Origin: Allacma fusca
Lineage: Eukaryota; Arthropoda; Collembola; Symphypleona; Sminthuridae
Assembly (NCBI GenBank): GCA_947179485.1
Contig: OX359248.1
Span: forward strand, 27,475,378-27,539,377
Length of the DNA: 64,000 bases
Reading direction: 5' to 3'
Position numbers and translations under genes: made by a program. This document shows positions 1 to 64,000 of this stretch, piece by piece (position 1 is the first letter of the stretch; the number at the start of each line of letters is the position of its first letter). The notes under the pieces were generated by a model. The model searched no databases, was not told the DNA's origin, and saw only the letters and a list, made by a program, of their open reading frames with translations.

Positions 1-81
1 GTAACTGGATAAAATCGTCTCTCAAGAGTCTATTGGAATGTTTTGCCATCAGATGCACTGTTACCATTTTATATTACTTAT

Positions 82-417
82 AAGTAAACCTTTTTTGGTG
101 TCCCCTCCAGATTTTCGAAATTCCACCAAAACAATTTTGATCGTACCCTGAGTACTACTTTAAGTCACACCTGCGCCCGGAAAACTCCTTCGTAGTTTTT
201 TTAAAAATTGGCGCGAATTAAATTTGTCCTGAATTTCAAAACTGGAAATTTTAAATGGCGTTTAACATGGAGAATTACAAGTTACCTTCAAAAAGTTGAC
301 GCTTTTCTGTTTCCCAGTACTCTGCTACTGCTTCAACTTGTAACTTAAAGTACTCAGAGCAAAAACGTTTTGGTGGAATTTCGAAAATCTTTAGGGGACA
401 CCAAGAAATATTTACTT
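82..417. mobile_element. Foldback (MITE-like) element with arms of about 75 bp
   Basis: Positions 82-157 and 340-417 are inverted copies of each other. They share AAGTAAA ends, GGTGTCCCCT, TTTTCGAAATTCCACC and a GAGTACT...TTTAAGT stretch. The element has no coding capacity. The arms have diverged by small indels, and I could not define a clean target-site duplication. Confidence 0.65.
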
Positions 418-1014
418 GTTAGTTCAAGTTGCAATATTCGCTTTTATTATCCGATATGCTAAATTAATTAAACAGATTTTTAGTTCTCCCTGAAGCTTTT
501 TTCACTGGGGGTGGGGTAGTTCAATTTTGGTTATCTATATATGTTGTATCAACTTTTTCTGGGAGTTACTAGACTATCAACTATGCTTGTTCACCTCTGC
601 GGACGACGGGTTGCGATGTCCTCCCATGGCTTTCCCGAAATGTATTGACAATTTAACTAAATCAAACCAACAAAAGCTCCAATATTTTTGGGTAAAATAC
701 ATGTGTGTAAGTAGATACATACTAAACTTGTTTGTGAATGAATTAGGAAGTCAGCGTTGTGAAAATATTGAAATAAAATCTTAGTCATTCAATCCACAAA
801 CGTGTGTGTACATACGTTTTTATTTAAGAGCACAAAATATGTGATGGAAAGATATGCGTATATATTTGTACTTAGATACAAATGTATGAAATAGGAACAA
901 AAACAATTTAAAATTACCTCGACAACTTTAATTTAATATTTTACTTCTAATACCAGCTAAAAATTTCTACATATTTTCTAGAAGTTTTTAAGCATGATCA
1001 TTAAGCACACGTAG
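418..1014. other. 3' flank of the giant repeat gene, no gene seen
   Basis: AT-rich sequence. A plus-strand frame at 527-784 has no family resemblance and no codon pattern, and I do not call it. The minus-strand 3' UTR of the repeat gene probably occupies about 820-1014. Confidence 0.5.
819..824 (-). terminator. Candidate polyadenylation signal of the giant repeat gene
   Basis: The canonical hexamer AATAAA lies on the minus strand about 190 bases after the stop codon at 1015. No cleavage site can be assigned from sequence alone. Confidence 0.4.
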
Positions 1015-4000
1015 TTAATAATCGCTGAAAACATCAATTTCTTCCAGGATGGCTCTCTTACCCCTACCGGCTGACCTAAGATGATGATTTAAGCCTTGTG
1101 GTTTCACAGCATGGTTTCCTAAACCCTGGTTATCAATTCGAAGCGGAGGTTCACTGGATGCAGAAGTAGGGGGAGGGATTTTGCTAGGAAAGTAAATTGT
1201 ACGTTGCTTCTCCATTTCTCTCCAGAAGCACAGCAACCGAGATACCAGAGCAGCATCCTTCCCATCACCCTTACCAGCTCTGGCAGACCTTCTTACTAAA
1301 ACGGGTGCTATCTTTCGTAACAGTTGATGGTATGATCGGTCTAAAATGATTTCAATATCCATTCCCAAACCACCCGGAGCTCCTGGGACTACCACAGCAG
1401 TAGTGCGAACAGCAGGATCCGCTGGCAATCCTGCTTTCTGCCAGCAGTCACAAAGAAATATTGAGACGCAGGATCCCGTTTTTTCATTGAAATAAGTATT
1501 CGTTGGACAAAGGTATATTCCTCTGTGTCCTGATCCATCATGGCACAATACATAGTAACGAGGGTCCCGAATTGGAAATTTTCCAGGACCTGGACAAACA
1601 CTAGTAACCCAAGGGATGGCGCTCTCGGGAGAAAGAATTCCTTCACGAGCGATGGGAACAAAGCTGGCAATAGCGTTTCCATTCCATGTATATCTATCTA
1701 AATTATTGATGGCCAGTAAATTGTGGTCGTAAGAGGCAACGCAGAACCCTACACTATCACTGTAAAATAAACCCTGGGGACACATGTACAGTGATTGATC
1801 ATATATACCTTCTTCGTCCGTAGTATCCTTATCATCTTCATCTGATTCATTAGAATCATCTCCTTTGTCAATTCCTAACGGACTACTTTTAACCATACAA
1901 GTGTAGTAATATCTAAAGTCTGGCATACTGAAGTAACCCGCTGATGTACACGGTGCCATTTCAAGATAAAACGTCGAAGATGCTGCTTGTTTAATACCAA
2001 AAACTAAATTCGGTTGACCAACAACTCCAGGCAATCCCACATGCGGTCGGGCAACTACATCCTTACTTCGTCCAGTGATTTGCAAAATGTCCGGTCGCTG
2101 AAGAACTAAATTAACTTCCCGAGCCAAATCAACTCCATAGCGGTAGCTTGAGGCTGCTATGACTGTTTCATGAACAAAGGTAGGAACGCAGTGACCTGCA
2201 CGGGGACTAAAGTAAAAACCAGAATGACAAATAAATAGTCGAAACACAACACCTTCCGGTAATTGATTTGTAACATAATAATATCGGAGGTCCGGAAGTG
2301 GGAATTTTCCTTCTTGGTCGGATGCCGGAAATTGGTATGGGACTGAGCCAACTGACACTGATATTCCAAGTTTGAGATCCATTCTTTGGGTGACGGCCCA
2401 GTGGGTATGAATTCCTGACCAGGTGACTTGGTACTGGAAATAAAATTATTCTCTGATATACACATCATATCTACATATGTGCACTAGACTACAATCACAA
2501 TGACAACATTACCGAAGCCAATTTATAAAAAAGGGTAAAACTGTAACTTTGCCCATGCACACAACAACGAACTCATCATACATGCTGGAATGAACATTTG
2601 CAATCTTTGAGTAATAACAACTTAGATGAAATTAAAACGTTGAACCTACATCCCTTCCCATGAATGCGGATGACTTGGTGCAAGACTGGTAGACAGGATT
2701 GTAGAAGAGTCCAACTTGACATTGGTAAAGCTTTGGTTCCAAATTAAGAGGTGATTTTCGATTTTGCTCACAAATGTAATAAAACCTGTAATCCGGGTAG
2801 GCATACATTCCCGCACTAACGCATTCTGGCAATATAAACAGCGGTGAACCTCGACTGACAAGGAATCCTGGAGAATTTCCGTACGGTTCGTCAGGCTTTG
2901 TTTGGAGCTCATTTCCAGATATACATTTGAGCCTTTTTTGATCGAAATAGTACCCAATAGGACATCTGTAAAGGGCACCTGGAAATAAATTTGTACATGT
3001 GAATTAAAACTGTGCGACAGTTTTCTCCTTTTTATTGAAACTAAACCAAGTATGCATAGGTCCATATATGAGTTGTTACCTGGAGAACCAGGCTGAGAAC
3101 ATTGCAAATAGTATCGGTTTTCATATCCGAAAGGAAATAGACCAGCTCCGGGACAATTACTTGAAATTCCAGGAAATTCGGAAAACTTGAGAGGACTTGG
3201 AACGCCGGGAGCAACAAACGGTTGCTTCAGACTCGGCCCAACGTGTATTCCCAAATCATTTCTAATTACGGAAACAGCAGAAGTGTGAATGCACTGACTG
3301 ATTCGAGGACTGAACAAATAATTCTCTCCACAATTCATTAATACAGGATTAACTTTCCCTGCTGGTGATCGAACACAGTGTAAGTAAATAGATCGATCTG
3401 GGGTAGGAAATTTACCTGGTCGCGAACAACCAGTTGGAGGGATAAGGTTGGGATTTGGAGCAGGAATCATTTCACCGAGTCTCAAAGTTTCAGCAGAAGA
3501 AACGGCAGCCAAACTTTTGAAGTCTTCGAAAGCAGTATCTCCAGAGTAGTCAAAACTTGAAACAATTCTTGTGGTGTAAAAATCAAATGTAACAGAGGTC
3601 ACGTAGATAGTTAAACTTGAAAAAAATGAGGAAGAGCTTGCGAATTCAGATGTGGTTGAGGACTGCGAAGACAACTGACTCATTTGAGTATTCTGAGAAG
3701 CACCAGAAGATCCTATTGCGCCCGAAGAAAACTGTCCAGAGTTTCCGCCAATATTCAATGCAGCACCTTGAGCAACACCACCTACTGCTGAATTTCCCAA
3801 GGACCTACCTGATGCAGCGGAATTTCCGAAAGAACCACCGGATGTACCAGAATTTTCGAAAGCACGACCAAGTGCAGATGTATCTCCGGCAGCTCCTGTG
3901 GATGCTCCGGAAGTTCCAACTGCACCACCAGATCCCGTAGATTTCCCGAAAGCTCCACCATTCGCACGAGAATTTCCAAAAGCTCCACCAGCATTGACTG

Positions 4001-7000
4001 ACTTTCCAAACAAACCCCCTATTGCCGCTGATCTTTCAAACCCACTACCAGTTATTGCTGAATTTCCTAAGGTACCACCCAATACTGCAGAATTTATAGA
4101 GGTACCACCTGACAAACCAGAACTGCCAAAAGAACCGCCTGCGGTCGCAGCACTGCCAACAGCAGCTCCGGCAACAGTTGTTCCCCCGGAAATTCCACCG
4201 CGAGAAGAAGCAGAGTTACCAAAAGCTCCTGCGGATGTGGTGGACCTTCCTAAAGATGCACCAGATAATTCAGACGTTTCTAAATTTCCAATAGATGCAG
4301 CGGAATTTCCGAAAGCCCCTGTGGATGACACCGAATTTCCTGATGCAACACCCAATGATCCCGAACGACCAGAAGAATCTCCGGATACTCCGAAATTCCC
4401 GAAAGCTCCACTTGATGAACCAGAATGTCCCGCAGCTCCACCAGATGCTCTCATATGTCCAGCGGATCCACCTAATGCGCCCGAGCGTCCAAACGCTCCA
4501 CTAGATGCTCCGGAACGTCCAAACGCCCCACCAGAGGATCTTGAATGTCCAATAACTCCACCAGATGCTCCTGATTGTCCAAAAGCTCCACCAGATGCTC
4601 CTGATTGTCCAAATGTTCCACCTGACAATCCTGATTGTCCGAAAGCTCCACCAGAAGCCGCTGATTGTACCAACGCTCCACCAGATGTACCCACGTTTCC
4701 AAAACTTCCAGCAGATGTTCCTGAATTTCCAAAAACTCCACCAGACGCTCCTGATCGTCCGGAAGCTAGACCAGAATCTCCGAACGCACCAATCGATGCG
4801 GCTGAGCGTCCAGAAGCACCACCGAATTCCCTTGAATGACCGAAAGCGCCACTAGATGCAACCGAATGTCCAGCAGCTCCACCAGATGCTCTGACATGCC
4901 CCGCAGCTCCAACAGATACTCCCATGTGTCCCGCAGTTCCGCCAGATGCTCCCATTTGTCCAGCTGATCCACCGGAACCTCCTGCATGCCCAATCCCACT
5001 TCCAGATGAACCCAAGCGTCCACCGGACATTGCCGAATTCCCAGTTGATCCACCTGTTTCCTCCAATACTCCACTAGATACTCCTGAGTGTCCAGTCAAT
5101 CCACCGGATACCCCTGCACGTCCAGCCGCCCCAATAGATGCTAATGAATGTCCAAGTGCTCCACCAGATGATCCAGATCGTTTTGATCCTCCACCGGCTG
5201 CTCCTGATTGTCCCATAGCTCCGCCAGACGCTCCTGATTGTCCCATAGCTCCACCAGACGCTCCTGATTGCCCCAATGCGCCACCAAACATTCCTGATTG
5301 TCCAAAACCTCCACCATGTTCTCCTGATTGTCCAACGGCTCCACCAGATGATCCTAAACGTGCAGATGCTACACCTGATGCACCTGAACGTCCCAACGCT
5401 CCACTAGACGCTCTTGATAGTCCTGAAACTCCAACAGACGATCTTGAATGTCCTGAAGCTCCACCAGACGCTCTGGATTGCCCAAAACCACCCCCCGATG
5501 CCCTTGATTGCCCAAACGAACTCCCAGATGCTCCTGATTCTCCCAAAGATCCACCAGATGCTCCGGATTGTCCGAATGATGCACCAGATTGCCCGAAACG
5601 TCCACCAGATGCTCCTGATTGTCCAACGGCTCCACCAGATGCCCCGGAACGTTCAGCCAAACCAATTGATGCTCCTAAACGTGCCGATGCTCTACCAGAT
5701 GATATTGAACGTCCCGATGCTCCATCGGATGCTTCTGAACGTCCAAACATCCCTTCAGATGCTCCGAATTGTCCGAAACGGCCTCCAGATGATCGGGATT
5801 GTCCAAATGAACCAGCAGATAATCCTGCCTGTCCGTATGCGCCACCAGTGGCTCCTGATTGTTTTAAAGCTCTGGTGGATGATTCTGAGTGGCCATTCGC
5901 TCCATCTGATACTCCTGATTGGCCAAACGCTCCAGCAGATGTACCTGAATGTCCGAATGCTTCACCAGTTGCTCCTAATTTCCCAACAGCTCCACTTGAT
6001 GATTCTGATTGTCCTAACGCCACGCCAAAGACTCCTGATTGTCCAATAGCTCCGCCGGATGACCCTGACTGTCCGAATGCATGACCAGCTCCTCCGGATC
6101 GTCCAAAAGCTCCACCGGATGCTGCTAATTGTCCAAACGCGTTGCCAGATGATCCTGATTGTCCAAACGACCCAACAGATGATCCTGATTTTCCAAAAGC
6201 CGCGCCAGATACTCCGGATTGTCCAAACGCGCCGCCAGATGTCCCTAATTGTCCGAATGCATGACCAGCTCCTGCAGATCGTCCGGAAGCTCCACGGGAT
6301 GCTGCTGATTGTCCAAACGCCCCACCAGATACTCCTGCTTGTCCAATAGCTCCAACGGATGCTCCTGATTGTCCAAACGCGCCGCCAGATGCCCCTGATT
6401 GGCCGAATGCATGACCAGCTCCTCCGGATCGTCCAGAAGATCCCCCGGATGCTGCTGATTGTCCCAACGCGTTGCCTGATGATCCTGATTGTGCAAAAGC
6501 CGCGCCAGATACCCCTGATTGTCCGAACGCATGACCAGCTTCTCCGGATCGTCCAGAAGCTTCATGGGATGCTGCTGATTGTCCAAACGAACCACTAGAT
6601 GCTGCTGATTGTCCAAACGCCCCACCAGATGATGCTGATTGTCCAAAAGCCCCACCAGATACTCCAGACTGTCCAAAAACTCCATCGGATGCTGCTGATT
6701 GTCCAAACGCCCCACCAGATGATGCTGATTGTCCAAATGCCCCACCAGATACTCCAGACTGTCCAAAAACTCCACCGGATGCTCCGGATCGTCCAAAAGC
6801 CCCACCAGATGCTGCTGATTGCCCAAACGCCCCACCAGATGATGCTGATTGTCCAAAAGCCGCGCCAGATGCCCCTGATTTTCCAACAGCTCCACCAGAT
6901 GATCCTGATTGTGCAAACGCCGCACCAGATGATCCTGATTGTCCCAAAGCCGCTCCAGATACTCCTGATTGTCCAATAGCTCCACCGGATGCTCCTGAAT

Positions 7001-10000
7001 GTCCAAAGGCGCCGCCAGATGCCCCGGATTGTCCGAATGCATGACCAGCTCCTCCGGATCGTCCAGAAGATCCCCCGGAAGATCCTGATTTTCCAAAAGC
7101 TCCACCAGAAGATCCAGATTGTCCAAAAGCCGCTCCAGATAATCCTGATTGTCTAATAGCTCCACTGGATGCTCCGGAATGTCCAAAAGCGCCGCCAGAT
7201 GCCTCTGATTGTCCGAATGCATGACTAGCTCCTTCGGATCGTCCAGAAGATCCCCCGGAAGATCCTGATTGTCCAAAAGCCGCTCCAGATACTCCTGATT
7301 GTCCAAAAGCCGCTCCAGACACTCCTGATTGTCCCAAAGCGCTACCAACTGCTCGTGATTGTCCGAACGCGTTGCCAGATGATCCTGATTGTCCAAACGC
7401 CCCACCAGATGATCCTGACTTGCCAAAGCCTCCACCGGATGCTGCGGTTCGTCCAAAAGCTTCGCCGGATGCTGCTGATTGTCCAAACGCCCCACCAGAT
7501 GCTGCTGATTGACCAAACGCCCGACCAGATGATGCTGATTGTCCCAAAGCGCTACCAAGTGCTCCTGATTGTCCGAACGCGTTGCCAGATGATCCTGATT
7601 GTCCAAAAACCCCACCAGATGATCCTGACTGCCCAAAGCCTCCACCGGATGCTGCGGTTCGTCCAAAAGCTCCGCCAGTTGCCCCTGATTTTCCAAAAGC
7701 TCCACCAGATGATCCTGATTGTGCAAACGCCGCACCAGATGATCCTGATTGTCCCAAAGCCGCTCCAGATACTCCTGATTGTCCAATAGCTCCACCGGAT
7801 GCTCCTGAATGTCCAAAGGCGCCGTTAGATGCTTCTGATTGTCCGAATGCATGACCAGCTCCTCCGGATCGTCCAGAAGATCCCCCGGAAGACAATGCTT
7901 TTTCAAAAGCTCCACCAGAAGATCCTGATTGTCCCAAAGCGCTACCAAGTGCTCCTGATTGTCCAAACGCCCCACCAGATGATCCTGACTGCCCAAAGCC
8001 TCCACCGGATGCTGCGGTTCGTCCTAAAGCATCGCCGGATGCTGTTGATTGTCCAAACGCGTTGCCAGATGATCCGGATTGTCCAAACGCCCCATCCGAT
8101 ACTCCGGATTGTCCAAACGCCCCACCAGATACTCCTGATTGTCCAAACGTGCCGCCAGATGCTCTTGACTGTCCAAATGCACGACCACTTCCACTAGTTC
8201 GTCCAAAACCTCCACCGGATGCTTCGGATTGTCCGAATGCTCCGCCAGATGCTCCTGATTGCCCAAACGCCCCACCAAATGCTCCTGATTGCCCAAACGC
8301 CCCACCAGATGATCCTGAATGTCCAAACGCCCCACCAGATACTCCTGATTGTCCAAACGCCCCACCAGATATTCCTGATCGTCCGAAGGCACCACCAGTT
8401 GTTTCGGATCTTCCAAGAACTCCATTGGATGATGCTGAGTTGCCGTTCGCGGAACCAGATATTCCTAATTGTCCAAACGCACCACCAGATGCTCCTGATG
8501 TTCCTAATGCTCCATTAGATGCAACAGAACGTCCAACTGCACCAATAGATGTTCCTGAATGTCCAACTGCACCAATAGATGTTCCTGAATGTCCAACTGC
8601 ACCAATAGATGTTCCTGAATGTCCAACTGCACCAATAGATGTTCCTGAATGTCCAAATGCTCCACCGGATGCTCCTGACTGCCCAGAACTTCCGCCAGAT
8701 GCCCCTGAATGTCCAGAAGCTTTACTAGATACTCGTGAGTGTCCCGTTGCTACAACGGATGTTACCAGGTGTCCGAGCGCTCCATTAACTGCCCCTGAAC
8801 GACCATACGCCCCACCAGACGCTCTTGATTGTCCAAAAACTCCGCCAGATGCTCCTGATTTTTCAATAGCTCCGGCAGATGCGTCTGATTGTTCGAATGC
8901 TCCACTTGATGCTCCAGATTGTCCAAAAGCTCCTTCCGATCCCCCTGATTGTGCGACTGCTCGACCAGTTGATCCTGATTGTCCAAAAACTCCAGCAGCT
9001 CCAGCATTTCCAAACGCTTCACTAGCTGTCCCAGCGTTTCCAAATCCTGCACGTGTATTGGCGGATCCACCGATGCTACTACCAGATGCTCCAGCGTTTC
9101 CAAATCCTCCGTGTGTAGTGGATGATCTACCGATGCCACCACCAGATGCTCCAGCGTTTCCAAATGCTCCACGTGTTGTGGCTGATCTTCCGATGATATC
9201 ACTAGATGCTGCAGAGCTTCCAAATCTGTCCTCAGCAGTTTCATCGGATGCAGCAGAGTTTCCGAAAGATCTACCGGATTGAACTGAACTGTCGAAAGCG
9301 CCGCCTAAAGAACCAGAATTTGCAGACGCGTGCCCATTTAATCCAGATTGACCAAGTACTCTGCCGAATTTGCCTGACCGTCCAAGGACACGTCCTTGGA
9401 CTGTTGATTGTCCTAATGATCGACCGGATGAGCCGGATTGGCTAAGACCACTTGAAGTTAACGAGGACTGATCGAATACTCCCCCGGATGCTCGTGACTG
9501 GCCTCGTCCTCCTCTATTATTGGCTGAATGCCCAAAAGTCCCACTGGATGCGACTGACTTACCGTAAGCACCTATATTTGCCGACGACTGACCATTGACC
9601 CCACCAGAGGAACTAGACTGGCCATGGGCTCCTGCAGTTAACGAAGATTGTCGAAGAGCTTCACCAGCTGCGACGGACTGTCCTAATCCAACTGCGTTTG
9701 CTGAAGAACGTCCCATTTCTCCAATAGAAGCGCCAGAATGGTTGATGGCACCTCTAGTTAACGAAGATTGACCCAGTGCTCCCCCAGATGACTCGCCGTG
9801 GTCTTCTCCATTAAGCGATGACTGACCAGAAGCCCCACCGGATGCGCCTGACTGACCGTAGGTACCTCCGTTTACCGTCGTTTGTGCGATCCCATCCCGT
9901 GAATCTCCATTAGTTAATCCTGGTTGATGTGATGACCCTTGGGAACTTGGTGCATATCCACCACATTGTGAGCAGTCAGGTGGCGGGAAGCATTTTGAAG

Positions 10001-13000
10001 CGTCGGCAAGTGAGCGGAGGTCAGAAGGGCAAATATTTACTTGTTGATAAAATCCTCCAGTTTGTGGGTTTTTCGTACATTTGATGAAGTACCGAGCTTT
10101 CCCTTGAATCAAAATAATGCCCTCCCTTTGGCAAGGTGCAATAGTTATTGAAAATGTACCTTCGTAGTCACCACCTTGATCTTTTCCTAACGGTGCATTC
10201 TCCGGTCTGGTATCAGGTCGTTTCCTAATATTTCTGGCTACCCTGGTGAGGTTACTGAAAAAAATTATTTCAGGCGATTAGAGTTGTAAAATGAAACAAT
10301 AACTTATTGCACCTAGAATATAATGTATGCACATAATTGTCTAACTCAGCCAAGTAGAATCCCGTTAGCAAAGCTACCAATCAATTCATCTTCAATAATT
10401 GCTGTAAAATACCATTCCGAATCTACCCATCACTATTTTACTGAACTTCAACATATGAACATACTTGTGGTTTTAAAGTCAAACTTCATTTTACATCATT
10501 TGTTTTTGTATTTTGAGTGTCAAACTATTCATTGAGCCCTATAATTATAGTACATGTACGTTCCAACACCGGTCATATCTATGATTTTATATTTACGGAA
10601 ATAACATGTAGCTCATTAGAAAGCCCACAAAATTTGTAACAAATGGGTTTCAGAACATATATGGGAAGTATTTCTGACCAAGAAGAAAAAATGTTAATTT
10701 AACAAATAAAAATCAAGCTGCCTATATAAAATGCACACACATGTTTTTTTAATTATTTCAGAAAAAAATTCCAATATTTTGCAAAATCATTATTTTTAAA
10801 CTTCGAAATAAGCTGTCACTATTTTGTGCTTTCTTTGCGCTGATTGTGAGTGGGTATTTGTACATACACAATACTTACACTTCACACTGCCGACATTTTA
10901 GGCAGCGCAATTCCATTTCGTTGTGTAATCCATTTTGTTTAAAACTCGGAGTCATTATATGTTCCGTGTCCAAATGACCTAACCGTGTTGTTTTTACACT
11001 TAAAATAACACCATTATTCCACAGCATTTTGTGAAGGCCAAACATTGGACTACATTAAAGGTGTGGCCCGCGGGTAAAAATTCAGGTCGGGCCTAAGCCC
11101 GACCCGCCCGTGCGGTTTATGGGCGGGTTCGGGTTTAGTGCTTTGCCATGTTGCAAGTTGCGGATCGGGCTGGGGTTTTATCGTATTTCAACGGGCTGGG
11201 TCAGGTTGTACTTTATGCACTTAGTGCGGGTTGCGGGCGGGTTCGGGCTAGACTTAAATATACTTTGAGCCCGCAAGCAACCCGCAAAACGTTTAAACAA
11301 TCAACTACGTTTAGGATTTTTCCACTAGAATTATATGGTTTGCATTCATTTGAGCTCACATGTTTGTGAATTTGCAACTGTTGGTTGATACTATTCCTGT
11401 TTCATCGTGTTTCTCGCTTATCATGCTGTGGATGTGACTTGTTGTATTGTAACGTTTTAAAGTTGCTACTCTGAACTCAAAAGCATGTAGAATTTCTTAG
11501 CGCAGTATTCTTACAATTAGTTAACAATTCCTGCAAGTGATTTTCAAACATAATATGACATTGATTAAAACTGAAACCAGCTACAGTTATTTAAAAGGAT
11601 TAGAAAATATTTATTTTTCTGTTTCTATGGTTTATACTTCTGTTTTAGACATTGTGATGGAGCGTGATAGCGTTTTACTACACATTTGCGGGCCCCCGCG
11701 GTGGCCCGCAAGCTGAGTCGGGCCGTGTCAACTGAAACCCGGCGGGCTGCGGTCTGGTGCGGGCCTAAAAAATTAAGATTTGGACGGGGCGGGCCGATGT
11801 TTCAGAGGTTGAATTTCGGGTCGGGCGGGTTCGGGTTACGTGTTTGCGGGTAACACTCGGGTTGGGTTGGGGAACGGCCTGCGGGCCACGCCTTTAGACT
11901 ACATTGTCGAATATAATTGTCCCTAGCCGTACAGAAGCTGTGGAAAGGGCAAGACCGAAAGATGCGGGGAATAGAACACTCGAATTAATTTCTTTCGCGA
12001 ACAGTACCAACAATGAGTAGTTCCAAATGCACAATGGACAAAATATATATCAAGACTTGTACGACCGAAATTTTGTGGGTTGCCCTATTGAATAAAAACA
12101 TTACCCCAACAGTAAAAACAAGATCGGCATTCATGTTGCCCATTCGAGCTACTATACCCGGAAGCCTGGAGAGGGAAATTTTCGACTGAGTTCAACTTAC
12201 TACTCAAATCACTCAAAAAGTTTGCATGTCTCGTTATCGAATGATTTAATACCCACGGCTCCTCCCGTAAATAATTGACCCATCCATACGCGCGAAAATC
12301 GGATCGCAATATTTTTCCATTGTGATAGAAATCTATTGATCTAGAAATCCTTTGCTCTCGCAATGGAAAAACATTGCGATACGTATTTCTCGCGTATGGA
12401 TGGGTCAATTTTTTACGGGAGGAGCCGTGGGTAATAAATCATTCGATAACGAGACATGCAAACTTTTGAGACTTTGAGAGTACCCTGTCATGCCAGAAAT
12501 CATATACCATGTAATATACCACCAAACTGGTATATATCGATCTATACCAGCCTAAAAGGCCCTCTTTCAACCCCCAATATGAATGCAAATTATCTTTAAG
12601 ATTTAAAAAAAATTGTTCGGTCACCCTAGTTCAAAAACTCGGGATACAACGTTCATGGAGGGCAGTCAGGACTTTTTTCAAAGGACCTTCAAAAATGCAC
12701 ATGAGATCTCTACGCTGAATACTTTAGCTACAAAATCATAAAATAGTCTGATCAATCGAAATTTAAATGAATAAGTTTGAATCGTGTAAGTGCTTCAATG
12801 TTCGTTCCAATTTCACAAATTGGGCCACCTCTAGACCTCATGCAAAGCCATTAAATGATCTCACCGATCCAAACGGAACTATAGCCTTCTCCCCTCACTT
12901 CTAATAACGAGCCTTCCTACCTCTCCTAAACAAGTGCGAATTTGACCAACGCGTCTTCTCTGACTCTTTTTTACTCTTTAACCTCAGATTAGGGAAAAGA

Positions 13001-13611
13001 ATTTCTCATTGCCATTCAATTGCCTTCCAAAGCAGGTACTTTTTGGAAAGTCCTTAAAATTTACTCCTAGCAAGCATGATGAAATTTAAACCAAAATTTT
13101 CAGTTCAAAACTTCAAGAAATCATGACTTTACTCCACCTCCCTCAACGCCTGTATTCAGAGATTTTGAGCTAGAGGGATGGTAAGAATTTTGAGAAATCT
13201 GAAAGAAAAAATTCTACAAAATGACAGAATTGAATATTTTTTGACTGGGCCTTTAATGTGTTGATGGCGGGCATGTATTGAGGCACCCTGTAAATATGCA
13301 TATACGAATTTCTTTTGAGATGGATTCATGACTATGATTATACTTTTCAGAAACGAACTTTTAACGGGTAATAAAAAAATGTACTCACGCTAATTGGTCA
13401 CCATGTAGACCTCGTAAATTATCGCCGTCATCTTGCTCACTCAGTGCCGAGAACTGCAACGGTTCACTTTGGGCAAAATAGGTAACCTACAATTCAAAAT
13501 GTTACTCAGTTGAACCAAAAAATAAGAATTGAATAAGTATTAATTGCAATTGTGGGAAATCCGTCTTACCCGGCTCAATAATATGCTAAATATTAAAATA
13601 TTTAGCAGCAT
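1015..13611 (-). CDS. Giant secreted chitin-binding, silk-like repeat protein (about 3,020 aa, five exons)
   Basis: Exons on the minus strand: 13611-13570, 13486-13389, 10254-3080, 2978-2650 and 2433-1015. All introns are GT-AG and the phases agree, giving 9,063 nt. Residues 1-19 form a signal peptide (MLLNILIFSILLS core, likely cut after TYFA). Residues 88-144 hold six cysteines (88, 106, 122, 135, 141, 144) in a peritrophin/CBM14-like module. About 200 decapeptides of the type GAFGQSGASG follow. The C-terminal part (about 2,318-2,870) has six modules of the form C-x-G-x-F-P-x-PD-x-RYY-x-C...C...C; the fourth lacks its first two cysteines and the fifth carries an acidic Asp/Glu insert. The domain pattern is seen in the sequence; chitin binding is known for the CBM14 family; a role in cuticle, peritrophic matrix or silk is inference. 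The start is the first ATG before the hydrophobic stretch. Cross-exon continuity is strong, but the exact orthologue is unknown. Confidence 0.85.
3740..9900 (-). repeat. 30-bp coding minisatellite (about 200 units) encoding GAFGQSGASG-type decapeptides
   Basis: Almost all of the large exon is a tandem 30-bp array. Each unit encodes ten residues, with fixed Gly and Ser and variable third and fourth positions (AF, AL, AI, SS). Units diverge most near both ends and are most alike in the middle (about 5.2-8.7 kb). Larger blocks of several units recur between about 6.07 and 7.9 kb, marked by a Gly-His-Ala-Phe unit at about 6.08, 6.26, 6.41, 6.53, 7.04, 7.22 and 7.85 kb. Because the unit is a multiple of three and has few stops, long open frames also appear in other frames and on the other strand; I treat these as by-products. 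Confidence 0.9.
8531..8650 (-). repeat. Four perfect 30-bp copies within the minisatellite
   Basis: The same 30 bases occur four times with no change at 8531, 8561, 8591 and 8621, encoding repeated GTSIGAVGHS. Neighbouring units differ at several positions, so this block looks like a very recent local expansion. Confidence 0.9.
11056..11896. mobile_element. hAT-like non-autonomous DNA transposon in intron 2
   Basis: This 841-bp element has terminal inverted repeats TAAAGGYGTGGCCCGC at both ends. It is flanked by the exact 8-bp duplication GACTACAT at 11048-11055 and 11897-11904, as expected for the hAT superfamily. It is far more GC-rich than its surroundings and rich in GGGCGGGTTCGGG-type motifs near both ends. 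No transposase frame is visible. It is missing from the matching intron of the duplicated copy, so it inserted after the duplication. Confidence 0.8.
12197..12485. mobile_element. Long palindrome / foldback MITE in intron 2
   Basis: Two arms of about 125 bp (from about 12212, and back from 12470) are inverted copies. They share GTTTGCATGTCTCGTTATCGA, ACGGCTCCTCCCGTAAA and CATCCATACGCG. The spacer is only a few tens of bases, so the RNA would form one long hairpin in the pre-mRNA. There is no coding capacity. Confidence 0.7.
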
Positions 13612-13970
13612 CTTATTCCAGCTGACACGGCATAGGACAATTTTGTGGAAAATTAACGTTGTGCCCGTGTATTTACTAAACTGGAAATTCTGTAATGAGT
13701 TTATGTGTGCATCGCAACAATGAGTTTCCAGGGAATAAATTTATTTGGCTCATTATCATTTAATTTAAGGACCCATTGTAATGGTGAAGTACTAACGAAA
13801 ATGAAATCCCACAAATGTCGTACATGGAATTAAACAATGCCACATGTAAAACTAACCACGCGGAATGCCAACGTTGACGCCATATTGCTTTTATAGCTTG
13901 CATTTAACGTAGCGTACGTAATGCGGTAATTTAGACTACGTGACTTTTTTAAGGAAAATGCAGATGTTTT
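13612..13970 (-). promoter_or_regulatory. Upstream region of the giant repeat gene, conserved in the duplicate
   Basis: About 350 bp before the ATG closely match 22466-22800, upstream of the truncated copy, including the immediate 5' leader (CAGCTGGAATAAG-ATG). Both copies probably inherited the same promoter. I see no clear TATA box at the usual distance. Confidence 0.4.
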
Positions 13971-16472
13971 ACGCATTGGATTTGATGTAATGATCTTTTA
14001 ACTTGTTTTTAAACATAAAATCTAAACTAATCAGGGTCGTGGGACGTGGATATAGCTCGATGCGCCTCATTACAGATATGGCTTGTATTATTATTTTAAT
14101 TAAAAATTCCTTGTCAACAATGCAAAAACACATTTTGCTACAAGTACTATATATGGGTCTTGCAGATGTTGATAAGGAAGTTTGAATTATTTTAAAGATT
14201 TCAAAATTAAAATTTTTTCATTCCCACATAAAATGTTTTTTTCAATATGTTCTGAGGCTTGCGGTTTTAGGAAATTTTTTGGGTTTCCAGATAGCTATAT
14301 GATCGATTCCTACTTCGAGAATTGTGGCCATGACGGAAAATCAAAATAGGGTGCAAGGTCAAAAAAATTACAAGAGTTCAAGAGCAGAGTTGAAAGAATT
14401 GCTACGGAGAGGGAAACTTTGTAAAACAAAAAGCAAACTGCGGCTGTGAAAAATTTAGAGCACAAGGTCGTGGAAAACTTTAGAGCGATTTAATTGCACC
14501 TCATTGCCTATTGATGTAATCTCAGTAGCTAGAAGAGCAGCAAATAGCCTTCACTATCATTTTTTTATAACAAAATAGTCAGTTCCTAACTTTACCCACA
14601 TTACGGTAACAAATATTTTGTTCCCAACCTAATCGGGTCCAGAACAGGAGTACTTTTAAATGAACCGGATTACGGTAACGTGAACACTGGACTTTATTTT
14701 TTGACCCGTTCCCACCAAAACGCAGGAACTTGTTCTCACACCTGGTGTTCCCGGGTTGGAATGGGTATTTGCGTTATCACACTCTAAAAAACTAAAAACA
14801 CACTCACTTGATCATAAGTAACCAATTTAATTACCACATTCTACTTACGAAAATTACAAGAGTTCAAGACCAAAGCGACGGAACATACAATTTTGAAGTT
14901 GTCAATTTTTTTAGCAAACTTTAGCCGTGAAAAAACATATTTCGATGAATTCAATAATTGCGTCTCATTGCCTACTGACATGATCTCAGTGACTCTAACT
15001 AACAATGATGTGAAATAATTTGATAATTTATATAAAACATTAAATATGTATATTCAGAAATATTCGGGTACAAGAAGTAGGGTGCGAATAAAATACACCG
15101 TAATACCTGTACCAGGTGCGTACATTCCTATTTTCAAATCTTTGTAACCGTACACATACGAATATTCATACTGGTTTATCCGAATGATACCCGTACTCGT
15201 GCCGGACACTGCTGTGCTGTTTAACATAATTCTACCCAGTACAACATTGATTTTGAGACAAATTCCTAATCAGCACAGCGTTGATTTTGTGACAAATTAC
15301 AATTCAGAACACTTTAATTATGGATTTGAAAGAGGAAGAAAAAGTGTTGGGGAATAGCGTATTGATCCATTTCGTTTAATGTGAAGAAAGTTATAGTAAC
15401 TCACCGTTTTGTACAAGAGAAATTGGTGGAGAAGGATATTGCTGAGATATTGCAGCCACTGAGATCATATCACTGACGTTGCTTCTCTGACCTCCGTGTT
15501 GGGAATTGTAGACATTTTCAACGAAAAAATGATCAAACTTGGAAGAAATTCATCATCACTATCCAAGGTGAAGAAGATGCGGAGGAAGAAGTTCTAAACT
15601 TCCCAGTTTATCATACAAGGTCTGGTAGTTTTGCAAACTATTCAAAATGCTGCCCTTGCAGTACTTAAATCTCATCGCTTCCTTTTCAATTGAGCTAATA
15701 AGCCTAATTCAAAATTTTTGGCTGTAGCTGTAGAAGCCAGAAATGTGAGTGCTTTGTACATCTACACAATAATTTCGGATTCTTGTGGTTACATCTCGAC
15801 TTTGAACAATCTAATCTGACTCCTGTAATAACAAATATTTACCTGGGTCAATAAAACAGATTTTGCAAAATTAAAAAAGAAATTACGAGACGAATGGAAT
15901 ATTTCTTGTCGTTCTCTTATATTGGCTACGAGGTGGGGGAAGAAAAGTTGTGTCAACTCTGTATATATATATATATATATATACATATTGCTTGCTACAA
16001 AAATATTCATTCACGTGTTGCCACTCACAATCAGCAGTTTAATTAAGGTAAATAAAAATAATTATTAGTACAGCACTTCATCCTTAACCCTAGAGGCAAT
16101 GAAAAACAAAACTATCATTTTACAACGTGCTCAAACGTCGCACATTCAAGTAACATGTCATATAATTTTTATTTTATGTAATTTCAGGACGCTTCGTTAA
16201 AAATATTAAAGGTTACCGTATATTATTAAATAATAACTCAACTGAACTAGCTTAGGCGCCCACAGCATGCAATTTCCGTTAGCTCAAATATTATGAAAAA
16301 CTCCTTTACATTGCATGAGCTCAGAGGTCGATCATAAACATTTCTGAAAAATTCCTTATTATTATTATTAGTTAATGGTACAAGGATTCTTTTCGGGCGG
16401 CGCCGATATCATCCATACAATAGTATTAACTTGATAAATAAGAAAGGAGATTACTCCTGATAGTTAAAAATA
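13971..16472. other. Non-coding flank, outer part of duplicated segment
   Basis: AT-rich sequence without a supportable gene. It holds decayed similarity to 22.85-24.65 kb and a (TA)n run at about 15961-15982. Confidence 0.5.
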
Positions 16473-16760
16473 TCACACAAAATCTTTCGAGGGGTCTCTA
16501 AAGAGTGAGAGAAGAGGAATTTCAGAATTATTATATTGACTAATATTATATTTTCCTAGTAACGAACGTCTAGGAAGGTCGTATAAACTACACCTGGTTA
16601 GAAGATGTACAAGATTATCCGGATCCTGCAGATAACAACAAAGGTGTCCACCCTTCGAAGGATTTCCTTCAAAGAAGGCTTCTTTGAACGAATTAAGCGT
16701 TAGTTTTTGCAATTTATTATGAAGGGAGCGGAAGGAAGGCTGAACGAAGGCTTCTGTTCT
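16473..16760 (-). pseudogene. Relic of the C-terminus of a non-LTR retrotransposon
   Basis: A minus-strand frame of about 80 residues contains a C-C...D..N..HLL.RC.LYDLPRRSLL pattern. This is typical of the cysteine/histidine motif that ends many LINE reverse-transcriptase polyproteins. No reverse transcriptase or endonuclease frame adjoins it, so it is a 3' fragment. Matching against LINE families would test this reading. Confidence 0.55.
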
Positions 16761-16960
16761 TTGCAGAAATAATGGGTATGTAAAGGAACATGTTAATTTT
16801 ACAGCCTTCGAAAGCCGTTGGAACTTTCAATCCCATCTACTATATTTTTGGCAAAATCCTTCCGTAACTAAAGTTCATGTACGTATATACATACGTACAC
16901 CGTTACTTAACTGAAAAGCGTTTTTCTGGCGGGCCTGCTTAATGATATTCTAGAAACATT

Positions 16961-17080
16961 TATATCACAACTAGCACTGCACAGCCAGCTATTGCTGACT
17001 TTGAAAGGCTTCATAGTTGGTTCAGTCGCATAGCACATTATACAGAAATAGCTGACTGTGCAGTGCTAGTTGATATATAT
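16961..17080. repeat. Palindromic foldback repeat, about 120 bp
   Basis: The stretch TAGCACTGCACAG at the left is mirrored by CTGTGCAGTGCTA at the right, with ATATCACAA/TTGATATAT extensions. The two halves are inverted copies with a short spacer. Non-coding. Confidence 0.65.
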
Positions 17081-17390
17081 AAACATTAACGTACGACAAA
17101 GAGAAAGGGCTAATGGCTTAATTGGCTAGTATTAAAATATTCTAGACAAAATGATGCGGATAATGAGATGCATAACAAACTTCGGCTTTGCCAGTGGAAA
17201 ACACACGCCAATTGTAAATACATGCATATTACATACCGCAAATAAACCGGGTAGTTAGCCTTTGAGGTAATTGGTACTCTCAATTGGTAATCAATCTCAA
17301 ATCAATAGTATTTTTTACCCTTTATGATTGATTTATTTTTAAAGGGGAAAGATTTAATTTTCATCGTCGTCAAATTATGTTACCAGATTA

Positions 17391-17966
17391 CGCATCAAGC
17401 CACCGCCTGCGTCGGTGGCTTGAATTAAAATTCTGTCGCGAAAATAATGTTTGTGCACAACTTTCTTATGCACGAATGTATTCCGTTCGTCCGTCCGTCA
17501 TTCCTAGTCTACAAAATCTTGTGGTAGCCATATCTTTACAACGGATTGACGTACGGACATATGACCTTTACCGAAGCAACGGCCATAAAATTTAGTTGTG
17601 CCTTCTGATAATGTCGGCAACCTGGGGTCAACCATTTGACCTCAATCATCCAAACAATCTTACATTTGCTATATCATTCCAACGGATTGACGTACGGACA
17701 TGTTACCTTTAACGATAACAATCCAAATCTATTTCCCTATACCTTACTATAAATCTTTTAATGCAAGATTCACTTTTTTGCACGTGCAAACAATGTTTAC
17801 CCAAATCAGTGCAGTGCACTGATTTTTTGCTTGATTAATTTTAAGCCAATAATTCGGAGCGTATGGACGTATTAACGTCCAGGTACAATTAGCCTATAGC
17901 CCGGCTTATTTGATTACACCGCCTTATTTGCTCCTTTTAATTCAAAATTTTAGGTGGCTTGATTTA
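17391..17966. mobile_element. Candidate MITE with ATCAAGCCACC termini
   Basis: The left end reads ATCAAGCCACCG and the right end reads GGTGGCTTGAT. Inside, a motif with ACGGATTGACGTACGGACAT occurs twice (about 17537 and 17681). No transposase frame is visible. The target-site duplication is unclear, so the boundaries are approximate. Confidence 0.4.
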
Positions 17967-19150
17967 CATTTGTGGAGTAATAAATGCCTTTAAAATGAGG
18001 CGTTAATGTCCGTCAGTTGGTATCTCAGCCAAAAGTTGTGGCAGTTTTGCGAAAGTATTATCAAGCTCCAAAATCTGTATCTCCGAAATTATGAACACCA
18101 GTGGACATAAATTTGAAATGTTTAAAATTATTCGAAGACTTCATCACATGAAAATTTCCTGATGAAGAATCCTACCTTATCAAGTAAAATAGTTTGGTAA
18201 AAATATTCAGTTTTGATTTTCCCGCCAAAAATTATTAGACTACAATAAATTTCAAAATGACGGTTTGATGATTCTACCTTGTCGAACGAATAAATACATT
18301 TCAAAAGAGGTAACAACAACGAGAAACAACAATCCAGTCGAAAGTTAATTCAGTTTTTCGATAGTCATAAGTAACCGCAAAAACTGTTTCTCGAAATTTG
18401 GATCCCAGTCCAGGCATTTTTTGGATTTAAAAAAATTATTTTAGGTAGAACTTGTGTGTGCAACCAAACAGTTAATAAATTTCGTGTGATTTATCAAAAC
18501 ACTGGGCGGGTGTGGCAAAAAAAAATGGTCGAGAATTTCAGTTTTTTCAAAAATTGGTGATCAAAATTTCTAACAAAATCAAGATTTTTTGGGGTTGCTA
18601 AGACAATTCGTGTGATGTATGTATTACACTTGGTTTTACGGCAACTACTTCGGGAGTTACGCCGAGTTCTGTATTTCTTCTTCAAATTATATAGTAGTGA
18701 AATAATAATTAAAAAATACAATAAAAATATAAAATAAATACAAAGCATAGATTTGTGTGCCTCACATATGTTAGTATCTAATGTTATTGCACAAAATTAT
18801 CACATATTATTATTATTTATTATTACGTATACAACATTTTCATAAATTTCTGGCACAAAATTATTCACGCAGGATAGTTCATTACTTCAATGTGTTTTAA
18901 ACTACTAAAAACTAATGAAATCATTACTTTAAAATTTTCCAGTCCAATTTTTATTAAAAACGAATTTGTTGCCGGAGATGTTTTGCTGGAGCGAGATTTT
19001 CGGCAACAATATGTTAAATCTAAATATGTTTACTCTTCATTCCAAAATTACAAATATTAGTAGCCTGGAATTCTCTACCGTTTGGAACGGGGAAGTTTTT
19101 CTTTCCTCTTGTAAAATTTTGTAAAATGGGCAGGCCGTTTTTACAAAAGT
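17967..19150. other. AT-rich sequence without a recognisable gene
   Basis: No family resemblance, no repeats of note and no splice-supported frames were found. This stretch lies downstream of the truncated copy. No C-terminal chitin-binding exon was found here, which supports the view that the copy is truncated. Confidence 0.5.
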
Positions 19151-22100
19151 CTAACCTGCTGCTCCACCACATAGTGAGCAGTCAGGTGGCGGGAAGCATT
19201 TTGAAGCGTCGGCAAGTGAGCGGAGGTCAGAAGGGCAAATATTTACTTGTTGATAAAATCCTCCAGTTTGTGGGTTTTTCGTACATTTGATGAAGTACCG
19301 AGCTTTCCCTTGAATCAAAATAATGCCCTCCCTTTGGCAAGGTGCAATAGTTATTGAAAATGTACCTTCGTAGTCACCACCTTGATCTTTTCCTAACGGT
19401 GCATTCTCCGCTCTGGCATCAGGTCGTTTCCTAATATTTCTGGCTACCCTGATGAGGTTACTGAAACGAAATATTTGAGGTAACTATATAGAGTTGCAAA
19501 ATGAAACAATAATTTATTGTACCTTGAAAACAATATATGTACATAATTGTCAAACACAACCAAGTAGATTTCTTTTAACACACCTACCAATCAACACATC
19601 TTCTTTAAAGATTGAAAATATACCGAATTTCATCACCCTAAATGCGTTCAAATTTAGGTACCAGTAAGTGTTTTTTCACCCCAAAACTACTTTAAGTAGG
19701 GTTTCTGTTCGGGATGGGACGTCCCGAGGTTTTCAGGACGGGATCAGGACAGTTTCGGGACAAACGTTTTGTCCCCATGTTATTTCGGGACGGAGTGGGG
19801 ACGCACATTTTTGTCCCGAGGATTTCGGGAGGGAATTGTCTGCGGGACAAAAAAAATCCCCATTAGAAGCCCTAACTTTAAGAAGACATTTTTGAGTTGA
19901 AAATATACAGAACATAGATATGTGTAATAAATTTAGATATGTACTTCTTTCGAACCGTCGTGGTAGCACCGAATCAAATTTATGTTTTACCTTCCGGGTT
20001 TTCAATTTTTTTTAACTAAATTATTATCAAAATATTGAGTTTACATTTTTTTACAAATGTTTTGTTCTGGACAGCCAGGAACGACAACCGATCAGCCTTA
20101 ATTCCCTATTCTTCTCACCTAAGCGAGGGGTTATTGCAGAAGAATTCTAACAGATGCATTAATCTTGGGCATTTCAATGGCGTACATATTCTCTAATTTT
20201 GATTTTTATTATTTTGCCTCCGTCGAGCTTTCCATCTCTAAGGTCAAGGTCAATCATAAATCTTGCCGACAAAGGGATATTACCGGTGTGTTGATGTTGT
20301 ATTGGAAAAAACTTAACATGTCACATGGAAATACTGCTGTAGAAATGGTTATTAAAGATAGAGCGGTTTGTATACTTGCTGCAAAGAAACAATTTACCCC
20401 CCCCCCTCCCCCAAAACAAGAGGGATGTACAAATATATTCGATTTCCCACTATTTGGAAATATATTTACAGATTTTTCATTTTTCTCATGCAGTAGCAAG
20501 CCCAAAAACTGAAAATATAGAGGCCAAATAATTGAATTGTTTTGATAGGCCAAATTTTGGAAGTAATTAATTGGTTATTGCAATTTCAAATTTCTTGCGA
20601 GGTATATCACTTCGTTTAGCCGGATAGTATATTAATTACAGTGAAAACTTAAACAACGTATTAAATCTAAAGCAAAAATATTTTACACGAAGACGTTTTT
20701 CTTGATGGTATCGAATTCAACTAAATTTATTTTGGTTCTTCATTTTAGGAAATTTCACCCATGCTTTATTTTGGAAATATCCATTTCGGGGTGTAGTCAT
20801 AGGATCAACATAGAGTAAGTCGATCGTGTTGAGTGCTACAATTTTTTAAAAATTTCCAAAATATTTGGGAAGTGATGGTTTTTACACTTCGAGGTACGTT
20901 TCCACTATTGGCTACTATCTGTATGCTGAGTATTTGTACATCCAATGTTTACGCTTGTGAATGTTCGTATACAATGTTAACATATGTAAATGTTCACATA
21001 TAGTGTTTACACTACCGTAATTTTAGGGATGTTTAATTCAATGTAATCAATTTTTAAAACAACTCCGAGTCAGCGTTTTCCCTGTGCTCAAAATGCTGTA
21101 CTGTACCATTTTCTCCCTTAAACGATAATTTCAAAATTTTAGGGTATTTCGGGAGAGCGGATTGCTAAGAAAAACTTCTCGGAATTTCTTATTAAATCGA
21201 GAAAATATTGGAATCGGGAAACCGAATATTCTTGATTTTTGGATTTCAATGGTTTGATGGAGGAAATAGTTTGAGATACCCACCCTGTACGTACCGCAGG
21301 GGAAAATGCCTTGGGTTTTATGCCTGTCCACCTGTAATGCCCCGAAAATGCCAAAAACGCCGAAAATTTCTTCCTTTGAAAATGCCCGGCATTTTGGGCA
21401 GGCATATTCGGCATTTTGGCAAAAACATGAAAATGAGCATTGAAAATATATATACACTATGACCATTGTTGATCGTATAGCGCAAACATGGGAGTTTGTA
21501 TGACATTTTCAAGCCCATCCAGTCTGAAGAAAGTTTTAATGTTGATTTTCCAAAAAGAAATCCAATTTTCTTAATTCATTATTTATGATCCATGGTTTCA
21601 AAAATGAGCTAAGAGAAGATTTCAAATATCCTTAAAAATTTTGCAATATTCATTTGCTTTCAAAAGTTGCAAACACTCAGCTCTATTATGTTATAAGGCT
21701 TCACGGGGTTTAAAAGAAACACTTGACCACTGCCTGTGAATGTTTCAAATTTGGATAATAGTAATAAAGTTTCATTAATAATGAATTTTGTATTTTATAA
21801 CTTTATTACATACGAACTTGCCGTTGTAAAATATTTCAAAACTTGGAGCTTCTATAGTAAATTTTATTGCACCAAGTAAAACACTAATTTTAGGAGCATA
21901 CATTATCAAACATGCGAACGAGATCCTAATAATATAAAGTGTAAAATAATCATTTGTTTTTCATAAAATTGTCTATTTAAAGATATTGTTTTGTGATTTA
22001 GTATGAAAAATTAGTAGATAGCTGAAGCTCATATTGAAAAAATCAGGGCGAAAATGCCGAAAATGTCTGACCTAGACTGAATATGCCCAAAATGTCGAAA

Positions 22101-22465
22101 ATGCCATAAAATGAAAATGCCCAAAATGCCATGGCATTTTCAATTTTGCAACCCTGTAAGTACATATAATATAGTTCTTGTGTATTCATGACTATGATTA
22201 TAGATTTTAAAAACGAACTTCTAAAGGGTAATATAAAGAGTACTAACGCTAATTGGTCACCATGTAGACCTCGTAAGTTATCGCCATAATCTTGCTCACT
22301 CAGCGCCGAGAACTGCAACGGTTCACTTTGGGCAAAATAGCTAACCTACAATTCAAAATGTCAGTTGAAGCAACAAAATATGAACTTTAAGAACTAATTA
22401 CAATTTTGGGAAATCCGTCTTACCCGGCTAAATACTACGCCAAATATTAAAATATTTAGAAGCAT
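19151..22465 (-). CDS. Truncated tandem duplicate of the giant repeat gene: 149-aa secreted cysteine-rich protein
   Basis: Exons: 22465-22424, 22345-22248 and 19460-19151, in phase, 450 nt in total. The protein has the same signal peptide type (MLLNILIFGVVFSR) and the same six cysteines as the giant protein's N-terminal module. It then ends at CGGAAG followed by a stop exactly where the giant protein enters its repeats. The third exon matches copy A with four differences in about 298 bp, all changing an amino acid; exon 2 differs at five of 98 positions and exon 1 at five of 42. The second donor is GTTAGT instead of GTGAGT but is still usable. It could be a working small chitin-binding protein or a still-open pseudogene. 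Transcript evidence is needed to decide. Confidence 0.65.
19697..19874. mobile_element. Short hAT-like MITE (178 bp) in intron 2 of the duplicate
   Basis: The termini TAGGGTTTCT and AGAAGCCCTA are imperfect inverted repeats. They are flanked by an exact 8-bp duplication ACTTTAAG at 19689-19696 and 19875-19882. The interior is rich in GGGAC/GTCCC motifs. It is non-coding and absent from the matching intron in copy A. Confidence 0.75.
21297..22156. mobile_element. CAGGG-terminated DNA transposon with AAAATGCC subterminal repeats
   Basis: The left end is CAGGGGAAAATGCC and the right end GGCATTTTCAATTTTGCAACCCTG. Many AAAATGCC/GGCATTTT motifs in both orientations cluster at both ends. A flanking GTACGTAC/GTAAGTAC pair may be a degraded target duplication. 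These features suggest a hAT-like non-autonomous element. It lies in intron 2 of the truncated gene. No transposase frame was found. Confidence 0.55.
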
Positions 22466-22800
22466 CTTATTCCAGCTGACACGGCATAGGAGAATTTTGT
22501 GGAAAATTAGGATTGTTCCCGTGTATTTACTACTTGAAATTCCATAATGAGTTGTGTGCACCGCAACAATGAGTTTCCAGGGAATAAATTTATTTGGCTC
22601 ATTATCATTTAATTTAAGGACCCATTGTATTGGGAAGTACTAACGAAAATGGAATCCCACAAATGTCGTACATGGAATTAAACAATGCCACATGCAAAAC
22701 TAACCCATGCGGAATGCCAACGTTGACGCCATCTTGCTTGCATTTTATTTAGCCTACGTAATGCAGTAATTTAGATTACGTGACTTTTTTAAGCTTAATT
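22466..22800 (-). promoter_or_regulatory. Upstream region of the truncated duplicate
   Basis: This segment closely matches 13612-13970, up to the 5' leader of the giant gene. If the original promoter is here, the copy should be expressed in the same tissue. No TATA box was identified. Confidence 0.4.
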
Positions 22801-24650
22801 GCAAATGTTTTGCTAATTGTATTTGACGTACTTGTCGTTTAACTTGTTTTTAAACAAAATCTAAACTAATCAAGGAAGTGGGACGTGGATACAGCTCGAT
22901 GTGCCTCATTACAGACATGGCTTGTACTTTTCATTATTTGAATTCCATCAAACACATCAGAATTTCTTGTAAACAATATATACAAAAATAAGATATTCAA
23001 TATTGCTGCAAATGCTATAATTGGGTCTTCTAAGATGTTGACGTAAGTTCTTGTACTTACAATTAGAAAATATTGACTTCAAAATTGAGTTTACATTGCT
23101 TAATCTACAGGGTAGCTCAAATCATTTGACCCCTCTCTAGCTCATATGGGGAAGGGCCCATCAATAATTGAAGTGCCATTCTATGCTTGCCCAGATTTTC
23201 TTAAAACTTAATATTTGTACTGGGTCAATTTTTGAGGTCACAAGAGTCACAAGCAGAATTTTTTTCAGGAATTTTCAATATGTTGATGAAGGTGTTTGAA
23301 TTATTTTAAGGATTTCAAAAACACTTTTTCATTCCCACTCAGGTTGTTTTTCGCAATATGTTCGGATGCTTGCAGTTTTAGGAAATTTTATGGGATTCCA
23401 CACAGCTGATTGTATGTTGAGTTAGGTCATGACAGGAAATAAAAACAGGGAGCAAGTTTGGAGAAGAGTCAGAGAATGAACAAAAATTTGGCAGAGTAGG
23501 AAACTTTGAAGACAGTTTTTAAGCAAACAATGGCTGTAAAAAATAAAGCACTGAGATTGTGGCATATTACTGACATGTTGTAGCCACTGATTGTGATATC
23601 ATATCATTGACTTTGTTAAAGTTGTCCCATATGGACGTAAAGTATTCAATGCATGGGTCTTATGTTGTCCAAGTGCTGTAAAATTACAGATTTGTTGCAT
23701 TCAAGCAACTGCTTACTATTAGAAACCTAATTTAAAACCAACCAAGGGCTTGAAGAGCCTGATGTTTAGTTATTATTCTCCGAAGAGCCACAAACTACGA
23801 ATATAATAATTAATTACCATACAATTGTTATAGTTTACAATTACGAGCTTGATTTAAATCATGCAGTGTGTCATGCAGCAGCTCTGGTGCCTTTGCTAGA
23901 AGAATACTGAACAGATGATCGAAGTCGAAAAGTTTTATAACTTAACCTCATAAGTACAGTTGTACAGGTAAGTAATCTTAGGGAGCCATAAAACTTGTAT
24001 CCCCAAACCGGCAAGTCAATAATAATACAAACTAATGAGTCCACACTTGAGCATTTATTTCATGACCTATGTCAATATTTTCGACCATAAAGGTAACTTA
24101 AACCGACGCCGATATATTTTACGGATTCTGAAATCAACATTTTTACAGATATACTTTCATTATAATAATATGTATATAATAAATTATATATAGTAAAATT
24201 TGATTTCAAAATTAATTCTGAAATTAGTTCGTTGTACACTTCGTTCGCTTACCAGAAAAGGGTATCTTTCTGTAGGGAACTGTAGACATGTCACATCACA
24301 AAAAGATCAAGGTTAGGAGAAATTCAGTATGAAGATCAAAAATGAAGAAGATACGGAGGTGGGAAGTTCTGAACGTCCCGTCATACAAGATCTGACAATT
24401 ATTCAAACGAATCAAAATGCAACTTACAGTAAATCTCATGGGGCTTCGTAGTCTATTTATATAATAAGCCTAATACATATATTTCGGCTGTAGCTGTAGG
24501 TGCATACAAGTGACACAAGATTTTTATACAATATTTTCGGATTTTTTGAGTTACTTCTAAACCGACTTTGCATTACTGTTTTGACTACTGTAATAGCAAA
24601 TACTGACCTAGGTCAATAAAATGAATTTTGTAAAATTAAAAAATGTTTAA

Positions 24651-27594
24651 AGTAAATACTATTAATAACTTTTCATGTTATCCCTTTCCAGCCAGGTCAA
24701 GGAACTTTTAGTTGTATGGCTGTATTTATACTGTTGCGCACGGATTCCGTAAATTCAAACCCCAGAGAGTCAATACCCTGTCAATCATGGGTTGGTCAAG
24801 ATGGAGAACTGCAGCCATAGTGGTTTTCAATTTAGACTAAGTGGTTGTATCACATATAAGTCTCGTTGACATTTTCCCACCCTGTGTATTTTAGGCTACC
24901 AACTAAAAATTTGGGTTGTTAACTACACATGGTTTTGCAAAATTTGTGAGTGTGATCAAGTCAAAAATGGCTCCATTATTCCGGCTGGGCTCAGCAATTT
25001 GTATTAAATTTGACAGTATTCTTAGCTGAAATTTTGAAGAATACGGTAAAAATATTCAAAATAGAGAAATGAAAGATCTAATAGTTGCGAAACAGTACAA
25101 GCATCTTTGTAAAAATGTCTAAACAAGAATAATTCCTTACTAGTATTTTGGTGTGCTAAAAGCTAAATTATTTAGTAAATCTACACACACCGGTAGATAT
25201 CTGAATTTTCAATCGTTTTATTATCCTGCAAATAAGATATCTGTTATATTATTATCATGTTTATCGACTCAGACAGCCATTGTTATATGTAGTGAAGAGT
25301 TTCAAAAAACACAGTTTAAAAAAATGAGTTTTAACGATTGTTTAAAAACGATTTTTAAAAATGAGTATAAGCCATTTAGCATATGAGGATCCCCTGAACA
25401 TAGTAGTTCCTGATATACATTTTTTCCTTATTTGTATGATTTACATGCTTATTTAATAGCTTAGACCTAAGATCCATTAGTCCATGACACTATATATCGG
25501 TGCATTCAACTCAATTTAATGGTAAAATCATAAACTTCCCGATTCAAAGGAATCAATACACCAATAATTGTGAAGAGTAGTCCGGATATCTAAATATTTA
25601 ATGAAGAAGAAAGACGATTCGATGAATTTGTCGATAATATGATTATGGAAAAATGTCAATTTGAAAAACAAAGATGGGTACCTTGTCCTTTGATTGCTCA
25701 GCTTCCAACAATAATGCAAATCTTCTCCGTCGAACATGGAAACCTACATTTACTCCTGGTACCAAAATGAGGAACTTTTTAAATACTGTGAAAGACCTTG
25801 AAGATTCGAACATAAGTAATGATTACAAAACGCACTTAGAAAGGAACAAGTATAAGAAATCTATTGTAGCTAGCTATATACATAAGAAAATTTAACCATC
25901 AGATTAAATGGGCAGATTCTATATTTAACTTAAAAGAACCTGTGCTATTTTTAAGAGGTGATAGAAGGATTAATGGAGAATGTACGTAGTTGGGTGTTAA
26001 ATTGACTTTGAGTGGAGCTCTTGAGCTTCAAAATCATTTGTTTAATTAATGCACGAGTTGCCCTAGCCCCAAAATGCCAACTAAACAGGGTATTTAAAAA
26101 ACTGCCCAGGAGCCCAAAAATTTGGTATGGTGGCAGAGGCATTTTGAACTCCAACTCGAGGGCATTTTCAATCAACCTACTGCACTCGTAGTATTGTATT
26201 TATTGTATTTTGTTTGCTTTCCATAAGAAATTTATAAAGTTACAGCCGTTTTGTTTTACAAAAAATGTATTCACTCTTGGAATTAAACTTACGTGGAAGG
26301 TATAGTAAAGTCCGGATTTCAAACGCAGAGAAAATAGAATTATTAGTCAAAACCAGTTTTACATTGAGTTGTTTTTTTGCGTTTACGACAATATCTAACA
26401 AGAGTAATCTAGATGGGGATACATACTCGACAGATATTTAAGTCTACGCATCAATGTCATAATAACTGAATATTTTTTTAATAAAGACAAAAAACATTTT
26501 TTCAATCTTTTTTATCAATCATTATATGAAGAGTAAAAAAGGTACATTTTCAAAATTTGAAATTTGTTGATTTCATCATAAATTACTACATGGCAAGGGT
26601 CATTCATGGATAAAATATTAAGGGTTAAAGGTCATCGGAAGTGGGTACAATAACTGGATCAAAACTATATTTGATTGAAACTGGAATAAGTCTCATGATT
26701 CTTTCCCGCAAATCGGAATAAGTCGACATATCAAGACAGTAAGTAAGGGTTTCTCCTTCGAGAATGCATACATATACTAATTTTCAAAGGAGCTTTTAAC
26801 TCCAGAAGTTTTGATGCAAGCAAAGGTATTATCACAAACTGATTTTGCACAACGTACTAACTATATTAACTAATTCCAGCAACATCCATAAAAGAAATGG
26901 TGAGTTGTGTTATCAAAGACCCCAGTGAGGTCTACAAACACAGTATCTATCTATACATCAGACTTCTATTTTCTCAAAGCATATTTAATTTAATAATTTA
27001 ATGACATGATGTACCAAAATGTGATTTCAGCATTTCATACAAGTTCTGCAAGCGGCTTGGTGCATTTTCAGGGAGTTCACTCATTAGATTAAAACAATAG
27101 GAATTTAATTTCATTATTTCAAGATTGCATATAATATAAATGTGAATCACTGTATGACTTATATTTTACAAAGATATCCATTCACATGTCTAAATTTTGA
27201 ATGGCACAGATTTCAACGATGGATAGATATAGTTAATTGCATAAAAAGCATTTTGTAGTCACCTGCCGGAAGGAAGTTGTATTTCAACAAGAGATACATC
27301 TGAGATAACGTTTAAAAGAGTTATTAATTTATCCTCCTAAAACGACCTCAAGTATTTTGGAAACGGACATTACATTTTTGAATTTTCAGAATCTTTAATC
27401 ACTACAGACGATCGCATCATTCCATTGATATTTTTAATTTTCCTTCCTTGAAATGACTTTCAGTTAGCGATGAGGTGTTAAATTAAGCAATTCGAAATTC
27501 GGGGAGCTCGAAAACATATATGTCTAATTTTATCTCATATCATGAGCAGGTGAGTTTGTATATCACATTCCGACAAGATGGAATAATTCTAGCA
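24651..27594. other. Intergenic, no gene seen
   Basis: AT-rich sequence. About 26060-26175 carries AAAATGCC and GGCATTTT motifs like the element at 21297-22156 and may be a decayed relative. Short open frames here have no splice or family support. The 3' UTR of BLOC1S5 lies at the right edge. Confidence 0.5.
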
Positions 27595-29490
27595 TCAATT
27601 ACTTCTGTGACCTAGAAACTCTCCAGGGTTTGACGCGAGTAGTTTAACTTCAGCTTTCTGATACAAATCTCTAACTTCGTCTTCCTTAGCTTTGTAGGCA
27701 TTATCGATACGGATGCACTTCTTGGTCATATCATGTACGAAAGCATCCCATTCTGCAGCCCTTTCGGAACGCTTTTGCTCTAATCGAGCAGCAGAGACTT
27801 TATCGGAAGACTCTGCTTTCTGGAGGAGTTTCTTCGAAATAGACTCAGCTACTTGCAATTCTGCCGACAGTTTCGGTAAATGTATGTCTGCCAGAGACTT
27901 CACTTTGGTAATTTCCGTATCTTTCAGCTCCGTTGTTTTCTCCAGTATTTTGAACAGATAGTCCACTTCACGGTCACCTCTTGTGTCCTAGTCACAAAAA
28001 TAATCCAAATTACATTCAGTTATTTCACCAGATTCACAAGACCCTCGTTTTAATTTAGATGTATAAAGGGTTGGCAGTTGGCAGTAACATCTGTCCCTCT
28101 AATATCTCCAAAATACAATCATGCTACACAATTTTTGATGTCTTTTTATCTTAAAATTGTACTCCGGTTAGGAAAAAATGTCAAGCAAAAAATTAAAACA
28201 ATAAATTATAAAAGTTATGACCAGTAAATAAAAAACACTCGAAGAATCAATTTTGGTAGGCGTTTTCAAACTTCATTCTAGCCTATACGCGGGTAAGGAC
28301 GTAGGAGCTTCGAAAATCAGCCACTGTCACTTTTCATCCATTCCAGCCTCTAAATTATCTCTTCGTGCACTTATTCGTGTTAGGAAATTGGTGTTGTTGG
28401 GAAATTTCTGAGTCAGAAGATCCTCGACGTTTCATTTCAAGTTGGCTCCCAAGTACTCACAAAAGGATTTAAAATTTAAATCCTTATTTAAAATGGACAA
28501 TTTCCAGGTCTGGTGACATCATCTGGGTCTAAGAAATTACCGGGATCCTTCAGAGTTGGAATCCCTTCTTACCCCAGGATGTCATTCTGCAACAAGGTAC
28601 AGGGAGACTTCCTCCATCCATAATCTTAAGAAATTGGTCCGAACTCCATGAATACGGAAAAGTGGCCCCTTTTTAGTTATCCCTCTTCACCCTGACTTTG
28701 TTTAAGAAAATCGCTCATTTCTATGTTTATGAACCGATTGCTTTGAAAACTGGTAGATCCGCAATAAAATTCTGTCCAAACATTGCTTCCTACAATTATC
28801 CTGCAATCGAAGATCCTACATAGCACACGCGGGACCAAAGTTATCAGCGACCCTCTACACTACAAGCTAAATTTTATCTTTGCTTTAAAAAATCGGGGGA
28901 TTTGTCATACCAACCCAAGTATCTGACATACATCTTCAACTCCATACCCAAATATAACAAAGCGCATACATTTCCCATCTCAAATTTCTTTTCTCGCTGA
29001 TGAAATCTCTCTCCGAATCATCAATCCATACAAGGAGATACACATACTACAAGATATCCTCTCCACTTACTTCAAACTCCCGGACAAAATACTCAATTTC
29101 CTTCCTAGTTAATGGGGAGTGATCAAAAATCGATGAGTAGATCTCGCTCGCATCTGTAAGAGAAATTACCATGAATCAGGACAACAATAACCGTGTGCTT
29201 CGATTACGAAAGGAACGTGTGTACAACATAAAATCTCTCCCAGTCCACAACCAAGACTGCCTCTCAACATCAGATACAAAACATTAACTTGATGCATACG
29301 CACAAATAATAATCATTAGCATGACAAAACCAGTTCGCATTTAGCATTTATCCCAATAAATGGCACATAAACACTCCACAAACACACGCGAACTATGTAT
29401 AGCACCAACACACATGCCACATTAAATTTCGCAAAGTAGAGCATTTCAAAAACAAATAAACTCTCTACCTTTTACTGCTCCGTCAGTCAT
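27595..29490 (-). CDS. BLOC1S5: BLOC-1 complex subunit 5 (Muted) homologue, 165 aa, three exons
   Basis: Exons: 29490-29469 (MTDGAVK), 29153-29071 and 27987-27595. The phases are consistent, giving 498 nt. Recalled family features are present in order: the EIYS...DH.P segment, YFVREFE, the R-G-x-R-E helix start, HLPKL near the middle, EWDAFV, and a charged C-terminal coiled coil. The protein is slightly shorter than human BLOC1S5 (187 aa), mainly at the N-terminus. The family is a coiled-coil subunit of BLOC-1, which sorts cargo from endosomes to lysosome-related organelles such as pigment granules. The first coding exon is only 22 nt, and the start ATG is the one that joins in phase to exon 2. 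The gene lies divergently to ASAP. Identification rests on remembered family sequence, not a search. Confidence 0.85.
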
Positions 29491-31157
29491 CTCGATTAAT
29501 ACAAAGTAAGAATATTTTGATGACTAGCAATACACTCTCTATCAACTCTCAAGTCAATCCTCGTTCCCACTCCGATGTCTTCACAATTCTTTCAAAACTT
29601 CATATGTACTTTCAGATTACAATCATCCCCATCAACTCTTACAGCTGCAGCCAGGACATTCTCTTCCCCCAATCAGAATTACAGATAATACTTCGAACAA
29701 CACCTGCAAAAAATCCACAACAAAACAATAACCCAATTGAGTTAAAAACTCCGAATTGTCATATTTACTAGATACTCCACACACTATTAATTTTTATATA
29801 TTTTTTTTCATTACGAATAATTAATCCTTTCAATATACATACAGATTCACACCTCCTTACCTAATGTCAGTGAGTCAGTGAGCCCTAATTAACTTTTTTT
29901 TGTTCACTCATCACATCACCTCACAAGCCTCAAGCCAAGCAAGCCTCGATCACACAGCAGAACAGAACATGTGGATTCGAATTTCCCAGATCACAATTCT
30001 CACTGCTCCACCGCAGTGGAACTCACGACTCACCGTCAGAAATTCTGACATTTCTGACGACTACAATTTCCACACAGCAAACACACCTCAGAACAAATTC
30101 CCTGCTTAGAGACAAAATCATCTAAATAAGCATTCTGAATAAAAAACATAAATTCCCCTTGCCCCAGAAAAATACCTGCCACAATTATCCCATATATACG
30201 TTTCAACCATTTTTTTTATAAATTGTATTCGAACGGTTGAGCTATTAATCTAACATAATCTGACTACTTTGCCTCTTCACGGACTCTATCCTCCCCCTCT
30301 ATATATATTATTATTTACTATATAGCTCTGAAATAACATATACGTAATGAACTTATTATCATGAGCATGAGGGTATATGCATATTTGTTGGGTGGAAGGG
30401 GAAAAAAAACAAAAACAACTTTTTCCTCCGAACAAATGCCAGCATTAACATAATAGCCGACAAAATCGCAATAAAGATTGTAAGTCAAATGACATGAAAA
30501 AAAAAACGCATTGATTATCCCGAGCAAGATCAAAGGATCCTGACAGTTACCTCTCTTACCTCCCTCTCCCTTATTATAAAGTATTTGTAATCTCAGTCGA
30601 GAAGGATAAAAAGCAATGCATTATCCCATCTCCATTTATTTACCATAATACACTACTGTAGTAGTGTGTATGTACTCTTTGGAAATAATAAAAAAAAAAT
30701 GTCCCTGTATATATATACATATAGGTAATCAAAGGCAAGACCAGAAAGAAAGACTTTCCCATGGTTTTTATCCTACGTACATATCAGCATAATAAGCCCA
30801 TAAGTCAAAGAACCTCAGCTTTTCCTCGCTGTAAAAACTCCAAAGTTTCCCTTAACTCTTGTAACTTTAAAGTTTTTATTGGTATTAACCCATACAAAAT
30901 ATACAGAGACACTCCACAAAAGAGTAATTATATTGGAGAGGAGTCATAAGTGCAAGTAAATAGTAACTGGCTCCAAGGGCTGAGCTCTGAGGATATAAAG
31001 TTCTCTTAAACATATAATACTTATCATCATATTTAACTCATACTTGTTTTGTGGTTTCATTCTTTTTGAGACACAGTCCTTTGATTGTGTGTACGTTCCA
31101 CATTGACTGACTATTACTGATAAACTAGGAACAACAGTATATAATTATATGCAACTC

Positions 31158-31158
<1 letters not shown>

Positions 31159-31214
<56 letters not shown>
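31159..31214. repeat. (CT)n microsatellite
   Basis: About 27 uninterrupted CT dinucleotides in the BLOC1S5-ASAP intergenic region. Confidence 0.95.
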
Positions 31215-31215
<1 letters not shown>

Positions 31216-32751
31216 ACCCCTATCTATTAAGCCAAATGAGCAAAAGGACACGAGGCGAAGAACATGAGCAAAAGTATTAAAAAAATAAAAGGCAGAGGCA
31301 AAGAGCATGGAATTCAGAGTTTTGTGACTTCTCTTTCTCATATATACTCCCCTACAACAACAACAACCAGAGGAACATAAATGACTCCTATGAGCCTAAA
31401 AGTTATGAAGGAAAAGACATGGATCAGATAAAGATGGAAAAGTTCACCTACTTTACATGCTAAAAGCAGTGAAGGTTTAGCGAGTGGATTAGATTTTCCC
31501 TCTATAGTAAAACTACACACACACTTTTAATGTATAGTTCTAATATAGCAGGTATGTATATGTATGAGACAATAATTTGCGCTCTGCATCTTTTTTTCCA
31601 ATGCTCAACCAAACCATGGAATTTGCACAGGATTTTCTCTCTATACTCCAAAGAATCTCTGCTTGAGTACTTATTAAACTTACTGTAAAAAAGTTACTCT
31701 TAGGCTCTGTCCCTATGACTTGAGCAGAGCTGCATTTAATACTTGCTCTCACATAGCCCATTGTAAAGTACGGACTTTGACGAGTAAGTATAGTTTCTAG
31801 TTTTTTTTTTTAAAGTATAAGTATACATGAGTATATGTAGTTAATTGTGTATACATAGTTCTCATAGCTACTACTTGTATGTTTTTTTAGTATAGAGTAT
31901 AAAAAAAATTTAAAGTTGTAAGTGATAGATATCTTTTGGTGTGTGTGCTTGCTTGCTTGGGCTAGTAAAGGAACAGAGCTTATGGCCTGCAACGTTTAAA
32001 GCTTGCGTACTCCTTGGATATGTACGGGAGTGTGGAAGACATGGACGTACTTACGGTACAGTGCAAAGATACGAACTGAAGCAAAGCCTCAAGGGCTGTG
32101 TAGTGTGTAGAATGTAGAAGGCAATGTACATGTCCCGTAGTCAGTGGTAGTAGTAACTAATAGTAGTAGTAGCGCAGCGAAAGTTGCAATAAAGCAAAGG
32201 CGCAAAACTATGCAGTGACTCTCGACTGTGGCAAGTAAAAGGGCTGCAGTGTACTCCTATTTGAGTATGTGTACAGTGCTAAAACTAGAGACTAGAAGGA
32301 AGGTGTGTGTGTGTGTGTCCTATCCCTCTACATTATCTCTATCTCTATACCATGGTTATATGGTATTTGATAAAAACTTTACTTTAATAATATACTTGAG
32401 TTAATATATATCTACACAAGTCAAGTCTTGATATATACATATATGTATATAGTAGTTGTGTATACAAAATTACAGTATAGATTTTTGCTACGAATTTTTA
32501 GTAGCATGAAGGTTTTAGCTTCAGCTTCAGCGTCTAAAAATGCACAAGCACATATATACAACAGAGTGTATGTATCAGAAGGAGATATTTACCATTTAGT
32601 ATTTATTTCCGCTCTTTCCTTCACAAATGTAGGAGTCCACACACATTGACTCAGTATTTTTTAAGTGTATGTATATTTGTGAATTGTGAACCACCGACAA
32701 CTGATTCTGCCTCTGACCACGCTCTGACTGACATTATACCAGCACACCAGC

Positions 32752-32771
32752 AAAAAAAAAAAAAAAAAAAA
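32752..32771. repeat. Poly(A) run of 20
   Basis: Twenty consecutive A residues on the plus strand. No retroposed gene body is visible on its left, so it is treated as simple sequence. Confidence 0.9.
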
Positions 32772-34675
32772 GCAGTAGTGTGTAACGTAACCTCTAAATT
32801 CTGTTTCAATCTATAAGTAACTCCCATTGCATTCAATTGGGGAGACCCAGAGAGACCAGGAAGATTGAACCTCGAAGGAAGTTGATGTCCTTATATTTTT
32901 CAACAAATCTGGACACATTTATAATTATTGTAGAAAAGTTCACATGTGTGAAGAGATTGGGATTGTGTGAGTTGGGTTTTTTTTTTTATGTGTGAAAGAT
33001 TTTTTTTGGTAGATATTTTTTTGGGGGAAAAAAATATCGGGGGTTATGGAAGTTTTGTAAAAGTGATCATTTTGAATCAAATCTTGGGGAAGATGATGGT
33101 GTAGTAAGAACAATAATAATTGTTATTTACAAAGTGCATTAATTATTGTTGCCTCAGTTCCAATATAGGATCTTCGTGGTGTGTGTATTTATACATGTTA
33201 TATCATAATCTCTGTAAAAAGTATATCTTTCTTTACTGAGAGTGCAACTGTGATTCAAGACATCACGACACACGACCATAAGTGATGATTGTAATTTCAA
33301 ATTACGTTTATGATGGAGAAACTACTGAAGGAGTGAAATAACGAGAGGTGAGATCTGGGATATGCTCTGTGTTTATTTAATTTATGTGGATTTTGTGGAT
33401 GTTGATATGTATTTAAGTTATAGGAGTGGACTGTTTTTTGTTTAAAGCTTGGAACAAGTTTAAGGATGTATGTTTATATTGTGTGGGGATGTTTGAAGGA
33501 ATTTTTTTTCTGGTTGTTTTGAGGCGGCATTTATTTATGCAGCTCCATGATCCATTGATGAGAGTTGGGAATTGTCTTGGGACTCAGAGGGAACCAACCA
33601 TGTGATGTTGCATGTATGAACGTGAAAGGTTCAGAATGACAGAGAGTATAACTATATAAACAGAAATGTTTGTAAGTAGTTAATTTGTATTTTTAAAATA
33701 GCTTCTTGCTAATTTGTAACACGTTCAAGGATACGAGGAGTTTGGCATTTACTTCAAGTGTTTCCAATTTAGACGGATCCTTCCTCCTGTGTACATATAT
33801 ATATACTATGTTGTTTGGAGAGGTTTCAGTTTTCAAATAGTTTTTCTGAAGCATGCAGGTCACAAAGGATGCAGTTATTTAACGATGTATGAAATCCTTC
33901 TTGGAGTGGGTATAAATTACTTGACGTTAAAAGCATAAAATATGCATTGAAGTTTGTGCCAACGGTCCTTTCAGACTTTCGAAGGTTGGACTGAGAAAGT
34001 TTTGTTTGTGAATAGTTTTTATAATAATTTAAAAGGAGATCTCTTGATGAGTGAATATAACTTTTGGGGATTTGTAATATTTGATTTTGTTTTTATTTTC
34101 AACGTTTTTATTTTTGAAGGTGGTCTAAATAGTGTAGTCCAAATTCGGTACTTTGAATCGAAGAATTTCGGCGTGTATTGCTGGATCCGTGATTGCGTGA
34201 GTGCTCATGAGGAGGGTAGTAGGAGCGTTGCTGATAAAATGTCATTACTTAGAGCAATGTCGATTCGTTGAGGAAAAGTTGTATTATAATTTAAGGTTTA
34301 AGTGTTCCAAGAATATATTTATCATAGTTAGGCGAATACATGGTATGAATTAATAAACCAATAAAAGTTTTGGTCGAGTAACTGAATGATAGGTGTGGAC
34401 TGTTACTGTGTGAGTACATTAAAAATTATGTTTTTTTTATGTTTCGTTATGCAAAAGGGTTATTAAATCTGGGTGTAGTGACAGGTGACGGTATGATGGT
34501 AAATGGTCGTATATTCCAATGTGGAAATTAAATCCTTTTTTTTTGTATGCAGTAAAACACATTCCCGTGGAGGGACCTGATTGAATCGGAAGATCGAGGA
34601 GAGGCAAAATCACGGAAGGCTTTCGTGTATATTATCCTTAGAAAATTTGGTGGCAGTCCACATCTCAAATACAAA

Positions 34676-37600
34676 ATGCCGGAGATGATAACTGTAAATG
34701 ATTTTCTGGATGAAACCAGGGATGACTTTCATTCCCCAACTACTTCCACATTCGTCTCCAAAATTCCTTACTGTCGAAATGCCGTGGCAAGTATTGAGGA
34801 GGTAAGTATTCTCATTTCTTGGTCCAATTTATACAATAATAATTGTTCTTGTCTGTGCAATTGTCTTCAAGTGTGTGTACCAAATTACCAATGGGAAGTT
34901 ATATATTTTTTATATTGTTGTAATAATCAATAATAATATTAATATTATTTTACGTTGGAAGAAACAACCAAACGAAAAACAGAATGTGAAATGCGCCCTA
35001 TAAATTCACAAGTACGTCGTAAAACTTTGGTTACATCAATTGCTCATTGTTGAGTAAAATCAAGTGCTAATTACGTTAGTCCTCAATAACGTTTAAATGA
35101 CCAATAAAATGTGAGCCCGTTCAAACCATTCGTTATATACCTGAAACAGTCCATGTTCTAAAGTATCATTCTAATTATCTACATCGGTATGTTAATTTTA
35201 ACATAGATGAGTCCAAACCTGTAGTATCTACTGACACATATTAAAGTCCTTATGTGTGTAAGTTGATAGATACATACATATATACTTTGATCTGTGATAG
35301 CAGGTTTTTTGTATGTATTCTGTAAACCGTGCAGCTAGCTATACTGCTCTACCGGTCATGCATCTTGACAGTTACGCTTACGCTGTCATTAAACTAAATA
35401 ATTCACTTTAATAGGCTTTGTATGATTTTAGGGACACCCTTGTGGATTTGTGAGTTACTTCTAAACTTTGGGGATATTTATTTTGGTCATGTAGATGTGA
35501 AGGAAACCGGAACACCCTACTAATATATCGGTGGCCGACACAGCAATATCTGTGTATTAGATTTTGAGTTTCTGACAATGAGCGTTTTACTAAAATATTT
35601 ATATGCAGAACCCAGGCATTTCATCATTATCTCTGATGTGGAGAATGTTCATAAAATCCCCTTTCCTTTTAAAGTCCGTGTCAATATTTCTCGTATTTTA
35701 TATAAATTATTCTGTAAGTGTGAGCATTAGGTCATTGCTTCTCCATAGTTTGATAGTTTGCTTCTTTCCAAAAATGATTTTGACATCTCCATCCGACCTC
35801 TGACTGACAACTACTGAGACCACCGCCCTGAACCATCGATGATGATTATTATTGCTATTAACTGTGCAGTAAATTTTATGTTATTACTGCCGCATGTATT
35901 ATTCTATTTTTAATGTTGCTAAAGACAACTGGTCTCTCTTTCTAACATAAAAAAAATTAAAACACGATTGAACGAAACTGGGATAAATTGTAAGCTTACA
36001 GGAACTACGGCGCTCCACACAATACCTTCCCTTTGGCAAGGGAATTTAAGTAATGATAGGCAAAGGCAGGTCACTGATTTTTCGAAGGGTATCATCTTAA
36101 CAGGTGATTGTAATTGCTAGCTTGGGGAAGTCAGCTTCTACTTCAAGAACCAGCATTTATCACATTTGAGGGATAGAGTGCCGAAGAATCGTCGTAATTA
36201 CTACTCGTTGCATTCATGAATGCTTTTTACGCTTGAAAAGCTCTGTGCATGGTTTTTAGCCTTGATAAATAGGGGAGCTTGGACGGCAGAATCGGTTGAG
36301 TATGCACAGGAAACGGAAGCAAACCCATCCTGAATTTAGCATTATAATTTCCTCCAATTACTAGTGGACTTTTGGAACAGCTTGTAACCTGTTGTTCGGT
36401 CGAGTTGGAGTACATGATGCATATTTTTTAATCCAACCATCGGAGGGTGCATGCGACTGCCGGCTGCTACTTGTCTGTCATTGTGTCATTATAGCTATTG
36501 AGCGGAATGCAATTTTCTTTTTATAGAACGATTTGACTCCCTACCATACTTCCACGTATGTATGTATGCCGGATCTGCTTAGAAAAACATCAATTTGTCG
36601 AACTTCGAATTTCGAGTATGTAAAAGGTTTGCTCACAATTAGTTTGATTGCTTCGATATGTAATGATAGGACTTGTGTTGGATGAAGTTCTTCAAAGAAT
36701 ATTCAAGTATGTTTGTTGCGTACAAGTGATGGAACTATATTGCTTGTTTGGAGTTGATAGTCATACGTACTTTTATTGCACCTTCCCATGTAATTTGTAC
36801 TTCCGGTAATAAATGACCCATCAATTGTTTGATAAATGTTTATTTTTACAAAAGCATTGGAGTATCGGCGGAATGAATGTCGCATGTCCTGCTGAGCATG
36901 TACATAACATAACATAACAGTGGCATCACTTGCATGCCTGCAACTGCAATTATGAACTTTATACATAAATTACTCGACGTATAATAAAAACATTCTAGTC
37001 TTTAGAAAATCTACCTATGCCTATATACAAGAGTATCAATGCAGATGGTTGCTAGTTGCGATACAATTCATGTGAACTCTTTTAACGGTCAAGGTTTGTG
37101 AATATTGCTTTTCTTCGAATGTTGACATTCAGTGTAGAGAGTATTGTTAAGGCAGACTTTATAAATATGCACGTATGAGTGCATATTCATATTGTATCTA
37201 CGAAATTCACAGGCATTTTATTGAGTAACCTCCGGTTTGACTGTGTTGTTGATGTAAGGTATGCTGTAAAAGGAAAGTCCATCGTACGCTACTATATGAG
37301 ACACATGGGAATTTATTTGTCTACAGAGAAAACTTATTTCTGTTTTCTAATGTGATGATAAGGTTACACATATAATATGCGCACAATGGCAAAACAATAC
37401 CTAGTTAAGATTATGAAGATTAAGATTTACTGTTTTAATAAAGTTTGCTTTTCTTTGGTTTTTCTTGTCTACAGAGTTTAGATACCGACCGAGAGGGCCT
37501 AATAAAGATGAAGAAGTCATTAAAATCAATTCATCAAAGTGGCAGTGTGAATGTAGAGAGCGAATTGGCACTATCAAGAGCATTAGAGCGTCTTGGAAAT

Positions 37601-40600
37601 GGAGCTTTAAGTCAAGAGCCAGACTTGGGAGCGGCTTTCCTAAAATTTGCAGTTGTGACCAAGGAGTTGTCGAACCTGAAAAAAACCTTGGTATGCGAAG
37701 TATATGAGACTGTTATTTTTTATCATTCATCGTTAAGTATGGAATGTGTAATTTACGTCATGAAAGGCAGGCTGAGTTTGTCAGATCTGCATCATGTTCA
37801 TGCACATGATCCTTATTTAGAAGAAAAAAGGAGTATCACTGTTTAGATATGCATGTCGAAAGGATATGGTCGTGACTTGATCATCATTTGATTGAGTTAT
37901 GAATCGATTTTAGTATCGTGCAAATAAGATGTATATGCGTATAAACCTTACTATGACTCGTATGGAATAACTTTTGGATGTGATCCTTTTTTAGATGCAA
38001 AATTTACAGAATATGATACTGTTTCCATTGGAATCGGTCCTCAAAGGTGATATTCGTGGAGTGAAGGGCGAGTTAAAACGGCCTTTTGATAAGGCTCTAA
38101 AAGACTATGAAGCTCGACATGCAAAGCTTGAAAAGGTAATTGCTGATGTGGGTCCTACGCCTTGTCAATTTTACACAAAAACAAATGTATTTTATGGGGT
38201 TTCAATCATATGATGAGACACTCATTATAATGGTTTTTAATTGGCAGATAGCCGTTGTATGTTTTTGTGTCTGATTTAATGTTCATATCAATTAAAGTAC
38301 TTACGGTAATTAATAGATTTGATTGCTTATTCTTGTATTGTTTGTGATAACAGGAAAAGAAAGCACAAGCTCGAGATGCTGGAATGTTTCGAAAAGAAGT
38401 TACAGCCGCAGAAATTGCAGATGAAACAGAACGAGAAAGACGTCTACTGCAGTTGCATTTAAGCGAGTACTACCTTAAAGTGAATGAGATTCGAACCAAA
38501 AAAGGGGTGGAGCTGCTCAAGCATTTAGTAGAATATTACCATGCTTTAAATAAGTAAGTTTTGTTCTACAGCATGATAATGAACTTAGCAAGTAATTTCA
38601 AGATGCAGACTTGCACTAGCAATTTAATTTCTTTAAGCGATACAACAATCGGGTTTGATTGTAGTAAATATGTGAAACGATTGAAGAACCTGAGAGATGT
38701 CTAATCTGTATAATATTTGAATCTGGCATTCGACTCTATTGTATGTACATTGATTATGAAGAATTTCCGTAGTACAAGGAAACCATTAACAAATGCATGT
38801 ATTTATGTTAGTTATTTCCAAGATGGGTTGAAGACCATGGAACATTTTGGATCTTATGTCACTATTCTGTCTACCAACTTGACGAAAATCCGGCAAAGGC
38901 ACGACGATGAAAAGCGTAGACTTACCGAAATGCGTAACCTTCTAAGGACAACTCCTGTCCTAGAGAAGGAGGTACAGAACCTTGCCTGTATATCCGTGTC
39001 CGGCTCGCTTTTAAATGTACTGTCTTACATTTTGTTTTAGCTTACTTGTTAAAATAGATATTAATAATCATCTGAACCTACTTATAGTATTAATTACGTT
39101 CCATGTTGTTATTGTTTACTACCACAAATTTTCGTTCCCGGTTGATCGTCCTTAGATTTTAGATACTTCATGCGTTTGCATCCTTATCTACCCCTGCAGT
39201 GTTTATGCTTTATTGGCAGTTATGATTCCTCCTCTTTCGATAACGTTATTGCTCAAGAAAGCTACGGAAACTGCACAGCTTTTGACGTGTTATTGTTGTT
39301 GTAATATAGTGAATAAATTGTTTGCGTTAAAGTAAAAGGCATGTTTGCCGTTTGGGGAACGAAAAGTGAGCGTTTGCCATATCAATGTGTTTCTGAAATA
39401 ATGCATAAAATTAACATTTTGCAAACTGAATTGGATGTATATAGTAAATATGTTTAATCCCTTTGTTGTCCACTCTTCAGCTTTCGAATGCTGGTAATGT
39501 GAGTGGGCCGCCGAGTTATTCTTTACACCAAATGCAAGGTAATAAAAGTGTCGGAGTTACTAAAACAGGCTACCTTAATAAAAAATCTGAAGGAAAGATG
39601 CGGAGAGTGTGGCAGAAGCGGAAATGCGCTGTTCAAGATGGGTATGAAGCCAATATTTATTCAACGTTGTCTGTAATTTTTTAATGGATTTCCTGTTGCA
39701 TTAATGTATTTGTGGACTTTATAACGGAATGAAAATAACTTTTCTAAATTGCAGATTTCTAGAAATATTTCATGGTGATGAGGGGAAGCAACCTTCTCGC
39801 GTTAATTTACTCACTTGTCAGCTAAAAATTGTGTCCGATGACAAAAAGTTTTTTGATTTGGTTTCATATAATCGGACTTATCATTTGCATAGTGAGGATG
39901 ATGCGGAAGAATGGATCTCTGTGCTTCTTAACAGTAAAGTATGTTAACAACAGATAAATAATGTAGATTTTTCTCGTATTAAAATTCACATTATTGTAAT
40001 TTATGAAATTTGTTGCAGGAAGCTGCAATGGCGAAAGCATTTGACCAGAAAGTTGACAACGATGGTCTTGTAGAATTAACCCAGGCCATTTTAGGGCATG
40101 TTCACCGTCTTCCTGGCAACGATAGATGTGCTGATTGTGATTCTGAAAAAGGTTAGCTACTAATTCCCAATCGTGTTTTATATTTTGATCTCTTACATAT
40201 ACATAAGTATGAATGTAAAGGAAATAGGTCATGATTGTTGTATCTGGTATTTTCTAGAATATTTAGTGCTAAATATTTGTTTTTATTGTCATTATATTTG
40301 TAGAAGTAACTTGGCTCTCCGTCAACTTGGGTGTCGTAGTTTGTATTGAATGTTCAGGTGTTCATAGAACACTTGGGGTTGGAGTTTCTCGAATCCAGTC
40401 AATTTCGCTTGATCGTATTCCTCCATCGTTACTAATACTCTCGGTCACTCTTGGTAATTCTGTGATTAATGATATACTCGAAGAGAACCTCCGGTCTGGT
40501 TATAAGCCTCATCCAACTGCAACCATGTAAGTTCAGAATGAATGGAAAAATTCGACACAGCATGAAAGTCATGAAGTGGAAGTTGACCGATTATTACTCT

Positions 40601-42432
40601 ACCGATTTAATTCTACTTTTCCAACGACAGTATTCAGTTAATAAGTATTTATTCTACTGAGCTGTTGCACATGCAAATCAGAATTAATGCTTTTTTTGTA
40701 TATCCAGGGAAGAACGCACAGACTTCATTCGAGCCAAATATGTCGATAAAAAGTATGTGGGTGGCCCTGTAGACCAAGAGTCATTGATGAGGCGGGTTGA
40801 ATTAGCCATAGAATCCGACGATTTATTACTTCTAGTCAGAACCTGGGCACAGGGTGCCAAATTGGGACAGCCATTACAATCAAAGGTTGGTAGTTTTTAT
40901 GATAGAATATTAGCAAACATATCTCTTACTAAAATTATTTTTGTCGTTGAAAGTCTGTGAACTTGGTATAAAATATTTGTTTTAATGAATTGCATATTTA
41001 TATTATAGGATTCAGGGGAAACGCCGTTACATTACGCAATCGCCAGGAGCAGTTTACCTATTGTAGACTTCTTGGTTCAGAATTCAGGTGCAACAGATAA
41101 AAAGACCCGTAATGGCAGTACGCCTTTACATTATTGTGCCCTGTATGGAAAAGCGGAATCAGCTAAGTTGTTACTGCGAGCTGGTGTAGATTTGCAAGTT
41201 CAGGACAGTGAGAAACATACAGCATTAGATGTTGCAAAAATACGAGAAAACAGAGGAATTGAAGAACTAGTAAATAATTAATTTATATACTTCACATGCT
41301 TTCGGTCTTTCTTTTGTCGTCAAATACAATGATTTTCATTACAGTTACTACATGCAATGGAAGGAAAGAAAACATTATTCGAAAATGTTGACTTCGATTG
41401 GAACCTTGGAGCTGAAGATTCAACAGATTTTTCAGATGACGAGCCTACTGTTTTAGATGACCCTACAACCACGCCAGAGAAAAGGCGGAGACCAAATTCG
41501 TTTCTTATTGAAAGTCCTTACAAATCAACAAGTACGTTTATTGCATTTTCAGTGTTAAAATACTTTGTGAGAGACTACTTCCGTAAGGATTGTCTGTGAT
41601 GACTTGGAAGGATTTAATTGACTGGGTTATCTGGATTTACAAAGATGATTTACGGAGTGGAATGAATACGCCGGGATCTTTATCTGCTACAAGCACAATG
41701 TCAAGTAAAAATGCTCGATTAAAACGTGTCGCTCCGCCGCCTCCATCACCTTCCAATCATACTAGAAGTCCATCAGATTCATTAATTGGGAAGTTAGGAC
41801 TTGGTCGGTTGGTAATACCTCCAGGAGATCCTCCTGTTCTTCGGAAAACGAGTATTCCAACAACGCCTCCGGTTGCAATTCCCCACCCAACGTATCATCA
41901 AAATCCTCTTGCTCCGGCCTTCAACATCCTTGGTAATGTGATCAACAATTGTTCAACTGCAACATCATCACCTAACTCACTTCCAAGTCCTATAGTTAGT
42001 TGCGCCCCTGCGCTACCGAATGGAAATAAGGCATATTCAGTGCCCATTGATGTGGATAGCTACAAAGTGAGTGCAACTATGAAATCCGTCAAGTGTATCA
42101 CCAGTCGGCATATATATTCTGTGGGATGGAAATGCATTACCCTTTCTTTGATTTCAGAAATGTCGAGCTCTATATGACTGTGAAGCTGACAATTCAGATG
42201 AAATATCATTTCGACAGGGGGAAATTATTTTAATTCTTAATGAACGTACTGAGGACGACAACTGGATGGAAGGTAATATTTTATTGTTCATCAGATTCAT
42301 TTTTTATTTTATTCTGTTTTTTTCCAAATCATGTCTTCATACTTTTATACACGTATTGCAGGTTTGATCCTGGATGATCATGGAAGTCGAAGAGGAATGT
42401 TTCCAATCTCTTTCGTAGAGTTCCTCAATTAG
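34676..42432 (+). CDS. ASAP: ASAP-family Arf GTPase-activating protein (BAR-PH-ArfGAP-ANK-SH3), 15 coding exons, 924-925 aa
   Basis: Exons: 34676-34801, 37475-37690, 37995-38135, 38354-38553, 38812-38971, 39481-39641, 39755-39938, 40019-40151, 40304-40526, 40708-40885, 41009-41269, 41345-41531, 41645-42066, 42158-42272 and 42362-42432. All are GT-AG and in phase (2,778 nt). Domains: BAR about 1-280; PH about 309-400 (GYLNKKS...VWQKRKC); ArfGAP about 405-525 with CADC...CIEC zinc ligands and the catalytic arginine in GVHR; ankyrin repeats about 575-665; proline-rich linker about 725-864; SH3 865-925 ([15 protein letters not shown]...). It turns off Arf GTPases at membranes and links them to actin and adhesion signalling. 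The start is the first ATG after an acceptor at 34552, so at least one 5' untranslated exon lies upstream. Human ASAP1 has a longer linker; this one is compact. Exon 9 has a tandem acceptor (see findings). Confidence 0.95.
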
Positions 42433-42518
42433 CGGTACTTCCTTGAATGTTAGTCTTTATTTCGCTTTATGAAAGATGAAGGTCAGAAAATGCTGGATTG
42501 AAAGAATATCTTTAATAG

Positions 42519-42524
42519 AATAAA
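42519..42524 (+). terminator. Candidate polyadenylation signal of ASAP
   Basis: AATAAA lies 87 bases after the ASAP stop codon. Further AATAAA hexamers occur near 42719 and 44447, so longer 3' UTRs are possible. Confidence 0.4.
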
Positions 42525-45500
42525 AATACCATGGAGGGTGAAGTTTGAGTAAGTTCTCACCTATTGTTGGGTTGCGGAGTTAGGAAAGTTATGGTATGCA
42601 ATAGTAGGAATTTGTATTTTGTTCCGAGTCATTTTAAATGTTACGAAAGAAGCATTACATGCATACTTCCAGCACATAGTGAAACGAAAAACGCATAATT
42701 TTAGCAATTATTTCGTGTAGAATAAAAAGGTGATTAATAGGTCTGTAGACGATTTTCTTCCAATCTTGCTATTTACCTTTAGTGCAACTGAAGTTCTTGG
42801 GAATTTCTGATAGCATAAAATTTACTTTCTTGAGAATAATCTTGTACCAGTACCGTTGTAGTTCATTTGTAACGATGTAATAATTAGTAGTATGTAAAAG
42901 TGAGTATTATTAAAAAAACAATAATTATACCACGAGGCTTTTTTTAGCCCGGAGTTCTCGGGGACATTATACGTACAAAAGGAATCCTAAGATTTAATGC
43001 GAGGTGAGAAATTGTATGCAATGGTTGTTGAAGGTGTTTAAGGAAGTAGTGCAAATATTGCTTACACAAAAGGTATGTACGTGTCAAATACAATAAATAC
43101 TGTAACTCTATTTAAATTATGAAATAGATATCTCCCAGATGTTAGATTACATAATTAATTACGAAGTATGCTTTGGCCTAAGCAGTCTGTAAATTATTCG
43201 CACGTGTTCATAAACATTCTAAAACAATGTCAGAACTGAAGATCTGCTGGTATGCTTACGGTATTTTAAGAATTTTGCTAAACGAATGATATTATTGCTG
43301 CTGGTAATTTTTGTTATTAGCAGCATTTAAAAAAACGATAATAATTAAAATTGTTTCAAGCAAATTCTTTTGTTAACCTTGCAAATGTTGTTCATGTTAC
43401 CTGTAATTAATAGTTTCCAGTTTGTACCATAGGTTTAATTTTATGTATGTATGTTTTTGTTTACATTTACCGGTATTTGAAAACGTGTTAAGAAATAACC
43501 AATATTATTTGCGTAGCAGTCAAAGGCGAGTACAAATGTGACAAAAATAATTAAAATTTAAAATGCATGTCACATAATATAGGAAGAATTAGAGTATATA
43601 GGCTTATTCCAAAACAGAAGCCAAGTACAAATATCAGCATATACCTAGTTTAGTAATATTTTCTTTGTGTTATTTATTTGCTCGCATACACAAAAACAAT
43701 ACGAAATGAAACAAAGATGTCAGTAATAATTATAACACAGTCAAATGTAAAATGTATACACACTATCGATGTTAGAGAGCCATTTATGATCTTTTATCTT
43801 GAAGTTTTTGTTATAATATTGTTTCTGTAACCTGGAGGAGATAATTATTATTGTATGTAAGTCTGTAAGTGATTATAAATCATTGTAAATTTTAAAAAAT
43901 TAGCGCTTGTCAAATCTCCTTGATGTTAAATAATAGGTAAGTAATCATCTGTACTATTGAAACTTTGTTAAAATTATTCGCATTGCTTAAAGAAATAAGA
44001 TTTTAATTTCACCAATAACTATTACACAAATCATTATGAAGTCTCGTGTGAATCCAAGTACCTTATTTAAATTTTTAAAAGAGTTAACTCTGACGGCAGA
44101 CTCAGTTCTGTGACAAGATAGAGAAAACTTGTGAATAACCATGTGAATAACCAAGGGAAAAGTAATGCATGGAAGACGCTTGGAGACAAGTTTTACTCAA
44201 AAGTTCTTACAGTCAAGTTTTCATTTTATACATATATTTATTTGAACTAGTTTCCAACTGTTCTTGGGAGAGAGTTTGTGTGTGATGTAAATATTTATTT
44301 ACATCGTGCAAAGGATTGTTGCCCATTAAACAAAACTGAGCAGAACTAAGTATTAAATTTGAAATTATTGAAATGTGTTAATAATTTGTTCATTCTAACT
44401 AAATACTCAATTTCGGTTTCTTGAATTTGTAGCTATAGTTATATAAAAAATAAAAATTTTAATCAGTAGAGTGGACTGTTTCTATTTAGGATAGTAAAAC
44501 GCTTATATCTGTTCACATCTAGCAATTAGAAATCATTGTTGTACTGGTAATGAGAGCGTTTCGGTCTCAAATTAATTTTTAATAATTATTACTTCTCACT
44601 ACATTTTTTCGAGGCTCACATTAAATATGATTGAGCACACTTTATAGTACTATTTCAATGTGCAAGTACATGATAGACTTGATAACATCAAAGCGGCTTG
44701 ATTAAAGATTGTCGATAATTATTATTCATAGCAAGCTTTCGCGTTCGTGTTATTATAAAATAATTAATTACTCCGTAATTTGATGTAATGAAGATGTACA
44801 GGTAGTAAACCTCTCATCCCACAACGGACATTCTACGAATGGACTTTCATTAATGCATTTAAAAACTATTGGATTATAAAGATGTGATGTTAAACTAACT
44901 GATTTAAACATTTTATGCAAGGGAAATGATTCGTCGTACCCAGCCTTTTAGGTTTTCTAAACGTGAAACGAATCGGAAACATAAAAAACGAGTCTGGATG
45001 TCTGGAATAACGACATGTTAAGCAATTCTTTCATCACCAGTTTATTATTACATTATAGTGTAATTTAAATAAATGCATCATGTGTAATCACTCAATTACG
45101 AGTATATGTGTTAACACGTAATTACATATGCGTACAATAAATTCAGATAAAATTGTAATAGGAATTTTTCTAGCTTTCTCTTCTTTTAGTGAAGCATTAT
45201 TTCTTCCATAAGACTCACCGTTTATAAATGCATGCATCCAAACATCAACCTGAACAAATCCAGCATTAACAAACACACCCATGGCACATAAGCATGTACA
45301 TACATGCTTTGCTAAACGTGAGTGACATTTTCACGCAAATACAGTTACACATATGTAACATATTCATGCCAGATAATTACTGTTTATAACATTCTACATT
45401 CTCCATCGATTTCCAACATTTTATGACAATGACATTTACGTAAACTCACAATCAGAAGAATTTCCTTGTTTCTACTAGTTTCCCTGAAATTTCATTCAAG

Positions 45501-47700
45501 GTTATTTATGTTGAGAATACCAATGTCCTTATTTTGGTTAGAAACAGCACATTAGGTAGAGGAATGTAATATTTCAGTATAAAATTTAACTGAGATCAGA
45601 AATAGATTCAAGTCAAGAAATCATGCAGGGAATTGTCTGTGTAACATCAATAAATAAGTACGGATAGCATTTTCCACAGCCCAACATCATGATGAACATG
45701 AGTGACCGAAAGGCCTTGGGCCTCATTTTCTTTCAGCATCAAGATCGCTCGCTAAAGCTCCATATTTTTAAAATACCAAGGTTTACTTTAGGTTATGTCT
45801 TAAAACTACAGGCTTAAATCGTTTACCTAAAAACTACCATTCTGTAAATATGCAACTTGGAATCTCAGAATGCTGTTTTGGTAGGAAATTGTGCGAGAGT
45901 TATTCGGAAAGTTGAAGTTCGCTTCTGCAATGAGATAAAATTTTGTCACTGTTTCCTCCTGGAATTACCTTCTGGTTGTTATCTCCAGAACTCGGAGGCA
46001 TGTGATGGGAAAGATAAAACCGGTCCGTGCTTGGGTCTCATAAATAGAATAACGTCAGAGGTTACAAATCGCATATCTTTTCTGCAGATATGACCATTTA
46101 GAAGATTGTTCTGCGTGTGTAGTAACTGCAATGCAGTTAGGTCACTTCCATGCGTAATTACATGCCCATGTCCCCCTCTGTACTCATACATAAATGAGAA
46201 AATCATATGACTCTACAGAGAGTATGAGACAAGAGCCCAATGCATCGCATAAATCTTGGAACTCCCAAGTCAGAAATAAAGTTTGATATTATCTATCTCT
46301 GGTTCGATTGGTCAGTTATGCACAGATTTGAACCATTTGTCCTCAAAATTTCCATACTCATTTATGTTGAATGAGGTTCGCTCACTTCCAGCAATTTCTT
46401 ATCACCAATCTAGCTAAATAGGAATCTTTTCAGTCTAATCTTCTTCAAATGCACTCCACACATGTGCAAATCCTGCTCAACCAATTTACTAAGATTTTGC
46501 ACACCTAATCGATTATGCAACTTAAATTTTCATCACAGTTTGCACATCTGCACAACTCACATGAACTTTGAGACTTTACTATGAGATGACAAATAAAATA
46601 TCAAATCGGAGATAATGGACTGACAGTGAAATCATGATATACAGCTGGACGGATTTTTCCTCAGAATGTCAACAAGATTTACAGTCCAACTCAATAATGC
46701 ACGTAACTCCGACCTTTCCCATACTTTGGCATTTTCATTTCCCACCAACCAGGATTTTTCCCAATCTCATATGGTGCTCTACATTTCACCAGATTCAGTA
46801 GCCGTGTAATCAAATGCCCTTAAATTTGTATGCATATATTCTAATGTATTCTTGTTTCAAAAATAGTTCCCCTCCTTTCTAACTTTAAGGAATAAATTGA
46901 AATGTTGCTGGTTTGAAACTTTACAGCTCTCAACAGGAGTTATTACAAAAGGAATTCAATCACACCTCAAAATATTCTTTGCTGAGGAGTCATAAGCAAT
47001 TTATTGGAAGTAAGAGGGGGTGAATAGCTTCAAGAGCAAACCATTTTCAAGCGGCTGGGAACAAACACTTAGATTTGTGATTTTGAGTATCTGTTCACAA
47101 GAGGTTTTCAAAGGGGAGAGAGAGATATCTTTTATGACGGAGACCATAGGGAAATTATATTGATACGACGATAATTATTTGCTCTTCATAATTATGACTA
47201 CTTTGTACACCGAGTTGGAGGCGTATATATGAAGCCTCCTTATAACTTTTGGAATTGGAATGTACGTCAACGATCCCACTTCAACTCTCACTATTGTACA
47301 ATCTGAAATGCTCTCCATTATGAGCAAATATGCAGGGAGTAGTTTCAAATTGGATAATTTTGGAGTATCAACAATAATAACTACATCACCCATATTCTCG
47401 ACCATCATTGCATTTGTAATTTAAAATCAGAGCACCATACATATGTTTCCAGTTTTAATGGATGAACCTACTACGAGAAGAGTTATTTATGGGAGTAGAT
47501 ACATATAAAAAAGCTAACGTTTTTATGAGGAATATTTTATGCAGCGTTTAAATTACTACTAAAGTTACGTGACATTATGTACATCCAGGCCAGAATAGGA
47601 CTCCAGAGTGAGGCTAAAATAAATCCTCAAGTGAAAATGATAGGGAAGACCCGAGGATTTTTTTTCCTCCTTTTGTTATAAACATATGAAGGAATTGAGA
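42525..47700. other. ASAP 3' flank and intergenic sequence, no gene seen
   Basis: AT-rich throughout. Isolated open frames at 45857-46093 (plus) and 47175-47408 (minus) lack splice partners or family motifs. I do not call them. Confidence 0.5.
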
Positions 47701-47722
47701 ATTGAATTACGATAAAGTCAAG

Positions 47723-47947
47723 ATGGGACGAGAAAGGACGACACGTCACGTAGGCAGCCCCACATCACGTGCAAGCTCTCCTTCTCTCTGGTCATCTCTC
47801 TTCGTACAAAGACACTATTCGTCGTCAATATCATCCTCAACAAGTCTTTTCCCCAATAAATCTATGTATAGAGGACTATTTTCGAGTTATAATCAACATG
47901 TACCATTGAACTCCCTGCCATTACCGCAGCCGAGACGAAACCGATGA
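47723..47947 (+). CDS. Small Ser/Arg-rich open reading frame, 74 aa, uncertain
   Basis: An ATG with a purine at -3 starts a 74-residue frame rich in serine and arginine (MGRERTTRHVGSPTSRASS...). Its codons are more GC-rich than its surroundings. There is no recognisable domain, no signal peptide and no homologue that I know. It may be a small gene, a first exon or chance. Confidence 0.15.
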   Translation: MGRERTTRHVGSPTSRASSPSLWSSLFVQRHYSSSISSSTSLFPNKSMYRGLFSSYNQHVPLNSLPLPQPRRNR

Positions 47948-48851
47948 TATCCAAAAACTTTCCTCCACAAGCAGGACAACGAGGAATTCTGAACTGTGTG
48001 AAGTCATTCCAATAGGATTTTTTTTGCCGAAAAACAAAAAACCGAGAACCACTTCATGATAAACTAACCACACAAGTCTTTGGTTATACAATTGAGTTCG
48101 GTTGACTATACTTGTAGTAAATTAATTCTGCGAGTTTTGATATTATTTCTTAAACCATTACAATCAGTATAATCACCATTTACAAATCAGCGGGGATTTT
48201 TAAAGCAAATTGACGCTATATCAGCAACAAAGGAAAAATTGTGAATCAGTTTGTCCCACCTTCATCCTTTCCCTCAAATCCTTTCACTTGTGCCTGAACG
48301 TATTTTTTTGAAGATTTTATGAGAGACCTGCCTGTTTTGCCGCGAAGAGAAGAGAACGAGTCTAGTCATTCTTTGATTTCAGCATTTTTGCCCTGTCGAA
48401 GTAAGATTCTATTCCGCTGTTTGTAAAATATTTTAACCTTTCATGATATATTATAGCTTAATTTTTTTAATGGGAAATTTTCTACTAATCACAAATTGTA
48501 ATGCTGACATTTTAAAGCGTATAATTAATAAATATAACAGTATTTGTTGAAACAAATGTTAAATTTGTGCGCAGTGTGTGTGATAACAGAGGGGGGAAAT
48601 TATAGCTGAAAAGGCTCAACTAAAAATTTAGTGGCGGAATTAGGGCTAGTAACATTTTACATATGTAATTTTGATTATGGGTGTGCGCGTATATCTCTTA
48701 TACCCTCTGCCTTTATCTGGGAAGACAGTAGGTTTAAAATAATTATACATACATCCTAAACCAGTTTGTCCAGAATGTCAGTTCAGAGATAATAACGGGA
48801 TAGGGATGGTAACTCTGATTGGTTGTTGTTGTAGGCTGTGGCACGGGAAAA

Positions 48852-49609
48852 ATGTCGTCGATGCCAATGGGGGCATATGCAGCCTTCAAGGTTCGAGATA
48901 ATATGAATAGCCAATCTGATGGAAAACAAGGCCCAAGTCAACAGTGTACGATGAAGATGACGCCGCCGACGAGCAATGGTACTAGAGATTTTATTTTTTA
49001 TGCTAATCATTCTTAATTAGCGTAATGCCCTTGTAATTACTGCACTTCCTGTAGATCTTCCCCACTGTTTAAATTAAGTATAGCTATAGGGCAAGCACGG
49101 CACTGAGCTGTCATGGACAGAATCACTGGGATCATTACCTTCCCAAAATGCCGTGATATAGCTGTAACTTCCAGTACTAGAGCCTCCTTAGAAATGTGTA
49201 ACTCCGTCAATTTTGCAAGACTCGAAGCTTTAAAAATCCATTTGAAGGATTCCGTAGCGATTGATACAATTGAAAAGTTTGTCTTTGATACGGAGCTTAT
49301 AGTCTCAACTCCGACGTAGAACAAGTACCCTTCTGCTATGTCACGTATTTAATTTTGCTAGGGAAGCACATCATGGTGTTTGATAAGCGTCTCCAAGCAT
49401 AAGTTTGAGTATAACAATAGATTACAATGGCCAAAGTAATCTATTGCCAATGGCCTTCATATCCTACAAAAAGAATCTCCTTGTAAACCCTTAAGCTGGA
49501 TCCGCTGTACTTCATCCTGCCCTAAACCTACCTCCAATGTAGAAAAAATTTCAATTTTCTAACAAATTATTCTTATACCAAATCCATAGATTATTATTAT
49601 TTGATTTTG

Positions 49610-49640
<31 letters not shown>

Positions 49641-51144
49641 TGCGGGATAATATCCCGCACTTTTATATGCTCTTAAAGCTTTTACTACACAAGTTGTTCT
49701 CTTTTGGGTCAATTTTGATGAAAAAAGTCCTGCCCTAGTACTTTCCCTGCATCATTTTAATATCAATGTGAAAGGTGAACTCAAGCCCAACTCCGAGCAC
49801 AACAGGGGCATAATCTGATTAGGCAGAAACAAGCCCTGCAAATTCCTATTTGAGTGTCAAAGGTATTCCGAATTTATTTACATCACCGATAGAACAAAGT
49901 CCATGGAAAATTCTTTGGAAACCCCTTTGTATTTACCCGCAATAAGTAATTTCCAGTGTTATTACCATCAGGTTTGATCGATGAATCATAATTTTATGCG
50001 AGGCATTAAACCCCGTTGAAACTCAAACCAGACGAGTTAGTTCCAGTCTGTTCAGAGTAGTCAGTGAGAGATGTAAATTTTATGGAGGACAATAAGGGAG
50101 GTGCTTGTAGCCTCATTCCATTGCATTGTGCATATGCATTTCATTCCTGTAAACCTACTTTATTCCCTTAATACATGGAAGTACAAGGAAAGTAGTATAC
50201 TGTATGCAAAATCTTCTTAATTATGAAATTACAAATGAAAAGTAGAGTTTTATCAGATCACCTCTAACCTTGATTCTGATATCACCAACGGACTCATCAA
50301 GGTCTCAAATTGAAAAAGATTCCCAGCTTTAAAAAAAATATGAGTATCTGAAATACTGTAGTAGTAACTGTAGTCCAATGAATGTGCTCATCCTTCTGAC
50401 ACACATGACACGGGTTTGAACAGGAGAAGGAAAAAGATGAGAGTTTCCTCCGCTCATTGTCACACTATAGTTTCACCTCTGACCTTTCAACTAGGAGCCT
50501 AATCTCAAAGCAAAACGTCATTTAATGAACTCTTCAAGCTTGATTATGCAGCCAATTAATGGTTTTATGAGGACACAACTTAGAGGAGGCTACTTCATAA
50601 TGCACTTGCGTTACTATTGCGGGGATTCAATTTTCAAAGTTGTGAAAAACTTTTCAAATTCAGCTGATAAAGTAGGGCATATAGCGGAGTCTGTGTAGAG
50701 AAATAACTTTCCAGGTATACATACACGGATCTCTTTTAAAAGTTTTAGATCTTTGTTCCTTCTACTAGTTAGTTAGGAATATTAATAGCCGGAATCAGAA
50801 AACTGACATAGGCAGTTTCCGATGGTTCTGGAGTTCTGACTCAGAAAACATTCCCCAAAAGGAATATTTGACGACGTGATCAAACTGATGGAAGAGCTCT
50901 CCCTTGAGGGCTAATTGCATCTATTATGATACTTCTTGTCTTATACAAAGGCGCTTCCGTGTTCACCAATTTGTAGAGATACTTGTCCTCTTGATTGATT
51001 CAGTTCTATGTTCTGACGTTTCTAGACTGTCCGGATAATCCAACAAAGTACACGAGCAAGGCAATGATGGCTATATGGGGCATGTACAACCGCTACTCGG
51101 TGCATAACTTCAAGAGCAACATTAATTCCTACGACAAGGTCTAA
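48852..51144 (+). CDS. Candidate two-exon gene for an 81-aa protein of unknown function
   Basis: Exon A (48852-48978) begins after a good acceptor (GTTGTTGTTGTAG at 48834) with MSSMPMGAYAAFKVRDN... and ends one base into a codon. Exon B (51026-51144) follows the acceptor TTTCTAG, joins in phase to give SND-CPDNPTKYTSKAMMAIW..., and ends NSYDKV with a stop. In exon B only this frame is open. The donor after exon A (G-GTACTA) is weak. Composition looks coding in both exons. I do not recognise the family. Exon B might alternatively continue by splicing at AAG-GTCTAA. It lies convergent to the kinase gene at 51.7 kb. Confidence 0.35.
49615..49640. repeat. (AG)n microsatellite
   Basis: About 13 AG dinucleotides, directly followed by the 23-bp palindrome at 49639-49661. 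Confidence 0.9.
49639..49661. repeat. Perfect 23-bp inverted repeat next to the (AG)n tract
   Basis: AGTGCGGGATA, one central A, then TATCCCGCACT: an 11-bp stem with no mismatch around a one-base centre. It may be a dimer binding site or a remnant of an insertion. The sequence alone does not say which. Confidence 0.7.
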
Positions 51145-51635
51145 AGCAAGACATAGGTTTAAATTATTAGTTTTTAGGAGTAACTCTAAATTCACAACCA
51201 TTTGATTTCGCATGATCGTACTCAAATCCAATCCTTTGATCGTTGTAGCTAATTAGTCTTGATTTAAAACTCGCAACTCTCATCACCCGCTTTTGACACA
51301 GCTTTTTATTCCAATGTTACACAAGTTCACATAATTTAATTTCAAACTAACATTATGTAATTTAATTTGATTGAGCATGCACAAAATGAAATGGGAAGTT
51401 CTACAAAGTTTCCAAGGTTGTGTCAAAAACATTACAAATGTCAAAAATTATGATTTAGCCATTCAAATTTACTAACAACAAAAGTATTTAAAATTATTCC
51501 ATCCCCAACTTTGTTACCACTAATTTGGAACTTCCGTATGCTCCTTTAAATTAGTAACCTTTGCCTTGCACCTAATGAAATAAAGAAATGTTACAGAGTC
51601 CATGAAGAACTATAGACTACATCGTCCACTCAACC

Positions 51636-51641
51636 TTTATT
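51636..51641 (-). terminator. Candidate polyadenylation signal of the kinase gene
   Basis: AATAAA on the minus strand, about 93 bases after the stop codon at 51734. Confidence 0.45.
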
Positions 51642-51711
51642 ACTCCAGCATTGCACTGAGTATATATTTTGCATTACCTTTTGTGTTCACATACAGTGAA
51701 ACACATGTACA

Positions 51712-51731
51712 TACATACATACATACATAGA
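51712..51731. repeat. (CATA)n microsatellite
   Basis: A run of about five CATA units in the 3' UTR of the kinase gene, just after its stop codon on the minus strand. Confidence 0.85.
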
Positions 51732-51733
51732 AT

Positions 51734-54153
51734 TCAATATTGTACAAACACATCCTCCTCATGTCCATTGTTGGCCAACTTGAAGTGGGGCGGGACGTTG
51801 GAAGTGCTCTCCAAAGATTTTTTGGCACAGTGAGTGCCACGACCAGCACACATCTCCAGAGGAAGCTGATGAAGCAGTCCAGAAATAAATCCAGCGTTGA
51901 GGCAATCTCCTGCCCCAGAAACACTCTTCAAATCCTTTGGATGAATATCCGGTGCGGGAAAATGCATGGCACTGAAGCTGTTTCCATCTCTTTCCAGAAC
52001 CTTAAAATAGAGAGCATCACATTTTAAAATCCTGTAAAATTTGATTAATTAGAAGTTGGGGAGGGGGGAGGTGTGGGAAGGAGGGAGGAGAAAATAGAAC
52101 ATTAAGCTTTGAGAAGAAAGCCGAGTATTAGCATAACTTACAAAAAATCCTTGGGTTCCTCTCGTGAGTAAAATAATTTCTAGACCGGTGAATATGGAAA
52201 AACAATGGGAGATTAGGTGAGACAAAGTGGGATGGGTTGGGAGGAAATTGCCAGCGGTTAGAATTTCATTGATGTTCATGTCAATATTCATAGAAATGGA
52301 TGAGTTATCTCCTGCTTTGTCCCAATTATCAAAGCCTTTTTCAAGCGTTGCAAATTCAGCCTGTGAACTCGGAAGAGCCGTAATGCTCATCAGTTCACGG
52401 AGATTAGGTGAGATGTAACGAAGGCTGCTCCAGTACTCCCGGGGTACCTCTAAAATCTTCTTTGCCTTCCGGATTTCCGTCGGCTCGAACCATACTAGTA
52501 ATTGTGTATGCATGTGCCCGGCAAATAATCAACAAAATTATCGTCACTACTCACAATTCCATCCATATTACTGATACATTCAATACACATTCAACTCTAG
52601 AGCGTTCCCTCCCAATGGTTCCTAAAACTTTCATCGTCCCACGGATATATATATATTTTCAGATCGTGCTCAGAGATTATTTTCCTCGTAAAACTAAAAC
52701 AACCCACCACAAACTGGAATCTCTCCCACCGCCAAAACGACTACTATTCCTCCATATTATAATTACTACACACATCCCTTTCCACAGGAAAGAGAGAGAC
52801 AATTACATGGAGGTGCATCCATCTGTGTACATACTATTCATGGTTGTATTTTATTTCAAATAATTTCCACCTTGGAGTGGGAAACATGTATTTTTGGCAT
52901 GCTATTACATTTTGTGGGGGGGAAAAACTCAGAGTAATATCCGGAGTACTCAGATTGGAAATGGAAAAGGAAAACTCACGTGGAACAGAATAACGAAAGC
53001 AGATCTCAAAGACAGTAGACATTGTTTCTGTTGGGATATTCCCATCAAGGAGGACAATGGAGGCTCGTCGAATATCTTCAATGTGCCCCTTCAACATTTC
53101 TGAAGAGATGTCACAATGAACTGTCATGTCACCCAATCCAAAAACACATTCTCCTTTGTGGTTGAGCAGGGCTGAGTAAATTGCTGTAGGGCTTTTAGCT
53201 GTCAGGATACCTGCCATGTCCTATGAGAAACAAATTGAAGTTTTTTAATGCATGCATAATTATATCCTTGAATATCGTACACACAACTTTTTTCCATTAC
53301 CATATACACATCTTAAAGGGCGGCTGTACTGACTATACTAGCATCATGTACGAGGATGCTTCAATATGTAGCAAAATACCTAAAGTTTCGTATTTTTCCC
53401 CAGCTCTTTATTTTCATTCAAAACATAAGGCTAAGCCAATGTTAGTAAACGCTAATCACTCTTTGGAAATCAGGTTGAATGAAATCCGTTGAAATAGGGC
53501 TTACGCAACTGCATGTGACATGGCTCAAAATTTTGGATCCTACAGATACTTTACCTTCACTTGTGTGGAAGTGTATTATAGTGTGTTTATATTAATTAAG
53601 GATATATACTATGAGGCTTGAAATGCCTTTAATACAGGTCTAATGAACTAAATCCCTTTTGACATTGCTTTCCTTTTAGAGACTTTTAAAACAAAAAAAA
53701 AACTTGTTTGCCGAACTTTGCCTTCCAATTAAGCATGACCTCCAGAAACTAAACGAAGTACAAATTTTGTTTCGGAGAGACTAAAAAATAAATTCCGGGA
53801 TTGGAATAAACCTTTAAGATTAATTCCGGAAAGGCTGAGTCAACCACAGTTGCAAAGGTTTAGGTCAGGGCTGTAATAAAAAATCTCATCAAGTTTTATC
53901 TCTCTCAACCCTCATATGCCTTGTGTGCTTATGAATCGAAAATTACACGGGTCGTAACCAGACGTAAACGTCGGGAAATATGTACCATTTGATTTTCCTT
54001 GAAATTCCTCACAATCTCCCGACCAAACAAGTCATTCCCGATGGCTGAAATGAACAAAGGACTGTGGCCTAGTTTCTGCAGTGCCTCCGCCATATTTCTT
54101 CCCACTCCTCCTGGAACAGTTCGGATCTTTGTTCGATGAGTTCTTCCATCTGA
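51734..54153 (-). CDS. PfkB-family carbohydrate kinase, pseudouridine-kinase-like (5' end not resolved)
   Basis: Exons on the minus strand: 54153-53986, 53220-52980, 52494-52142 and 52000-51734, all in phase, encoding about 342 residues up to the stop. Seen: PfkB signature 1 as PGGVGRNMAEALQKLG, FISAIGNDLFG, VLLDGN, LWFEPTEI (compare PVWFEP), SPNLREL, and signature 2 as SVSGAGDCLNAGF with the catalytic-base Asp in GAGD. The GGVGRN/SVSGAGD combination is typical of pseudouridine kinases, which phosphorylate pseudouridine from RNA breakdown. The N-terminal strand with the GGxxxD sugar-binding motif was not found, so at least one 5' exon is missing. A 27-nt exon at 56624-56598 (MGSEKLAGP, good donor) is phase-compatible but unproven. 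A fused PsuG glycosidase domain was not seen. Confidence 0.8.
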
Positions 54154-56597
54154 CTGCAAAATACATTGAAATAATAAACTTAGAACAGAATAATTATTAT
54201 TATACATTAAAATAAAAAAAATAAGACTTCTCATTTCCAGCGACAAAATTATTAACAACCTTGCAAGTGCCCTTGAACATTGTATTGCATAACAATGACC
54301 TTAATAAATCCCAGTTACACTTCATGCGTTAAAATCGATTTTCATCTCTAAAATTAGTTTTTATGACACACTAACCAAGGAATCAAAATGTTTGGGAATT
54401 AAAACCTTCTGGAACATACATATATACGCTTCAATCAAAATATACAGTGCAAGAATCCCATTATTTTAAATTTGAGAAGAAATATTACTAAAAGATTAGA
54501 ATAGTACAAGGAAACTACATTTTTCTCGAAATTCTCTTTTCGGCTAATGAACAATAATAATAATTACTACTGGTGTAGGAACATGCAAGTAAATAATAAA
54601 GTACGTCAGAAATTGCACCTCAAGAGGTTCTCCGTCACTTGAAGAAATTCCAATACATACTCCATCCACACATATGTATGTAATTACATAAATAGAAGAA
54701 ACTAAATTTGAGAAAATGATTTGTAACAACTGGCTCCTATTTGTTTCCTTGCACGCGATCACACTTTACCTTTCTCATCAACTTACCACAAATAGACGCA
54801 TCTGTGTAAATCCGAGATTGGAAAACCTAAATTATTATGCGCCCATAACTGTCTCTGTACATATGAATGTACTTGGATGCAGTTCCATTCCCTACATACA
54901 AATATATAGAGGCATACGTCCCGAACAAATAAGGTCCTGCACGGAAACACATTTCAATGTGGGGTAATAGAAACCCGTAAACTTTTCACAGCTCGGGATA
55001 TGTACGTACCTGCTACTGCTCCCTGAGAACATATATATGTAGTTACCTTATGTACGTCTGTACATGCATTTATAATTACTGGTGTAAAGCAATGTCGAGG
55101 GTGCTCCATATTTCAAGGCTACCTCTCTGTACGTACATATGTAGACACATTTCGGACCCGAAATTATCCGTAGACGAAAATTTCCTCATAAACTACAATT
55201 AATTAACACTTTATTCTCTCCTGCATTTTCCTTTCCTGCCAGAGAACAACTCATAGAAGAGAGCTTCCTCCCATAATTAAAGTCTATTTCTCCTTATTTA
55301 ACCCCACCGCACTCCCATCCTACATTTCTTCAGTGGGATAAAACTTTCACAGACATCACCCGAAACTTTCCTCAATGAACTACCGCTCTGCTGAATAAAA
55401 TCTCAAGAAATATTGGATGAAGGCATCTTGATAGTTGAAATTTATTTAGCATGAATTAAGACTGAACACTTGCCAGTTGTTATCCATGAATTACGAAAAT
55501 CCATTTCAAGTCACAACTGCACCAACAGGGTGGAAATTTCAAAGAGGTACATATACATACATAGATTGCAGGAATATCAAAACTTGAATATTTAAGTATG
55601 TATGCGACATTTGGTATCCAAATGATTTGAATTTTAAGTTGGAAGTTTCAACTGTAATAATTTTTACTGGTGGAAACTGCAATGGAAGCAATAAAGTCAT
55701 TAGTTTCAAATTAAACTGAATCTGTAGCAATGACCCTGACTCAGACTTGCAGTTTGCAGTGACTCCGTCTGAACTTCTTCATCACGACTGCACCCTCAAA
55801 TGATAAATGCACAGTGTACAGGGGCTTGAGGTACAATAAAAGTTAATCACTCAAATACATTTCCAATTTAAGCGAAATCCTATAACTAGCATAATCCCAT
55901 TACGCCCAGTATTTTATATATAAGTAGATAGTCAAAGCCAGTATATCCCATTCTTTAGTATTGAGAGCACCTCTTCTTTAATTATGGCAAGAGTGCTTAT
56001 GTATACGTACCTACAGCTAATGCAGCTTCATTAACTTTCATCATAATTTTCAGTATCTACATCTTGCTACTCTACACTGTGTTCATATGACATGACCCAA
56101 GAGTATACGTTATTCAAACAACTGAAAATGCTATTAAGTAAGAGACAGACTCCTGATATTTTTTCGCGGAGACTTGCCCAGTAACGAAAGTACAGAAACC
56201 CAAGGCAATATTATATTAGGGACAAGTCAATAGTAACTATCTACCTCACGGGCTATTACAGTCTTGGCAGAAAAGTCCTCAAAAGAGAAACACAACTTTC
56301 CCTCCTGAGTATTATCAATTGATTATATTACATTCGTAGTGAGGAATGTGAGTGTAGGTGGAGAGTCATATTAATATCATTAGACTCTGATTCTATCGGC
56401 AATATTATGTTCATGCATCATAAACTATTTTCATATCTTCATGTGATCACCACAGCGGAAAATCAAAACTGAAAAGTAAGAGTTCTTCCCCGTCTTACTG
56501 CATATAATTATACATATATACATACCTATATAGATTTGTGTGTGTGTGTATGGCAGGATTCCTATACGACGTTTCAGGGAAATACTGAAACACTTAC
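54154..56597. other. Probable 5' intron of the kinase gene, no exon proven
   Basis: Strongly AT-rich. I looked for a short exon with a GGxxxD motif on the minus strand and found none. No gene on the plus strand is supported. Confidence 0.4.
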
Positions 56598-56624
56598 AGG
56601 CCCAGCAAGTTTTTCCGATCCCAT
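56598..56624 (-). CDS. Possible first coding exon of the kinase gene
   Basis: ATG followed by GSEKLAGP and a consensus donor GTAAGT, in phase 0 like the first proven kinase exon at 54153. A direct join would give a protein without the sugar-binding GGxxxD strand, so another exon is expected between them. Transcript data would settle this. Confidence 0.25.
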
Positions 56625-56742
56625 TATGTCACAAAGACTTCACATCTCCACAGGCCAAAACTTCTTTCCATTTCCAGTAATCAAATAGTAATGAGCTGGG
56701 ACTTGAAATTTCAACTTAAACTTCCCTGCTTCAATATTTTAG

Positions 56743-57307
56743 CCAGGTTTTGTGGGAGAGGTGGAGGTTGGATAAAATGGGACCCAGGACCAGCCTGGCA
56801 TGCCCCAACTTAGGAAGTGTTCCACATCGTCCTCAAAACGGTGGAAGGTCCTCAAAAGAAAGTCTGGAGCGTGAAAGTATCTCTTACTTCCTGCCTTTGT
56901 CTCTGATTTCAAGAACGTCTCCTGTGAGAACCCGAGGAATTGTCAACACTGACAGGTGAAGAGAGAGAGAGAGAGAAAGAGAAGTCATTGAGAGGAAAGA
57001 GAAAAAGTAGAAAAAAAAAGTCTGAGTTCCGCTGGAGAAAGGGAACCAACCCCTCACTAGGAAATTACGGATTGGCAAAAGCCCTTTTCGGACAGACATT
57101 ACGCAAACTGCACAATACTTTCTCAATGGCAGCCTGACAAAAACATGTACAACAAATGTAATTGTAAATAGAGGGGGGAAGAAAAACTTTTTCATCCCAC
57201 AAGTCAGATACCTCGATGACTCCGGCGATCGGGCTGAACTCGAGAAAATGGAATACAGAATGTTATTGAAACAATGTGACCGAGAGCTAGACTGTGTCAA
57301 AACAAGG
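56743..57307 (+). CDS. Candidate internal exon pair of an unidentified plus-strand gene
   Basis: Exon C (56743-56955; acceptor ATATTTTAG, donor CAG-GTGAAG) and exon D (57172-57307; acceptor GTAAATAG, donor AGG-GTAAGG) join in phase. They read DKMGPRTSLACPNLG..., RSSKESLERES and then KKNFFIPQVRYLDDSGDRAELEKMEYRML..., ending with a charged helix. Exon D looks strongly coding and is open in its frame for about 100 codons. I do not recognise the family, and neither start nor stop is found. Possible later exons are 59078-59179 (donor GTGAGT) and 59392-59441 (FQAQIRTLDLDEVPFP), both phase-compatible after exon D. If real, the kinase 5' region overlaps this gene on the other strand. Confidence 0.35.
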
Positions 57308-57771
57308 GTAAGGAAGTCAAAGTAATCTACTCACTCGGAACATACATAACACACCCAAGCCAAAAAGGAAAGGAAGAAAAGAGGTAAAGACTACATTTTA
57401 TTTTAGAAATCGCTTCTCACATACTCTCCGAATCCAAGTTAAAACTCATGTACCCGACCCGCTTCGTAGAGGTAGCTGAGTGCATCATGAGTATGAGTGT
57501 GTGACTTTGTCCTTGTTCCATCCGAAAACAAGTGTGTGTGTGTATATGAGTGAGAGAGTGAGAGAGTGAGAGAGGCAGCAGCAGCAGCAGCATGCGGCCA
57601 TGGAGTAGAACGCAACCAACCAGGCAACAGCAAGGAACTTGTCGTACCGAAATCTACTTCACCCAACCAAAATACCCGTCTCTCAGGTTGGTTTCCTTCA
57701 GTCCACTCTCTCGTCTGACACAGTCTTCATTCAAGAATTTCGCTGTTGGAAAAACTCTTACCGTCTCTATC

Positions 57772-57774
57772 TCA

Positions 57775-57812
<38 letters not shown>
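57772..57812. repeat. Compound (CT)n(CA)n microsatellite
   Basis: A run of CT units passes directly into CA units. The surrounding sequence, including a (GCA) run near 57575, is unusually GC-rich and low in complexity. Confidence 0.9.
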
Positions 57813-57813
<1 letters not shown>

Positions 57814-60800
57814 TACTGTGTCCCATACAACAAACACTCACCCGAACACTGTGTACATAGTAAACTCCTCATTGGCACAGGCAATTGCCCTCGTTTACTA
57901 CATAATATTCTTCAGCATCATTGCACTCACACTCAACTGTATACCCTTGTCACCAATTTTTAATGTCCTCCTACCCCTTTTTCATTATTTCAGTCTAAAG
58001 GGGCTCTCTCACTGACTCAACGTCATCTTTCTACTCCTCACGGAGACCCTCTCTTCCATCTCAGACCTTCTTTTCCTTCATCAAAGGATTCCTCTCAAAG
58101 GATTCAATTTAAATGCACACTGCCTCCGTAATCCAAGACTCAGGCACTCAGCAAGGAATGAGGTACTAGGACCAGTTCTCCTAGCCCCATCGTCACCAAC
58201 ACAGTCTCATCTTGGAATCTTACAGTGTGATATTAGGTTCACTTGTAGCCCCAAACCCCCAATAAATTGTTTCGTTTGAAAATTCTCCAACCCTCTCGAT
58301 CTAAATAATAAGTTCCCTGCTCATAGTAGGTGGATTTTTATCCTTCAAATTCGGATTCTCAGAAAGTGCTTCTTCGTGGGACAGTTGATCTCGGTGTAGT
58401 CATTGTGAGGTCCCAAAAAAAATTGTTTTATTCTGTACCTACATAATTGTAATTATAAAGTACAACTCATGAGGAAGGAGTCAAGTTGAAAGAATTATGT
58501 GGAGGAAATAATTTTTTTAGAAGCTTATCTTCTTCCAATATTTCCTGGGGAAGCTACTCCTTCTCGCACTGTGCTTGTACAAAGTATACGATCGTATTGT
58601 TGCTTAGAAAGCAAGATTTATTTGACTGCTTGAGTTGTGACTACGTGTTCCAGATAAAACTGTGTGAAACGGATTCTGAGCATTGAAGTTTATAAATATA
58701 AGGGATATCTCATTTGGGTTAATAAACGTTCCAGAAAATCTCAAAAGTTACCCCCTCAATCTAAATATACATTTGGACTCCTCATACAGAAGTTATAAGT
58801 GTGTGAATTATACATTTGGTGGAATTCATTAGATCCCTGTGACGTTGTTTTTACTCTCCTTTTTTTAAAAAAAAAAAAAGAAACCATAGAAAGGCGACAA
58901 CACAAGGCTTGACGAATATGAAAGGTTACATTTTACAGTTTTAATAAGATTTCTAGAAGGAAAGGGTGAAACTTTTCCTCTGGTCACAGAGTTCCAGAAT
59001 TTTTTTTATTAGTGTTCCGTCAGACTCAACTGCCAAGTTTTACAAGTAAATTTGTGGTTTTTCATCTTTCCACTCAGAATTGTCTTGATAAACAGAGTAT
59101 AAGTTGGGGAGGAACCCCAGGTTTTCTGTGGGCATTGGACTGTCTCCCTTATTGTCTACAACTTGAATTGAAATACTCGGTGAGTTTAATTACGTTGAAA
59201 AGTGCTTTTGTGTGTACTAGGAATTCAAAACTTTTCAAATTTCTCCAAGACTCTCAAACTCTAACTAACTTCAACTAGCCTTTCTCATGTGGACAGTTTG
59301 GGATATCCTCAATTGTGGCTTTATTTTTTCCTGAAGGTAGGTATAATATTATTTTTTACTGTTATTTTCCCCACATATTGCTTTGCTACAGTTCCAGGCT
59401 CAGATTCGCACATTGGATTTAGATGAAGTACCGTTTCCAAGGTCGGTTGGAAAATTCCACCATATCTGAAATTAGCTATTTATTTAAAAAAAAAAGTAGT
59501 AAGGCTCTGAGCTTTAGTATGGGCGTCACATATATGACGAACGATAATGTGAGAAATTTTTAAACCCTACCACACAGAGTATGAAGAGTAATAAGACAAC
59601 CTCTCACGTTTCAAATGCTAATTTAAAAAGAAAATCGATTTCCCACTACTGTACTGCCGCTTCTCAAATAACTCCACACTGGGAACACTCAAGTGGTGTA
59701 TAGTTCCAGGAGTGGGAATCTCCTTAGAAAATAGTTGGGTTAGTTGGAGATTCCCAGAGACTATATGGCCCGAACATATTTAGAATAAGATAAACCAGGA
59801 AAACAAACTTTAGGGAAAAAACCTCGAACCTAAAGGCAAAGTACAAGTGTCGTTCTGTTGACCATAATGTTTAGTAGGGAAATTTCCTCGCTGACGATCA
59901 AGCAATGCGGCATACAAAAACTGATAAAATTTTAATAGACTTTGTATGCACACTCAAACACACACACACACACATCTCCAAGTTTTTAGCCTTGACTTTG
60001 TCTTGACAACAAATCCTTCTTAAAATCTCCGTCCTTTACCCGCAGCCAAAAAGGAGCATATGCAGTAATGGAGAAAAGTCTCCTGTGATATAAAATGTAA
60101 CTGCAAAAGAGAGCCGTATTTTTTTTCAGTCATATAAAGGGATTTGCCTCAAATGCATTTGGGTTGGAAATAAAACAAAATGGTAATACTACCATGCAAC
60201 ATATACTCAGTCAAAGAAAATTCGTCCAGTTCCAAAGAGACGGAGCAAAAACTTAAGATAAATTGACAAAATCGGTTAGAAAATATAGTTCTGCCCCAAG
60301 TGTGTCCATGTATCTACTTGCATATCTCTTTCAATAGTAATATATAGTAGTAATTGCTTTAAAAAATTATAAGATAAACAAATACAAGTGTTCCTTTGAA
60401 GCCCCCTACTTAAGTAAGACTTTGATCCAGCTGATAATTTTTTTATGGTGTATTTACTGAGATAACCAAAATACGCCGGGAAATCTAATTCCCGAACATC
60501 CATTCCAATTCTCTACTGCGTCAATTTTTAAATCTCTCTGACAAGGATGAATGGACGGGGACGGGGCTTTTTAAAACTAAATTATTGCCTTCTGAAAACA
60601 GTTTCAGCTCCCGCAAAGTATCTACGTCCCAATGTGTTTTCCTTGAAGACATGCTCTCGCTTATGTGGAGGACAAGTATTATTACTAAAGGCCACTGTCT
60701 TCGTAAATGTATTGTGTCACAGAGATAATAAGGATGGTGATATAATTTGAGGGAAAACAATATAAACAGTTTCCCTTCTCCTCCCTCGTTCCTACTACTT

Positions 60801-60846
60801 ACGGCGGGCAGTACTATGGGCTCCGACCATAAAAATAATATCTAGG

Positions 60847-60848
<2 letters not shown>
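57813..60848. other. AT-rich sequence with only weak exon candidates
   Basis: Apart from the possible plus-strand exons at 59078-59179 and 59392-59441, I see nothing that can be called. Frames at 58486-58686 and 60276-60760 have no supporting splice sites or motifs. Confidence 0.4.

Positions 60849-60912
<64 letters not shown>
60849..60912. repeat. (CA)n microsatellite
   Basis: About 31 uninterrupted CA dinucleotides. A second shorter (CA)n lies at about 61172-61196. Confidence 0.95.
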
Positions 60913-60915
<3 letters not shown>

Positions 60916-61316
60916 TTACAGCTCAGAGGAGACCATATGTAGCTCTTTGGGATTCTACTGAAGGAGATACCAAGAGTGCCACCCTGGCATGCAATACCGT
61001 CCACATAGACAGATCCCGATATTCTCCGGAACCTTTATAAGCGGCTTCGGATTTGAGATGTGACATTGGCAAGAATACACTTGTTGTCTCCAATAAAATC
61101 CAATGATGCAGATATGTACGAGGGTAGTAGGGACAGGGCATTTTCAAGATCTCCTCCCTCAATGGAACTTACAGACACACACACACACACACACACAAAC
61201 AGAGGAGTGAGTGTCTACAGCAACTCAAAGATCCAGGGACTATGTGATCTGGACGGTAACCTTGTGTAAACCTCTCCGTGCCATGCAAAGCTTTCAGAAA
61301 AGTACCAGGAAAGAAA

Positions 61317-61429
61317 CTACGATCCTATCCCAATATTGTCATCTGAAACGGGATCAGCATCACTCGATACATTACTATTATCATTAGTTCCATCAAAGAA
61401 TAATAATGGAGTCAGACCTTGTAACACTC
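61317..61429 (-). CDS. Candidate terminal exon of an unidentified minus-strand gene
   Basis: After the acceptor CCTTTCCTGCAG, a frame encodes 36 residues (VLQGLTPLLFFDGTNDNSN... rich in Asp, Asn and Ser) and then a stop. An upstream hydrophobic segment at about 61551-61526 (MVWVVIVIG, followed by a donor-like GTAAGT) could join to it, but the best donor there is out of phase. No family is recognised. Confidence 0.2.
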
Positions 61430-64000
61430 CTGCAGGAAAGGAGCCATCAAGCAATTACATGGTTGTGGTGCATATTAAAAACACATTGGGGCTTGCGTAA
61501 CCTCTACACTCCTGGTGTGGCTCTCCCCCACTTACACCAATGACAATGACTACCCAAACCATATATGTAGGTATATATATCTATAGATAATTATACGTAC
61601 GAACACATTGAAGACTCAAACAGCTTCGAAACTTCGGTAAAAAACCTTTTTTTTAGTTCTTATTCATCCCCTGTAGCAATACTTGATTCCCTCCTTCAAC
61701 TCTCAGGAAATAAAATGACTACTCTCATAATTTCTTTTTGTTTGTGCCACTCCTGAGTCCACACTCCTCAATAGTTAGCAGAGACAGACACACACACACC
61801 AATATCCATTATATACAGAAAGTTGTACATAAGAATATTACAACGCTAGTAGTCCGTGCCATTTGCCCAACGAAACAATTCCCAGTCATCTTAATTTTTC
61901 TTCTCCCTCGCTTGCTTACACACGCTGGTGTACAAATGACTGTTACAATAATATTATAGAAAAACCCCCCGGAGAAAACCAACACAGAGGAAATTAATCA
62001 CTTAGAAAATGTCATGTTTTAATCGGCTTTCACATTTTCCTCCACAGTCTTTGTATGTACAGATATATACTTAGGACTGCATTTAGTATGTCTGGGACGA
62101 TACTTACAAATGCATAAAAACGCTCCATAGTACAACACACGGGCATTGAATGTAGTAGCTCTGTACTGTACGTATGTAATAATTAGTAGAGTTCCTCCCA
62201 ATACTAAGACATTGGTTACATACTGTAAAAAATAGTTGCTCTCACAAGCATTGGGAACCCTTTTCATGTCCCCATGTAAATCGCATTACTCAAGAATTAC
62301 GCAACGCATTGGAAAGTAATTAGTGTTCCGTTCCCACTTGACGCTCCCAGCAATTATTTCAAAGAAAGCACAATTTTTAAGAGTTATTACTCTCTTACAG
62401 TTGAGATTCGGATATACTCTAAAACTTCCTCGTAATTATTTAGTTTTTGAATTCTCTTGGATGATGAATACATATGATGGAACATTAGGTGAATTTAATT
62501 ATTCTGAAACAATAAGCTTTGGCTCCACAGTCTCAGTTTTATCTGTAATGTTGTGGCTAAAAATAGGGCTTGGCTTCATTTGATGAACGGTTCTGGATAA
62601 ACAGCTTAATTAAATTTCTCGGGAACTGAAAGGTGACTGACTATACGTTGTCAAAAAGGTAGATGTGTTGATTTAGAGTACCTACAGTTTGTGCCTGTAC
62701 TAATTTGAAGGGGGAGGTATTAACTGAGTCAAGGCCGTCAGAGTCATGTGTTTCACTTCGAATGTGAGTTATCCTTTGTGAAGGGGAGAGAATATCATTG
62801 TGATATTTTTTTTTTTGAGGATAGAGTGAGGAGGAATAGAAGATGACTCGTGGTCTCAATCCATACGCACATCAGCAGCAGTAGAGCCTGCCAACTAGTA
62901 GTTGTTCAAGTAAATTAGGAGAGTTGGGAAACTTGAGGTGTATTTTTTTTCTTGAGGCGGTTCCTTCTCCTCACTGATTCATCTCTATACAAACTAATTT
63001 TGAACTAACTTACCTATAGAGTGCTCATTATGCAATAGAATTCAGCAGGCTGCATGAGTCTTCAACTTGTACTTTAAATTTTGAGTTGGGACAAATTGAA
63101 AATAGAAGATGAGCTGAAGGTATTTTCCTTCCTGTCTCCCTCCTGTCCTGCTCCCCAACAAACTACAGTACATACACAGACTTGGGGAGTCTTAATGATG
63201 AGAACAAACTTGATGAGACGTTCCTGGCGGAAAGGCAACCCGAGACAATTCTATTTTAATCAAATCTTGTCACTGCAAACTCCGGACGTCAATAGATTGT
63301 CTTGCTCTTATATTTGCCCCGTTCTTTATCTTTAAATTGAACTAGTTTCAAAAGCGCAGTTTATTCTCTCTTAAATTATTACTAGCGGCGTCAAAAGTTC
63401 GGGAAGAGAATCCTCATCGTCACGTATCTACTTGATCTTCCACTCCTTTGGCACGAGTAGGTCACACGTTCTCATCCCCTCCGAAATCATATGTTATTGT
63501 ATTAAAAGCCATGTATGAACGAATAACATATTGTTTTCATCCGATTTACTCAAAAATGTGAACGATTCCACAAATATTTGCAAAGGATGAATAATTCAAA
63601 AGTATTTATAAATTTTGAACCTCTATATCGTTGTTTGCCAGCAAGTCACCAGCTGAGAAATAATAAAAGGAAGAAGACCTGGCTCACTACATATGTATAT
63701 CTAGCTTCATACACAATTTTGCAGAAAATCAAAACAATCTACAGAATAAAAAAAAAACCCGAGGTACGGAAAACACTGTCGTTCTTTTTAGGACTCCTCT
63801 CTATTATGTTTCCTCACGTCTCCTTCACTCTCTTAAATCTACTACTCAGAAGCTTTTGTACCGAGAGGGGAAAACACTCATGAAAAATATTCATCCAGAT
63901 CATCAATTTTTATTTGGAAAAACTGCTCCGTAGGTGGAACTCTTGTCCAAGTTTTTCTTGGAATTGAATTGAGTTTAATATGGTTAAGGGTTTTACTTGA
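61430..64000. other. AT-rich sequence, no gene seen
   Basis: Short frames only, at 62019-62267, 62323-62583 and 63578-63883, none with motifs or paired splice sites. The region could be intron of a gene extending beyond the window. Confidence 0.4.

Follow-up and report, generated by a model that had tools for sequence, protein, structure and literature searches.

The window analysed here, a 64,000-nucleotide stretch of chromosome 4 in the springtail Allacma fusca, contains a gene that joins cysteine modules, most of them related to the chitin-binding family CBM14, to a very long core of Gly-, Ser-, and Ala-rich decapeptides, which raises the question of what kind of protein such an arrangement could build. 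A first-pass annotation had proposed a silk-like, self-assembling fibre anchored to chitin at both ends. The answer favoured here, to which we give an even chance of being right, is a secreted structural protein of a chitin matrix (cuticle or peritrophic matrix), with a C-terminal docking tail derived from CBM14 and a disordered core that would be elastic or weakly cohesive. The parts are of known kinds; their combination is unusual.

Gene structure and truncated upstream copy

As read from the sequence, the gene lies on the minus strand and runs in five exons from the start ATG at 13611 to the last base of the stop codon at 1015, encoding 3,020 residues with a single stop at the end. All introns start with GT and end with AG, and the coordinates given in the first-pass annotation for its five-exon model proved exact. 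Exon 1 (13570..13611, minus strand, as for all features of the gene) encodes MLLNILIFSILLSR, the start of a probable signal peptide with a hydrophobic stretch, and it is because of this hydrophobic start, judged by eye, that the protein is considered to be probably secreted. Exon 2 (13389..13486), which begins with VTYFAQSEPLQF and was placed on the basis of splice sites and phase, is followed by the 7,175-nt exon 3 (3080..10254), carrying a stretch with RVAR/RNIR sites, the N-terminal module, the decapeptide core, a linker, C-terminal module 1, and the first half of module 2. Exon 4 (2650..2978) contributes the second half of module 2 and module 3, while exon 5 (1015..2433) encodes modules 4–6 and then a C-terminal tail with an RGKR site at aa 3005–3008. 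An AATAAA on the same strand (819..824), found by eye ~190 nt past the stop, is a candidate polyadenylation signal. Rfam and tRNA scans of the whole window were both empty.

A duplicate of the gene's 5' end, absent from the first-pass annotation, lies upstream (22465-19151), also on the minus strand; it is an intact frame of 149 codons that ends short of the core. This copy comprises exon 1' (22424..22465), exon 2' (22248..22345), with a GTTAGT donor instead of GTGAGT, and exon 3' (19151..19460), which encodes the N-terminal module and then a stop where the core would be. Moreover, its intron 2' holds an unstranded interspersed repeat (21302..22156), for which 75 of 77 matched pieces fall within positions 309–1169 of the query, 40 of 2,246 candidates having been scored. 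By eye, exon 3' also has a candidate alternative donor, GTTAG, whose phase agrees with that of exon 4.

The decapeptide core

The description of about 2,000 residues of GAFGQSGASG decapeptides in one 7.2-kb exon was borne out, since the core (3783..9869, minus strand) extends over aa 176–2204 (2,029 aa) of exon 3 with that consensus, in ~203 decapeptides with 8 register jumps. Its parse yielded 207 pieces, 195 of them exactly 10 residues long and 176 distinct, and a repeat profile trained on the core itself scored 1730, versus −1129 ± 36 for 20 shuffles. The sense frame 0 has no stops and the remaining five frames have 32, 46, 193, 18, and 42; mean consensus is 0.80, 0.80, and 0.64 at codon positions 1, 2, and 3, and is thus kept mainly at the first two, and pN/pS is 0.63 over 186 adjacent unit pairs. 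Since units that lie 60 units apart are almost as similar (identity 0.48) as those next to each other (0.52), the array is not freshly expanded, and a recent expansion was ruled out; only one pair of 60-residue windows reaches at least 90% identity (58/60, lag 270). The core contains no Cys, Pro, or Trp, 4 Tyr, 15 Lys, and 6.8% charged residues. A search for PDB relatives of a 301-residue core piece gave two matches at E 0.07, which were judged to be low-complexity chance.

The C-terminal modules

Six modules follow the core, and their relationship to CBM14, which the first-pass annotation had presumed in calling them peritrophin-like, is supported by profile searches. Exons 4 (30.6 bits) and 5 (31.1 bits) both exceed the Pfam CBM_14 cut-off of 22.1 bits, and modules 1–3 scored 46.6 bits with an approximate query whose first five letters were wrong. 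Scanned singly, two of the six modules pass the cut-off and the other four have CBM_14 as their best match below it. Moreover, a profile of the C-terminal modules aligned with a profile of 10 canonical modules from the same genome with a probability of 95.9% (E 5.2e-9). Nevertheless, these are not ordinary peritrophin modules: the six-cysteine CBM14 pattern is found in none of the seven modules of the protein (the N-terminal one and the six C-terminal ones). When 23 other loci were scanned for the same pattern, with an aromatic filter added, 24 matches emerged, one of which straddles two modules. None of the seven modules has C2, and five have no C6, module 6 and the N-terminal module having a later Cys as a possible C6; module 4 is short of C1 and C3 as well. 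Given the absence of C2 and, mostly, of C6, chitin binding may have been lost.

The fold predicted for module 1 (3270..3446, minus strand, aa 2317–2375) was compared with known structures. An AF2 model that used the other five modules as alignment reached a pLDDT of 88.1, and its four best PDB matches were the chitin-binding domain of Blo t 12, Avr4 (twice), and EHEP, with a probability of 1.00 each and E 0.0083–0.077, none of the 399 Foldseek matches having E <= 0.001. We take Avr4 and EHEP to be CBM14 structures. A PDB sequence search with exon 5 retrieved a single chain, a chitinase, at E 0.76.

The N-terminal module and the silk-fibre reading

The N-terminal module (9957..10157, minus strand, aa 80–146) has Cys 88, 106, 122, and 135, then 141 and 144. 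Its earlier classification as a peritrophin module was not sustained by profiles, as it had no matches in a Pfam scan and aligned with the canonical CBM14 profile with a probability of 0.7% (E 0.078, 17 columns). A PDB relative was also sought, and the three matches all had E above 1. The N-terminal module not being recognised as CBM14, the proposal of anchoring to chitin at both ends is weak. It does resemble the C-terminal modules weakly (hhalign probability 17%, E 0.0014), with an alignment score of 19.93 that was reached by 0 of 200 full shuffles and 0 of 200 Cys-fixed shuffles (closest 19.8).

Silk fibroins and spidroins have a repeat core dominated by Gly, Ala, and Ser between non-repetitive ends, and the present protein resembles them in both respects, with Gly, Ser, and Ala making up 67% of its core. 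This composition, the modules flanking the core on both sides, and the weak similarity between them would suit a silk-type fibre, self-assembling and fixed to chitin at both ends by true peritrophin modules, a reading that we nevertheless regard as improbable. The silk-like character of the core holds for its composition but not for its motifs: GAGAG, GAGAS, GSGAG, and Ala runs of 4 or more are all absent, so that it has no crystal motif of the GAGAG or poly-Ala type, Gly is spaced by 3 rather than 2 residues, and the unit includes Phe and Gln. Moreover, Pfam scans of both ends and of core pieces revealed no silk terminal assembly domain or spidroin family; the flanks pass the cut-off for CBM_14 alone, and four core pieces (window 3642-9728) matched no family, including Nucleoporin_FG.

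Possible conformations of the core

The few register breaks across 2,029 residues would also suit a long β-solenoid or amyloid-like rod with one strand (AFGQS) per decapeptide, that is, a stiff filament tethered to chitin. Of five AF2 models, the best shows the core as an ordered array of ten β-strands, at residues 2–6 of each unit, with a pLDDT of 67.7, and this one model counts against the disorder assumed in the favoured reading. However, the other four models have pLDDT 28.6–34.8, Foldseek with the core model gave six matches, all with E above 1 and a probability of 0.02 or less, and, when random sequences are repeated perfectly, AF2 is reported to predict β-solenoids that are unrealistic (PMC11795689). 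The chances of such a rod are accordingly rated as low.

In nucleoporins, GLFG-type repeats place Phe-Gly pairs within a Ser/Gln/Gly chain of low charge, and the core shares the FG enrichment of nucleoporin FG domains, with 102 Phe-Gly pairs versus 33.2 ± 4.7 expected (2,000 shuffles, maximum 50). By analogy, the secreted 2,000-residue chain, tethered to chitin by degenerate CBM14 modules, could form an extracellular counterpart of the nucleoporin FG gel through regularly spaced Phe-Gly pairs that bind each other reversibly. With 4 Tyr, 15 Lys, and no Cys in the core, this self-healing, selective hydrogel would hold chitin layers in place of covalent cross-links, and the truncated neighbouring copy would contribute nothing but the N-terminal domain, as an assembly cap or competitor. 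Unlike GLFG repeats, the core is presumably extracellular, Ala/Ser-rich, and very regular, and, from the scan of the four core pieces, Nucleoporin_FG, like any other Pfam family, was rejected as its identity. The analogy has, in our view, a slim prospect of being correct.

A bundle like that of the collembolan polyproline-II (PPII) antifreeze proteins, with the decapeptide read as GXX GXX GXX G, would fit the recurrence of Gly at lags 3 (0.53) and 7 (0.52), since the PPII antifreeze proteins of springtails are built on GXX triplets, with three to four in each helix in Cryptopygus (PMC10235112). In contrast, GXX triplets are not continuous in the core, the longest pure run being 6 triplets and the register breaking at most units. 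The core also lacks cysteines, and the protein is far larger than the 8.5- and 15-kDa antifreeze proteins described in that source, which found none in eight Symphypleona genomes but warns that such genes are hard to find (PMC10235112). We consider this bundle very improbable. Finally, a decaying or non-expressed gene, as the further loss of cysteines in module 4 and the adjoining truncated copy might suggest, is scarcely credible in view of its open frame of 2,543 codons, its intact splice sites, and its codon-position bias.

Relationship to other repeat proteins

The core and the C-terminal exon occur once in the A. fusca genome. A search with the C-terminal exon found nothing outside this gene up to E 1, and outside the locus the 301-residue core piece had matches of 23–35% identity only, in 10 places, which were judged low-complexity; a second full gene elsewhere was thus rejected. 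Five of these places were inspected, three being Trp/His decapeptide cuticle-type frames (L034–L036) and two other Gly-rich frames (L037, L038). The former, RR-type cuticle proteins on chromosome 1, likewise pair an array of GHGWGHQEVK-like decapeptides with a chitin-binding domain, with Chitin_bind_4 in the two of the three that were scanned (E 1.4e-14 and 4.6e-15). They differ in their chitin-binding family, their Trp/His/Lys-rich repeats, and their frames of 271–367 codons.

Peritrophin-A/CBM14 proteins with low-complexity linkers (peritrophins and mucin-like proteins) also combine CBM14-derived modules with long repeats. In contrast to peritrophins, the present protein has no six-Cys module and has an uninterrupted 2,029-aa Gly/Ala/Ser/Phe core rather than Thr/Pro linkers. 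In the same genome, 10 loci with long CBM14 open frames (L024–L033, two longest frames each) were compared, and their repeats are of the Thr/Pro, Pro/Val, Gln/Pro, or GGSSQN type; the peritrophin-type L024 and L026 are Thr/Pro-rich, and L025 has six-Cys modules among GGSSQN hexapeptides. None has a Gly/Ala/Ser/Phe core, and the view that modules and core form an unusual combination was upheld in this sample. A literature search, covering part of the literature, found nothing on this protein.

Concluding remarks

In the favoured reading, the Gly/Ser/Ala core would be a long chain of low charge, disordered for the most part and with Phe about every ten to twenty residues. Between chitin layers it would form a brush or gel with elastic or weakly cohesive properties instead of a β-crystalline silk, while the six CBM14-derived modules, mostly with four Cys, would dock on chitin or serve as cross-bridging knobs. 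The Cys-poor modules would indicate how far CBM14 can degenerate without giving up its fold. For the cuticle of another springtail species, Orchesella cincta, glycine-rich structural proteins have been mentioned, with no protein named (PMC9861782). If expressed in the cuticle, the protein would offer materials work a natural chitin-docking polymer with a defined ten-residue unit, and the glycine-rich structural proteins of springtail cuticle would have a named candidate.

Gene Model and Genomic Setting

The window lies on chromosome 4 of Allacma fusca (C12, 27,475,378–27,539,377), in an assembly of 392.8 Mb and 95 scaffolds in which chromosomes 1, 2, 3, 4, X1 and X2 measure 81.9, 75.61, 66.08, 58.81, 55.59 and 48.07 Mb, respectively (PMC10427803); the genome-wide searches covered 392,743,791 bases in 91 contigs. 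The first-pass annotation rightly described one gene with cysteine modules and a decapeptide core, and its coordinates are exact: the five minus-strand exons (13611–13570, 13486–13389, 10254–3080, 2978–2650 and 2433–1015) translate into 3,020 residues with a single stop, at the end. A candidate AATAAA is read about 190 nt 3' of this stop. The hydrophobic start of the protein, MLLNILIFSILLS, suggests probable secretion, and an RGKR site occupies residues 3005–3008, 12 residues short of the C-terminus. Intron 2 contains a stretch of about 250 bp (12216–12467) that matches its own reverse complement at 88% and, by its sequence, resembles a small inverted-repeat transposon. Pieces of a PfkB-family kinase (51737–54300, minus) and of Muted (BLOC-1; 27598–27987, minus) are ordinary neighbours.

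Cysteine Modules and Their Relationship to CBM14

The earlier reading of seven peritrophin-like modules holds in part. In the proposed CBM14 profile search of the C-terminal modules, exons 4 (30.6 bits) and 5 (31.1 bits) pass the Pfam CBM_14 cut-off; scanned singly, modules 2 and 6 lie above it and the other four C-terminal modules below, with CBM_14 still their best family. The C-terminal module profile matches ten canonical modules of the same genome over 39 columns (probability 95.9, E 5.2e-9). The four PDB entries that best match the AF2 model built for module 1 (pLDDT 88.1) are the chitin-binding domain of Blo t 12, Avr4 twice and EHEP (E 0.0083–0.077); no entry matches at E 0.001 or better. 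Not supported are the full cysteine set and the family assignment of the N-module (residues 80–146). The six-cysteine CBM14 pattern has 0 matches in the main protein and 24 in the 23 other loci scanned, one of them straddling two modules.

The frame C ... RYYxC ... C ... C is common to C-terminal modules 1–3, 5 and 6; module 4 retains only its last two cysteines, lacking C1 and C3. The second canonical cysteine is absent from all seven modules, and the sixth from five of them. CBM14 disulfides pair cysteines 1–3, 2–6 and 4–5, so the losses amount to whole bridges in modules 1–5, not in module 6 or the N-module. Cys 2876 and 2878 in module 6, and Cys 141 and 144 in the N-module, follow the fourth cysteine by six to nine residues and, from their positions, could substitute for C6. 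The N-module has no Pfam match and is not matched by the canonical CBM14 profile (E 0.078). It aligns with the C-terminal modules at E 0.0014 and a probability of 17%, with a score of 19.93 that is reached by none of 200 full and none of 200 Cys-fixed shuffles (closest 19.8); this alignment suggests that it is perhaps their diverged relative. As a chitin anchor the N-module is at most a candidate.

The Decapeptide Core

The core (residues 176–2204) consists of 29.8% Gly, 22.1% Ser, 15.5% Ala, 5.5% Phe and 4.8% Gln. A cyclic profile trained on the core itself divides it into 207 pieces, of which 195 are exactly ten residues long; the register jumps 8 times, and the score is 1730 against a mean of -1129 (sd 36) in 20 shuffles. 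The consensus is G 69%, A 65%, F 51%, G 88%, Q 48%, S 85%, G 57%, A 42%, S 75% and G 71%, and only the coding frame is open throughout. Consensus strength at codon positions 1, 2 and 3 is 0.80, 0.80 and 0.64, and pN/pS, a rough guide at these saturated distances, is 0.63 over 186 adjacent unit pairs and 0.67 over 2,703 sampled pairs, so it is the repeat at the protein level that is conserved. Distance along the array barely lowers unit-to-unit identity.

No GAGAG-type or poly-Ala stretches were found in the core, where Gly tends to return after 3, 7 and 10 residues and not after 2, and the four pieces scanned (window 3642–9728) match no Pfam family. With 0 Cys, 4 Tyr and 15 Lys, besides 0 Pro and 0 Trp, the core could hardly be held by disulfide, di-tyrosine or Lys cross-links. 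FG pairs number 102, against 33.2 +/- 4.7 expected from 2,000 shuffles. With a 100-residue block as query and ten further blocks as alignment, AF2 yields one model in five with ten strands (pLDDT 67.7) and four at pLDDT 28.6–34.8; the six PDB matches all have E above 1. Little weight is given to the ten-strand model, because perfect repeats are reported to draw unrealistic beta-solenoid predictions from AF2 (PMC11795689), a caveat qualified by the imperfect repeats of the core.

Related Loci in the Genome

The C-terminal exon has no genome match outside the main gene at E up to 1, and the N-module occurs in two copies, both in the window. A 301-residue core piece gives 21 matches at E up to 0.001, 11 in the main gene and 10 elsewhere (23–35% identity). 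The CBM_14 genome search yields at least 132 stretches (150 of 285 candidates scored), none of those within the main gene. In contrast to the decapeptide core, the repeats seen in the ten other long CBM14 loci examined are of Thr/Pro, Gln/Pro, Pro/Val or GGSSQN type. One of these, L025 (C5:50306500–50316000, X1), has a frame of 1,684 codons in which GGSSQN hexapeptide runs separate six-Cys CBM14 modules, and reads as a second Gly/Ser-linker chitin-binding protein of A. fusca. Three cuticle-type frames on chromosome 1 (L034, L035 and L036, about 29.6–30.1 Mb) carry GHGWGHQEVK-like decapeptide arrays, and Pfam finds Chitin_bind_4 in both of those scanned, L034 and L036.

A partial tandem duplicate of 13611–9957 lies upstream on the minus strand (22465–19151). 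Repeated there, at 23407–22151 and 19603–19163, are the promoter region, both short first exons and the opening 300 bases of exon 3; identity is 82–86% for exons 1 and 2 together with their flanks and 92.5% for the last block. Its intact frame of 149 residues comprises exon 1, exon 2 and the N-module, and ends in CGGAAG and a stop exactly at the expected start of the repeat part. Over 147 codons, 12.5 non-synonymous and 4.5 synonymous differences (pN 0.037, pS 0.045) give no sign of strong constraint. The 237 identical bases over the module exceed expectation from the flanks and were likely produced by recent gene conversion. The copy may have become a pseudogene, or may encode a short secreted N-domain. 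Its intron 2' contains an interspersed repeat of about 0.85 kb (about 22156–21302) with sequence matches on all six large contigs.

Proposed Role

The anatomy of the gene, CBM14 with a low-complexity stretch, is of an already known kind; the two unusual features of the protein are its cysteine-poor modules and its decapeptide core. For the cuticle of Orchesella cincta, glycine-rich structural proteins are mentioned, none of them named as this protein (PMC9861782), which would suit a matrix role. The main gene product is probably secreted into the matrix, where its cluster of C-terminal modules would dock on chitin and its long core would fill and spring the space between chitin layers, probably held through weak contacts of Phe and hydrogen bonds.
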